From Candidatus Cloacimonadota bacterium (GTDB lineage: Bacteria; Cloacimonadota; Cloacimonadia; Cloacimonadales; Cloacimonadaceae), in contig JAAYKA010000024.1 in the NCBI GenBank assembly GCA_012522635.1, positions 1 to 44,903 on the forward strand: 44,903 nt of DNA, in the 5' to 3' direction. Positions within the stretch are counted from its first letter, which is position 1. Each line of letters opens with the position of its first letter. Under the pieces are notes generated by a model that was not told the origin of the DNA, ran no database searches, and was given only the letters and a program-made list of their open reading frames with translations. Position numbers and translations under genes: made by a program. Shown here piece by piece: positions 1 through 44,903 of this stretch.

Positions 1-40
1 GACAAAGAGACAAAGAGACAAAGAGACAAAGAGACAAAAA
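1..40. repeat. 8-bp tandem repeat at window edge
   Basis: Five head-to-tail copies of GACAAAGA; the last unit ends in AAAAA instead. The array probably continues to the left of the window. It stops 3 bases before the AAGGAGG ribosome binding site of the next gene, so it lies in that gene's promoter or 5' leader. An 8-bp unit is prone to slippage, but a change in copy number here would move the promoter rather than shift a reading frame. Confidence 0.9.
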
Positions 41-56
41 ATGAAGGAGGTTTGAA

Positions 57-500
57 ATGAAAGCAAAACTGGGAGCTTTTTTCCACAGCTTCAGCGGCAA
101 GGCCGACGGCATGGTATATTATTACAACCGCCGCCTGGGCAAGGTGATAGCCCGCGAATACGTGAAACCCAGAGCAAACAAAAACAACCAACGCTTCACA
201 GAAGTTGCCGCAAACTTGAAGGATTTGAACCCTTCAGAGGGCTACAGAATGGATTTGAGAGTGTATGTGGACGTCTATAATTCCGCGGTAAATAACTGGG
301 AAAAGCCGCTTTTGAATTGGCATAACGCCTATTTGAAGCTGATGTGGGCGATGGCGCACGCGCTGGGGCTCGATTTGGCGACCCTCACACGCGCTCAAAT
401 CACGGAACAGGCATTGCCCTGCATCACAGTGAAAGACGCCGTGGAAGCAGGATATCTGCCCCCTGTAACGAGTTATGAATCACTTGTGGAGAGGTTTTGA
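57..500 (+). CDS. Conserved-looking hypothetical protein, 147 aa
   Basis: I do not recognise this protein. The start is secure: AAGGAGG at 44-50 lies 6 bases before the ATG. There is no signal peptide or membrane helix. The N-terminus has a basic, aromatic-rich stretch (SGKADGMVYYYNRR, then a KPRANKNNQRF segment at about residues 37-48). The general pattern of a Gly/Lys-rich start followed by an Asn/Gln/Arg-rich segment recalls DUF6266-type proteins of Bacteroidetes, but this is only a resemblance by eye. The middle is rich in Trp and Leu (NNWEKPLLNWHNAYLKLMW), consistent with a compact helical domain. The gene faces mnmE tail to tail with only 15 bases between the stops. It is preceded by an 8-bp tandem repeat. 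Confidence 0.75.
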   Translation: MKAKLGAFFHSFSGKADGMVYYYNRRLGKVIAREYVKPRANKNNQRFTEVAANLKDLNPSEGYRMDLRVYVDVYNSAVNNWEKPLLNWHNAYLKLMWAMAHALGLDLATLTRAQITEQALPCITVKDAVEAGYLPPVTSYESLVERF

Positions 501-515
501 GAAAAAGAATGGGTC

Positions 516-1889
516 TTATTTGCCGATGCAAAAATTGGCAAAAATATCGTTCAAGAGATCGCCATCGGCGGAAATGCCCAGAATTTCGCCGATATCTCCC
601 GCCGCCGCCGCGAGATCGAAAGCGGTAAATTCATATCCTGCTTGATGTTCAAGGGATTGCTGCGCACGAGTCAGGGCTTGCATGGCACGTTCCAAAGCTG
701 CCAAATGGCGCGCGTTTGTCACCAAGGGACGTTCCAAATGTCCTGTCGGCAGCTCAAAGCGTTGCAATATGGCGTCTTGCAAAGCTTCCAACCCCTTCGG
801 TTCCAGGGTGGAAACCGGAATGCCACGTTCGGGCGCGGAGCCGTCCCGCTTTGGTTTTTCGTCTTGCGAATCAATGGATTGCAAGTCCCATTTGCTGGTC
901 AGCCAGAGGGTTTTGGCTCTCAATTCAGGTGTAAGCTGTTCTGCCTCAACAGGTTCATCCGCTGGGAGCAGGTAGAGCACGAGGTCCGCTTCACGCATCA
1001 GCGCGCGACTGCGGCTGATACCTTCAAGTTCAATGTCGTTTTCGCTTTCCCGCAAGCCGGCGGTGTCGATTAAAACAAGCTTGTAGCCGTGAAATGAAAC
1101 GCTTTCTTCCAGGTAGTCGCGTGTGGTGCCGGGATGAGGGGTCACGATGGCGCGGTTTTGCTTTAGGAAAGCATTGAACAAAGAGGACTTACCGGCATTC
1201 GGCGCCCCAGCCAGGCAAACTTTGATTCCTTCGCGGATAAAGCGTCCCAGCCTGCCTTCGCCAAGCAGTTCGCGAGCCTCTTTGAGGAGCTTGGAAACGC
1301 GTTGTTGCAGGTCTTTTTCATCCAAAGGAGGCAGGTCTTGATCGGCAAAATCGATGGCAAGTTCACAGCGCAGGCGTGCATCGTTGATGCCATCCAGCAA
1401 AGCCCGCAAACGGTTTGACAGAAGCCCCTGCACCTGCATCAGAGCGGCGCTTTCGGCTTTGCTGCCAGCGGCGCTGATGAGGTCGTTCACCGCTTCCGCC
1501 TGCATCAGGTCAATCTTTCCGTTCAAAAGCGCGCGCAGGGTGAATTCCCCCGGTTCAGCCAGCCGGGCTTCCAAAAGCAAGTTTTCCAATATCCTGGCTG
1601 CGATGCGTGGATTGCCGTGACAGGAAATTTCCACGCTGTCTTCGCCGGTGTAGCTTTTGGGAGCGCGGAACACGGTGCAGAGAACCTGGTCCAGCGGCTT
1701 TCCCAAATGGTCGTGAAAAACACCGAAAACAGCGGTGTGCGTGGGGGCTTGCAGCAGTTTACGTCTGTTTTTGAAGTATTTTGCCACAATGCCGAGGGAG
1801 CCGTAACCGCTTAACCGGATTAAACTTACAGCCGCGTGCCCAGGCGGTGTGATCAGCGCGCAGATGGGCTCGCCGATTGGTCTGGTCAT
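516..1889 (-). CDS. mnmE: tRNA modification GTPase MnmE (TrmE)
   Basis: MnmE acts with MnmG to place the carboxymethylaminomethyl group on C5 of wobble U34 in certain tRNAs. The 457-residue length is normal for the family. The N-terminal folate-binding domain is present (residues 1 to about 120, starting with DPICA-like GEPICALITPPG). The G domain in the middle has the P-loop GAPNAGKSS, the DTAG switch motif and a G4 motif written TSKWD. The protein ends in the diagnostic C-terminal FCIGK motif, whose Cys is needed for modification. The ATG overlaps the dxs stop as ATGA, so the gene is the last member of the operon that begins at yggS. MnmG is not in the window. Confidence 0.97.
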   Translation of the reverse strand: MTRPIGEPICALITPPGHAAVSLIRLSGYGSLGIVAKYFKNRRKLLQAPTHTAVFGVFHDHLGKPLDQVLCTVFRAPKSYTGEDSVEISCHGNPRIAARILENLLLEARLAEPGEFTLRALLNGKIDLMQAEAVNDLISAAGSKAESAALMQVQGLLSNRLRALLDGINDARLRCELAIDFADQDLPPLDEKDLQQRVSKLLKEARELLGEGRLGRFIREGIKVCLAGAPNAGKSSLFNAFLKQNRAIVTPHPGTTRDYLEESVSFHGYKLVLIDTAGLRESENDIELEGISRSRALMREADLVLYLLPADEPVEAEQLTPELRAKTLWLTSKWDLQSIDSQDEKPKRDGSAPERGIPVSTLEPKGLEALQDAILQRFELPTGHLERPLVTNARHLAALERAMQALTRAQQSLEHQAGYEFTAFDLAAAAGDIGEILGISADGDLLNDIFANFCIGK

Positions 1890-3748
1890 GCTTTGAGAGT
1901 GTTCTGAATCTCTTGAGCCAAATGCTCAGGTGTGAAGCCAATCAGCTCGTTCAGTTCAGAAACCTTACCGTGGGGAACGAAGCTATCCGGATAACCGTAA
2001 TTCCTTACCCTGCAATCTGTTCCGCAAAGAAGCTGAGCGATGCGTGAACCGGTTCCGCCTGTGATGACGTTGGTTTCAAAGGTGAAAATGTGGCTGCAGT
2101 TATCGCCCAGTTCCCGTAAAAGCTTCTCGTCCAAGGGTTTGAGGCTGCGCAAATCCACCAGCCAGGGCTTGAGCCCGGCAGTTTTTAATAGCTCCAGAGT
2201 TTTTTGAGCGATGGGCATGGCGCCGCCATCGGAAACCAGGGCTATATCTTTGCCTTTATTGACGATGCGGGCATTGCCGGGTTCGAAAGCAGGAACTTCT
2301 TCCCGAGTGCAAACCGCGGTTCCGCGCGGATAGCGAATGGCGATGGGACCATCCGTGTATGTGCTTGCAAATCTGAGCATTGCGTCCAGTTCTTCCGCGG
2401 TGGAAGGCGACAGGATCATCAGGTTTGGAACCGCCGAAAGCAGGGAAACGTCGAAAGCGCCGTGGTGGGTGGCGCCGTCTTCTCCAACAAATCCGGCGCG
2501 GTCAATGCAAAGCACCACAGGCAAACGCGGTAGAGCCACGTCGTGGATAACCTGGTCGATGGCGCGCTGCAGGAAAGTGCTGTAAATTGCCACGAAGGGC
2601 CGGATGCCTTTGCATGCCAAGCCCGCAGCCATGGTCACAGCGTGCTGTTCGGCGATGCCCACGTCAAAAAATCGCCGTGGATATTTCTTTTCAAATTCCG
2701 CCAAACCGGTTCCCACAGACATGGCGGCGGTGATGGCAACAATCTTTGGATTCGCGTCCGCCAAGCGCACCAGGCTTTTACCAAAAACCTCGTTCCATCC
2801 TTCCTTTCCATTGCAGGCTTGCTTTCCGCTGTTGGCATCGAAGGGTCCCACGCCGTGGAAAGAGGCGGAATCGTTTTCAGCGGGGATGTAGCCCCTGCCT
2901 TTTTGGGTGACAACGTGCAGCAGCACGGGTCCAATCATGTGACGTTTGATGCGGCGCATGATGCTGGTGAGCAGTTTGGTGTCGTGGCCATCGATGGGGC
3001 CGACATATTTGAAGCCGAGATCTTCGAAAATTATGTTGGGCACCAAAATGTTCATCATGGATTCCTCAATTTTCTGCGCGCCAAGGATAAAACGGCGGCG
3101 CAGACTGTCGGGAAGGGTGCCGCTGAGGTCCCAAATCTGCTGTTTTAAGGTGTTGTAAGGTCGGCTCGCCATCATGCGCGCCATATATTTTTGCAATCCG
3201 CCCACGTTTTGAGAGATGGACATGGCGTTATCGTTCAAAATCACCAGGAATTTGTTCTTTTGCAGGTGGCCGGCGTGGTTGAGCGCTTCAAAGCTCATGC
3301 CGCCGGTGAGCGCTCCGTCGCCGATTACAGCGATGGAAAAACCTTTTTCACGCAAAAGGTCGCGTCCGCAGGCGATGCCCAGCGCGGCGGAGACAGAAGT
3401 GCTGCTGTGGCCTGTGCTGAAGGCATCGCTGGGGCTTTCATCGCGGTTTGTGAAGCCGCTGATGCCGCCCAGAGTGCGCAGGGTGTCAAAACGGTCGTTA
3501 CGTCCGGTAAGTATCTTCCAGGCATAGCTTTGATGTCCCACATCCCAGACAACGCGGTCTTTGATGGGGTCGAAAACGCTGAGCAGAGCCAGGGTGAGTT
3601 CCACCGTTCCCAAGCTGGGGGCAATGTGGCCGCCATTGACGGAAACCACGTCCACAATGCGTTTGCGGATTTCCCGCGCCAAAACGCCCAGCTTCTGCAG
3701 GCTCATTTCCTTGAGCTCAGAAGGGTCTTTTATTTCATCCAAAATCAT
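1886..3748 (-). CDS. dxs: 1-deoxy-D-xylulose-5-phosphate synthase
   Basis: This enzyme condenses pyruvate and glyceraldehyde 3-phosphate to DXP, the first step of the MEP isoprenoid pathway and a source for thiamine and pyridoxal phosphate. The 620 residues match the family length. Visible motifs are the N-terminal transketolase segment with GHQSYAWKILTGR near residue 71, the thiamine-diphosphate site GDGALTGG at 143-150 followed by NDNAMSIS near 172, and the central pyrimidine domain with AEQHAVTMAAG and DRAGFVGEDGATHHG. The C-terminal transketolase domain is complete. Start and stop overlap both neighbours by 4 bases (ATGA), indicating translational coupling between the vWA gene and mnmE. 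Confidence 0.97.
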   Translation of the reverse strand: MILDEIKDPSELKEMSLQKLGVLAREIRKRIVDVVSVNGGHIAPSLGTVELTLALLSVFDPIKDRVVWDVGHQSYAWKILTGRNDRFDTLRTLGGISGFTNRDESPSDAFSTGHSSTSVSAALGIACGRDLLREKGFSIAVIGDGALTGGMSFEALNHAGHLQKNKFLVILNDNAMSISQNVGGLQKYMARMMASRPYNTLKQQIWDLSGTLPDSLRRRFILGAQKIEESMMNILVPNIIFEDLGFKYVGPIDGHDTKLLTSIMRRIKRHMIGPVLLHVVTQKGRGYIPAENDSASFHGVGPFDANSGKQACNGKEGWNEVFGKSLVRLADANPKIVAITAAMSVGTGLAEFEKKYPRRFFDVGIAEQHAVTMAAGLACKGIRPFVAIYSTFLQRAIDQVIHDVALPRLPVVLCIDRAGFVGEDGATHHGAFDVSLLSAVPNLMILSPSTAEELDAMLRFASTYTDGPIAIRYPRGTAVCTREEVPAFEPGNARIVNKGKDIALVSDGGAMPIAQKTLELLKTAGLKPWLVDLRSLKPLDEKLLRELGDNCSHIFTFETNVITGGTGSRIAQLLCGTDCRVRNYGYPDSFVPHGKVSELNELIGFTPEHLAQEIQNTLKA

Positions 3749-5715
3749 GTGTCACTCCCAGTTGAGGGGTTTGAAGCTGCCGTGGCGGGACGCAGCTCTT
3801 CGCTTTTCACGATGATGATTTCCAGAATCACCAAAACAAGTGCCGCCGCCAGCAGGATTTTCCAAAGGTCGTGTCCCAGGCGGGTGTGGAACAGGCTGTC
3901 GAACCAGTTTTTGCCCAAGAGTTTGGTGTTTTTTAAACCCTTGTAATCCATGGGTTTGAATTCACTTTCCGCCAGGGGCGCGTTCACCGCCACAACTTTT
4001 TGGGTGCCATCCGGCTGCACAAGTGTATGAATGCCAGGCTGTTCCAGCTTGTAGGAACGGGTGGCAAGCTCCAGAGATTGAGCGTTGGGCAGGATAATTT
4101 CGGCAGCGTTAACTGTATCTCCCAGAGAGAGATGCTCGCCCGAAGCCACCATTGTTCCACTGTGTTCCAAGCTGCGATAGGCAAAAACCGCAAAAGCGGC
4201 GTCCAAAAAGAAGGTGGAACCTTGGTTTTCCAAATCAAAATTCCACAAGATAAAGTTATTTTTTGCCAGGGCGTAAGAATTGCCACCGCCGCTCAACAAG
4301 GTGGTGCCACTGCTGGGGGAAAGATTCCAGCTTCCAGCAAGATTGTTGTAGCGAATCTGTTTCCCGCGCAAAAGCTGGGTCGTGAAATGGTGAGGATTGA
4401 CGTAAGTTACAGAGCCAGAGTCGTTTTGCCAGGCTCCAAACTTGGTGCCGAAGAGGTTTTCCAGCAGGGAGCGGTATTCCAGTGAGATTTGAGAATCCAG
4501 GGTGAAAAGAGCGCCACGCCCGCTTTCTTCCAGACGGGCAACGATATCGCGCAATTTGGGAGTCCAGGCACCCGCCCCGGCAAAGACAAAAACCTGGTAT
4601 CTATCCAAAAGAGAAAGGCTTAGCTGTTCGGGTCCGATGCGGTCAACGCTGCCGCTTCCGGCATAGACATCCAAAAGAGGCTTCAAAAATAAGGGCAAAC
4701 CGGGCTTGGAAGTGACCACCGCGACCCGTGGCGTCAAATGGAACGGAAAGGCAAAATAACTGCGGTTGTCCTGTTCGAGGCGGTCATCCACAACTTCCAC
4801 ATAACCGCTTTGCCAACCATCTTCGCGCAAATCCACGCTGATGCTTTGGTTCACGGTTTGCCGCGGTGCCAGGGAGATGAATTTTTCCGCGGCCTTGGCT
4901 TCGCCCAAAACCACGCGCACCAACACTTCCTCCCGGCTGGATGAACCATGGTTAGTTACCTGAAACTCAATGTTTTGGCGGCGTGAGCGTTCAACCAATT
5001 GCGGTAAAACGCGGGCATTTGAACAGCTCAGGTTATCGAATTCCTTCTCCGCTGCCACGTTGATTACATTCAGGGTCAAATCCAAGGCGGTGGGATATTC
5101 CTGCTCCTGAGCGTCGGTTATGAGATAAAGTTCCCGGTTCGCCAGCTGGGTTTCGCCAAGTTTTTCCTGTGCCAGCTCCAGCATCGTCTGCAGTGGCAAG
5201 GGGTTATAGGTTGTGGAAATTTGTCCCAAAAGGTCATCCGGCAAGCCGCCCGCGTAGATTTGAGAATGCAGACGGTTCCATTTTTCATCCGAGGTAACCA
5301 GGATGAAGCGGTCTTCCGGGTCGCAGGCTTGGGAAATCTTTTCCAGGGCTTCTTTGGCGCGATCGAGGCTGCTGCGTGATTCGGTTACGTAATCCATGCT
5401 GTAGGATGTATCCAGCAGAATTGCCATCGCTGTGGGTGGGTGTTTTTTGGAAGGTTTCAGTTTTTTGTAATTCAGCAGCGGCCGCGTGGCAGCCAGCGTC
5501 ACCAGAAGGATTATCAGCATGCGGATGATGAGCAGAATGATGTTTTTCAGCTTGGTGCGCTTTTTTTCCTCCTGCTGTCCGGCTTTGATGAAGCGCAGGG
5601 TGGGAAAAACCACGCGTTTGGGCTTCTTTTTTGCCAAAAGCCAGATTAAAAGAGGCAGAATCGTGGCCGCGGTGAAGAAAAGCAGGCCAGAATTCAGGAA
5701 ACTGAAGCCGTTCAT
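3745..5715 (-). CDS. BatA-type membrane protein with vWA domain
   Basis: This is a 656-residue membrane protein. The N-terminus is a BatA-type module: helix one near residues 10-27, a KKKPKRVVFPTLRFIK linker and helix two near 58-80. A von Willebrand A domain follows, with the metal-site motif DTSYSM (DxSxS) near residue 102. A long beta-rich extracytoplasmic region comes next, and there is one last helix near residues 615-637 (ILLAAALVLVILEIIIV). BatA-like proteins are usually linked to MoxR ATPases and envelope stress in Bacteroidetes and relatives, but no MoxR lies here. The gene starts 3 bases after the stop of the barrel protein with no visible Shine-Dalgarno site, and it overlaps dxs by ATGA. 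Its role is unknown beyond envelope-associated assembly. Confidence 0.85.
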   Translation of the reverse strand: MNGFSFLNSGLLFFTAATILPLLIWLLAKKKPKRVVFPTLRFIKAGQQEEKKRTKLKNIILLIIRMLIILLVTLAATRPLLNYKKLKPSKKHPPTAMAILLDTSYSMDYVTESRSSLDRAKEALEKISQACDPEDRFILVTSDEKWNRLHSQIYAGGLPDDLLGQISTTYNPLPLQTMLELAQEKLGETQLANRELYLITDAQEQEYPTALDLTLNVINVAAEKEFDNLSCSNARVLPQLVERSRRQNIEFQVTNHGSSSREEVLVRVVLGEAKAAEKFISLAPRQTVNQSISVDLREDGWQSGYVEVVDDRLEQDNRSYFAFPFHLTPRVAVVTSKPGLPLFLKPLLDVYAGSGSVDRIGPEQLSLSLLDRYQVFVFAGAGAWTPKLRDIVARLEESGRGALFTLDSQISLEYRSLLENLFGTKFGAWQNDSGSVTYVNPHHFTTQLLRGKQIRYNNLAGSWNLSPSSGTTLLSGGGNSYALAKNNFILWNFDLENQGSTFFLDAAFAVFAYRSLEHSGTMVASGEHLSLGDTVNAAEIILPNAQSLELATRSYKLEQPGIHTLVQPDGTQKVVAVNAPLAESEFKPMDYKGLKNTKLLGKNWFDSLFHTRLGHDLWKILLAAALVLVILEIIIVKSEELRPATAASNPSTGSDT

Positions 5716-5718
5716 GGT

Positions 5719-6768
5719 TTAGGGCAGTCCCAGCCCTAGGGAAAAGAGATATTCGCTGTCCCGCAAGCGTAAACCCTTGTTGTTTATGGCAAAATCGAAA
5801 CGAAAGACATTGTAATTATAGCCCGCGCCAAGGGTATAGTTGATATTTTGAATCCCATAGAAATCAGAGCTGTAAAGCCCCGCACGCAGTGTGAAGGCCT
5901 GGGACACATTTTGCCCGGAGCTGAAAGCGGAGGATTCCCAGCCCCAAAGATATTGGAAACCAAGATGATAGGTGGGCTCGGGGGTTTGGGAAATCTTGCC
6001 CTGGGTTCCCAGGCTCAGGGTCATGTTCTGGGTTCCATATTGCGCGCCCAAGGCAAGGTGGCTTTGCAGGGGCACAGAGTCGTAACCCCAATCCCAATAA
6101 AGCCTTGAGAGAATATCCGTGGCTGCCAAGCCGAAGGTGAAATCCCCGGTTTGCAGCGTGACGCCCAAATCGCTGGAAAAACCTTTGACCTTGGTGTCGA
6201 TAAAAGTGGTGTCGGGACGTTCGGAGCGCAGATATACCAGCCTGCCGGTGAGATATTTAGCGTTCAATCCAAAGCGCAGGTTTTGCCAGGAATTGTCGCT
6301 GCCAGCCAGAGTTACCTGCCATTTATCCAACTGATAATCCAGATAGCGGAAGCTGCCGTCATAACCAAAAAGCGAATCCGGGCTTTCCATGATATAAATT
6401 GCGGACATGGGTTGATAGGTCCAGGCTGTCTGTTTTGCCAAAAGCGTTACGTATTTGAATTGGCTGGGGCGCAGGACGTTGCTGAATTGGGCAGCTTCGG
6501 CGATGCTCATGTCGTCATCACCCTTCACCCTGAAACTCGCAGCCAGCAGACTGTATTGGTTCGTCCCCAACAGCGCGGGATTGGAATAGCTGGCATAAAA
6601 ATCCGCGGCGTTGGTCAGGTTCAAGCCACCCATCCCAATGGCGATGGGCGAGACATTGCCTTGCGGGCTGCCATAATCGAAGGAAGTGATGGGAAGATCT
6701 GGCTTATCCCACCACGCGTTCAGGGGCAGGATGAGCAAACATAAAATTAATACCACCAAGCTTTTCAA
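5719..6768 (-). CDS. PorV/PorQ-like outer-membrane barrel protein
   Basis: This is a predicted outer-membrane beta-barrel of 349 residues. I start it at TTG 6768-6766, giving MKSLVVLILCLLILPLNAWW, a clean signal peptide. AAGGAG at 6780-6775 is 6 bases upstream, and the TTG overlaps the PAP2 stop as TTGA. The only in-frame ATG lies far upstream inside the PAP2 gene and would add non-membrane, out-of-character sequence. After the signal come GMGGLNLTNAADFYASYSNPALLG, the signature start of PorV/PorQ and FadL-like proteins of the FCB group, and then alternating aromatic strands to the C-terminus. PorV is a type IX secretion shuttle in Bacteroidetes. No other type IX genes are nearby, so only the fold is claimed. 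Confidence 0.8.
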   Translation of the reverse strand: MKSLVVLILCLLILPLNAWWDKPDLPITSFDYGSPQGNVSPIAIGMGGLNLTNAADFYASYSNPALLGTNQYSLLAASFRVKGDDDMSIAEAAQFSNVLRPSQFKYVTLLAKQTAWTYQPMSAIYIMESPDSLFGYDGSFRYLDYQLDKWQVTLAGSDNSWQNLRFGLNAKYLTGRLVYLRSERPDTTFIDTKVKGFSSDLGVTLQTGDFTFGLAATDILSRLYWDWGYDSVPLQSHLALGAQYGTQNMTLSLGTQGKISQTPEPTYHLGFQYLWGWESSAFSSGQNVSQAFTLRAGLYSSDFYGIQNINYTLGAGYNYNVFRFDFAINNKGLRLRDSEYLFSLGLGLP

Positions 6769-7700
6769 GCCACGCTCCTTTCCAGTTTTAAGCGGGCCCA
6801 AGAGCCAACAAACCAGCCGCTGATGCCCGTGAAAACGCCAGCCAAGGCATCCACAAACCAGTGGTAATGACAATAAACAGTGGCAATGGAGAGAAAAAAG
6901 GTGATGAACGCGAACACGTATCCCATTTTGGGGGTGTGTTTTAGCGCCGCGATGGTGAGCACAAGCGCGATGGCGATATGAGAGCTGGGGAAAGCGCCGC
7001 CCCAATGGTTGCTGCGGTTGTAAATCAGAGCCATAATGCGGGTAAAAACCCCACCCCTATAGGTTTGGGAAAGCGTGAGAGCATCGGTGTGGATGCGTGC
7101 CCCCACCACCGGGATGAGGCTATAAAAGATATAACAGCAATAGAATACAAAGGTCAGATTGAAGATCAGTTCTTTGAAGGCGGGCTTGTTTTTCAAGTAA
7201 AAATAGACGGGCAGACCGGCAATCATGGGATAATAGCAAAAGTAGGCAAAATGGAAGACTTCCTGGGTCAGCCAATGGTTTAATTTTTGTCCCCAAACCA
7301 GGGAGGGGTAATAACCGAAGATTTTATGATCCAGTTCCATGAACCAGGGATCCAACCAATCGGGAAAAATGATGCGGGCAACGGCATGAAGGGAACCGTA
7401 AAAATATGCGAAAAGCACAATTGGGTAAACCTCGTGTATGAACCGCAAAGCTTGATTTAATATGGGTTTATTGCTTAAATCCAGATTCTTTTCAGCCCAT
7501 GCCATCACCAAAACCAACCCAGCCACCAGCAAATGACCCGGCAGATGTTTTTCCGCATGCTCCACCCTGCCCAAAAAAATGCCAATGGTCATGTAAACAA
7601 CAATCCAGGCGCAATATGCCAGGGTGATTTTATCTATGGCGCTGAATGAAAACGAAAAGCCGGCTGTTTTCTTTTTGCGAACCACAAGCTGTTCTGGCAT
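6765..7700 (-). CDS. PAP2-family phosphatase, membrane protein
   Basis: This is a polytopic membrane protein of 311 residues in the PAP2/inositolphosphotransferase-like group. The acid phosphatase motifs are in the right order near the C-terminus: GGAFPSSH at about 234-241 and YHWFVD at about 279-284, whose His residues are the nucleophile and proton donor in this superfamily. Roughly seven hydrophobic helices surround them. Likely substrates are phosphatidic acid, isoprenyl diphosphates or other lipid phosphates. Placement directly after a PlsY-like acyltransferase (its stop abuts this ATG) supports a lipid role. The exact substrate cannot be read from sequence. Confidence 0.85.
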   Translation of the reverse strand: MPEQLVVRKKKTAGFSFSFSAIDKITLAYCAWIVVYMTIGIFLGRVEHAEKHLPGHLLVAGLVLVMAWAEKNLDLSNKPILNQALRFIHEVYPIVLFAYFYGSLHAVARIIFPDWLDPWFMELDHKIFGYYPSLVWGQKLNHWLTQEVFHFAYFCYYPMIAGLPVYFYLKNKPAFKELIFNLTFVFYCCYIFYSLIPVVGARIHTDALTLSQTYRGGVFTRIMALIYNRSNHWGGAFPSSHIAIALVLTIAALKHTPKMGYVFAFITFFLSIATVYCHYHWFVDALAGVFTGISGWFVGSWARLKLERSVA

Positions 7701-8345
7701 CTACAATTCCCCCAGTTTTTTAGAGACGGCAAAATTCAATATCCCCATTAAAATGGCATTGCTCCAGACGATGGCAACAAAAAAGCGAGGTAAATCCACT
7801 CTGAAACTGGGGATGAAGGCAAAAAAGAAATGGGAAAGCAACACGGGCAGAATTACAATCACATATTGTGCGAAGCGGAACTGCTTCCACAAAACCACAA
7901 TCAGCCACGCCACGAACAGGGTTATCACCATCGGAAGTGGCATAAAATAAAGCAGATAGCCAGTGTAGGTGAAAACGCCGCGTCCTCCACGGAATTTGTG
8001 TGTAACTGGGAGGCAATGACCAACCAACATGGCTGTTCCATAGATCAGCATCACGTTTTTGTGGTAAAGAATTTCAGCTCCGGCAATGGAGCCGTGGAAT
8101 GCAAGCAGTCTCATCAGGAATTCCACAACCTGAAGAAACAGCAGGGCTTTCATCATGTCCAGCGCGCCCACCACGATGCCCATGGATTTGCTGACGTTGC
8201 GATAGATGTTTTCCGTATCTGCCAACCCGGTGCCCACTTTCTCAATATTTAAGGAACGGAAAGTGCGCGCCACTATGCGCGCGGTGGAAAAACAGCCATA
8301 GAAATAGGCCGCCACTATGATGAGCAGTATAATGATGATGTTCAA
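7701..8345 (-). CDS. PlsY-like acyl-phosphate:glycerol-3-phosphate acyltransferase, divergent
   Basis: PlsY transfers an acyl group from acyl-phosphate to glycerol 3-phosphate in the membrane. Three family blocks are visible. The first helix ends in YGCFSTARIVAR, in place of the usual GSxxxxxx. The second block is VGTGLADTENIYRNVSKSMG, where most PlsY have a GSGNxGATN motif. The third is GHCLPVTHKFRGGRGVFT, matching the FGGKGVAT block. About five or six helices are predicted. I use TTG at 8345, giving MNIIIILLIIVAAYFYG and 214 residues, close to family length. The longer reading up to 8426 only re-reads the end of yggS in another frame. A weak AAAGGA lies 15 bases upstream, and the yggS stop is 4 bases upstream. 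The changed second block means activity should not be assumed. Confidence 0.75.
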   Translation of the reverse strand: MNIIIILLIIVAAYFYGCFSTARIVARTFRSLNIEKVGTGLADTENIYRNVSKSMGIVVGALDMMKALLFLQVVEFLMRLLAFHGSIAGAEILYHKNVMLIYGTAMLVGHCLPVTHKFRGGRGVFTYTGYLLYFMPLPMVITLFVAWLIVVLWKQFRFAQYVIVILPVLLSHFFFAFIPSFRVDLPRFFVAIVWSNAILMGILNFAVSKKLGEL

Positions 8346-8349
8346 AGCT

Positions 8350-9051
8350 TCACCCGTAATTCCTTTGGCCGAAAATGACGGAACCCAGGCGCAGCATGTT
8401 CGCCCCTTCCTGCAACGCCACTTCAAAATCGCCGCTCATGCCCATGGAAAGGTGGTCCCAACTGACTCCTGGGATATTTTGGCTTTCCAGCTTTTCTTTC
8501 AGCGCGTGCAACTGTTTGAAAAATGGTCGCGTCTTTTCGGGGTCCAGGCTCATCACACCCATGGTCATCAAACCACGCACCCGCAGGCAGGAAAGTGAAG
8601 CTATTTGCCAAATCATGTCCTCGGCATTTTCCAAGCTTATTCCACTTTTGGATTCCTCGGCGGTGGTGTTTATCTGAACCAGGATATCCTGGGTGAGGTT
8701 CTTTCTGCCCAGGGATTTATTAAGCTCCCGCGCCAGGTTCAAGCTGCCGATGGATTGGATGAGCATGGGATTGAGGCTCAAGAGTTTGTTAATCTTATTG
8801 GTCTGCAGGCGGCCGATGAAATGGAAGCCTTCGTAGGGAGCGCTTAAAAGCGGGATTTTGCGTTCGGCTTCCTGCACCTTGTTTTCCGCGATATGCGTGA
8901 CGCCAAGACGCAGGACTTCATCAACAAATTCCACAGGATGGGTTTTGGTGACAGCCACCAAAGTGACTTTTTCACCATCGCGCCCACATTGCCGCAAGGT
9001 TTGGGCAATTCTTTCCTGCACTTTCTTCAGGTTTTCCGCAATTTGGCTCAT
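8350..9051 (-). CDS. YggS/PLPBP-family pyridoxal-phosphate homeostasis protein
   Basis: This single-domain, alanine-racemase-fold PLP protein of 233 residues is thought to buffer PLP and affect amino acid homeostasis. Visible family motifs are VTLVAVTKTHPVE (the TKT Lys is the PLP-binding site, as in V(A)VSK(T/Y)), AENKVQEAERK, FHFIGRLQTNK, VQINTTAEESKSG and the C-terminal MGMSGDFEVALQEGANMLRLGS. ATG 9051-9049 is preferred because AAGGGAG sits just upstream and homology begins there. The upstream extension to 9150 has no family similarity. This gene is the first of the seven-gene operon that runs down to mnmE. Confidence 0.93.
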   Translation of the reverse strand: MSQIAENLKKVQERIAQTLRQCGRDGEKVTLVAVTKTHPVEFVDEVLRLGVTHIAENKVQEAERKIPLLSAPYEGFHFIGRLQTNKINKLLSLNPMLIQSIGSLNLARELNKSLGRKNLTQDILVQINTTAEESKSGISLENAEDMIWQIASLSCLRVRGLMTMGVMSLDPEKTRPFFKQLHALKEKLESQNIPGVSWDHLSMGMSGDFEVALQEGANMLRLGSVIFGQRNYG

Positions 9052-9401
9052 CAAGGCTCCCTTGTTAAAATATTGTGTTTTTTGAAGCTGGATTTGCCTG
9101 ATTGACCAAGGATTAGCCAAACGCAAACGTTTCCAGCATAACTCATCCATTTTTGTCGGGGTGATTCTATGTCAAGAAAAATCTCGTTTCCCAAAGGGCT
9201 CGACCTGATATCAGAGTTTGTCCCCGCCATTCATTCAATTTATCCCGGATGAAGCTGTGTGTTTTGAAATCAACACAAGGCTCCCATATATGGAACGAGT
9301 CTGCTGAAAACGGGTTATCTAAGCCCTAAGTCTATGTGTCGCTTAAGTTTGCTTTTGCAACATAAGGAAGACATAAGGGGGCGATACCGAAAACGGCAGG
9401 T
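9052..9401. other. Intergenic region with one repeat copy
   Basis: These 350 bases lie between yggS and the downstream end of the UPF0014 permease gene. They contain a minus-strand TTGACA hexamer (TGTCAA at 9171-9176 on the plus strand), which may be the -35 box of the yggS operon. No good -10 box was found at the usual distance. They also contain dispersed repeat copy A at 9281-9388. No convincing small gene was found. Confidence 0.6.
9281..9388 (+). repeat. Dispersed intergenic repeat, copy A
   Basis: First of three related copies (the others are at 19247-19367 minus and 34613-34737 plus). Shared blocks in order are a CCATATAT-type start, GAACGAGTCTG(C/T)TG, a variable middle, TGTCGC-TTA, then AACATAAGGAAGACATAAGG and GGGGGC. 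The last part is itself two 11-base direct repeats beginning ACATAAGG. Copy A has the least similar right end. It carries no protein-coding frame shared with the other copies. Confidence 0.8.
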
Positions 9402-10217
9402 TTATCCAGTCTGCGCGGACATTTTAGCCCCGGCACGAGGCTTTTTTTTCGGCTCCGCCCTGGGCAGATAAAATTGATCGAAACGACGTTTAAGATACAG
9501 CCGGATAGCCAGATAGTCCGCGATGCTAACCGAGCTGAAAATCGCCGCCATGATCATCATTTGATATTTTATGGCCACCAAAGCCGAAGCTCCACCCAAA
9601 ATTTGACCCGACATCATTCCGGGCAGGCTCACCACGCCCATGGAGGCAATCGATAAAAGCCTGGGCAAGAGTGAAATATGCATGGCCTGCTGGAAGGCGG
9701 GCAAAGCGGCTTCCCAGTGGCTGGCTCCCAGGCTGATGCGAGTGTAATAGGCTTTCCAGTTGTCGCTGAGCTTTCCTTCAAAACGTTCCATCGCCAGGGC
9801 GCAACTGTTCATGGTGTTACCTAAAACCATGCCGTAGATGGGAATAACGATGGTGGCGGCGAAAAAAGGCTGGGGACGAATCACCACAAAAAGCAGCCAG
9901 GGCATCACAATCAAGGAAGCCACTCCCAGCGCCATAAAAAAGATGGAGACCAGGATGCGCCGCTGGAATTTAATCCTGCCGCGCAGGGTGATGACCGCGT
10001 TGCTGAGCATGATGAGCACCCAAAAGAGGGTGAGCCAAACATTGTCTTTTTCAAAAAGCAGTTGCAGCCAAATCCCGATGAGAGCAAGCTGCGCAATCAT
10101 GCGCCCGAAGGCGGTGAGAAGCTGTTTGGTGAGTTTCAGCTTCAATTGATGAAAGATGGCCAGCGGAAAAAGCAGAAGCAACATCGAAAAGAAGAGTCCC
10201 CAATAGCTGATATCCAT
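9402..10217 (-). CDS. UPF0014 (FetB/YbbM-type) ABC transporter permease
   Basis: Membrane subunit of a two-gene ABC transporter; E. coli FetB is associated with iron export and oxidative stress resistance. The protein has 271 residues from ATG 10217, chosen because GGAGG sits 8 bases upstream and the first helix follows at once (MDISYWGLFFSMLLLL). The longer frame to 10310 re-reads the ATPase gene. Family features are seven or so helices, the VIPIYGMVLGNTMNSCALAMERF block near the middle and SLPGMMSGQILGGASALVAIKYQMMIM near the end. The start is 1 base past the ATPase stop. The transported substrate here is inferred only from the family. Confidence 0.88.
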   Translation of the reverse strand: MDISYWGLFFSMLLLLFPLAIFHQLKLKLTKQLLTAFGRMIAQLALIGIWLQLLFEKDNVWLTLFWVLIMLSNAVITLRGRIKFQRRILVSIFFMALGVASLIVMPWLLFVVIRPQPFFAATIVIPIYGMVLGNTMNSCALAMERFEGKLSDNWKAYYTRISLGASHWEAALPAFQQAMHISLLPRLLSIASMGVVSLPGMMSGQILGGASALVAIKYQMMIMAAIFSSVSIADYLAIRLYLKRRFDQFYLPRAEPKKKPRAGAKMSAQTG

Positions 10218-10218
10218 G

Positions 10219-10914
10219 TCAATTGCCTCCATTATCGTGAATTCTGCCATCCTGAATCCGCCATCTGCGCTGCCAGCGGCTTTGCCAGAGTGGATCGTGG
10301 GAAATGGCAATCACCGTGCTGCCGCAGACTCCGAAAATAAAATCCGAAATGATGCCGGAGGTGGTTTGATCCAAGGCGGAAGAAACCTCGTCCAAAAGCA
10401 AAATCTGGGGTTGAAGCATCATGGCGCGAATCAGCGCCACCCTTTGTTTTTCCCCTCCTGAAAGCTGTTCCGCTTTTTTCAAAAGATAATCCTCGGGCAG
10501 TTGAAACGTCTTAAAAAGCTCGACGATGAGGTGTTTTTGAGCCTGGCTCTGACGTTTGCGATTGGCACAAAAAGAAAGCGCTTCATCCAGCACTTCGCTC
10601 ACGCTGCCTTCTCCCAGCCAGGGTTCCTGCATCACCATCACAATTTGGCTGCGCAGGATCTCAGGCGTGTATTCTGTGACGGGTTTTCCCAAAAAGAGGA
10701 CTTCGCCCTCATAGCTCTGGTTCATCAAATTCAGGGTGTTGAGCAAGGAACTTTTGCCGCTGCCAGTGCTGCCGGTCAGCAAAATCTTTTCGCCCTGAGA
10801 CACCTTTAAATCGATATTTGAGACAAGTTCCAAGTCTTCATAAAACAACTTTTTTATGCGAATGTGAAGCAGGTCTTGTTCTGGTTCGGGTAGGTTTTCA
10901 TCTGTGTGTTTCAT
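10219..10914 (-). CDS. ABC transporter ATP-binding protein (FetA/YbbL-type)
   Basis: This is a 231-residue ATPase partner of the permease just downstream. The Walker A motif is GSTGSGKSS near residue 49, the signature is LSGGEKQR, and Walker B runs into the D-loop as ILLLDEVSSALD, followed by the switch His in VIAISHD. The Q-loop lies in VMVMQEPW. The protein has a short N-terminal tail and no membrane segment. The tight pairing with a UPF0014 permease makes a FetAB-like transporter the best call. Upstream on the minus strand is a TTGACA (TGTCAA at 10949-10954 on the plus strand) in the divergent region shared with mscS; its -10 box is unclear. Confidence 0.88.
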   Translation of the reverse strand: MKHTDENLPEPEQDLLHIRIKKLFYEDLELVSNIDLKVSQGEKILLTGSTGSGKSSLLNTLNLMNQSYEGEVLFLGKPVTEYTPEILRSQIVMVMQEPWLGEGSVSEVLDEALSFCANRKRQSQAQKHLIVELFKTFQLPEDYLLKKAEQLSGGEKQRVALIRAMMLQPQILLLDEVSSALDQTTSGIISDFIFGVCGSTVIAISHDPLWQSRWQRRWRIQDGRIHDNGGN

Positions 10915-11021
10915 ATAAACAACAAAGATTATGGGGAACGCGCGCTGTCAAGAAAGAATCCGTATAAACGGATTTCAGACCCATATTCGAACAAAACTGT
11001 CACATTTCATCCAAATATATC

Positions 11022-11050
11022 TTGGCAAAGACCAGGTTCCGGTTTATATT
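11022..11050 (+). promoter_or_regulatory. Sigma70-type promoter for mscS gene
   Basis: TTGGCA at 11022-11027 and TATATT at 11045-11050 are separated by exactly 17 bases. The transcript would start near 11057, giving a leader of about 43 bases before the mscS ATG. This is the best-matching promoter in the window. Confidence 0.6.
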
Positions 11051-11099
11051 GGCAGTATAAAATGAAAATAATGTGCAACCTTAAAACGAGGAGAAAAAA

Positions 11100-11888
11100 A
11101 TGCCTAAAATCGATTTTTTGAACATTAATTGGCTGAAGATGCCCGGCAAGCTTGCCAATTTTGGCATCAAGCTGGCCATCGCGATTCTGATATTCATCAT
11201 TGGAAACGCCATTGCCAAAGCCATCAGCAAGGGTATCAGCGGGTTCATGATTAAAAGGAAGGCGGATAAGACCCTGGCAAATTTTTTGGGTAATGTGTTG
11301 TATGCCATCCTGCTTTTGATTATTGTTTTGAGTGCGCTGAACGTCATAGGCGTGAAGACTTCATCCTTCATGATGATTGTCAGCGCCGCGGTTCTGGCCA
11401 TTGGTGTGGCGATGCAGGGTTCACTGAGCAACCTGGCTTCCGGCGTGATGCTTATCGGCTTGCGCCCCTTCAAATTGGGCGACACAGTTAATGCTGGCGG
11501 TCAAACCGGATTGGTGGAAGATATTGGAATCCTCAGCACCACCATTTTAACCAGCGACAACAAAAAGATTATCGTTCCCAACAGTGCCATTTCCGGTGGC
11601 GCCATCACAAACTTCAGCGCCATGCCCACCCGCAAGATTGAACTGAGCCTGGTTGTGCCGGGAACGGTTGATCTCAGCAAGGGCCGCGATGTGATTATGG
11701 GCGTGGTGAATGCCGAAAGCCGCATCCTGAGAGATCCCGCGCCGTCAATCGCGATAGAAGACGCCAACGCCGGCGAAATCAAGTATGGTTTGGCAGTTCA
11801 CGTGAACAACCCTGAAATGGGCGCCGTGCAGTCCGACCTTTTGGAAAATTTGAAAAAAGCCCTCACCGAAGCCGGTATTTGGGCTTAA
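11100..11888 (+). CDS. Small-conductance mechanosensitive channel (MscS family)
   Basis: A channel that opens under membrane tension to release solutes during osmotic downshock. At 262 residues it is a minimal MscS. There are three N-terminal helices (about residues 18-45, 58-82 and 92-118). The pore helix is glycine/alanine-rich and runs into the conserved GVAMQGSLSNLASGVMLIGLRPFKLGD segment. The beta domain follows with IVPNSAISGGAITNFS and then the C-terminal alpha/beta domain. GAGGAG sits just before the ATG. The DUF3078-like gene follows after 18 bases, so the two are probably co-transcribed up to the terminator near 12790. Confidence 0.92.
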   Translation: MPKIDFLNINWLKMPGKLANFGIKLAIAILIFIIGNAIAKAISKGISGFMIKRKADKTLANFLGNVLYAILLLIIVLSALNVIGVKTSSFMMIVSAAVLAIGVAMQGSLSNLASGVMLIGLRPFKLGDTVNAGGQTGLVEDIGILSTTILTSDNKKIIVPNSAISGGAITNFSAMPTRKIELSLVVPGTVDLSKGRDVIMGVVNAESRILRDPAPSIAIEDANAGEIKYGLAVHVNNPEMGAVQSDLLENLKKALTEAGIWA

Positions 11889-11906
11889 AAAAGGAGAATA
11901 ATAAAC

Positions 11907-12755
11907 GTGAAATCCCCCAAATTGATACTGATTATCATGGCTCTGATGAGCTTGAGCATTCTGGCAGCCAAAGGCTGGGACATCGATTCCGATATTCTGG
12001 TGAACCTTACGCAGAGCCAATTTAGTGATAACTGGCATGGCAGTGAACTGAGCAACATCACCTGGACCGCCACCTCGAATACCGTGGCTCAAAAACAAGT
12101 GAAAGAATGGCTCAACAACAAAAACAGCCTGAAGCTGGCTTTTGGGCAAACGCATATGCAGAAGAGAGATGCAGCCGGCAACTTGGAATGGGATAAACCC
12201 CAGAAATCCACCGACCAGATTGCATACGAGTCACTGCTGCAATTCACCCTGAAATCTTTTGTGGACCCATACGTGTCACTGCGCATGGATTCTCAGTTTT
12301 TGGATCAACAAACCGGACAGGACACCTATATAGTGAACCCCATCGTTTTTACGGAAAGTGCTGGTATCATGCGCAGCATTTTGAACACAGATAAAAGCAA
12401 GCTGAACGTGCGCGTTGGTGGTGCTGTGCGTGAAACCTGGAATCGTCGTAACGACAAACTTCCCATCGATGGCGGTGTGGAAGGGATTGTGGAATACAAA
12501 CAGATTATCAGCGCGATGAATGCCAGCTATAATTCAAAACTCACTGCCTACCAAGCTTTGTTCAAATCCGACAAAGTGGAAGGCTTTGACAACTGGAAAG
12601 CGCTGGATGTGAAGTGGGAAAACATGCTGAGCTTCAAGCTTTGGAAGCTGTTGAGCATGAATCTGAACCTGGATCTGATTTACGAAAAAGAACAGAGTCC
12701 GGACATCCAGTGGCGTGAAGTGCTGGGGCTTGGCTTCAGCTATGTGTTGTTCTAA
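11907..12755 (+). CDS. DUF3078-like outer-membrane protein
   Basis: This secreted protein of 282 residues has a signal peptide (KSPKLILIIMALMSLSILAAKG) and a beta-rich body typical of an outer-membrane barrel. The opening VNLTQSQFSDNWHGSELSNITWTA matches the DUF3078 pattern (N-x-S-Q-x-x-F-S-x-N-W followed by a Gly/Ser-rich stretch) known from Bacteroidetes and relatives. The function of that family is not established. The start is GTG with AAGGAG 10 bases upstream. It is the second gene after mscS and the last before a strong terminator. Confidence 0.78.
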   Translation: MKSPKLILIIMALMSLSILAAKGWDIDSDILVNLTQSQFSDNWHGSELSNITWTATSNTVAQKQVKEWLNNKNSLKLAFGQTHMQKRDAAGNLEWDKPQKSTDQIAYESLLQFTLKSFVDPYVSLRMDSQFLDQQTGQDTYIVNPIVFTESAGIMRSILNTDKSKLNVRVGGAVRETWNRRNDKLPIDGGVEGIVEYKQIISAMNASYNSKLTAYQALFKSDKVEGFDNWKALDVKWENMLSFKLWKLLSMNLNLDLIYEKEQSPDIQWREVLGLGFSYVLF

Positions 12756-12774
12756 GATACACTATTAACAAAAC

Positions 12775-12803
12775 AAAAAGAGGGCTTCGCGCCCTCTTTT
12801 TTG
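12775..12803. terminator. Bidirectional intrinsic terminator
   Basis: A stem AAAAGAGGGC with GCCCTCTTTT and the loop TTCGC is flanked by A-runs on the left and T-runs on the right. It therefore works in both directions between the convergent DUF3078-like gene and the RND pump gene. Confidence 0.88.
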
Positions 12804-12825
12804 TTTACATGACTTTTATGTGGGT

Positions 12826-15800
12826 CTAAACATTGCCGTCTGGAACCACCTCAACTTTCGTTTTCTGCTGTTTTATGGCAAGGTAGTAGAACGCGGGGAT
12901 AATCACCAGGGTCAAAAACGCGGAGACGATTAGTCCGCCAATCATCACGATACCCATGGATTTGCGCAGTTCAAGACCAGCGGGACCGATTCCCAAAGCC
13001 ATGGGCAGCATGCCAATGGCGATGGCCAAGGTGCTCATGATGATGGGTTTAAGCTTCACTTCACCCGCTTCCATCAGGGCTTCCCGGATGTCGGCTCCTT
13101 CCTTGCGGCGACCGTTTGCATGATCCAACATCAAAATGGCGTTGTTCACCACAATTCCAACCAGCATCACAATGCTCATCAGTGATACCAGGTTGAAGGT
13201 CTGTCCAGTTATCAGGAGCGACAAAATGACCCCGATGATGGCCAGCGGCACCGTCCCCAGAATCAGCAAGGGCTGCAGCAAGTTTTCCAAAATTGCCGCC
13301 AGCAGCATATAGGTGAGCAACACCGCCAAAATCAAGGTTTTTATCATTTCGGAAATCATGTCGGTCATCATTTCGGCGTTTCCGCCCCAGATGATGCCAT
13401 AACCCTTGGGCAATTCCAATCCGTCCAGGCGTTTATTTACACTCTTCATCACGTCGCCCATGCGCGCGCCTTCTGCCACGTCAGCTGTGAAAACCACCGT
13501 TTTATGACGGTCGCGATGGGTGATGATGTTTGTGCCTTCTTCGAAAGTAATATCGGCAAGCTGGGAGAGCGGATAAGGCTGCCAGTTGATGGTAACGCTC
13601 AGGTTTTCAAGCTTTTCAGGAGAATCCACGGATTCATCTTCCAATGAAAGCTTGATGTCATATTGATTGTCGCCTTCATGATATTGCGTGGAAACCAAGC
13701 CTTCGATGGCTCCGCGCACAGCGAGCGCCAGTTCATAGGTGGTGGCATTCACCGCAGCCATTTCAGCGCGTTTTGGTCTGATGGTGATATCAGCCCTGCC
13801 ACCCCGGGTGCTGGTATCCAGATTGATGAGGCCGGGCGTGTCTTTAATCAGTGCGGTCACCTTGTGTTTCAGCTGCTCCAGGCGGGCATTATCCTGTCCC
13901 TGCAGATAGAATTCCAAGCCGGTGGCTTCTCCAAAACCGGAGCTGACCGCGCTAACCTTAATCAGCGCGTTCGGGATATCTGCCAGATCGCGGGTCACCA
14001 AGTCTGCCACCTGTCTGGAATTGAGCTTGCGGTGTTTTGTGTCCACCAGCTTGATGGTGCTGGAAGCCAGGTTTGTACCGGTGCTCATCGTGCCTGAGGA
14101 TCCCAGGTTTGTAATCACATGGTCGATCTCCTTGTGTTTTTCCAGGCGTTTGTGGATCTCGGTGAGAGTTTGGGCTGTCTGCTCGATGTTATAACCCTGC
14201 GGAAGTTCCACTGTGATGGACATTTCACCCTGGTCCATTTCCGGAATGAACTCCAAACCCACCACCGGGATGAGGGCCAGGCTGGCAACCAGGATGCCCA
14301 GGGTGACAAAAATGATGGTACGGCTGCGTTTTTTACTGCTGAGCACGCCGCCCAGAAACTTTCTGTACCAGGTGGCGAATTTATTGAAGATATTGTCGAA
14401 CTTCTCACCGAAGCGGTTTGGCTTGGGCTTCTCCGGCAAAATGCGGGCAGCCAGCATGGGTGTGACTGTGAAAGCCGTCAACAAAGACATCATGGTGGCA
14501 AAGGTGACTGTGAGCGCGAATTCGCGGAAAAACTGGCCTGCCAAGCTGCTCATGGATGCGATTGGCAAAAACACGACAACGTTTGTGAGTGTGCTTGCCA
14601 AAACAGCCACGGCGATCTCGGACGCGCCTTTCGCTGCAGCATCCCGATTGTTCAAACCCAGAGATTTATGACGGAAGATGTTTTCTATCACAACCACTGA
14701 GTTTGTTACCAGAATTCCAACTGAAACCGAAATCCCGATCAAAGTGAGCAGGTTAAAGCTATAGCCAGCAACCTGCAGGAACACGAAGGTGGAAATGATG
14801 GCAATGGGCATGGAAAGAGCCACGATGAAGGTGGAACGCCAATCATGCAAAAACAGCAACAACACCAAGCCTGTCAAAAGTATTCCCAAGCCAATATTCA
14901 CAAATGTATCTTCCACGGTGCCGCGGATGAAGGTGGAGCCGTCCTGCACGATGTCCAGGCTCACCCCTTCGGGCAGATCGGCCTGGATCTCAGGCAGGAT
15001 TTTTTTCACTTCCTTGGAGATATCGACCACGTTTCCATCTGAAGCGTTGGTCAAGGAAATGCGCACCACGTTGTCCTGCAAGACCTTATCGTCCATATTA
15101 TGGAAGATGGCCCTGGAGCGCACTTCTTCAGAACTGTCTGTGATATCCGCCAGGTCGCGCAGCTTTTTAACTCCATAAGCCGTGGGAATATCCGCGTCCG
15201 CAATCTCATCCAGCCCCTGATATTGACCTTTCAGGCGCACAGAATATTCTTGGGTTCCACGTTTGAGGTTTCCCGCCGGCATATCCAGGTTTTGGGCTGC
15301 CAAGATTTGAAGCAGTTGCGTCATGGACAGCCTATTCTCATAAACAACTTGGTCTTTGAGGGTTACATCAATCTGTCGCTTTGCTCCACCGGTGATGGTA
15401 ACTTCGCCCACCCCGGGGATTTGGCCAAAGCGGTCCTTCAGTTTGGTATCCGCCAGTTCGTGCAACTCGCGCGCATCCAGTTTTCCGCTCAAAATGATGT
15501 CCATAAATGGTCGGGTATTCATATTAAGCTTCATCACCACAGGCTTTTCCACCTGTTCTGGCAAATCACGCAGGATGGCATCCACCTTGTCTTTCACTTC
15601 CTGGTTGGCTATATCCACGTTCTTTTTGGTTTTGAAAGCAACCAGGACCACGCTGGCATTCTCCATCGAATAAGATTGGGTGTAATCCACCAAGCTAACG
15701 GTGGCGAGGGCATCTTCAATCCTTTTTGTGACCTGGGTTTCGACCTCGGAAGGTCCCGCCCCGGGATACACAGTTTGGATGATAACGAAGGGTAAGTTGA

Positions 15801-15918
15801 TGTCTGGCATCAGGTTCAGCGGCAAAACAAAATAGGCAAGAGCGCCGAACACGATGAACACCAACAGCACCATCGACACCAGGATGGGTCGTTTTATCGA
15901 TAAATCTGAGAGAAACAT
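12826..15918 (-). CDS. RND efflux transporter permease (AcrB/HAE1-like)
   Basis: Inner-membrane pump of a tripartite exporter, 1030 residues. It has the two-fold RND layout: helix 1 at the N-terminus (MVLLVFIVFGALAYFVLP), two large periplasmic loops at about residues 35-330 and 555-860, and helices 2-6 and 8-12. The start MFLSDLSIKRPILVSMV is typical. One oddity is in helix 4. Where AcrB has Asp407-Asp408 and many homologues have VDNS, this protein reads GILVTNSVVVIENI, with Thr405-Asn406. In helix 10 it has VNNAIL in place of the AcrB KNAIL. The key proton-relay Asp is therefore missing at its usual place. The gene starts 10 bases after the adaptor stop. The substrate is unknown. Confidence 0.95.
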   Translation of the reverse strand: MFLSDLSIKRPILVSMVLLVFIVFGALAYFVLPLNLMPDINLPFVIIQTVYPGAGPSEVETQVTKRIEDALATVSLVDYTQSYSMENASVVLVAFKTKKNVDIANQEVKDKVDAILRDLPEQVEKPVVMKLNMNTRPFMDIILSGKLDARELHELADTKLKDRFGQIPGVGEVTITGGAKRQIDVTLKDQVVYENRLSMTQLLQILAAQNLDMPAGNLKRGTQEYSVRLKGQYQGLDEIADADIPTAYGVKKLRDLADITDSSEEVRSRAIFHNMDDKVLQDNVVRISLTNASDGNVVDISKEVKKILPEIQADLPEGVSLDIVQDGSTFIRGTVEDTFVNIGLGILLTGLVLLLFLHDWRSTFIVALSMPIAIISTFVFLQVAGYSFNLLTLIGISVSVGILVTNSVVVIENIFRHKSLGLNNRDAAAKGASEIAVAVLASTLTNVVVFLPIASMSSLAGQFFREFALTVTFATMMSLLTAFTVTPMLAARILPEKPKPNRFGEKFDNIFNKFATWYRKFLGGVLSSKKRSRTIIFVTLGILVASLALIPVVGLEFIPEMDQGEMSITVELPQGYNIEQTAQTLTEIHKRLEKHKEIDHVITNLGSSGTMSTGTNLASSTIKLVDTKHRKLNSRQVADLVTRDLADIPNALIKVSAVSSGFGEATGLEFYLQGQDNARLEQLKHKVTALIKDTPGLINLDTSTRGGRADITIRPKRAEMAAVNATTYELALAVRGAIEGLVSTQYHEGDNQYDIKLSLEDESVDSPEKLENLSVTINWQPYPLSQLADITFEEGTNIITHRDRHKTVVFTADVAEGARMGDVMKSVNKRLDGLELPKGYGIIWGGNAEMMTDMISEMIKTLILAVLLTYMLLAAILENLLQPLLILGTVPLAIIGVILSLLITGQTFNLVSLMSIVMLVGIVVNNAILMLDHANGRRKEGADIREALMEAGEVKLKPIIMSTLAIAIGMLPMALGIGPAGLELRKSMGIVMIGGLIVSAFLTLVIIPAFYYLAIKQQKTKVEVVPDGNV

Positions 15919-15928
15919 GGCGGCGTCC

Positions 15929-16954
15929 TTATTCTATCACTTTGATGAGGTCGTTATCCGAAAGCAGGCTGATCCCTTCCGTGATGAGAATATCTCCAGG
16001 CTCCAAACCGGAAATTACTTCAAAGCGAACTTGGTTGTCCATTCCCGTTTCGATTTCACGTTTGATGGCATGGCCTTTTTCAACCACCCAAACAAATTTC
16101 TTGCCGTTTTCGAGCACGATTTGTTCACGATTGACAACAATGACACCAGTCCGGGATTGGGTTTGCAACTTAACCCGGGCTGTGACACCATAGCTCACGC
16201 GCTGACCTCCGGCGGGAAAACTGACTTCAACTGGCACACCCTGCGTTTGAGGGTCCAAAGCCAGGGAAACCTTGCTGACCCTGCCTTCGAGGCTGAGATC
16301 ACCAACCGTTGCCGTGGCAGGGGTTCCAACCCTGAGGTTTCGCGCCACTTTGTCTGGAACGTTGAATTTTGCCTTGTAGCCCGCGGGTGCCGAAACTTGG
16401 AACAGGATTTGCCCGGGATTGCTCATCTCCCCTGGCGCGACTGCCACACTGGTTAAAACTCCGCTAAGAGGCGCGGTCACATTAATCAATTTGCGGCTGG
16501 ATTCCATATTTGCTTTGGCAAGTTTGTATTGGGTTTCCACATTGTCCAAATCCTGTTGCGAAATCGCGCCTTCTTCGTGCAGTTTTTTCATTCTTTCATA
16601 AGCCTGGCGGGCGGCATTGAAGCCTGTGGATGCCTGTTCGAATTGCGCGGAGGGCGTGGTTCTGGGAAAGGATACAATCACCTGTCCGGCGGAGACTCTG
16701 TCCCCCACCTTGGCATGCACCCCTGCCACAACATCTGCCAGCATGGATATGCCGTAGGAATCGGAACTGCCACCCAGGACCGCATTGTAGGTCAACTCTT
16801 CACTGATACTGTCTTCGGTCACGGTGACTACGCGCACCGGGATTCCCTCTTCTTTTTGAATTTGTTCCATGCTTTTACCCTGCTGGCCTTTTTTGCCGCA
16901 GGCGCCCAGGAGCAAACCCAGGCAGATTATGGTGATAATGGCTGTTTTTTTCAT
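15929..16954 (-). CDS. RND efflux periplasmic adaptor lipoprotein
   Basis: Membrane fusion protein joining the RND pump to the TolC channel, 341 residues. The signal peptide ends in the lipobox LLGAC, so Cys20 should be lipidated. A lipoyl/barrel-sandwich half follows (ISMLADVVAGVHAKVGDRVSAGQVIVSF), then a short helical hairpin (FNAARQAYERMKKLHEEGAISQQDLDNVETQYKLAKANME) and the second lipoyl half (VTAPLSGVLTSVAVAPGEMSNPGQILFQV). The beta-barrel and membrane-proximal domains complete it. The hairpin is short, as in many HlyD_D23-type adaptors. Start and stop overlap with the tolC-like gene as ATGA. Confidence 0.94.
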   Translation of the reverse strand: MKKTAIITIICLGLLLGACGKKGQQGKSMEQIQKEEGIPVRVVTVTEDSISEELTYNAVLGGSSDSYGISMLADVVAGVHAKVGDRVSAGQVIVSFPRTTPSAQFEQASTGFNAARQAYERMKKLHEEGAISQQDLDNVETQYKLAKANMESSRKLINVTAPLSGVLTSVAVAPGEMSNPGQILFQVSAPAGYKAKFNVPDKVARNLRVGTPATATVGDLSLEGRVSKVSLALDPQTQGVPVEVSFPAGGQRVSYGVTARVKLQTQSRTGVIVVNREQIVLENGKKFVWVVEKGHAIKREIETGMDNQVRFEVISGLEPGDILITEGISLLSDNDLIKVIE

Positions 16955-18348
16955 GATCTGTCTCCGTTGTATAGAGTGAGCCCCAGCGATCTTTGAAGTT
17001 CGCGAGTGGCGGAAATCACTTCATAGATCGAGTGGTAATATTGCATTTTAATGGCAGACAGGGTGGTTTGAGCGTCGAACACCTCCAACTGTATTCCCGT
17101 CTGACTTTCATAGCGGACGCGAGCCAATTCCAAGCCTCGCTCCGCGATTTCGATATTTTTCTCTTGTACGTTGTGGTTTTGAAGGGCGTTATTCAATTTT
17201 TTATAATCCTGAGTGATCTGCAGCCGGATCAGAGATTCAAAATCCTGTTGCTGCAGCCGCGAAAGCATATAGTCGTGTTTTGCTGCCCGAACTTTTGCCA
17301 AGCTTTGCATTCCGTCGAAAATGGGAATGGAAAATCCCAGGCCAATGCTGAAGTTGGTGCCAAAATCGTCCTTATGGATGGCAAATTCTTCCGCTTTCGT
17401 ATAGAGTGCCGCGCTGGCTTGAAGACCCACGCTTGGCATCAGGGCGCCTTTTTCCACCTTCCACTGCAGTTCTTTCACCTCAGAAGCCATGGAAGCCATG
17501 GCAAGCTCCGCTCTGTTTTGCGTTCCCAAAGTCAAAGCTTCGTCCAAGCTGATTTGTAGAGTCTGAGGCATTTCGAATTCACCTTCGGGGGTCAAATCTT
17601 CATCCGCTCGACCCAGATGAGTGCGAAAAGCAGCCAAAGCCAAATCATAATTACCTTGCGCTTCCAAAAGCTGAGGTTCCAGCTTGGCAACTTCCAAACG
17701 CGCGCGCAAAAGGTCGAATTCAGACACCATTCCTTCACGATAAAAGGCTTCCACTCGAACCAAATGTCGCCGCGCGAGACCCAAGGCCTCCTCTTGCACA
17801 GCGATCACCTTTTCCGTCAACAGACAGGAATAGAAGAGCTTTTCGGTTTGAAGCACCACATCCTGTTCCTTCATTTGCAGGTTCAGGCGTGTGATTTCAC
17901 GGTAGCGCTCGGTGGCTTTCATCCCATTGGCGAGCCTTCCGCCCGCAAAAAGCACCTGATCCAATTGCAGCGATGCCGCAAGTGAACCTTCGTCCATCGG
18001 AGAACTTGGGATCAAATTGTTCGCAATGCCCGAAATTGCGGCAGCCAACAAATAGTCGTTGTCAGTGGAGGTTTCAGGGTTCAGGTAGCCGCCAATATTC
18101 ACCGGAGGCAGTTGCACGGCTTTTGGCAGATGTGTGCGAGCCAGGCTATATTTTCCCTGCAGTGTGAGCTGGGGATACAAGCCGCCCTGAACCTGGGCAC
18201 GGCTTTGATCTGCGATTGCCACTTCCTCGCGCGCCATCAACAGAGAGCTGTTTTGGTCCAGGGCAATAGTAACACTTTCCTGGAGTCCGATGGCAGACAG
18301 GCCAAGCGCCCAGATAAGCGTTATAAGTGCAAAAAAGATACGTTTCAT
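16951..18348 (-). CDS. TolC-family outer-membrane efflux protein
   Basis: Outer-membrane channel of the exporter, 465 residues. It has an N-terminal signal peptide (MKRIFFALITLIWALGLSA) and two internally related halves, each with a long helix rich in Ala, Glu and Leu and a membrane strand region such as GLYPQLTLQGKYSLART and GALMPSVGLQASAALYTK. The repeated LARVRYESQTGIQLEVFDAQTTL near the C-terminus matches the OEP family pattern G-x-x-x-x-L-D-V-L-x-A. The start is 3 bases after the regulator stop. With its neighbours it forms a complete tripartite system. Confidence 0.93.
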   Translation of the reverse strand: MKRIFFALITLIWALGLSAIGLQESVTIALDQNSSLLMAREEVAIADQSRAQVQGGLYPQLTLQGKYSLARTHLPKAVQLPPVNIGGYLNPETSTDNDYLLAAAISGIANNLIPSSPMDEGSLAASLQLDQVLFAGGRLANGMKATERYREITRLNLQMKEQDVVLQTEKLFYSCLLTEKVIAVQEEALGLARRHLVRVEAFYREGMVSEFDLLRARLEVAKLEPQLLEAQGNYDLALAAFRTHLGRADEDLTPEGEFEMPQTLQISLDEALTLGTQNRAELAMASMASEVKELQWKVEKGALMPSVGLQASAALYTKAEEFAIHKDDFGTNFSIGLGFSIPIFDGMQSLAKVRAAKHDYMLSRLQQQDFESLIRLQITQDYKKLNNALQNHNVQEKNIEIAERGLELARVRYESQTGIQLEVFDAQTTLSAIKMQYYHSIYEVISATRELQRSLGLTLYNGDRS

Positions 18349-18351
18349 GGC

Positions 18352-18993
18352 CTATTCCTCTTTTTTGTTTTCATTAAATAGAGATTCCTTGCGGGCTGGC
18401 TTGATGATTCCAAATAGCATCAGCCTCACAATGAGATCATGGTCGCGTTCGATGCGACGGATGATCTTGTCTTTGTCGTCAAGGTCAATCCAGTTGTCCC
18501 CCAACATAAACCATTCGTGGAACATCAAGCTGAATTGCTGTGGATTCACCCAATCGTTCACCAAACCTTCCTTTTTCCCGCTCACGATGATCCCAGATAA
18601 AAGCATGCCCATGCGGTCGCGGTATTCGTTGCGAATTTGATCCAGGCTCTCAAAGCCGTCGAATGGGTTCTGATGCATCGCCTCGATCAGGATGGGCATA
18701 TTTTCAAATATATAGATCATTGGCAAACGTAGAAAGCTGGAAAACTTGTCTTCAAAATTGTTTGCTGAGCTAATTTCTTCTTCCAACTTTATAAAAAGCT
18801 CCTCCGCTTTTGTACGTATTGCAGCTATGAAAAGCTGCTCTTTACTCGGAAAATAGTAGTATATGGTCGCTTTGGCAATTCGCGCGCCCCGGGCCACCTC
18901 TTCCATCGAGGTTTTATTGTAGCCCCAGCGCGTGAAATGCTCTATGGAAACTTCCAATATACGTTCTTTTCTCTTGTCTTTAGCAGAGTTCAT
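18352..18993 (-). CDS. TetR/AcrR-family regulator of the efflux operon
   Basis: Repressor-like protein of 213 residues. The N-terminal helix-turn-helix is clear: RILEVSIEHFTRWGYNKTSMEEVARGARIAKATIYYYFPSKEQLF, residues about 10-53, with the YYYF-sKe recognition signature. The C-terminal ligand domain is helical and unassigned. AGAGGTGG lies 6 bases before the ATG. As first gene of the tetR-tolC-adaptor-RND operon it most likely controls its own transcription. A perfect 7-base inverted repeat at 19040-19057 lies against its probable -10 box and is a good operator candidate. Confidence 0.93.
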   Translation of the reverse strand: MNSAKDKRKERILEVSIEHFTRWGYNKTSMEEVARGARIAKATIYYYFPSKEQLFIAAIRTKAEELFIKLEEEISSANNFEDKFSSFLRLPMIYIFENMPILIEAMHQNPFDGFESLDQIRNEYRDRMGMLLSGIIVSGKKEGLVNDWVNPQQFSLMFHEWFMLGDNWIDLDDKDKIIRRIERDHDLIVRLMLFGIIKPARKESLFNENKKEE

Positions 18994-19031
18994 CTATCCA
19001 CCTCTCTTTGCTTAAAACTTACTTGTGATAA

Positions 19032-19060
19032 AGTATAAAGACCTTTTTGGAAAGGTCATT
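19032..19060 (-). promoter_or_regulatory. tetR promoter with candidate operator
   Basis: On the minus strand a TATACT -10 box (19037-19032) lies 2 bases downstream of an 18-base palindrome, GACCTTTTTGGAAAGGTC on the plus strand, at 19040-19057. Its arms GACCTTT and AAAGGTC are perfect. The palindrome fills the spacer and reaches the weak -35 region (ATGACC or TGACCT). A repressor bound there would block RNA polymerase, which fits autoregulation by the TetR-type protein. Confidence 0.5.
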
Positions 19061-19246
19061 TTCGATTCTTCGACCAATCTGTACCAATCGGTTGAATAGT
19101 CAAGTAAAATCTTTCGATCCACAAAAAAAGAATCGCATGAGTTTACATTCAATTCTGTAATGTTGGCAGTCTTGAACATCCCCACAGCGAAAACATTGCA
19201 ACTCAGATAGTTGAAGCTGGTGGAAAGTATCGCGTTCATCAGACAA

Positions 19247-19367
19247 ATTTTGGGGTTGCCTGCTTGCCCCCTTATGTCTTCCTTATGTTTCAAAAGTAAC
19301 CATAAGCGACACAAAAGTTTAGGGTCAAGTTCAATGATTTGCAACAGACTCGTTCTATATATGGAGG
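19247..19367 (-). repeat. Dispersed intergenic repeat, copy B
   Basis: Read on the minus strand this copy runs CCATATATAGAACGAGTC, TGTTG, a variable middle, then TGTCGCTTATGGTTAC, a run of TTTTG, AACATAAGGAAGACATAAGG and GGGGCAAGCA. It then shares an ACCCCAAAA block with copy C. It sits between divergent genes tetR and mgtE. Confidence 0.8.
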
Positions 19368-19527
19368 CTTCTACAGCTTTTTGTTCCACATTCTTTATAG
19401 GATATTTTCTCGGGTGTCGTTTCGCAACCTCATTACATCAAGTCCTCGCCTGGCTTTGGAATAATTTGCTTGACAGGTCAGGCATTCAGAAACTGTGTGA
19501 TTGAATCAAAAAGAGCGGGAGGAAAGA

Positions 19528-20880
19528 ATGCATAAGCAACTGACTGGAAAAGAATTGATTGAGTTTTTGGAAACCACCAGCCCAGCCGCCTTGAAAGAGG
19601 CACTGGAATACATCCATCCCGCTGATATTTTGGATGCCCTGGAAGATTATGAGGGCGATCCCTTCCACCTCCTGGTTCGAATTCCCACCGATATTTTGGC
19701 GGGTATCCTGGAGGAAGCCGAGGAAGAAGATAAGGGTGAATTGCTGGGTCTTTTCCCCACCGATCAGAAAAAAGACATCATCTCGGAAATGGCTTCAGAC
19801 GAAATTGCCGATATGATGGAACACATCGACGACGATGAAGTTGACGAGCTGATCTCCATTTTGGATGACGAAAAAGCGCAGGAAATCAAACAGTTGATGA
19901 GCTATGATTCCGAAACCGCCGGTGGAATCATGGCCACGGAATTCGTCCCCGTGAATGCCCAAATGACGGTGAAAGATACATTGGAATACCTGCAAAAGAA
20001 CGGTGAGGATGCCGAAACCATCAACTACCTCTATATGCTGGATCCAGACGACAGGCTGAAAGGCGTTGTTTCCCTGCGTGATATCGTGATGAGTGAATTC
20101 AACGTGCCGCTGACTGAGCTGGTGAATCCAAATGTGGTGAGCGTTCCCACCGATATGGACCAGGAAGATGTTGCCCAGCTTTTCCGCAAATACGGGTTTT
20201 CAGCCATTCCTGTGGTTGATGCAGAGCGTAAAATGCTGGGAATAATCACCGCGGACGACGTTTTGGATGTGGTGGTGGATGAAAGCACGGAAGACTTTGA
20301 GCGCATGAGCGCGCTTTCCCACAGTGAAACGGAATACTTGGACAGCACGGTGGGCAGCCTGGCACGCAAGCGCATATTTTGGCTGCTGTTTTTGATGATT
20401 TCCGCCACTTTCACAGGTATTGTTATCCAGCGCTATGAAAGTGCATTGGCGATGGATGGTATGCTTATCCTGGTGGCGTTCATACCAATGTTGATGGATA
20501 CTGGCGGAAACGCCGGCTCGCAATCCGCCACCCTGGTGATTCGCGGTATGGCGCTGGGCGAAATCACCATCAAGGATTTTTTCGAGGTGCTGTTCAAAGA
20601 AATACGGGTGAGTTTACTGGTCGGACTGGGGCTTTCGGTTGTGAATCTGGTGCGGATTTGGATTTTTCATCATGATCTGATGTTGGGACTCTCGGTTTCG
20701 ATTGCCATGTTTTTCACAGTGATGATCGCAAATATCGTTGGCGGCACATTGCCTCTCATCGCGCGGAAATTCAAGCTGGACCCCGCCATCATGGCGGCTC
20801 CTGTCATCACTACGATTGTGGACGTTTTGGCTTTAGTCGTCTATTTCAGTGTGGCGATGAAACTTTACGCACCCAGGTAA
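19528..20880 (+). CDS. mgtE: Magnesium transporter MgtE
   Basis: Homodimeric Mg2+ channel, 450 residues from ATG 19528, which is preferred because GGGAGG is 6 bases upstream. A TTG at 19501 would only add nine residues. Domains in order are the acidic N domain with many Asp/Glu (DDDEVDELISILDDEKAQEIKQLMSYD), two CBS domains from about residue 140 with ETAGGIMATEFV and VDAERKMLGIITADDVLDVV, the plug helix, and five membrane helices. The ion pathway motif PMLMDTGGNAGSQSATL is intact, and the last helix has TTIVDVLALVVYF with the pore Asp. The gene converges on rarA with 11 bases between stops. Confidence 0.96.
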   Translation: MHKQLTGKELIEFLETTSPAALKEALEYIHPADILDALEDYEGDPFHLLVRIPTDILAGILEEAEEEDKGELLGLFPTDQKKDIISEMASDEIADMMEHIDDDEVDELISILDDEKAQEIKQLMSYDSETAGGIMATEFVPVNAQMTVKDTLEYLQKNGEDAETINYLYMLDPDDRLKGVVSLRDIVMSEFNVPLTELVNPNVVSVPTDMDQEDVAQLFRKYGFSAIPVVDAERKMLGIITADDVLDVVVDESTEDFERMSALSHSETEYLDSTVGSLARKRIFWLLFLMISATFTGIVIQRYESALAMDGMLILVAFIPMLMDTGGNAGSQSATLVIRGMALGEITIKDFFEVLFKEIRVSLLVGLGLSVVNLVRIWIFHHDLMLGLSVSIAMFFTVMIANIVGGTLPLIARKFKLDPAIMAAPVITTIVDVLALVVYFSVAMKLYAPR

Positions 20881-20891
20881 GCTGAGGCGTC

Positions 20892-22217
20892 TTAACCCTC
20901 TTTTTCGCGGCGCAATTTCAACCACCACTGGATGCGCTTGGCGATTTCCTTTTCAAAACCGAATTCCCCGGGCACATAATAGCTTTTCTCTTCCATCTGC
21001 TCCGGAAAATATTTCTGGTAGGCATAGCCATGTTCGTGGTCGTGGTCATATTCATAGCCTTTGCCATAATCCAGTTCTTCCATCAGCTTTGTGGGCGCGT
21101 TACGAATGTGCAGAGGCACGCCAAAATGGCTGGTTTTGTGGGCATCTTCCGCGGCAAGACCGTAAGCCTTGTAAAGCGCGTTGCTTTTGGGGGCGGTGGC
21201 AAGATAAACAACCAATTGTGCCAAAGCGGTGTTGGCCTCCGGCATGCCCAAAAATGTGAGCGCTTCTTTGGCGGCGGCAGCTTGAAGAAGCGCGTTGGGA
21301 TCTGCCAAACCGATGTCTTCAGAGGCGAAACGGATGAGCCGGCGCACGATGTAGCGTGGGTCTTCACCCGCTTCCAACATTCGTGCCAGCCAATATAAAC
21401 CCGCTTGAGGGTCGGAACCACGCAGCGATTTATGGAGTGCCGAGATCAGGTTGTAATGCTCTTCGCGGTTTTTGTCGTAGAATAAAGTTTTCTTTTCCAA
21501 AACCGCTGCCAATTCCTTAACTTGGGGATGTGGATTCTCCCTCAACCAAGGTTCCAGCAGCTCGAGCTGGTTCAGAGCGCGGCGAGCGTCACCACCACTT
21601 TGCTGGGCAAGCCAGCCCAAAACCTCGTCGTCTTCCTCCAAACCTAATTCGCTCATACCTTTAGCCAATATTTCCTGGAGGTCTTTCTCGGAAAGCATTT
21701 CCAACACAAAAACGTGACAGCGTGAGAGCAGAGCGGGGATTACTTCAAAAGAAGGGTTTTCCGTGGTGGCACCGATAAGAATAACGGCGCCGCTCTCCAC
21801 AAAGGGTAAAAACGCGTCCTGTTGGGATTTGTTGAAGCGATGGATTTCGTCGATGAAGATGATGGTGCGCTCGTTGTTGCGGCGATGAACATATTCGGCA
21901 TCCTTCATCACAGCGCGCACATCGCCAATTCCGGAAAGCACCGCGCTGAATTGCACAAATCGATGCCCTGAAAGGCGTTCAATCACACGGGCAATGGTGG
22001 TTTTTCCTGTTCCGGGTGGCCCCCAAAGTATGAAAGAATGATATTCTCCGGTTTCCACCATTTGGCGCAGGAGAGAATTTTGAGCCACCAGCTTCTCCTG
22101 CCCACGCAGTTCGTCCAAACTTTTGGGACGCAAGCGTTCAGCCAGAGGAGCGTCGCGCTCTCCGTTTTCGCCGGAGTTAAGAAAATCGGTTTGCTCGTCT
22201 TTCACAAAAAGACTCAA
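20892..22217 (-). CDS. rarA: Replication-associated recombination protein RarA (MgsA)
   Basis: AAA+ ATPase related to clamp-loader subunits that acts at stalled replication forks, 441 residues. Seen: [21 protein letters not shown] at about 24-44, Walker [10 protein letters not shown] at 66-74, Walker [12 protein letters not shown] near 118-128, sensor 1 [13 protein letters not shown] in LLSRCHVF (sensor/Arg finger region) and the C-terminal tetramerisation domain with [37 protein letters not shown]. The first in-frame start is TTG at 22217, overlapping the ferritin-like stop as TTGA without a clear ribosome binding site. A GTG at 22205 is an alternative; both precede the conserved part. Confidence 0.95.
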
Positions 22218-22681
22218 AAAGCCATGTAGCCTGCCAGCTCGCTGGGGTCAAACCAAGCCAAGGCTCCTTGAATGCGCTGCACCTCCGCCAGGAGCAGGTT
22301 GCGGTGTTTGTCTTCTTCCTCGGCAAGCTCCAAAAGCATTTCTTTCACCTCGGGGTCTGAAACCTGTTCGGCAAAGCTCAGATAATGATTCTGGGCATCG
22401 GTCTCACGCTGCGCGGCATATTCCAAAAGCGCGACAGGATCGTTAAGATCAAGGTTTTGCAAATCTTTATCTTGAATGGCGCTGGGCTCGGGTTGAGCGT
22501 CTGGGAATTCATGACCAAAGCTTTGGCGCAGCTTTGCTTCATGGGCTTCCTCCAGTTGTACCAATTCGCGGAAAAAAGCGCTGTTTTCGGGGTTTTTAAA
22601 ACTTTTTGACAAGGCAGTATATAGCCTCTGGGAGCGAATCTCCTGGGTCAATGCCATGAGATAAAGGTCTTTTTTATCCAT
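22214..22681 (-). CDS. Ferritin-like diiron protein (rubrerythrin-type helical bundle)
   Basis: A 155-residue all-helical protein. Two E-x-x-H-like metal sites are visible: VQLEEAHEAKL at about residues 42-52 and ELAEEEDKHRNLL at about 127-139. Supporting Glu residues lie in TQEIRSQRLYTALS near residue 12 and in YAAQRETDAQNHYLSFAEQ near 90-108. This is the four-helix ferritin-like pattern of rubrerythrin relatives. No rubredoxin domain is attached. A role in peroxide or iron handling in an anaerobe is likely but unproven. AAGGAAGG lies just upstream of the ATG, and the gene is coupled to rarA by a TTGA overlap. Confidence 0.82.
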   Translation of the reverse strand: MDKKDLYLMALTQEIRSQRLYTALSKSFKNPENSAFFRELVQLEEAHEAKLRQSFGHEFPDAQPEPSAIQDKDLQNLDLNDPVALLEYAAQRETDAQNHYLSFAEQVSDPEVKEMLLELAEEEDKHRNLLLAEVQRIQGALAWFDPSELAGYMAF

Positions 22682-22693
22682 TTTTTCCTTCCT

Positions 22694-23950
22694 TTATGTG
22701 GTTTGACGGATCAGCTCGATGGGGTTGATCCGGTGCAGCCTGCGCAGAGGCAGCAACACGCTGACAAAGGTGATGGCAAAAGAAGCCAACACCACGCTAA
22801 GATAATCCTTCCAACTGAAAACAACAGGCAGGGGCAGGGGTCCACTCTCGCCCATACCCATCGAAAGCAGTCCAAAATGTTTCTGTATGAGCAGCAAAAT
22901 GGTGGAAATAACCAGTCCCAAGATAATACCCAGGCTGGAAAGAATCAAGGCTTGCTGCAAAAAAAGATCACTGAGATCGCCATCCCGATAACCGAAAGCC
23001 TTCAACAGTCCCAGTTCACGTCTTTTCTGGGCAATGGTTTTCAACATCGAACCAGTAAGATTGAAGCTGGCAATCACATACATAAAAAGCATGATGACAA
23101 ACATGAGGTATTTTTCGAAGCGAATGGCGCTGTAGAGACTGGCATCGTAAGCGCCCCAATCATCCACCTGCCAGTCTTTAAAGATATTTTTGATGCGTTT
23201 TGTGTGTGGTTCCGGCGCAGTGGCATCAGGGGTTTTTACTTCAATATAATCGACTTGTTCGTCATAGTTTTTGAAAAAGCTTGCGGTCTCCAGGGATATA
23301 AAACTGAAAGAATAGTCATATTCTGGCATGGCGGTGCTGAAGGTGGCTGCCACATGCATGGTTCGAACCCGGGGCAACAGCCCAAAAGCCGTGGGAACAT
23401 CGAAAACTGGGGATAGAAGCTGAATCTCGTCGCCGAGTTTGACACCCATGCTTGTGGCAAGTGAAGTTCCCAGTGCGATGCCACCTTCCTCGAAAAACGG
23501 GTCCATAATTCCACCGCTCAAAATGCCCAAAACGTTGCCATCCGGGGTGACATTTCTGGGTCCAAGTGCCGCACTAATCTGGGAATGGCGTTCAGGGTCG
23601 ATGCCAAAACATTGGGTGGAAAAAATCTGATCGCCTTTTTTTATCACCAGTTCATTTCGAATCACTGGCGCCGCCTTGTAGCCCAAAACACTCAAACTAT
23701 CCACGAGGCTTTCATATTCGGACACAGCCTCGCCATCCCTGGCTGTGACCCTGATTTCGCTGAGCGTGTTGGTTACCCGGCTGCGAATATCGGCACGCAG
23801 ACCATTCATCACACCGCCAACGCAGATCAAAGCCGTGACACCAAGCGTAATCCCGGCAATGGTGAGCCAGTGAGAACGATGGATTAAACCTCGGCCTTGG
23901 CCCTTCAGATAGCGAAGCGCCAGCCATAGTTTTCCTCTATTTTTTTCCAT
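22694..23950 (-). CDS. LolC/LolE-like ABC transporter permease (FtsX/MacB family)
   Basis: Membrane protein of 418 residues with the FtsX-type layout: one helix near residues 25-48, a large periplasmic domain to about 270, then three helices near 275-300, 325-350 and 385-408. The block LKTIAQKRRELGLLKAFGYRDGDLSDLFLQQALILSSLGIILGLV is the classical LolC/E and MacB motif. LolC/E move lipoproteins from the inner membrane to LolA, which would suit the many lipoproteins in this window. No LolD-type ATPase is adjacent, so the partner must be encoded elsewhere. The ferritin-like gene begins 12 bases after this stop. Confidence 0.87.
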   Translation of the reverse strand: MEKNRGKLWLALRYLKGQGRGLIHRSHWLTIAGITLGVTALICVGGVMNGLRADIRSRVTNTLSEIRVTARDGEAVSEYESLVDSLSVLGYKAAPVIRNELVIKKGDQIFSTQCFGIDPERHSQISAALGPRNVTPDGNVLGILSGGIMDPFFEEGGIALGTSLATSMGVKLGDEIQLLSPVFDVPTAFGLLPRVRTMHVAATFSTAMPEYDYSFSFISLETASFFKNYDEQVDYIEVKTPDATAPEPHTKRIKNIFKDWQVDDWGAYDASLYSAIRFEKYLMFVIMLFMYVIASFNLTGSMLKTIAQKRRELGLLKAFGYRDGDLSDLFLQQALILSSLGIILGLVISTILLLIQKHFGLLSMGMGESGPLPLPVVFSWKDYLSVVLASFAITFVSVLLPLRRLHRINPIELIRQTT

Positions 23951-24018
23951 GATACCACTTCAAGGGGGTGCTTGGTTTGGTCAAGCGGTTTTATCGTTTT
24001 TTACAACTGAGTTGTGGG

Positions 24019-24933
24019 TCAGCTTTCTTCATCCAAAAGCCAGGAATTGGGGGTTATGAGGATATTTTGAATGTTCCCCTGGGATTCCTTCAATTCATAT
24101 CTATTTAATTGTTTAGACCAAACCCAGCGACGAAAATGGTTCAGTTTTTCTTCCGTATCCCAGTTTTTGCCGCTGCTTTTAACAACTATATCATAAAAAT
24201 TCCCGCGTGAGGGCTCAAAAACGATTTCTGAATCAAAATCTTCCGGATCGCCGTGGCCAAAGCTGCGGAAATGCGGAATGCGTAAAAGCACGACAGGGTT
24301 TCCGTCCACAATGCCAAAAACACCATAGCCGACGTCTTTAGATAACACAGCATAGTCGTTTTTTCCAATTTTGATTGGCTTGTCCTGAAGCCTGGTGGTG
24401 CAATACGAGCCAAAACGCCCCAGGTTGAGATTGTATCCCGTGAGCTGCCAAACTCCGGATTTAAGCTTGAAGGCTGCCATGCCAAGGTTGTGGCTCATGA
24501 GGGCTCCGCTTCCACCCCAGGAACTGGAATAAAAATCCCAGGCGCCAGCTTCAAAAACCAGCAACATCTGATTGTTGGGAAAGTGATAAAGCTTCAAAAA
24601 GCGGAAGGGTATCTTATTAATTATCGCTTCAAATTGCGCCTGGTGTCTTGCATCCAAATCATGCCAATCATATAGCAGGTCGCTGATTGCGCCGCCAAAA
24701 GTCCATTGGCGAAGCTCAGGATCGTCGAGTTTGAAAGGATCCAGGGCTGAAACACCTATCAATTCCTGGTAATTGCCAAAAAAGGCTTTCATGAAGTCTT
24801 CACCGCGGGTGGCAGATTTGGGAACCGAACATTCCCTTCCGGTGGGGCTTTTCTCGATTGCATTGCCTTTTTGAGCGTGGCCGCAGGAAGCCAGTAAAAG
24901 CATCAGCAGGGCCAGTGTGAGCAGCTTACGCAT
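24019..24933 (-). CDS. Putative lipoprotein, unknown function, 304 aa
   Basis: I do not recognise this family. The signal peptide MRKLLTLALLMLLLASCG has a canonical lipobox (LLAS-C17), so the protein should be lipid-anchored. The mature part is 287 residues, rich in aromatic residues and Gly, with alternating short strands (for example QMLLVFEAGAWDFYSSSWGGSGALMSHNLGMAAFKLKSGVWQLTGYNL). This suggests a beta-rich soluble domain on the envelope surface. It has four Cys: C17, C35 in GRECSVP, one in SYCTTR and none obvious as a metal site. GAGGAAG precedes the ATG. It ends 68 bases before the LolC/E-like gene on the same strand and may share its transcript. Confidence 0.8.
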   Translation of the reverse strand: MRKLLTLALLMLLLASCGHAQKGNAIEKSPTGRECSVPKSATRGEDFMKAFFGNYQELIGVSALDPFKLDDPELRQWTFGGAISDLLYDWHDLDARHQAQFEAIINKIPFRFLKLYHFPNNQMLLVFEAGAWDFYSSSWGGSGALMSHNLGMAAFKLKSGVWQLTGYNLNLGRFGSYCTTRLQDKPIKIGKNDYAVLSKDVGYGVFGIVDGNPVVLLRIPHFRSFGHGDPEDFDSEIVFEPSRGNFYDIVVKSSGKNWDTEEKLNHFRRWVWSKQLNRYELKESQGNIQNILITPNSWLLDEES

Positions 24934-25016
24934 ATTTAAACTTCCTCTTTTTTGTTTTCACGTTAATATCATCCGATCATCTGTCAAGACCAAATCCAGT
25001 TTTTTGGGTTGAACAT

Positions 25017-25043
25017 GAAAAAAGCCGGTGAAATACCGGCTCT
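25017..25043 (-). terminator. Intrinsic terminator of the NlpC/P60-CapA gene
   Basis: On the minus strand AGCCGGT, loop ATTTC, ACCGGCT is followed by TTTTTT. It begins about 40 bases past the stop of the gene at 25084 and separates it from the lipoprotein gene. Confidence 0.88.
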
Positions 25044-25083
25044 AATTTTGAATGTCAATCTGGTTTTAATCCAGAAACATGGT

Positions 25084-26652
25084 TTAACGTTGGCTGACGG
25101 CGGGTTCATCGCTCTTGCGGGTAACTCTGCCGTCTTGACTGATCACCAGTTCGCTTTCAGGGAAATCCAAATTGGTGAGTTTGATGATTTCTTTCAGCGC
25201 GGAATGTCCATCGTCAAGGATGGGTCCGCCTTTTCCAGGCTGACGGATGGATGTGATTTGCGCGTCCACAAATTCACCAGTACCGGTAACCGTCACTTTG
25301 ATGATGGGCGCGAGACCAAGATTTCCGGAAAGGTTGAAACGTCCATAAGTGCAGAAATTTCCCAAGCTGTAAGCGATGAAACGGCCTTTGTAAATATCGA
25401 TTGCCCGGGTAACGTGGGGGCCATGTCCAAAAACGATGTCCGCACCTGCATCGATGGCTACGCGGGCAAATTCATGCGGATTTCCCCTGTTTTCACCCAG
25501 GAAAAATTCGGTTTTGCCATTCACACGGGTTTTGTCTGAACCTTCGGCGCCACCATGGAAGGACACAATCACGATGTCGCTTTTTTGTTTCAGTTCCTTC
25601 ACGATGCGGGCTACTTCCTTGTAATCGTTGATCTGCATGGTTCCGTTGTTCGGTGCAAAAGCGCAGAATCCATAACGGATATCATCCTTGGTAAACGTGA
25701 CGCTGGGGTATTCTTTCAGCCCGGCAAATTTGATGCCAAGCTCATCCAACATCTTGACAGTGTTGCTTTTACCCGATGCGCCGAAATCCCCGACGTGGTT
25801 GTTTGCCAAACTAACGAGGTCGATTCCCGCGTCGCGCAGGTAGCCACCATAATGGTCGGGGCTTTTAAAAGCAAAACAGGTGGAGGGATTGGAACACTTT
25901 TTTGGCACCCCGGTTCCACTGAGAATCACCCCCTCAAGATTGGCAAAAGTGAGGTCTGCCGAGGAAAGGATGTGTTTCACAGGGTTCAGCAAGTCGCGTC
26001 CATCATTGGGAGGCAAATAGTTTGCAGAGGGATAGTTTGTTCCCAACATGATATCTCCCACTCCGATCACGGTCACGTTTCGCGTGGGGGCCACAAAACT
26101 GGGATATTTTGCCTCCAACTGGGGCATGCGACCGGCATAGAGAAAACGCCTCAGATAGTGGGAACTATTGTAATAATCGTCAATCACAACCCCGCGGGAA
26201 GAGCTGTGAATCATTTTTAGGCCATTGCCATTGTTTTCAACCACCATGGCAACGTGACCAATCTTGTTGGAACTCAGGTTCGTGCCGCGGAAAAACATGA
26301 GATCACCAGGCTGGGCCTCACTGAGGGAAATGCTGCGGCAACTGGCGTATTGGGTGCTGGCAGTGCGGGGAATGCTCACACCATGAAGCGAGTAGATATA
26401 TTGAACAAATCCACTGCAATCCATGATGTTACCCTGAGGATTGCGGAACTTATAGGGCCGTCCCAGATATTGACGGCTGGTTTCAACCATACTTTTGGTG
26501 GCTTCGGCATAGGTTCTGGGGTTGTATGCGGCTTCTGTTTTCCCTGGCCAGGTATCCAAAACAAGGGAAAACAACAGCAGGAACAAGCTCCCAGAAATAA
26601 TTTTTCGCATATAACAGGCGACTTTTCTCGCCCGGGTCATGGTCTTTGTCAT
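25084..26652 (-). CDS. Secreted NlpC/P60-CapA fusion protein
   Basis: Two enzyme domains in one 522-residue exported protein. A long basic N-region and a hydrophobic stretch at about 18-32 form the signal or anchor. Residues about 48-178 are an NlpC/P60 peptidase: catalytic Cys79 in MDCSGFVQYIYS, His133 in IGHVAMVVE and a further His149 in KMIHSSSRGV. Such domains cut peptidoglycan stem peptides. Residues about 190-500 are a CapA/PgsA-type metallophosphatase-fold domain: GVGDIMLGTN, LTFANLEGVI, LANNHVGDFG, VSFHGGAEGS and FGHGPHV. CapA proteins are tied to poly-gamma-glutamate or capsule anchoring, but biochemical roles vary. ATG 26652 has a strong AAGGAG upstream; a start at 26610 is possible but has a weak site. 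It is a single-gene unit with its own promoter and terminator. Confidence 0.9.
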   Translation of the reverse strand: MTKTMTRARKVACYMRKIISGSLFLLLFSLVLDTWPGKTEAAYNPRTYAEATKSMVETSRQYLGRPYKFRNPQGNIMDCSGFVQYIYSLHGVSIPRTASTQYASCRSISLSEAQPGDLMFFRGTNLSSNKIGHVAMVVENNGNGLKMIHSSSRGVVIDDYYNSSHYLRRFLYAGRMPQLEAKYPSFVAPTRNVTVIGVGDIMLGTNYPSANYLPPNDGRDLLNPVKHILSSADLTFANLEGVILSGTGVPKKCSNPSTCFAFKSPDHYGGYLRDAGIDLVSLANNHVGDFGASGKSNTVKMLDELGIKFAGLKEYPSVTFTKDDIRYGFCAFAPNNGTMQINDYKEVARIVKELKQKSDIVIVSFHGGAEGSDKTRVNGKTEFFLGENRGNPHEFARVAIDAGADIVFGHGPHVTRAIDIYKGRFIAYSLGNFCTYGRFNLSGNLGLAPIIKVTVTGTGEFVDAQITSIRQPGKGGPILDDGHSALKEIIKLTNLDFPESELVISQDGRVTRKSDEPAVSQR

Positions 26653-26754
26653 CAGGTCTCCTTGTGTGGTGCCTCTTTGAGAACAGCAATGGAAGAACGT
26701 TCATGAATAGGCACTCAAACACTTTTATAACAGTCAGTTAAAAATTTAGGCACC

Positions 26755-26782
26755 ATGATAAGGGCATGTGGGAGAATGTCAA
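26755..26782 (-). promoter_or_regulatory. Sigma70-type promoter for NlpC/P60-CapA gene
   Basis: On the minus strand TTGACA (26782-26777) and TATCAT (26760-26755) are 16 bases apart. The leader to the ATG at 26652 would be about 95 bases. Confidence 0.5.
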
Positions 26783-26860
26783 GAAAAAAAGACCCTTTTA
26801 TGACATTTTTAGTTGCTATCTAATTGATATTACGCTAGTTGCACGCCTGACTTCAGGGAG

Positions 26861-28873
26861 CTATTTCAGACTGGTTTTCCGTTTCAAAAAAGTGTAAGCT
26901 ATTCCGCCAAAAATTAGAGCCAGGAAAAACAACACAGCGAGATCAACCCCGATATTGTCCAAATTAAACCCTAAAACCCCGTCCGCGGCTTGAGTTCCAT
27001 CCACCAGCAGGATGAGCTCATACGCCCAGCGACTGATTATTGGTGCTGCCAAAATTCGCCCAAAACCTCCCAAGTCCTTGAAATAGACAATCAAACCACC
27101 CAAAACTATCTGTGGAATGAGGATGATGGGGACGATTGCCATGGCAGCTTCTCCGGTTTTTGCCACTGCGGAAACCACCAAACCCATCAGCATCGCCGTG
27201 AAAGAGGTAAGCAACAGAACAAGATAGTGGGGGAAAAACCCAACACCCAGAACTCCGGAATCGTAAAAGGAAAGTTGCGCGAAGGCGGTGATAATCAGAC
27301 ATTGGACAGCACAAAGTATGCCCAAAACCGTCACTTTTGATGCCAGATATGCGCCCAATCCAAGCGCCGCCTTGTTTTCCCGCTGGAAAATGGTCTGTTC
27401 ACAAACAATCTCGCGGGCGGAATTGGAACAACCCAGCCAGATGGCGGCGACGAGTGCCATAAAGTGCATGGCCAGAAGATATTGCTGGGTTTGATTGTTG
27501 GCAAACACCAGCAGTAGAAAGAGCCCGATAATGGGCGCCTGCATCAGCAGAATGAGCGTGCTCATTGAATCCCGCGCCTTGATCAGAAAAGTGCGTTTTA
27601 CCAGGGTAAAAAACTGGCTGAAAGGGCTCACCACGAAGCGGGATTTTTGCATTGCCTTCTCAGATGGGATCTGGTCCATGCCTCTGATAACCATATCTTT
27701 GAATTGTGGGCTGCGCAGATATTCTTTTTGCAATTCGCGGCTGTCGCGTCGTTCCAAAACATCGAAGATTTGCTCCGGCTGCTCAACCTTGAAATATGCC
27801 GCGGCTTCCTGTGCCTTGCCGTAATATGCCAGTTTTCCACCCTCACCCAAAACAATGACATGGCTGAAGATGCCAAAATTTGTGCTGTCAATTTTATGCG
27901 TGGTGAGCACAACAATGTGTCCCTTGTCTGCCAAACCTTTCAGCAGGCTCATCACTTCACGGTCGGTGCGCGGATCCAGGCCACTGGTGGGTTCATCCAA
28001 ATAATAAAGCAGCGGTTCTGTGATGAGTTCCTGAGCCATATTCACACGTTTACGCTGACCTCCACTGATGCCACGGCGTTCAGCGGAACCGATCAGGACA
28101 TTGCGGCTCTGGGAAAGCTCCAAATCCTTGATGATACCATCAATCTGGGTTTTGCGCTCGCTCTCGGAAAGACTGTCGCCCAAACGAAGCTGGCTGGTGT
28201 AAGCAAGCGATTCCTCCACAGTAAGTTCGCGATGGATAATGTCATCTTGGGGAACGTAGCCAATCTGACCTTTAAAGGCCTCAAGATTATGATGGATGGA
28301 AAGGCTGTTCAGCCTCACGATGCCACGACTGGGACGCAAATAACCATTCAACATCAACATGAGCGTGGTTTTACCGCAGCCGGAAGGCCCCACCAAACCG
28401 ATAAATTGCCCAGGCTCGAAGCAGAGGGAAACGTCGTCGATGAGCGTTTTTTCGGGAACACGGTAGCTGAGATTTTGGGCCACCAAACGCAGTTTTTGAG
28501 TCCAAAGATGTTGCGGAGGCGCCTTGAGCACATCTTCCAAACTGAGCGGAATGCCCGCAATCACAATGGTATCTGTCGGGCTGACCGTTTTGGAGCTAAT
28601 TTTTTTACCGTTTACAAAAGTTCCATTTTGGCTGCCCAGATCCTGCAGAACCCAATTTCCCCCTTCCAAAAACAGCTTGGCATGGTTTCTGGACACCCTG
28701 ATGTTGTCCAGAATAATATCGCAGCCGGGAGCACGACCGATTACATAGGAATCTCTGGTTTGAACAGGTGTGTCCGCTGGTTTTTTACCGCAAAATGGAC
28801 AGAAAACAGAGTCAGAATCAATTTGTCTTCGGCAATTCGGACACAGCATTTTCTGCTTTTTCTCTCGCTTCAT
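26861..28873 (-). CDS. Zinc-ribbon/FHA-headed ABCG-like transporter
   Basis: A 670-residue full half-transporter with a signalling head. Residues 11-29 are a zinc ribbon (CPNC and CPFC). Residues about 43-110 are an FHA domain with GRAPGCD, SRNHAKL and the SQNGTFVNG loop, which binds phosphothreonine. Residues about 128-350 are an ABC ATPase: Walker A GPSGCGKTT at 162-170, signature ISGGQRKRV, Walker B and D-loop LDEPTSGLDP. From about residue 425 come six helices of an ABC2/ABCG membrane domain. The reverse order (ATPase before membrane) is ABCG-like. FHA control suggests transport switched by phosphorylation. ATG 28873 has GAGG 7 bases upstream; ATG 28849 is an alternative. It overlaps the previous gene by 56 bases. 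The cargo is unknown. Confidence 0.93.
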   Translation of the reverse strand: MKREKKQKMLCPNCRRQIDSDSVFCPFCGKKPADTPVQTRDSYVIGRAPGCDIILDNIRVSRNHAKLFLEGGNWVLQDLGSQNGTFVNGKKISSKTVSPTDTIVIAGIPLSLEDVLKAPPQHLWTQKLRLVAQNLSYRVPEKTLIDDVSLCFEPGQFIGLVGPSGCGKTTLMLMLNGYLRPSRGIVRLNSLSIHHNLEAFKGQIGYVPQDDIIHRELTVEESLAYTSQLRLGDSLSESERKTQIDGIIKDLELSQSRNVLIGSAERRGISGGQRKRVNMAQELITEPLLYYLDEPTSGLDPRTDREVMSLLKGLADKGHIVVLTTHKIDSTNFGIFSHVIVLGEGGKLAYYGKAQEAAAYFKVEQPEQIFDVLERRDSRELQKEYLRSPQFKDMVIRGMDQIPSEKAMQKSRFVVSPFSQFFTLVKRTFLIKARDSMSTLILLMQAPIIGLFLLLVFANNQTQQYLLAMHFMALVAAIWLGCSNSAREIVCEQTIFQRENKAALGLGAYLASKVTVLGILCAVQCLIITAFAQLSFYDSGVLGVGFFPHYLVLLLTSFTAMLMGLVVSAVAKTGEAAMAIVPIILIPQIVLGGLIVYFKDLGGFGRILAAPIISRWAYELILLVDGTQAADGVLGFNLDNIGVDLAVLFFLALIFGGIAYTFLKRKTSLK

Positions 28874-29354
28874 TTAACTGCCTCAATCCAGAGGGCAGCG
28901 GCAGTTCCTTTGTATACTTCACTGTTTTACTAAAACCCCACTTGCGTGCAGTAACCTGCGTTTCAACTCTCAGCTTATTCAACGACAGCCCCAAAAGGTT
29001 CCGAAAACTGCCAAGCTCGAGCGTCAACGGAATTTCCTGATTTTCAGAACGGGCTTCAACGTAATATCCCTGCTGGCAATTGAATTTCAACAAGGTTGCT
29101 TCACCACCGATGAGAGAAACCTCGAAAGGTTCAAGCTGATATCCAATCCGAGCCTTGTTCGTGATTTTCAAAGAAAATGCGAGAACATTCGCAGGATCCG
29201 TCAGAAATTTTTCTGGATTCACCGTGAGAGAGGGTTCCACCTCCGGTTCAAAATCCCAGGTGCTGGCCCAAAGCAGAAAACCAAAGGCTAAAATCAATAG
29301 AATCAGGAGGCTGTGCCACCAGTAGAATTGAAAATAGAAACGTTTCTCGTTCAT
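28818..29354 (-). CDS. Single-pass membrane protein, unknown, 178 aa
   Basis: One N-terminal helix at about residues 14-31 (SLLILLILAFGFLLWAS) anchors an extracytoplasmic beta-rich domain. That domain has the look of a LEA14/NDR1-like (WHy-type) fold: a run of strands such as NVLAFSLKITNKARIGYQLEPFEVSLIGG and IPLTLELGSFRNLLGLSLNKLRVETQV. I cannot confirm that assignment by eye. It has no enzyme motifs. It lies between an M48 protease and the FHA-ABC transporter, and its end overlaps the transporter start by 56 bases, an unusually long overlap. It may be an accessory part of the transporter or a target of the protease. Confidence 0.72.
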   Translation of the reverse strand: MNEKRFYFQFYWWHSLLILLILAFGFLLWASTWDFEPEVEPSLTVNPEKFLTDPANVLAFSLKITNKARIGYQLEPFEVSLIGGEATLLKFNCQQGYYVEARSENQEIPLTLELGSFRNLLGLSLNKLRVETQVTARKWGFSKTVKYTKELPLPSGLRQLNEAREKAENAVSELPKTN

Positions 29355-29374
29355 AAAACTAATCCCAAAAAGGA

Positions 29375-30430
29375 CTACATCTTCTCGATGCGTTCGATTC
29401 GTTTTTGCGCGGTGGGATGGGTGGAAATGAAATCGTTGATGGCCTGGATATTTGGATTTTCCTCAGTGGGTTCATATTTTTGGAGCTTGCGGAAAAAGGA
29501 AATGGCACCCTGTTTGGAATATCCCGCAGCGGTCATCAATTCCACTCCCCGCTTGTCCGCGGCGTATTCAATTTCTTGGGAATAAGGGTGTTTATAGATA
29601 TTGTAGGCAATTCCGACCACCTCCCCAAACAACGGATTAATCTTCCCAGCCCGCACGGAGTGTTGTATTTTTTCCACGCAGTGCTTCAGGTCGTTATGCG
29701 CGATTTCGTGGGCAATCACAAAAGCGAGCTCGTCTTCACGGTCCAAAGCATTCAACATCCCCATATTGATAAAGGTTTTTCCGCCTGCCACGGCAAAAGC
29801 GTTAAAATCACGATCCGCTGTCACGTCGCACTGCCAAGCCAAGTCCCGGCGGGATGATTTGGCTCTAATCTTGCGGAAGACGCCCTGCACATCGAATTTT
29901 GAGGTTCCACCTTTGCCAACTTCCCGGAGGATTTTTTGCCGGAGCTCGGCACCAATCTCATTTTCTTCTTCGATGCTGAGCGCCGTCATATCCAGCAATC
30001 GTTTATCCAATTCGCTGGACAAGCCGGCCAATCCTTCGATTAGACCCATAAGATCGCTCTCCTGGCTTGTCTCTCCCACTTGAGGAAGCTTCAAAAGTTC
30101 GATCAGGTCAATCTCATTTGCCACACATTGCCATTGGCGGTTTCTCTTTTCGAAGGTCAAATGCCCCGGCAGAATTTGCGGTCCAAAACCCAGGGCTGGT
30201 TTGTTCAGCCGGGCCTGATAGTCCATTTCATACCTGCGTTTGCCATTGCTGTAGCCTTCGTTTTGAATGAAAAACTCCTCAATAGAATAATCCTGCCCCA
30301 GATGCTCCTGGATTTGAAGTTCCAGTTTGTCTCGCTCCAGACGAGCCAGCTTGTTGATCTCGTTTTTGTCGCATCCACCCAACAATATTAAGGCTGCCAG
30401 CAAGGCAAGTATGCTGATGTATTTTCTCAT
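29375..30430 (-). CDS. M48-family metalloprotease lipoprotein
   Basis: A zinc protease of 351 residues on the envelope side. The signal peptide ends in LLGGC, so Cys20 is lipidated. A charged N-terminal region of about 150 residues is not recognised. The peptidase domain has the HExxH site as FVIAHEIAHNDLKH at about residues 232-245 and the third ligand Glu in SQEIEYAADKRGVELM, with NMGMLNAL as the upstream strand. Domain order resembles BepA/LoiP-type periplasmic M48 enzymes that act in envelope quality control. The ATG overlaps the phosphatase stop as ATGA, so it belongs to the FHA/PP2C operon. Confidence 0.92.
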   Translation of the reverse strand: MRKYISILALLAALILLGGCDKNEINKLARLERDKLELQIQEHLGQDYSIEEFFIQNEGYSNGKRRYEMDYQARLNKPALGFGPQILPGHLTFEKRNRQWQCVANEIDLIELLKLPQVGETSQESDLMGLIEGLAGLSSELDKRLLDMTALSIEEENEIGAELRQKILREVGKGGTSKFDVQGVFRKIRAKSSRRDLAWQCDVTADRDFNAFAVAGGKTFINMGMLNALDREDELAFVIAHEIAHNDLKHCVEKIQHSVRAGKINPLFGEVVGIAYNIYKHPYSQEIEYAADKRGVELMTAAGYSKQGAISFFRKLQKYEPTEENPNIQAINDFISTHPTAQKRIERIEKM

Positions 30431-31491
30431 CTTTTTGGGTTTCCTCGAAGGTCTTTTTTATCCCCGGAGTTATCTTTATTGTTTGGTTCGGGTTTTAGCG
30501 CGTTTTGCTCTTCCTTTTTGTCCTCTTTCACTTCTGGAACCCTCAGAGTATCAGCGAGAAGCGAATCCGGCTCCGGCGTAACAATCTTCTCACTTTGCGA
30601 TGCCACGTACTGTTTTCCCTTGAAAACTCCGATGTGGAAAGTGTTCATTAAGCTCAGCGTAGCCGCCAAACCCAGAAATACCGTTAAAAACACCAAAATC
30701 AGGGTAAGGAGATTATATGACCCCCTGGGTGTTTCGGACTTGTAAACCTTTCCGCTATTGACTTTTAGAATCTGCACGGTAATGTTGTCTTTGCCTCCAC
30801 GATGGTTGGCTTCGTCAACCAGGTCGCGGCATGCCTGCTGTGGTTCCAATACAAGATAACCATCCAGTTCACGCGGAGTTAGATAATCTGTGAGCCCATC
30901 CGAACAAAGCAGAAATACGTCGTCCCGATAAAGCGGGAATGGACCCTTCACGTCAGCCGGATGCGGTTTTGCGCTCAAGGAACGGGTGATGATGTTTTTG
31001 CGGGGATGGTTGTGGGCGTCCACTTCCGAGATAATCCCGTGATCCACCATCTCCTGCACCCAGGAGTGGTCTCGCGTGATCAGTTTTATTTGACCACCGC
31101 GCCGGAGATAGATGCGGCTATCTCCAATCCAGGCAATCCAATAGCGTTCTCCGCGGATGAGCAAAATAACCGCCGTGGTACCCATTTCAGACATGTCGGG
31201 GTTTTGCTGCGCGTGGGCGGCGATATTTTGTTGAGCCAGGTTCAGAGCTTGATGAAGTTCGTCGTTTTCTTGAAAATCCGTGCCCAATTTCTGAAAGTGG
31301 GACGCGATGGTCTCCACCGCCACCTGGGAAGCAATCTCGCCACCGCTGTAGCCGCCCATACCGTCGCAAACAACAAGCAATTCTCCAAAATCGCCGCTGA
31401 ATTTTCCGTAATAGTCCTGGTTGCTTTCACGCTTCATACCCACATCGGTGAGGTTGCTGATCGTGAATCTGTTTACCGCGTTCGGCTTCAT
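30427..31491 (-). CDS. PP2C-type Ser/Thr protein phosphatase with membrane anchor
   Basis: Metal-dependent phosphatase that should remove phosphate from Ser/Thr. Residues about 8-245 are the PP2C domain: SNQDYYG, VCDGMGGYSGGEIAS (metal-binding Asp-Gly), WIGDSRIYL, ITRDHSWVQ, LLCSDGLTDYL and GGKDNITVQIL are all intact. A membrane helix follows at about 257-282 (LLTLILVFLTVFLGLAATLSL). A highly charged tail of some 70 residues would then lie outside the cytoplasm. Total length is 354 residues. It is in an operon with three FHA proteins but no kinase, so it should oppose a kinase encoded elsewhere. The gene starts 8 bases past the stop of the vWA-FHA gene. Confidence 0.95.
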   Translation of the reverse strand: MKPNAVNRFTISNLTDVGMKRESNQDYYGKFSGDFGELLVVCDGMGGYSGGEIASQVAVETIASHFQKLGTDFQENDELHQALNLAQQNIAAHAQQNPDMSEMGTTAVILLIRGERYWIAWIGDSRIYLRRGGQIKLITRDHSWVQEMVDHGIISEVDAHNHPRKNIITRSLSAKPHPADVKGPFPLYRDDVFLLCSDGLTDYLTPRELDGYLVLEPQQACRDLVDEANHRGGKDNITVQILKVNSGKVYKSETPRGSYNLLTLILVFLTVFLGLAATLSLMNTFHIGVFKGKQYVASQSEKIVTPEPDSLLADTLRVPEVKEDKKEEQNALKPEPNNKDNSGDKKDLRGNPKR

Positions 31492-31499
31492 AAAAAACC

Positions 31500-33053
31500 T
31501 CAGACCAAATAAAAACGGCCTTCGTTCGAGCCCAGCTTGAATGTTGCTTCCGGATCAATACGGCAGATGCTGACCTTCTGACCGCTCACATGCGTCCCAT
31601 TCATCGAGCCCAGGTCTTCAATGAAGAATTGTCCGTCGGCCCAGTAAATGCGCGCGTGTTGGGAAGACACGGTTGAGTCGTTCATCACGATTGTGTTTCC
31701 GGGTGAGCGGCCAATGCTGGCTCCCTCTTTTCCAATTCTAAAACTGCGACCCTGCTCTGTGCCATAAACCACTTTCAAAACCAGTTCGGAAAAACCACCC
31801 ACCGGAGCGCCGCCGGGGTCCAGAATCACGGTGCGTTCCCGATCCATTGGCTCCGGAGGCTTAATCCTGCGGGTTTCTTCTTCGCGGCGGGTTTGCTCCT
31901 GCCTGATACGATCTTCCTCAAGCCGATGTTCTCTCTCCACACGCTCCTGGTTTTCACGGCGCTGTCGTTCCGCTTCCTCAAGCCGACGTCTTTCCTCGGT
32001 CTGGCGAATTTTCTTCTGCCTGTTTAAAAGGAATATCAAAAGCCCGACGACAATCAGCAAGAAAGCTGCCGCGCCCAAAATCCATCCCAGTGGAAAGCCT
32101 TTTTTGCCATCGGAATCCAAGTCTTCCGGTTGGATTGCCTCCTCCACAGGGACCAATACCTGAGCAGGTTCATGCAGGCTGGCACTGTTTTCGCCCACCT
32201 GCAGAGTGATATTCAAATCTTTAAGCTTGCCATCGCCAGCCAGATTGAAAACAGGATAGTTGAGAATCCAGGAACCCAATATCTGGCGCTGAACCTTGGA
32301 AAAGTGTTTGTTCAAACTCTCGGGACTGGGCGCGTGGTAATAGCTGCCGCCGGTTTCGTCGGCAATTCTTTCCATATATTGCAAAAACTGTTTTTCCACC
32401 TTGGTGTAGCCCACGGTAAAAATGGGCAAATGCTTTGCCCTGGATGTTTTTAAGGCTTCTTCCAAGGTGTAGGCTTCGGCTGGATTTTCTTCTTTTCCGT
32501 CCGAAAACAGAATCATGTAGCGCCCATCGTGTTTCGGTTTTTTTGAGCCCAGATGGTCCAAACCTTTGTGGATGGCGTAATACAGCGATGTGTCTCCGCT
32601 TCTGACCTTCAGATCATTAATGCTCTTACGCAAGAGCTCTGTATCCGTGGTAAAATCGCAAACCACCTCCGCTTTTTCGCTGAAAGCCATGATGCAGATC
32701 TCGTCTTGAGGCCGTTTTTCATCAATAAAAGTAAGCAGACCGCTTTTCACGCTGTTCAAGGGTTTTCCACCCATCGAACCGGAAACGTCCACGTTTATCA
32801 AAACGGAAAGCCCCTGCCCGGAAGATTCAAAGGTGCTCACACTATAAATGCTGTCCACCTCGATGCCGCCAAAATTGATTTTGAAGTTTTTCGGGTTTAG
32901 TTTTTGCAGGGGTTCGTCGTCCGCGTCCAGCGTCAAAACAGTGCTTTGCACGGCTTTGGGAAAACCATCCGCGTTTGTTCGCAGGTGATGAATGCTGATA
33001 TTTTGCGCCCAAAGCGGCGCGAACAGCAGAAGCAGGGTCAGCAGTTTACGCAT
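31500..33053 (-). CDS. vWA-transmembrane-FHA protein
   Basis: A two-sided sensor-like protein of 517 residues from ATG 33053, chosen over TTG 33065 because GAGGTG lies just upstream and the signal peptide MRKLLTLLLLFAPLWA begins there. The extracytoplasmic part has a vWA domain (about residues 80-260) with a complete metal site: DVSGSMGG, a Thr in TSLY and FSDGKEE. A helix at about 324-343 crosses the membrane. A highly charged segment of Arg/Glu repeats follows (about 350-400). Then come the motif ERTVILDP near residue 408 and a C-terminal FHA domain (about 430-515) with GRSPGNTIV, SSQHARI and SMNGTHVSG. It could relay ligand binding outside to phospho-dependent contacts inside. Confidence 0.93.
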   Translation of the reverse strand: MRKLLTLLLLFAPLWAQNISIHHLRTNADGFPKAVQSTVLTLDADDEPLQKLNPKNFKINFGGIEVDSIYSVSTFESSGQGLSVLINVDVSGSMGGKPLNSVKSGLLTFIDEKRPQDEICIMAFSEKAEVVCDFTTDTELLRKSINDLKVRSGDTSLYYAIHKGLDHLGSKKPKHDGRYMILFSDGKEENPAEAYTLEEALKTSRAKHLPIFTVGYTKVEKQFLQYMERIADETGGSYYHAPSPESLNKHFSKVQRQILGSWILNYPVFNLAGDGKLKDLNITLQVGENSASLHEPAQVLVPVEEAIQPEDLDSDGKKGFPLGWILGAAAFLLIVVGLLIFLLNRQKKIRQTEERRRLEEAERQRRENQERVEREHRLEEDRIRQEQTRREEETRRIKPPEPMDRERTVILDPGGAPVGGFSELVLKVVYGTEQGRSFRIGKEGASIGRSPGNTIVMNDSTVSSQHARIYWADGQFFIEDLGSMNGTHVSGQKVSICRIDPEATFKLGSNEGRFYLV

Positions 33054-33061
33054 GATGCACC

Positions 33062-33715
33062 TCAAACCGTTTTAAGCTTCAAATCCACCGTGGCGATGCG
33101 GATAATATCGTTTTCATTCAGATAAACCTTGTCCTCAATCATCTCGCCATTCACGAAAGTACCGTTTGAGGAAAGGTTGTCTTCGATGATATATTTGCCG
33201 TTACGACAGAGCAGAACAGCATGTTCGGCAGAAACACCGGGTATGGACAGCCGAATGTCGCAGTTTTGCGCGCTACCGATGATGTGGCGTCCCTGGTAGA
33301 GCTTGTAATCCCGTCCCATGGGATCGATGTCGAAGGTCACCAGCCAACCCGTGAGCATCCGATTTGCCTGGGGACGAGGTTTGGCTTCAGAGCCTGATTC
33401 AGCTTCAGGCTCGCTGGGTTCTGCTCCCAGAATCACAGTTTTGTCGTCCGCTGGGGCAGAAGGAGCGGCGTGTCCTGGCTGGAGGCGTGCTTTGGAGGTA
33501 TCCAACCGGGTTTTATCCACGTCATCACCCATTCTGGCGGTGGGCTGCAAACCCAGGTTATCACGAGCCGGCGGGCAATGTGGACAGGCAGGCAAGCTGG
33601 CATCGTAGTCGTGGCCATTCGGACAGGTGCGCAAGTTCGAGCGCAGCGCTTTTCCGCATGATTTGCAAAAAATGGCGTGGTCTGGATTGATGGCATTGCA
33701 AGCGGGGCATTTCAT
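33062..33715 (-). CDS. Double zinc-ribbon FHA protein
   Basis: Cytoplasmic protein of 217 residues. A zinc ribbon at 3-21 (CPAC and CKSC) is followed by a second Cys/His cluster at 31-47 (CPNGH and CPHC). A flexible Ala/Pro/Glu-rich linker (about 50-120) carries VDKTRLD at Thr69 and DDKTVILG at Thr93. Residues about 144-215 are the FHA domain with IIGSAQNCD, SAEHAVL and SSNGTFVNG. The Thr motifs match FHA ligands, which favour I/L/D at the third place after phospho-Thr, so self or partner binding after phosphorylation is plausible. GGAG precedes the ATG. It is the first annotated gene of the signalling operon after a tiny leader frame. Confidence 0.9.
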   Translation of the reverse strand: MKCPACNAINPDHAIFCKSCGKALRSNLRTCPNGHDYDASLPACPHCPPARDNLGLQPTARMGDDVDKTRLDTSKARLQPGHAAPSAPADDKTVILGAEPSEPEAESGSEAKPRPQANRMLTGWLVTFDIDPMGRDYKLYQGRHIIGSAQNCDIRLSIPGVSAEHAVLLCRNGKYIIEDNLSSNGTFVNGEMIEDKVYLNENDIIRIATVDLKLKTV

Positions 33716-33739
33716 TTTGGTCTCCTAATCTATGTTTAT

Positions 33740-33856
33740 CTATTTATTTAACCGGGATTTAAAAGTGTTGAAGTCCGACCCTTTCAGGCACAGAAAACTT
33801 GGGGAAATGGTTCCCAAAACAAAGAAATCAAAACAAGCCTTCAGGCAAGTAGTCAT
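33740..33856 (-). CDS. Possible 38-aa small protein or leader peptide
   Basis: A short frame that runs from ATG 33856 to TAG 33742-33740. A good AAGGAG (33867-33862) lies 5 bases upstream of its ATG. It stops 24 bases before the FHA gene start. The peptide begins MTTCLKACFDFF and has three Cys and a mildly hydrophobic front half, with no known motif. It could be a leader peptide, a small membrane-associated protein or chance. The strong ribosome binding site and its place at the head of the operon are the only support. Confidence 0.35.
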   Translation of the reverse strand: MTTCLKACFDFFVLGTISPSFLCLKGSDFNTFKSRLNK

Positions 33857-34034
33857 ATCGTCTCCTTGGCTCTCAAATGAACGCTAAATTATGGCTCCGA
33901 CGCATCCGAAGCCAAAATTAACTCAAGCCCCAAGTGCTTTTTTCTGTCAAGAAAAATCTCCCCAACTGATTTTTGGTATTCATTATATAGGCACCCCCTT
34001 GGCTGTGAGTTTTTCCTCTCCGGGCAGTTTTTGG

Positions 34035-34062
34035 TTGACAAATAAAGCAAGCCTTCTAAACT
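34035..34062 (+). promoter_or_regulatory. Sigma70-type promoter for the DUF6150-like gene
   Basis: TTGACA at 34035-34040 and TAAACT at 34057-34062 are 16 bases apart. The ATG at 34091 would have a leader of about 20 bases including AGGAGG. Confidence 0.45.
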
Positions 34063-34090
34063 TAGAAAACCAAATCAGGAGGTGATGAAA

Positions 34091-34423
34091 ATGAAAAAAC
34101 TGCTGTTCCTTTTGCTTGCCTTGTTCGCCGTAAGCGCCTTTGCCGGTTCTGTTTACGTGATGGACACCGGCAAGGCCGATCTCAATATCTGGGTTTGCCA
34201 ATATAAAAGCGAAGCCGACATCTGCGTGTATGTGGATGAATACCGCTCCGCCGCCAAAAACAAGGACTGCATCTGGTTTTTCGAGCGCTATAAAAGCAGT
34301 GCCGACTTCACGGTGAAATTCGTTAAATATAAATCCCAGGCAGATTTGAAGGTGTATTACGTGAAATATAAATCTCAGGCTGAGTGGCGAAAATCACACG
34401 CTTGGACGGGTAGGCTGCAATAA
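34091..34423 (+). CDS. Secreted DUF6150-like repeat protein
   Basis: A small exported protein of 110 residues. ATG 34091 is chosen because AGGAGG (34077-34082) lies 8 bases before it; GTG 34082 and ATG 34085 are too close. The signal peptide is MKKLLFLLLALFAVSAFAGS. The mature part is built of short strand repeats of about 11-12 residues carrying Y-K-S-x-A-D: QYKSEADICVYV, EYRSAAKNKDCIWF, RYKSSADFTVKF, KYKSQADLKVYY and KYKSQAEW. This fits what I recall of DUF6150 proteins of Bacteroidetes and relatives, which have no known function. It is probably a small all-beta fold. The two Cys in the early repeats could pair. Confidence 0.8.
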   Translation: MKKLLFLLLALFAVSAFAGSVYVMDTGKADLNIWVCQYKSEADICVYVDEYRSAAKNKDCIWFFERYKSSADFTVKFVKYKSQADLKVYYVKYKSQAEWRKSHAWTGRLQ

Positions 34424-34955
34424 TGTCACAAAGCTCCGTCTTTTAAAGCTTTGAGCTGCCATCGCGCTTTCCTCCTTGAGCCTGGCTCATTCATGCCTCA
34501 AGAGCTTCTCATTATCATCCCAAGCCCTATATGGGAACTTCGTTGGAAGCTATTTGGTTACACAAGAGCCACAACACGGTGGGAATATCGGAAAGACCAA
34601 ATCATTCGACTGCTTCCATAAATATAAGAACGAGTCTGTTGTAAAACACCCCGCAAGTGCTTAAACCTATATGTCGCATATGGTTATCCTTTGAAACATA
34701 AGGGAGACATAAGGAGGCAAGCAAGAGCGACCCCAAAAATCCGTTCCCAATGCCAGACTGAGACCATCCTGATGCTTAATCCAGATAAAAAATAAATTGT
34801 TCCTGATTTCGTGTTGTTGATAACTCATCCCGACATGTTTATTTAACTTGATTCGTCACAGTGTTTTCACAGCTCTCAAACAGCAAGAAAAAACAGCCCA
34901 CCAGAAAAACTGATTGACAAAAATCGGCAGCTTTTTGGGATGGTTTTCCCAATGC
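34424..34955. other. Intergenic region before tRNA pair
   Basis: These 532 bases hold repeat copy C (34613-34737) and a TTGACA at 34914-34919 that may be the -35 box of the tRNA transcript; its -10 box is not obvious. A 62-codon open frame at 34476-34664 has no ribosome binding site and no recognisable features. Nothing else is seen. Confidence 0.6.
34613..34737 (+). repeat. Dispersed intergenic repeat, copy C
   Basis: Runs CCATAAATATAAGAACGAGT, then CTGTTG, a variable middle, TGTCGCATATGGTTA, TTTGAAACATAAGGGAGAC, ATAAGGAGGCAAGCA and an ACCCCAAAA block. It is closest to copy B, with which it shares the right end. It is between the DUF6150-like gene and the tRNA genes. Confidence 0.8.
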
Positions 34956-35033
<78 letters not shown>

Positions 35034-35045
35034 CCCTTTCTTTTG

Positions 35046-35122
35046 GGGTGATTAGCTCAGCTGGTTAGAGCGCTACGTTCACATCGTAGAGGTCACTGGT
35101 TCGAATCCAGTATCACCCACCA
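35046..35122 (+). tRNA. tRNA-Val (anticodon CAC)
   Basis: A complete cloverleaf 12 bases after the first tRNA. It is identical to the first except for the wobble base (loop TTCACAT, anticodon CAC) and the D-loop, where C replaces TT. CCA is encoded at 35120-35122. It reads GUG. Confidence 0.96.
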
Positions 35123-35133
35123 CCTCCTTTAAC

Positions 35134-35158
35134 GCCCCCTTTCGAGGGGGTTTTTCTT
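35134..35158 (+). terminator. Intrinsic terminator after the tRNA pair
   Basis: CCCCCT, loop TTCG, AGGGGG is followed by TTTTTCTTTT. It ends the tRNA transcript. The remaining 217 bases to the next gene hold a TTGACA at 35301-35306, a likely -35 box of the DUF6754 cassette, with no clear -10 box at 16-18 bases. Confidence 0.88.
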
Positions 35159-35375
35159 TTTCCGGATAAAAACATCTGGAGGGGACAAAATCCTTTTTCC
35201 AATCGGTCAAAATATCTCTCTTGCGATGGCGATTTTTGTCAAAAAGATGAAAATATATCTGTATAAATCAAGTCAAATCCGCCTTAGACAAAAAAAGCAT
35301 TTGACAATTATGGCGTTTTATAGGTGATGCAATGTAAACTGAAAATAATGTTTAAAATGGTATAGGAGTTTGCGT

Positions 35376-38369
35376 ATGAAGTTGCACATACGTGCTTTAG
35401 CTTTGATCGTGCTGCTCGGACTGCTGGCCTTTGGCTGTAGCGGACCCTCTGGTGCGGATCAGAAAAAGCTTGGCAAACAGACCGTTAGCAACCTCAAGGT
35501 TGAAGATATTCGCGGTGACGGCGGCGACGGCCTGATGCTGAGTTGGAAACCACTACCCAAGGAAAGCAGAGTTCAGGAATACCGCGTCTATCGTGGAGTC
35601 CATCCAGACACATTGTTTTTCCTCGCCGCGGTGCAGGTGAACGTCAAAACCGGCGTTGGCACGGATGAAATGTTCTATTCTGACAGCGGCTACAATCCAT
35701 TGGTGAGCCTGGATTCACCCCGCAAGCTGAAAAACGAGCGCGGAGCAAAGGGCAGTGTTTTGTATCAGGGCGTCCCACGGGATGCCGAAATCATGGCCCG
35801 CCTCAGCGAATGTTACAATCTTTTCACGCAGATGGATGCCAAAGATTATTATTACAAAACCAAGAAAACAAGATCGGCAAATCCGGAGGATGAAAGCATT
35901 TATGCCGGGGTTCAATTCAACCAGCAGACCATTCTGGCTTCCTTAAAAAGCCGGAGTGAAAGCCCTGAACCGATCAAATACTATTACACGGTTGTCCCTG
36001 TGAACGAGCGTGGACAGTATCTTGGCATATCCAAACCCGTGTTCGGAACCCCGGATGATGATCCGCCAGAAGCCTCTCCCGGCCTCTACTGCGCTGCCAT
36101 CGAAGACCTGCAGGAACTCCGCTTTGAATGGGAATATCCCATCAGCCACGACGATATCCAAGTATATGAAATCCTGATGCTTGGTAATTTGGAAACCCCC
36201 AACCGGGAAAACACCATCTCCGTGGCGAGAGGCCCCGTGGGCGGTGGAGCTTTGAAAAACAACTGTGTCCTGCCGTTTGCCCAATTTGAAGCCATGGGCA
36301 TCGCTCGCAGTTGGGAAGGTTTGAAAGATTCCCATTTTGTGATTCAGTTTACCGATGGTGGCAGAAATCAATCAGGATTCAGTGAACCCTCACAGCCTGT
36401 TTTGGCTCACAGCCGCGACCTGCCCCAAACCCCGGTTTTCCGTGTGGAAGACAAACCGATGGATAAAGGTGACCGCATTTCCGTCATTTGGCAGGAGCCT
36501 GTGGTATCCATCACAAAAACTTCCGCCGTAAATGGCAAGGGCACCAAACTGAAGATAAACTATGAGATTAACAAAACCGACAGCCAAAAGCTGAAAAACA
36601 TCTATTTTGACTTCTATGAACCCGGAAAAGACAAACCATTTGCAACCATAAACGAATTTCATCAGGACAACATCATCCACCTGAATATCCCCGAAAAGTA
36701 TTCTCTCAAGGGACAAAAATTTCCCCAGGACAGTCTGAAGGTGCGCATCACCATTGCCAGCCAGCCCTATAAGATTAACCCCAAAAACGGGCGCATCGTA
36801 TATGAAAAGACACGCCTGGTGGAAAATTATGAACTGGTGCAATATCTGAAGCCAGATCCGGTGATGGTGGCCTACATGCCCACGCGTCAGCTTTTCCTGA
36901 ACGGTCAGGATGTTTCCACCATGCAAAACGTGGTGTATCGCAAAGGCTACCGTGGCAGTTCCTTCACTCAGGTGAAGACCAACACTTCCTACGAAAACAA
37001 CCTGGACGTGGCGGTGAATTACATCGCAAAAGTTGGTCAGCCAGTGCTGGGCTTCAACTTCGTGAAAGACAATACACTTTTCACATATATGAACGGCCAG
37101 CGTTTTTCCCGCAAACTCGCGTCAGGCGAAAAGGCCCAAGACCTTGCCCTGCTGCCTTCGCAGATAGATTTCACCCTGGATAATGACAGCCAAAGCCTGC
37201 TGTACTCCAGCATCTATCTGGATGAAGCCAAAAACACCGTTTCAAACCTGAAAAAAGATCTGCAGGATAAGAAAAAAGAACTGGCTGAGGACCAAAAAGC
37301 CCTCGCCATGCCCAACCCGGAAGGCGCGTTGACACTGGCGGCAAAGATTGAAGCTGGCGAAAAACAGATTGAGGCTCTCCAGGCAAAAATCGAAGCCTAC
37401 GAAAAGAATCCGCTGTTCGCGCAAGCATTGAAAGCCAAAAGCAGCCGCGCGCTGATGAGGCTTGTGTCTTCAGTGCGCGAACCGGAACAGCGCAAACATA
37501 ACTACACGATGTTCCGCACCAATGGCAAGGGACTTTTCACGGAAGCGGCTCCAGACACCTTGAATGAAGATTATGTCTATTACGCGCCCATTTCCAACTG
37601 GTTCGACTGGAACAAATTAATCTCACTTTTCGCCGTGATTATCTTCGGTGCCATGGTGGTCATTTTTGTGAACCTCGCCAAAAAAGGCAAGGATCTCTAC
37701 ATGCGTCCCATTGCGGGATTGGAGGAAATCGACAACGCCATCGGCCGTGCCACAGAAATGGGACGTCCAATGCTGTATTGCATGGGCAATGGCAGCCTTT
37801 CCGACGTCGCCACTCTGGCCTCCATGGGCATCCTCAGCCTCGTCGCCAAAAAAGCGGCGGAATATGATACCAAACTGATTGTTCCCTGCTACGACTACAT
37901 TGTGATGCCCATCGCCCAGGAAATCGTGCGCGATGCCCACTACGCGGTGGGTCGCCCGGACAGCTATGAGAAGGACAACGTTTTCTATCTCACGTCCGTG
38001 CAGTTTGCCTATGTGGCAGGCGTGAACGGAATCATGATCCGCGAACGTATGGCCACAAACTTTTTCATGGGCTACTTTGCCGCCGAAGCTCTGTTGATGA
38101 CGGAAACCGGAAACGCGGTTGGCGCCGTGCAGATTGCCGGCTCAGACGCCATCACCCAGATTCCCTTTTTCATCACCACCTGCGACTACACTCTCATCGG
38201 CGAAGAGCTTTATGCCGCTTCGGCATACCTGAACCGCGAGCCCATGCTTTTGGGCACTCTGAAAGCTCAGGACTATTTCAAGTTCCTGATCCTTGTTTTC
38301 ATTATTGCCGGTGCCGTTCTGGCCAGCTTCCAGATGACCGGATTGATGCAATTTTTCCCTTTAAAATAA
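35376..38369 (+). CDS. Giant lipoprotein with DUF6754-like membrane domain, paralogue 1
   Basis: A 997-residue envelope protein from ATG 35376 (AGGAG 8 bases upstream; TTG 35370 adds only two residues). The signal peptide ends LAFGC, so it is a lipoprotein. An Fn3-like domain follows at about 35-125 (VSNLKVEDIRGDGGDGLMLSWKPLP, YRVYRGVHPDTLFFL), then further beta-rich modules to about 610 and a coiled coil at about 615-680. A first helix lies at about 747-767, with a conserved domain at about 775-965 starting RPIAGLEEIDNAIGRATEMGRP, and a last helix at about 970-990. With a lipidated N-terminus outside, the conserved domain should be cytoplasmic. I recall this C-terminal domain as DUF6754, of no known function. 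It is the first gene of a five-gene cassette and has a paralogue at its end. Confidence 0.85.
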   Translation: MKLHIRALALIVLLGLLAFGCSGPSGADQKKLGKQTVSNLKVEDIRGDGGDGLMLSWKPLPKESRVQEYRVYRGVHPDTLFFLAAVQVNVKTGVGTDEMFYSDSGYNPLVSLDSPRKLKNERGAKGSVLYQGVPRDAEIMARLSECYNLFTQMDAKDYYYKTKKTRSANPEDESIYAGVQFNQQTILASLKSRSESPEPIKYYYTVVPVNERGQYLGISKPVFGTPDDDPPEASPGLYCAAIEDLQELRFEWEYPISHDDIQVYEILMLGNLETPNRENTISVARGPVGGGALKNNCVLPFAQFEAMGIARSWEGLKDSHFVIQFTDGGRNQSGFSEPSQPVLAHSRDLPQTPVFRVEDKPMDKGDRISVIWQEPVVSITKTSAVNGKGTKLKINYEINKTDSQKLKNIYFDFYEPGKDKPFATINEFHQDNIIHLNIPEKYSLKGQKFPQDSLKVRITIASQPYKINPKNGRIVYEKTRLVENYELVQYLKPDPVMVAYMPTRQLFLNGQDVSTMQNVVYRKGYRGSSFTQVKTNTSYENNLDVAVNYIAKVGQPVLGFNFVKDNTLFTYMNGQRFSRKLASGEKAQDLALLPSQIDFTLDNDSQSLLYSSIYLDEAKNTVSNLKKDLQDKKKELAEDQKALAMPNPEGALTLAAKIEAGEKQIEALQAKIEAYEKNPLFAQALKAKSSRALMRLVSSVREPEQRKHNYTMFRTNGKGLFTEAAPDTLNEDYVYYAPISNWFDWNKLISLFAVIIFGAMVVIFVNLAKKGKDLYMRPIAGLEEIDNAIGRATEMGRPMLYCMGNGSLSDVATLASMGILSLVAKKAAEYDTKLIVPCYDYIVMPIAQEIVRDAHYAVGRPDSYEKDNVFYLTSVQFAYVAGVNGIMIRERMATNFFMGYFAAEALLMTETGNAVGAVQIAGSDAITQIPFFITTCDYTLIGEELYAASAYLNREPMLLGTLKAQDYFKFLILVFIIAGAVLASFQMTGLMQFFPLK

Positions 38370-38381
38370 AAGAGGTCCCTA

Positions 38382-39008
38382 ATGAAGAAAACCATACCGC
38401 TATTGGTCGTAATCCTTGGAGGGTTCATCTGGTTGGCTTGGGTGTTTGTGCCCCACAGATTGCTCCAGGATGTTTTCTACTATGATTTCTACCTGCCCTG
38501 GGCTCGTGCCATGGCTCCTTTTGGAATGCTTTTGGGCGTGATGAGCCTCTCCATGATGCACTATGGCAAAATCCGCCGCAAGGCTCCAAAATGGCAATAC
38601 AGCTTCTTTTTCTTTGCCGGATTCATTGCCACCTCACTGGCCGGGTTCATCGGAGGCACCCAAAAAGGCGGCCTGTACATGTGGCTGTTTGAAAACCTGC
38701 AAATGCCGATGAGTTCCACGATGTTCTCGCTTCTGGCGTTTTACATGGCATCAGCGGCCTACAAGGCTTTCCGAGCCCGCTCGGCTGAAGCCACAGTGCT
38801 GCTGATTGCCGCCATCATCGTGATGCTGGCCCAGGTTCCCCTCGGCGTGAAAATTAGCCGCCATCTGCCTGATATTTCGCAGTGGATTTTGGACGTTCCA
38901 AACCTTGCCTCAAAACGTGGCATCATGTTGGGCGTGGGTCTTGGCAGCGTTGCCACCACCCTGAAAATCCTGTTGGGAATTGAACGCTCGTATCTGGGAG
39001 GAGATTGA
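38382..39008 (+). CDS. Polytopic membrane protein of the DUF6754 cassette, 208 aa
   Basis: I do not recognise this protein. It has about six hydrophobic helices (residues about 5-25, 43-63, 73-92, 108-127, 138-156 and 183-200) joined by short loops with Arg/Lys on one side. No transporter or enzyme motif is visible. AGAGG lies 7 bases before the ATG, 12 bases past the stop of the giant lipoprotein, so it is co-transcribed. Size and helix count match the third membrane gene of the cassette (40217-40831), with which it may pair, though the two do not align clearly. Confidence 0.8.
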   Translation: MKKTIPLLVVILGGFIWLAWVFVPHRLLQDVFYYDFYLPWARAMAPFGMLLGVMSLSMMHYGKIRRKAPKWQYSFFFFAGFIATSLAGFIGGTQKGGLYMWLFENLQMPMSSTMFSLLAFYMASAAYKAFRARSAEATVLLIAAIIVMLAQVPLGVKISRHLPDISQWILDVPNLASKRGIMLGVGLGSVATTLKILLGIERSYLGGD

Positions 39009-39010
39009 TC

Positions 39011-40204
39011 ATGGAAGAAAAACTCACCCTGTTTGAACGCATCCAAAAGCTTGACCGCCGCTGGGTTTATATCGTTGTGGCGCTGGCGATTATCATTCCG
39101 CTGATGCTTCCCTACAACTCCGACAACGTCACCTCGCCGCCCACGGAAAATGTCTATCAAATGATTGATTCCTTCGCGGGACGTGAAGACCGCGCCATCC
39201 TGATGAGCTTCTATCACGATGCTTCCACCATGTCGGAACTTTATCCCATGCAGGTTGCCATCATCCGCCACTGTTTTGAACGCAACGTGAAGGTCTTTTT
39301 TCTGTCCTTCCTTCCTCAAGGTGCGCCCATCATTGACATGGCCATCAACACAGTCAAGGAAGAATATCCCCACATCAAAAGCGGAACGGACTATTGCAAC
39401 TTTGGCTATATCCCGGCTTCGCTGATTATGGCCACCGTGATTGGAATGGGTGATAACATCGCCACCGCGGTTCCCACCGACGCCGAAGGGCGCAAAGTGG
39501 AAAACCTGCCCATCATGAAAGGAATCACAAACTACACCGAGATGAACTTGGTGATTGAATTCTCCGGCTCGGTTGCAGGTGGTTATTGGCTTGCCTACGC
39601 CCGTCCCAAATTTGGCACAAACATCGCCGTGGGCGTCACTGCTGTGATGGCAGCGGATGAATATCCCTATCTGCAAACCGGCCAATTCATTGGCATGCTG
39701 GCAGGCCTCAAGGGCGCCGCTGAATATGAAAAACTGGTGGATGTCTTTGCCGCCTACCGTGAACCGGGTCAACCACTTATCCCCTACGTGGATGCCAGCG
39801 GTAAAAAACACGTGCCAGGCCGCCCCTTCAGCGAAGACCTTCTGGAAAAATCCGATATTCAGGATTTGATTAAGATTACCACCCAAACCGAAGCCAAATT
39901 CACCTCCGCGGAGTTTGAAAGCTTCGTCACCACACAATCATTGACCGACCAGGCAAAGATTCGCCAGGCTAAAACAGAATCCGACGGCAAAATATTAATC
40001 GATGTCAGCAAGCTGAAAGAGGACGATTTTGAGTCCGGCACCTGGAGCGCGCTGAACCGTATGACGCGCAACACGCCATATAAATTCAAGGTCGCCCGCA
40101 TCGGCATGAACGCCCAATCAGTTGCCCACATGATGATTATCGCGTTCATCCTGATCGGAAACATCGGCTACTTCATACAACGCGCCCGCACAGGCAAGAA
40201 ATAA
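39011..40204 (+). CDS. Bitopic membrane protein of the DUF6754 cassette, 397 aa
   Basis: A protein with one helix near residues 17-34 (WVYIVVALAIIIPLMLPY) and one near the C-terminus (VAHMMIIAFILIGNIGYFIQ). Between them lies a domain of about 325 residues that should lie outside the cytoplasm if the N-terminus is inside. It has a Rossmann-like feel: alternating strands and helices in DRAILMSFYHDASTMSEL, RHCFERNVKVFFLSF, GYIPASLIMATVIG and NIAVGVTAVMAADEYPYLQ. No nucleotide-binding loop or catalytic motif is evident. ATG 39011 has GGGAGGAG 8 bases upstream; TTG 39005 overlaps the previous stop and adds two residues. The family is unknown to me. Confidence 0.8.
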   Translation: MEEKLTLFERIQKLDRRWVYIVVALAIIIPLMLPYNSDNVTSPPTENVYQMIDSFAGREDRAILMSFYHDASTMSELYPMQVAIIRHCFERNVKVFFLSFLPQGAPIIDMAINTVKEEYPHIKSGTDYCNFGYIPASLIMATVIGMGDNIATAVPTDAEGRKVENLPIMKGITNYTEMNLVIEFSGSVAGGYWLAYARPKFGTNIAVGVTAVMAADEYPYLQTGQFIGMLAGLKGAAEYEKLVDVFAAYREPGQPLIPYVDASGKKHVPGRPFSEDLLEKSDIQDLIKITTQTEAKFTSAEFESFVTTQSLTDQAKIRQAKTESDGKILIDVSKLKEDDFESGTWSALNRMTRNTPYKFKVARIGMNAQSVAHMMIIAFILIGNIGYFIQRARTGKK

Positions 40205-40216
40205 AGGGAGCATATC

Positions 40217-40831
40217 ATGACCTTTGAACTCTTTAGCAATCTGGTGGGTGCATTTTTCACCCTCTGCATCTTCTCGTTCCTCTACAAGGATAACCCGCTC
40301 TATCAGATGTCCGAACAGCTTTTGGTGGGAATTTCCCTGGGATATTCGCTGGTGTTGGTTTACGAACGCACCTTCATCCCCTTCTTTGTGCAGCCCATTT
40401 TCCTGAAGCATGAATGGATTCTCATCATTCCCAGCATCATTGGAATGTTCTATCTGCTGCGCTTTTCCCGCAAACTGAGCTGGCTGTCGCGCTATCCCAT
40501 TGCCTTTTCGATGATGGGAGTTGGCGCCTCTGTGGCTTTGGCGATGCACAACAGCATCCTGGTGCAGATGCGCCAAGCCATGGTGCCGCTGGAAAGTGTG
40601 AACCTGGCGCTCATCTTCATCGGAACCATCGCCGTGCTGCTCTATTTCTTCTTTTCCAAGGCCCACACCGGGGTTTATGGAAAGTTTGTGGACATCGGAA
40701 AATGGTTCATGATGGTGGGCTTCGGAGCCTCCTTCGGACTCACCGTGATGGCGCGTATTTCGCTGTTAATCGGGCGAATCCAGTTCCTGGTAAACGACGT
40801 TTTCATGGCCATAAAACAGGCCTGGTTCTGA
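40217..40831 (+). CDS. Polytopic membrane protein of the DUF6754 cassette, 204 aa
   Basis: A second six-helix protein: helices at about residues 8-25, 38-58, 72-90, 98-118, 126-145 and 158-185. Charged residues are few and lie in loops (KDNPLYQMSEQLLVGISLG, RTFIPFFVQPIFLKHEW). It has no recognisable transporter motif. GGGAG is just upstream of its ATG, 13 bases past the previous stop. An intrinsic terminator-like hairpin follows 15 bases after its stop, so it may be the last gene on most transcripts. Confidence 0.8.
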   Translation: MTFELFSNLVGAFFTLCIFSFLYKDNPLYQMSEQLLVGISLGYSLVLVYERTFIPFFVQPIFLKHEWILIIPSIIGMFYLLRFSRKLSWLSRYPIAFSMMGVGASVALAMHNSILVQMRQAMVPLESVNLALIFIGTIAVLLYFFFSKAHTGVYGKFVDIGKWFMMVGFGASFGLTVMARISLLIGRIQFLVNDVFMAIKQAWF

Positions 40832-40845
40832 TGATTTCCTCTTTT

Positions 40846-40879
40846 GGGGGAAGACCAGCATGGCTTCCCCCCTTTAGTT
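40846..40879 (+). terminator. Intrinsic terminator or attenuator inside the DUF6754 cassette
   Basis: GGGGGAAG plus CCA pairs with TGG plus CTTCCCCC across a GCA loop with one bulged A, followed by a T-rich run ending TTTTTT. It lies between the third membrane gene and the second giant lipoprotein gene, on the coding strand, and should lower expression of the second one. Confidence 0.72.
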
Positions 40880-40912
40880 TTTTCAAACCAATAAAATATT
40901 GAGAGCCTTCTG

Positions 40913-43756
40913 ATGCGCAGAAATATATTCGCACTGATTTTGGCCACTTTGGCAACGCTGCTGCTCCTATCCGGATGCGGCAACGACGCTAAAAAAGTAG
41001 CCCAAATCCAAGAGTTTACCGTGGAGGACATTCCAAACGACGAAGGTGCTGGGATACAATTGAAATGGACGCCTCTGGACAAATCCCAGCGCGTGATTCA
41101 ATATAACATCTATCGTGGCCACAGCCCGGACAGCCTCTTTTATCTCAGCAAAATCGAAGTGGACCCCGATGTGGGCGTGGTTGGCGGCTCGTTGAACTAC
41201 ACAGATCAAGGTTTTGGCCTGCTAATCGAATTTGAAACAGCTCCCGCTAAGCTGAAAGCCGAAAAACAGCAGGTTGCAGACAAAACCACGCTCTTCAAAT
41301 CCATCCCCCGCGACCCGAAGTTTTTGGCTCAGATTCTGCCCCATTACCTGGTCTTGGGCTCCATCCCCAGCAATAAATTTTACAATCAAGCCAAGCGGAT
41401 TGAGATGAAAGGCAAGGATGAAAACGAGGTTTTTGCCGGTTACAGACTTTCCTCTTTCGATGTGATTGTTGCCCGCCTCCAGGACGAAAAACCCTATTAC
41501 TATTGCGTGGTTCCCGTAACCGAAACAGGAAAATACCTGCCCGCCACCCAGGTGAAGCACGCCAAAGCTAAAAATAATCGTCCGGATTCCACCGCCATTT
41601 TCTATTCCTCATATCTGACGGATAAAAACGAATTCCGCTTCGAATGGATTCCACCTCAGGGCGGAACGGACATCGTTGTTTGGCAAACCTGGCTGATGCC
41701 CAAATCATTATTACCCAATTTCAACGCGGACCAAGAAGCCAATGCCAGCGCACCGGACGAGGTTTTCCACGCTTCCTGGCAGGCTGCCTCCATCCCCATC
41801 GCGCAAATCCCCAACCCATACCGCGGACAGGTGATTTACGCCAAAGCCGGGCCCCAGGAGCTTTTGGGACAGATTCCCTCGGAAACAAACCTGGCAAACT
41901 ACATCCCGGTAATCACTTACATGGACAACATGGGATTTAAGAATGCCGCTGTGGGACACGAACTCGTGCAAACAAAAAGCACTGAACTGCCCCAGCTTCC
42001 CCACTATCAGATTTTGGATAAAACCAACGACAAGGGCGACAATATCATCATCTCTTTTGGCAGACCTTTCGCCTTTGTGTCCCAAGCCGCTTGGAAAAAT
42101 AAAGCCAACACCAAGCTGCGCCTGAACTATGACATCTCCGAAAACGGACACCAAAGCATTTCCAAACTGCGTTTCCGCTTTTTCGACACGGATGACACTC
42201 TGCTCAAGGAAGTGATTGAAACCCATCCGGATAAAACCATTTGGGTTTATTTCCCCAAAGACCGGGACCCTCACAAGGATTTCCGCGTTGAAATCAGCGC
42301 CCTCCTGGTTGGGGAAAAGAAGTTCTCCGATGTGGCGGTATCCCAGATTGTCTCTTGGGACAGCTCTTCCAGCCGCTTTATGGGTGGCGATCTCAGCAAT
42401 CATGGTCAGGTGTTAAATAATATCTACTACGACATCTTCAGCCGCGACCGTCTCGGCGATTTCAGCCCCGGAATGCGCATTGGCGCGCTTTCCAGGTCCT
42501 ATGACCACACCATTTCCTACCTCAATTCCGAAACCCTACAGCTCATCACGATTGACCCTAAAACCAATCTCATTTTGGTGGACCCCAGTTTCCTGGTGGC
42601 AATCGATGAAGAAACCGGCGCCATGTTTGCACCTTCCCTCTTCAAAGAAGATACCGAAACCGAAATGGCTGAGTTGAACGACCAAATCAAAGCCTTGAAA
42701 AAAGACGCTCAGGGTGAAGGCTCCAAAACCCAGGAAGCCGCTCAGCAACTTCAAGCTCTTTTGGCACAACAGAAATTCGTGCTTTCCAACCCCTCCTACC
42801 TGGCGGGAAAAGATGCCAAATCCGACCGCGCCTGGCGCAAAATCATGCGTAAAGAATTGGATGTAAACTCCCGCTCTTATGCCTACAAACTTCTGGTGAC
42901 CGATGGTCAGGGAGTTTGGAGCGATGAGGAAGACCTGCCAGACCACGACCCCAACAAAAAACCCGAATTTCTATACCCCCAAAACGAATGGTTCGACACC
43001 AGCAAATGGGCAACCCTCATTGCCTCCATCGTGATGGGCATCATGGTGGTTGTGGCGCTTTACCGTGCCCGCCGCTTTGACCTCTACATTCGCCCCATCG
43101 CGGGTTTGGAAGAGTTGGACAACGCCATTGGCCGCGCCACCGAGATGGGACGTCCCGTGATGTTTGTGCCCGGCTGGGGAACTTTGGGTGACCCTTGCAC
43201 CATTTCCGCGATGATGATTCTGAACCAGGTTGCCAAAAAGACCGCTGAATATGACATCCGCATCATCTCCCCGCATGTGGACTACCTTGTTCTGCCCCTG
43301 GCTCAGGAAATGGTTCTCACTGCCTACAACGAAGCCGGCCGCTCCGACGCCTACAACCCTGATGACATCTATTTCGTCTCCGATTCCCAGTTCGCGTTCA
43401 GCGCCGCGGTGAATGGAATCACCGTGCGCGAAAAGGTGGCAACCATCTTCTACATGGGCTATTTCAACGCAGAAGCCCTGCTGATGACCGAAACCGGAAA
43501 CCAATCCGGCGCCATCCAAATCGCCGCCTCCGACGCCATCACCCAGATTCCCTTCTTCATCACCACCTGCGACTACACTCTCATCGGTGAAGAATTCTAC
43601 GCCGCGTCGGCCTACCTCTCCCGAAATATCGAACTGGTGAGCATGCTGAAGGCGCAGGACTATTTCAAGCTGCTCATCGTGGTCTGCGTGCTGGTTGGAA
43701 CCCTCCTCTCCAGCCTGGGGGTAAACTTCCTGCTGAATTTCCTGCCTGTGGAATAA
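40913..43756 (+). CDS. Giant lipoprotein with DUF6754-like membrane domain, paralogue 2
   Basis: A 947-residue paralogue of the protein at 35376-38369 with the same order of parts: lipobox LLLSGC (Cys22), Fn3-like domain at about 30-115 (VEDIPNDEGAGIQLKWTPL, YNIYRGHSPDSLFYL), beta-rich modules, a coiled coil at about 582-630, helix one at about 700-722, conserved domain at about 725-915 (RPIAGLEELDNAIGRATEMGRP) and helix two at about 918-938. The N-terminal halves are only distantly alike, while the C-terminal domains are closely alike, with ITQIPFFITTCDYTLIGEE identical. The ribosome binding site is weak (GAGAG 9 bases upstream). It is separated from the cassette by a hairpin, so it may be expressed at a different level. 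Confidence 0.85.
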   Translation: MRRNIFALILATLATLLLLSGCGNDAKKVAQIQEFTVEDIPNDEGAGIQLKWTPLDKSQRVIQYNIYRGHSPDSLFYLSKIEVDPDVGVVGGSLNYTDQGFGLLIEFETAPAKLKAEKQQVADKTTLFKSIPRDPKFLAQILPHYLVLGSIPSNKFYNQAKRIEMKGKDENEVFAGYRLSSFDVIVARLQDEKPYYYCVVPVTETGKYLPATQVKHAKAKNNRPDSTAIFYSSYLTDKNEFRFEWIPPQGGTDIVVWQTWLMPKSLLPNFNADQEANASAPDEVFHASWQAASIPIAQIPNPYRGQVIYAKAGPQELLGQIPSETNLANYIPVITYMDNMGFKNAAVGHELVQTKSTELPQLPHYQILDKTNDKGDNIIISFGRPFAFVSQAAWKNKANTKLRLNYDISENGHQSISKLRFRFFDTDDTLLKEVIETHPDKTIWVYFPKDRDPHKDFRVEISALLVGEKKFSDVAVSQIVSWDSSSSRFMGGDLSNHGQVLNNIYYDIFSRDRLGDFSPGMRIGALSRSYDHTISYLNSETLQLITIDPKTNLILVDPSFLVAIDEETGAMFAPSLFKEDTETEMAELNDQIKALKKDAQGEGSKTQEAAQQLQALLAQQKFVLSNPSYLAGKDAKSDRAWRKIMRKELDVNSRSYAYKLLVTDGQGVWSDEEDLPDHDPNKKPEFLYPQNEWFDTSKWATLIASIVMGIMVVVALYRARRFDLYIRPIAGLEELDNAIGRATEMGRPVMFVPGWGTLGDPCTISAMMILNQVAKKTAEYDIRIISPHVDYLVLPLAQEMVLTAYNEAGRSDAYNPDDIYFVSDSQFAFSAAVNGITVREKVATIFYMGYFNAEALLMTETGNQSGAIQIAASDAITQIPFFITTCDYTLIGEEFYAASAYLSRNIELVSMLKAQDYFKLLIVVCVLVGTLLSSLGVNFLLNFLPVE

Positions 43757-43796
43757 AAACAAAACCAATATAAACTGGGCAAAAAGCCCGAAGCGT

Positions 43797-43827
43797 GGCC
43801 GGAGCCCTCAAAGCTCCGGCCTTGTTT
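43797..43827 (+). terminator. Hairpin terminator after paralogue 2
   Basis: GGCCGGAGC and GCTCCGGCC form a perfect 9-bp stem with a 7-base loop. The following T-run is short (TTGTTT), so termination may be partial and let the GH16-like gene be read through. Confidence 0.7.
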
Positions 43828-43841
43828 CAAAGGAACGAAAA

Positions 43842-44792
43842 ATGAGAGTTTTGGACAAAGGTTTCTGCCTCCTGCTGGTTTTAATGTTGCTCTCGGTGGC
43901 GCTTGGCGCTGCAAACCGGCGTGTAATCAGCTTCGCGGGTATGGATTGGTGGGTCAAATCCGGCCATTACGGTCCCGGGCCGAACCATTTTTCAGACTCC
44001 GCCGAAAGCGTTTGGGTGGATGAAAATGGCAAGCTTCACCTGAAAATCCGTCAGATTGATGGTTTGTGGCATTGCGCCGAAGTTTGGACCCTCGCGCCCG
44101 CCGGCTGGGGAAACTATCTTTTCTGGCTGGAAAGCCAGGTTGACCTCTATGACCCCAACGTGGTGGCAGGGCTTTTTCTCTATCAGGATGACGACCACGA
44201 AATCGACATCGAATTCTCACGCTGGGGAGACCCCGATTATCCCTGCGGCAGCTACAGCATCCAACCCTATTACCATCAAGGAAATAACCGCGCCTTTGCA
44301 ATGGACTTGCAAGGCTCCTGGACCTCACATTCCTTCAATTGGCAGCCGGATTATATCGACTTTCAAAGCCTGCACGGGCACTATTCCGAAGCCTCAGATG
44401 ACGGCTTCATCATCGACCAATGGCACTACACCGGAGCGGATAACCCTGCCGAATCTCCCGAAATGCTTCTGCACATCAATCTTTGGCTGATGAGCGGCTT
44501 GTCTCCCACAGACGCCAGTGAAGCGGAACTCATTGTCTCTCATCTCGTTATAACACCGGGAGTTGTGATTACTCCACCCGCTCTCCGCATCCAGCAGCTT
44601 CATCCCGAAAGCGTTCTTCTGAGCTGGGACCCTGTGCCCAACGCCCTGTCCTACCAGGTTTTCCAATCCGATATCCCGCTCAATCCTGCCAGCCTTGGTT
44701 GGACGGAACTGACTGCCACTTCCGCCACCAGCCTCGAACTCAGTTCCCAAGCAAGAAACAAATTCTTTTACGTCCGCGCTCTCAGGGAATAG
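43842..44792 (+). CDS. Secreted GH16-like protein with C-terminal Fn3-like domain
   Basis: An exported protein of 316 residues; the signal peptide is residues 1 to about 25 (CLLLVLMLLSVALGAA). Residues about 30-245 resemble a family 16 glycoside hydrolase jellyroll. The catalytic pattern E-x-D-x-E is seen in HEIDIEF near residue 125, and a substrate face rich in Trp and Tyr surrounds it (CAEVWTLAPAGWGNYLFWLES, HLNLWL-type end). Residues about 248-315 are an Fn3-like module (IQQLHPESVLLSWDPVPNALSYQVFQSD). A beta-glucan or related glycan is a plausible substrate but cannot be named. AAAGGAA precedes the ATG. It follows the second giant lipoprotein after a hairpin and could share its transcript. 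Confidence 0.75.
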   Translation: MRVLDKGFCLLLVLMLLSVALGAANRRVISFAGMDWWVKSGHYGPGPNHFSDSAESVWVDENGKLHLKIRQIDGLWHCAEVWTLAPAGWGNYLFWLESQVDLYDPNVVAGLFLYQDDDHEIDIEFSRWGDPDYPCGSYSIQPYYHQGNNRAFAMDLQGSWTSHSFNWQPDYIDFQSLHGHYSEASDDGFIIDQWHYTGADNPAESPEMLLHINLWLMSGLSPTDASEAELIVSHLVITPGVVITPPALRIQQLHPESVLLSWDPVPNALSYQVFQSDIPLNPASLGWTELTATSATSLELSSQARNKFFYVRALRE

Positions 44793-44903
44793 CATTTTAT
44801 AAAACCGCGCTTGATTCAAGCCCAAAAAACAGGCTCCAACCCGCCATTTAAGCCGATACTCACTAAAGATTCCACAATAATATTCCTTCCCGACCTCCGC
44901 GAA
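44793..44903. other. Non-coding tail of the window
   Basis: The last 111 bases follow the GH16-like gene. A weak dyad (GCTTGA-TTCAAGC) lies at 44810-44822. No gene start or other feature is seen before the edge. Confidence 0.5.

Follow-up and report, generated by a model that had tools for sequence, protein, structure and literature searches.

A run of six minus-strand genes, confirmed by ORF reading and Pfam analysis of the window (the whole stretch of 44,903 nt of DNA analysed here), is probably an operon for Ser/Thr phospho-signalling through which an envelope exporter is controlled. It would combine a phosphothreonine switch like that of PknB/Rv1747 with a sensor–scaffold pair like ArnA/ArnB, with K129, a kinase encoded on a different contig, as the most likely kinase. 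The genes, hereafter the island, encode a Zn-ribbon–FHA protein, a periplasmic vWA joined through a TM segment to an FHA domain, a membrane PP2C, an M48 lipoprotein protease, a small TM protein and a Zn-ribbon–FHA–ABCG half-transporter (Table 1).

Table 1. Coordinates of the six genes of the island in the window
Feature	Position	Strand	Length and remarks
Zn-ribbon-FHA protein	33062..33715	minus	217 aa
vWA-TM-FHA protein	31500..33065	minus	521 aa; residue 5 is the likely start
PP2C phosphatase, Stp1/IreP type	30427..31491	minus	354 aa
M48 metalloprotease lipoprotein	29375..30430	minus	351 aa
Small TM-anchored protein	28818..29354	minus	178 aa
Zn-ribbon-FHA-ABC_tran-ABC2_membrane half-transporter, ABCG type	26861..28873	minus	670 aa; residue 9 is the likely start

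The run claimed in the original prediction is real, but it starts at 33715 and not at 33856: the frame spanning 33062–33856 contains two stops, so that the first gene is 33062–33715, and its start is preceded by AGGAG. Proceeding from 33715 to 26861, consecutive genes are related by an overlap of 4, a gap of 8, an overlap of 4, a gap of 20 and an overlap of 56 bases. The last value holds for the ORFs as called; homologues of the ABC protein in relatives begin at residue 9, which is therefore its likely start, and the overlap then probably shrinks to 32. For the vWA–FHA protein, the ATG at residue 5 is the probable start codon. Three FHA proteins are present as predicted (Pfam E-values 9.6e-18, 3.7e-16 and 3.6e-20), but the transporter is one of the three rather than an addition to them. 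FHA, vWA and PP2C genes share this one operon, and the recurrence of the gene order in relatives means that the run is not a matter of chance. Promoter-like sites number 12 against 8.4 expected, which is uninformative, and terminator-like sites 23 against 10.6, most of these lying inside genes and carrying no weight here.

Judged from their residues, only two of the three FHA domains retain the phosphate-binding Arg and are canonical. The transporter domain has R47, S61, H64 and N83, and matches the Rv1747-type pattern of Gly, Arg, Ser, His and Asn; the vWA–FHA protein has R453, S467, H470 and N489. In the Zn-ribbon–FHA protein, Ser148 occupies the Arg position while Ser162, His165 and Asn184 are retained, so that degeneracy of the binding residues, which would have counted against the original prediction, is confined to one domain. 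This Arg is replaced by Ser or Ala in five of five genus members and in none of eight outside the genus, and phospho-reading by this first FHA would therefore be weakened. The Zn-FHA protein of G035, for instance, retains the Arg, whereas one loosely assigned Chloroflexi protein is also without it.

The linker of the Zn-ribbon–FHA protein contains Thr69 (DKTRL) and Thr93 (DKTVIL). The vWA–FHA protein has a signal peptide, read from the sequence, a vWA domain (Pfam E-value 1.2e-16) with MIDAS residues D93, S95, T159 and D189, a TM segment at 329–347 by hydropathy, a predicted helical stalk to 394 and a disordered linker with Thr412 (RERTVIL) ahead of its FHA domain. Shuffling predicts 0.05 occurrences of the motif [DENRKHQS][KREDH]T[VMI]I in 13 Zn-FHA linkers and 0.07 in 12 vWA–FHA linkers, whereas 14 and nine, respectively, are observed.

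The phosphatase matches PP2C_2 (Pfam E-value 4.9e-19) and is of the Stp1/IreP type by NCBIfam NF033484, scoring 230.6 bits against a curated cut-off of 230. It has the PP2C fold and metal-binding Asp motifs of the Stp1/PstP type, with DGMGG, SDGL and DN intact in the alignment and a TM segment at 261–279 by hydropathy. The M48 protein (Pfam E-value 3e-25) carries the lipobox LGGC and the active site HEIAH, and its N-terminal domain exists as a stand-alone lipoprotein in relatives. The small protein has a TM segment at 15–33 by hydropathy and no family in Pfam; it is predicted to form a β-sandwich of the LEA2/TMEM106B type. In the transporter, FHA, ABC_tran (9.2e-30) and ABC2_membrane (1.9e-18) domains are joined in one chain (Pfam).

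The genome, a 1.84-Mb MAG that is 96% complete, contains six Pkinase matches. None lies on the window's contig (C24) in the profile search, bearing out the original observation that the window holds no Ser/Thr kinase; the accompanying suggestion of a kinase elsewhere in the genome has likewise held up, and the complete absence of such kinases, which would have spoken against it, is not what is found. K129, on contig 129, is a kinase that resembles PknB and carries a CD225 tail (PF04505, 2.7e-20). It falls into one clade, with support of 96/90, with the kinase linked to the related cluster of a sister genus (G035) in a tree of 30 kinases, rebuilt after a first version of 36 rows suffered long-branch distortion from pseudokinases and fragments, six of which were dropped. 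All five members of the clade align across the CD225 tail, and a DUF2752-type gene adjoins each of the five kinases (assigned by Pfam in G000 and by reading or sequence match for the remaining four).

Clustering of a kinase with these genes in relatives, proposed originally as a check, was found in four cases. G035 has the K129-clade kinase 53 bp upstream of the Zn-ribbon–FHA gene and a second kinase 62 bp after the ABC gene; G020 has a kinase, cut by the contig end, 2 bp after the ABC gene; and in Bacteroidota (L137) and Ignavibacteriaceae (L140) MAGs a kinase follows straight after M48 or PP2C. The adjoining kinase-fold gene of G019 is without the catalytic HRD, no kinase was found in the cluster flanks covered in G025, and a kinase gene is absent from the operon at all five loci of the genus. 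The Bacteroidota and Ignavibacteriaceae loci were drawn from the best 80 of 276 confirmed relatives; gene tables were read for 12 of these, and the others mostly match vWA alone; L136, L138, L139 and L142 were counted once with L036, L042, L043 and L040 because, having the same lengths and matches, they are apparently the same contigs. The absence of a kinase from the island reflects a local rearrangement in which the kinase gene was relocated in this genus, and illustrates how relatives reveal that a gene missing from one genome has been rearranged.

Across family f1, nine of the 11 genomes that carry the island have a Pkinase match of at least 180 bits, and none of the 25 that lack it does (Fisher 5.8e-7, relatedness ignored, with the 180-bit line chosen after seeing the data). 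The island genomes derive from 14 with vWA–FHA matches; on their alignments alone, which covered no more than the vWA part, G030, G039 and G053 were set aside. Within the genus, K129 is present in all three members with the transporter (G000, G001 and G003) and in neither of the two without it, a contrast of five genomes of which one is 80% complete; only scars of M48 and ABC remain in G002, and G010 has neither. Against these associations, G031 (99% complete) and G010 (80%) have the island without a Pkinase match of at least 180 bits, and the transporter occurs in G019 and G020 without any kinase of the K129 clade. Conversely, the order-level genomes G039, G042 and G057 have Pkinase matches of at least 180 bits without the island, and such kinases therefore do not need it.

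We infer the following course of phosphorylation, binding, sensing and substrate handling. Bound to the membrane, a PknB-like kinase (K129 being the likeliest candidate) would phosphorylate Thr69, Thr93 and Thr412 in the disordered linkers of the Zn-ribbon–FHA and vWA–FHA proteins. These phosphothreonines would be bound by the two intact FHA domains, those of the transporter and the vWA protein, so that vWA sensor, scaffold and exporter would assemble at the inner membrane, and PP2C would reverse the phosphorylation. The periplasmic vWA may sense an envelope ligand, and the M48 lipoprotein and LEA2-like protein may act as the output in the periplasm, where they might handle a lipid or glycolipid; in this way a kinase could drive transport and proteolysis, as originally supposed. 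Because the kinase gene is unlinked and the first FHA is without its Arg in this genus, the Zn-ribbon–FHA protein is probably a phospho-target and Zn scaffold more than a phospho-reader. No description of this operon was recognised from titles and abstracts among the open-access papers searched, including those on Cloacimonadota/Cloacimonetes FHA and on TerY. It offers a compact, genome-backed model of a Hanks kinase and PP2C that apparently serve a single exporter, and it comes from a largely uncultured phylum other than Actinomycetota; candidate kinase, acceptor threonines and reader domains are all named.

It is possible, though somewhat unlikely, that the island's kinase is K143 rather than K129, and that the operon on contig 143 and the island share it. 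K143, located in a PP2C–Zn-ribbon–FHA–kinase–Sel1 operon, has HRD, DFG and VAIK motifs and adjoins FHA and PP2C genes, making it as canonical a candidate as K129; its orthologues occur in G000, G001, G002 and G003, all island carriers, and G002 is without K129. However, K143 has an FHA and a PP2C of its own, the island-linked G035 kinase groups with K129, and K129 is missing exactly where the transporter has been lost in the genus. A further possibility is that phospho-independence is setting in: in this genus the island would be a relic, its FHA domains serving simply as scaffold now that the link to a kinase is gone. The genus-wide loss of the Arg of the first FHA, the decay of M48 and ABC in G002 and G010, and the existence of island-less genomes, in one of which (G005) lolCE adjoins a tRNA-Val pair, would agree with this; we nevertheless consider it quite improbable, given six intact ORFs in the window and the retention in the genus of the other two FHA domains, the PP2C motifs and the Thr motifs.

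Patchy presence and the empty site would fit an anti-phage defence system that includes a signalling kinase, and K129 does match PADLOC PD-T4-6 kinase models (1e-89) and the phosphatase PDC-M21C (1.9e-12). The former are generic Hanks-kinase models, though, the latter match is weak, and PADLOC has no model matching the Zn-FHA, vWA–FHA, M48 or small protein, making this very improbable. The parallel originally drawn with the PpkA/PppA/Fha type of type VI secretion threonine-phosphorylation set, for which FHA plus PP2C would speak, has a likelihood close to nil: TssC/VipB (PF05943) has no match in the genome, the E. coli control genome being positive, and the scores with the TagH model, 35 and 31 bits, stay below its cut-off of 120.

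The proposed exporter switch links the Rv1747 and ArnAB paradigms. Like Rv1747, partner of PknF in Mycobacterium tuberculosis, the transporter is an ABC half-exporter with an FHA head and canonical FHA residues, and the two systems share Thr–hydrophobic motifs; FHA I of Rv1747 binds pTRVV (PMC5549992, in part). A Ser/Thr kinase gene adjoins the transporter in G035 and G020, as in the Rv1747–PknF pair, and the transporters of G035, G020 and G013 share its two FHA domains. Unlike Rv1747, a Zn-ribbon precedes the FHA and there are separate Zn-FHA, vWA–FHA, PP2C, M48 and LEA2-like operon partners; the kinase is, moreover, unlinked in this genus, with no cognate kinase gene on the window's contig.

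ArnA/ArnB of Sulfolobus acidocaldarius (PDB 5A8I, 8S05) similarly pair a Zn-finger–FHA with a vWA plus β-sandwich protein. The Zn-ribbon–FHA protein matches ArnA in sequence at 9e-5 to 1.2e-4 and the vWA the longer chain of 8S05 at 1.6e-7; 8S05 is also the top Foldseek match of the vWA–FHA model (1.2e-13), with many other vWA proteins scoring nearly alike. ArnB has its phosphosites in its C-terminus (PMC6509490, in part). Unlike in ArnB, the window's vWA is periplasmic rather than cytoplasmic, and has its own FHA on the same chain. An extended version of the scheme, unlikely as a whole, would make the island a bacterial counterpart of archaeal ArnA/ArnB, rebuilt as a transmembrane sensor. A signal would run from periplasmic vWA through TM and stalk to cytoplasmic FHA, which, together with the Zn-FHA scaffold, would gate a lipid exporter of the ABCG type headed by an FHA. 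A lipid-handling protein of LEA2 type (TMEM106B-like) and M48 as a quality-control protease would serve this exporter in the periplasm, and in one genus the kinase would have left the operon as the scaffold's phospho-reader decayed.

The mycobacterial PknB–PstP–FhaA/FhaB set offers the closest solved relative of K129 in PknB (chain 1mru and others, about 1e-57) and of the Zn-ribbon–FHA protein in FhaA (TB39.8), with PstP among those of the phosphatase. That operon includes cell-division and wall genes, in place of which the island has vWA–FHA, ABC and M48. One kind of vWA–PP2C–kinase triad is the TerY-P type. In GAP1-N2 neighbourhoods, vWA, PP2C and kinase are neighbours, the vWA standing alone and the zinc ribbon lying on the kinase (PMC7159879, in part). 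The island, in those relatives where a kinase adjoins it, resembles such triads in having vWA, PP2C and kinase as neighbours, and differs from them in the addition of FHA proteins and an exporter.

The island of the original prediction proved to consist of six compact, real open reading frames, while the upper end then given, 33856, did not stand: stop codons enter, and the first gene has its start codon at 33715. Among the named records listed, the nearest tblastn match is locus L136 of a Candidatus Cloacimonadota MAG, with 73% identity for the vWA-FHA protein. The gene encoding the NlpC/P60–PGA_cap fusion adjoins the island in all five loci of the genus. In an island-less relative (genome G005, locus L216), lolCE is followed some 0.67 kb on by the tRNA-Val pair and then by a DUF6754 gene; the corresponding interval in the window is ~11.0 kb. 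This comparison is compatible with gain or loss of the island alike.

Features of the window and of two kinase loci elsewhere in its genome (G000)
Feature	Location	Strand	Description
Island	window 26861-33715	minus	six genes
Gene 1			Zn-ribbon-FHA protein (Zn-FHA)
Gene 2			signal peptide-vWA-TM-FHA protein (vWA-FHA)
Gene 3			PP2C with TM segment
Gene 4			M48 lipoprotein
Gene 5			small TM protein
Gene 6			Zn-ribbon-FHA-ABCG half-transporter
Interval	window 23950-35122		counterpart of the L216 site; island and two further genes between lolCE and the tRNA-Val pair
Hydrolase	window 25084-26652		NlpC/P60 fused to PGA_cap (capsule synthesis-type) domain
DUF6754	window 35370-38369		long N-terminal region outside matches from order-level relatives
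DUF6754	window 42635-43750		second DUF6754 protein
L030	contig C143, 1616-10240		K143 operon with two tandem serpin-like genes (sequence reading) upstream
K129 (L031)	contig C129, 3050-4195		PknB-like kinase fused to CD225/dispanin (IFITM-type) domain, then DUF2752 gene
Genes are numbered in transcription order.

A Pfam search with Pkinase (PF00069) gave no match on the window's contig, in agreement with the reported lack of a kinase there, and the presumed kinase elsewhere was borne out by six matches genome-wide. Two of these, K143 and K129, are full canonical domains with HRD, DFG and VAIK present. Sequence reading showed loss of the catalytic HRD in the matches on C60 and C113; the C38 match is a contig-end fragment, and that on C16 lies within a protein of ~1,800 residues of a type found across the order. 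K143 belongs to an operon of its own, PP2C, Zn-ribbon-FHA and kinase, followed by a Sel1-repeat gene. At loci L033, L035 and L042, kinase-fold domains lacking the HRD are fused to an FGE-sulfatase domain (Pfam in L042, sequence reading in the others).

Clustering of a kinase with the island genes was found in relatives. The order in G035 is DUF2752-type gene, kinase, Zn-FHA, vWA-FHA, PP2C, M48 N-domain, small protein, FHA-FHA-ABC and a second kinase; in G020, a kinase lies 2 bp beyond the transporter gene, at the contig end. L137 (Bacteroidota by MAG record) carries Zn-FHA, vWA-FHA, PP2C, M48 and kinase, and L140 (Ignavibacteriaceae by MAG record) Zn-FHA, vWA-FHA, PP2C and kinase. The gene beyond the transporter in G019 has a kinase fold without the HRD, fused to an FGE-sulfatase domain. 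No kinase was present in the island flanks examined in G025, and the G013 and G031 loci are interrupted by contig ends. Because relatives link a kinase whereas none was found in the stretch around any of the five loci of the window's genus, its absence there seems to reflect a rearrangement at the level of the genus. In G001, three kinases share the island's contig, but at distances of at least 30 kb. Tandem pairs of Hanks kinases are seen at L124 (G001:C7) and L120 (G003:C6), and the 2.8-Mb G003 genome has 12 Pkinase matches.

A tree built from 30 kinase domains groups the upstream kinase of G035 with K129 and the K129 counterparts of G001, G003 and G013 in a single clade (96/90); all five share a CD225-like tail and adjoin a DUF2752-type gene. 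Within the genus, K129 is present in the three transporter-bearing members and was not found in the two that lost the transporter; in G002, the M48 and transporter genes have shrunk to short scars. K143, with its own PP2C and FHA partners, remains a rival to K129 as the island kinase, and the kinases of G019 and G020, if any, would be other than those of the K129 clade. Across family f1 (36 genomes), Pkinase matches of at least 180 bits, a threshold chosen after data inspection, occur in 9/11 island carriers versus 0/25 others (Fisher 5.8e-7, relatedness ignored), and in the window's genus in 4/5 versus 0/8. The contrast repeats inside genera g1, g4 and g8 but not g3. Counting against co-inheritance are two carriers without such a kinase, G010 (80% complete) and G031 (99% complete), and three of 24 order-level genomes (G039, G042 and G057) with such kinases and no island.

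Degenerate FHA binding residues had been named as grounds for refutation. The transporter FHA (R47, S61, H64, N83) and that of vWA-FHA (R453, S467, H470, N489) are intact and canonical; these residues and the Gly preceding each Arg are at the positions named for FHA I of Rv1747 (PMC5549992). Zn-FHA, however, has Ser148 aligned to the Arg of FhaA and EmbR; this position is Ser or Ala in all five genus members and Arg in the 8/8 others of the set, and the Arg is also absent from a loosely assigned Chloroflexi Zn-FHA. A linker threonine motif, its pattern written after viewing the alignment, stands out: 13 Zn-FHA linkers contain 14 copies against 0.05 expected, and 12 vWA-FHA linkers contain nine against 0.07 expected, from sets of 14 proteins each with one and two unscorable rows, respectively. 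Among scored rows, it is absent from the Chloroflexi Zn-FHA and from vWA-FHA of G035 (REQTMIL instead), G031 and L140. Because residues 390–423 form the lowest-confidence stretch of the vWA-FHA model, Thr412 within it would fit a flexible candidate acceptor site.

The evidence best supports reading the island as a phosphothreonine switch dedicated to an ABCG exporter, for which we infer phosphorylation, binding, signal and substrate. K129 or K143 would be its kinase and PP2C its phosphatase, the transporter FHA and vWA-FHA would act as readers, and the periplasmic vWA domain may be the sensor. The individual parts are already known; their combination, recurring in MAGs of three named phyla and with a displaced kinase, was not found described in the open-access literature searched.

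In the vWA-FHA model, vWA and a β-sandwich are followed by a TM helix that continues as a long helix, and then by a disordered linker and FHA. Foldseek ranked the ArnAB complex first for this model, and sequence searches also matched ArnA and a vWA chain from the ArnAB entry; the resemblance to ArnAB is suggestive only, since other vWA proteins score nearly equally. The small protein is modelled as a TM segment and a β-sandwich (pLDDT 75); TMEM106B (1e-4) and LEA14 (1xo8, 6e-3) match it weakly, and LEA2 domains may handle lipids. In the M48 protein, a lipoprotein domain and a peptidase share one chain; these are two separate genes in G020, while G035 has the lipoprotein domain only and G019 and L137 the peptidase only.

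Follow-up and report, generated by a model that had tools for sequence, protein, structure and literature searches.

The locus described here raises the question of whether five adjacent membrane-protein genes, two of which encode giant lipoproteins, specify a single envelope complex, and of what such a complex would do. The genes, which we call A, M1, R, M2 and B, occupy positions 35376 to 43756 of the window, the 44,903-nucleotide contig of a Candidatus Cloacimonadota bacterium that was analyzed as a whole; all five open reading frames lie on the + strand at the places given in the original prediction. Gene A (35376..38369) encodes a giant protein of 997 residues and is followed by M1 (38382..39008), a polytopic membrane protein of 208 residues, by R (39011..40204), by M2 (40217..40831), a second polytopic membrane protein of 204 residues, and by B (40913..43756), which encodes a giant lipoprotein of 947 residues. 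M1 and M2 had been described as six-helix proteins, and hydropathy gives about six transmembrane (TM) helices, a count that is approximate. R had been called bitopic with a Rossmann-like soluble domain; the domain stands, but a hydrophobic helix lies at both ends, so R spans the membrane twice. For its start, either the TTG at 39005 (399 residues) or the ATG at 39011 (397 residues) can be chosen, and only the latter gives the gap of 2 bases claimed before R; the first gap is 12 bases as claimed, whereas the third is 12 and not 13. In the gap between M2 and B, the sequence at 40846..40871 (+ strand) can indeed pair into a hairpin with a T-rich stretch on its 3' side, but it does so only modestly better than shuffled sequences (z -1.48), and it is a possible attenuator or terminator.

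A and B are paralogues of a common plan, as had been proposed, with an identity of 43% over the C-terminal 436 aligned columns and of 27% over the N-terminal 464. In A, this plan comprises a lipobox-like signal, an ectodomain of Fn3-type and other beta modules, a coiled coil, a TM helix, a predicted cytoplasmic alpha/beta domain and a second TM helix; the lipobox claimed for both giants is found as LAFGC in A and as LSGC in B, both lipobox-like. The alpha/beta domain is DUF6754 (PF20539), which is matched over nearly its full length in A (391.1 bits, E 2.3e-117) and in B (364.8 bits, E 2.5e-109) against a cut-off of 27, and which together with its flanking TM helices occupies 37593..38357 in A and 42980..43738 in B (both + strand). 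No other Pfam domain reaches its cut-off in either giant. The Fn3-like part was recovered with a profile of DUF6754 proteins, nearly all of them short forms from other phyla, which matches titin Fn3 domains with E 1.5e-23 over profile positions 27-112.

The cassette had been seen as built around its giant lipoproteins, a view that comparison with other genomes does not sustain. The conserved unit consists of a short DUF6754 protein, D, followed by M1, R and M2 (D-M1-R-M2); the order A-M1-R-M2 in the window fits this unit. M1, R and M2 normally accompany such a short protein, and they do so even in the same genome, where a second cassette on another contig (C106) encodes a lipoprotein-like protein of 273 residues, a DUF6754 protein of 371 residues, M1, R and M2; a relative with a one-contig genome has its cassette arranged in the same way as C106. 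The membrane genes are in fact widespread without the giants, the outcome that the original prediction had itself named as counting against it. A scan of one genome per species, covering 84,980 species, returned at least 582 candidate stretches, 577 of which were confirmed. The best 80 of these 577 come from Cloacimonadota, Zixiibacteriota, WOR-3/Stahlbacteria, Edwardsbacteria, Coatesbacteria, Eisenbacteria, Latescibacterota, Poribacteria, Fermentibacteria, Armatimonadota, Planctomycetota, CSSED10-310 and Mcinerneyibacteriota, so that D genes are present in at least 13 phyla; absence from other phyla refers to 14 control genomes. Profiles of D, M1, R and M2 were then run against the open reading frames that we called in these loci. 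Among the matches listed, 103 D genes have at least 2.7 kb of downstream sequence, and in 89 of the 103 M1-R-M2 follow D directly on the same strand; the 14 exceptions comprise nine trailing B genes, three cases in which the genes are permuted or split, and two without M1-R-M2. The order is constant across more than a dozen bacterial phyla, a recurrence far beyond chance, and many genomes carry two to three modules in tandem. A natural fusion of R with M2 also exists. The viral contigs, plasmids and phages that we searched contain no relatives, and an origin from mobile elements was rejected on this ground.

Operon structure alone would allow that unrelated envelope genes are merely co-transcribed and that their products form no complex at all. 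The constancy of the order across phyla speaks against this, and so does the distribution of the genes among genomes. In Planctomycetota, where the distribution is patchy, 29 of 118 genomes contain D, and exactly these 29 contain R and M2 as well (Fisher 3e-28, a value inflated by shared ancestry). The agreement does not depend on linkage: one planctomycete genome (G216) carries D with MutL-BSH (described below) at 3.91 Mb and M1-R-M2 at 5.87 Mb, and in another (G156) D and R lie megabases apart. Joint presence of D and R without linkage is what one expects of an obligate complex. In Armatimonadota, the presence of D and R is concordant in 147 of 151 genomes, and in Cloacimonadota D is found in 122 of 125 genomes and R in 119 of 123, with G050, G061 and G096 lacking both D and R. 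The unit D-M1-R-M2 is thus gained and lost as a whole. Mere co-transcription we regard as highly improbable, and the single heteromeric envelope complex that had been proposed for the five products gains from both lines of evidence: a predicted heteromeric membrane complex with D, M1, R and M2 as its core is well supported by gene order and by co-occurrence.

In several phyla, the genes upstream of D encode a MutL/GlmL-type ASKHA protein, a protein that we call BSH and a small protein, S. Planctomycetota (loci L121, L127, L128 and L129) have a seven-gene operon, S-MutL-BSH-D-M1-R-M2; in Cloacimonadota S-MutL-BSH form a separate operon, which in the genome of the window lies on another contig (G000:C50). 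Proteins of the MutL/GlmL family (PF13941, NF040745, TIGR01319) are ASKHA accessory proteins of B12-dependent mutases, and GlmL is thought to activate or reactivate these enzymes. The MutL-type protein of the trio belongs to PF13941 (E 7e-129 and 7e-132 for the two that we tested), but it falls far short of the equivalog cut-offs of NCBIfam, with 221.6 bits against 475 for GlmL, and its steady neighbors are BSH, S and D-M1-R-M2, with no mutase gene recognized beside it in the loci that we read. BSH (375 residues) has weak barrel-sandwich matches to NQRA_N, RnfC_N and biotin_lipoyl, all below cut-off; it has no Pfam family above cut-off and no credible relative in a profile search of the PDB.

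The association of the trio with the module was surveyed genome-wide for BSH and by operon only for S and MutL. In Planctomycetota, 25 genomes have both BSH and D, 4 have D only, 1 has BSH only and 88 have neither; the corresponding figures for Armatimonadota are 127, 2, 8 and 14. We conclude that S-MutL-BSH are probably linked to the module. The linkage is strong but looser than that among D, M1, R and M2, since BSH can occur in the absence of D: the S-MutL-BSH operon persists in the Cloacimonadota that have neither D nor R, with BSH present in G050, G061 and G096. MutL and BSH as obligatory parts of the module everywhere were rejected for the same reason, and these Cloacimonadota, together with the eight Armatimonadota genomes with BSH only, indicate that the trio may also serve another purpose.

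By the positive-inside rule and the signal peptides, the DUF6754 domain is predicted to face the cytoplasm, the R domain to face outward and the Fn3 ectodomain of D to be periplasmic. The original prediction had read the complex as one in which an external sensor or binding region is tied to a conserved cytoplasmic domain, so that the Fn3 and beta domains would sense or bind something and signal to DUF6754. This reading agrees with the succession of ectodomain, TM helix and cytoplasmic domain in D and with the variation of ectodomain size between lineages while the cytoplasmic DUF6754 domain is conserved. It is weakened by the finding that the ectodomain is dispensable, as open frames of 260-300 residues encoding DUF6754, with no room for an Fn3 domain, are common in Armatimonadota and occur also in Poribacteria. 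Neither A nor B has a signaling output domain of the histidine kinase, MCP or cyclase types above the Pfam cut-off, no kinase, cyclase or response regulator recurs among the neighbors that we examined, and it is hard to see what M1 and M2 would do in a simple sensor. We consider signal transduction an unlikely function of the complex.

Few parts of the system are as strongly conserved as the DUF6754 domain itself, whose identity to the domain in the window is mostly 45-55% across phyla and in which numerous polar residues (R, E, Q, C-D, E-E) are invariant. An AF2 model of residues 711-997 of A, which covers DUF6754 and its TM helices (mean pLDDT 86.6), gives a Rossmann-like fold for this domain too, correcting the earlier picture in which only R had one, and places several of these polar residues at the ends of strands beta4-beta6. 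R was modeled with a mean pLDDT of 93.0. Neither the search of the DUF6754 model against the PDB nor that of the R model against the PDB and a viral library found a confident fold match; a single match in all searches reached E <0.001, with a TM-score of 0.32 and an rmsd of 9.2, and nothing was usable. In the profile search of the PDB with D, Fn3-type domains were the only matches. The DUF6754 domain and R share an identical order of 15 secondary-structure elements in a TM-(alpha/beta)-TM arrangement, so that in the models D and R look like one architecture in opposite orientation, which suggests a common origin of the two domains. Alternating alpha/beta folds are common, and the order of elements is for this reason no proof of such an origin; homology of the soluble domains was not supported by a profile-profile comparison (1% probability).

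The conservation of DUF6754 would also suit a membrane-bound enzyme complex in which this domain acts at the inner leaflet on a substrate linked to a lipid, a glycan or a cofactor, with R on the other leaflet and with the GlmL-like ASKHA protein and BSH as activator or reactivator. The match of the MutL partner to GlmL models fits such a role, as does the presence of metabolic enzymes among the weak fold matches, which include SIS-domain isomerases and an NADPH:quinone reductase. These matches are poor, however, their TM-scores by query length being about 0.2-0.3; biosynthetic genes do not recur consistently next to the module, and a simple enzyme would need neither two further polytopic subunits nor an alpha/beta domain outside the cytoplasm. 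An enzymatic function thus seems possible but rather doubtful.

M1, R and M2 have no Pfam or NCBIfam family above cut-off and no relatives in profile searches of PDB sequences, and no known transporter or secretion family was recognized among them by these searches. Each polytopic protein has its own conserved motifs, LLAFxxASAxxxAF and GIERxxxGG in M1 and SFLYKDNPxY and FGAxFGxTVMxRxSLLIxR in M2; homology of M1 and M2 was considered and is not supported by profile-profile comparison. Invariant charges lie in or beside the predicted TM helices of all three proteins (E33, R180 and R187 in M2, E201-R202 in M1 and H375 in R). Such charges would suit an ion-coupled, energy-transducing machine with a flow of H+ or Na+ through M1 and M2 that the soluble domains couple to cytoplasmic chemistry, and BSH is reminiscent of the barrel-sandwich domains of NqrA and RnfC, subunits of ion-pumping oxidoreductases. 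The matches of BSH fall below the curated cut-offs, however (15.4 bits against a cut-off of 25 for NQRA_N), no redox subunits were recognized nearby or recur among the neighboring genes, and no flavin, Fe-S or quinone motif is evident, so that we hold an ion-driven machine of this type to be quite improbable.

As an explanation of the whole, we tentatively prefer an inner-membrane hetero-complex that acts as an ATPase-coupled envelope transporter or translocase; taken by itself, the transport mechanism is a best guess and a doubtful one. M1 and M2, with the four TM helices of D and R, would form a path through the membrane, and the two alpha/beta domains would handle or gate the substrate on both of its sides. 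Docked at the DUF6754 side together with BSH and S, the GlmL/MutL-type ASKHA protein might power or prime the cycle, and the Fn3 ectodomains would lengthen the outer part of the complex. Several observations stand against transport: no membrane subunit resembles a known transporter in the Pfam and PDB profile searches, the conservation of DUF6754 with its invariant E, D, Q and R residues is no less in keeping with an enzyme, and, as noted above, S-MutL-BSH persist without D and R in Cloacimonadota and BSH without D in Armatimonadota. If the preferred reading is correct, the module may represent an undescribed class of ASKHA-ATPase-coupled machine with up to seven subunits (S, MutL-like, BSH, D, M1, R and M2), found in numerous phyla that are for the most part uncultivated, with TM-(alpha/beta)-TM subunits of inverted topology that possibly go back to an ancient inverted duplication, and with heteromeric Fn3 extensions on the scale of the periplasm in Cloacimonadota; we offer this as speculation.

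No known counterpart of a system with these parts was found in our searches. DUF6754 is matched far above cut-off by A, B and every D protein, but Pfam lists it as a bare domain of unknown function, without the module, the partners or the giants. Similarly, the ectodomain of D matches titin-type Fn3, but the shortest D proteins lack room for it, and Fn3 is a generic beta module that is uninformative on mechanism. Our literature search found no description of DUF6754, of the module with its partners M1, R and M2 or of the giant forms. The work that came closest in this search is a broad catalogue of families of unknown function in uncultivated taxa (PMC10849945), in which parts of the module may already be listed. 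The presence of the module in 122 of 125 Cloacimonadota, in most Armatimonadota and in a quarter of Planctomycetota makes it likely to be important to these cells, and three of the four core families as well as BSH have no Pfam family above cut-off. Because the module reaches into phyla with cultivated members, its function is directly testable; the co-occurrence data name the exact partners for co-expression, and the two confidently modeled folds, neither of which has a confident counterpart in the PDB, make it attractive for structural work.

The giants, finally, are a Cloacimonadota elaboration, a lineage-specific variant of this wider module. Among the matches listed, giants of the A/B type occur only in Cloacimonadota, and in a maximum likelihood tree of DUF6754 domains they form a supported clade inside this phylum (42 rows, support 100/97), with the short Cloacimonadota copy placed elsewhere. 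B forms a long-stemmed clade of its own within the giants (13 rows, 100/99) and is faster-evolving. Since B is nested within the Cloacimonadota giants, it is a later duplicate of the A type; the two giants of locus L054 may have duplicated independently.

R appears to have changed along with the giants. Its extracytoplasmic loop before the second TM helix usually has 15 residues in modules with a short D, about 50 where a single Cloacimonadota giant is present and 117-130 in the lineage that has B, and R in the window has the large loop typical of B-bearing lineages. The use of two non-identical large subunits, which had been taken as a hint of a heteromeric assembly, agrees with both the separate, faster-evolving clade of B and the larger loop in the lineages that carry it. 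The change in the loop fits a contact of R with the ectodomains of the giants, and in Cloacimonadota, where these ectodomains have grown into two giants, A and B would probably form a heteromer that touches the enlarged loop. A strict tie of loop length to the giants is weakened by three exceptions, a long loop with a short D (L076), a short loop with a large D (L087) and two giants with a loop of 47 residues (L054), and the pattern may reflect only one or two events. The large D of L087, from Mcinerneyibacteriota, is unrelated to the giants of Cloacimonadota; it has 1160 residues and a different ectodomain.

In several Cloacimonadota, the MutL-type ASKHA protein and the barrel-sandwich-like protein BSH, two members of the cytosolic trio linked to the DUF6754 protein and its partners M1, R and M2, occur as one natural fusion of about 1000 residues (L134 5821-8826, L135 5404-8571 and L136 8759-11608, each locus with its own coordinates), which suggests that the pair functions together.

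R, in which a Rossmann-like domain lies between two transmembrane segments, also takes unusual forms. At L078 (4075-6009) this domain is interrupted by an inserted repeat array, HEAT-like by eye, and at L101 (11538-13253), in a chromosome-level Zixibacteria genome, a single 571-residue open frame spans R and the polytopic membrane protein M2, either because the two genes are naturally fused there or because of an error in sequencing.

Downstream of B, the second giant DUF6754 gene of the cassette, a secreted 316-residue protein (43842-44792) has an Fn3-like C-terminal part and looks GH16/lectin-like by eye from its motif EIDIEFSRWG; a Pfam search with this protein returned zero matches up to E 1. 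Its gene also lies 3' of B in L036 (16255-17211). Immediately 5' of the short DUF6754 cassette, the second copy in the same genome, is a gene for a 273-residue helical lipoprotein-like protein (L034 7524-8345), and a similar gene occupies the same position in L035 (6357-7154).

Just 5' of the window's cassette are two tandem tRNA-Val genes, one with anticodon GAC and the other with CAC, and after them a terminator-like hairpin (all within 34956-35151). A small secreted DUF6150 family member with repeated YKSxA motifs is encoded at 34082-34423. The minus strand carries a cluster encoding FHA, zinc-ribbon, VWA-FHA, PP2C phosphatase, M48 peptidase and FHA-ABC2 transporter proteins (26861-33715), apparently a phospho-signalling system of the envelope, as well as a single protein combining NlpC/P60 peptidase and PGA_cap (capsule synthesis) domains (25084-26652), and a complete RND efflux set of AcrB-type pump, HlyD-type adaptor and OEP outer-membrane protein (12826-18348).
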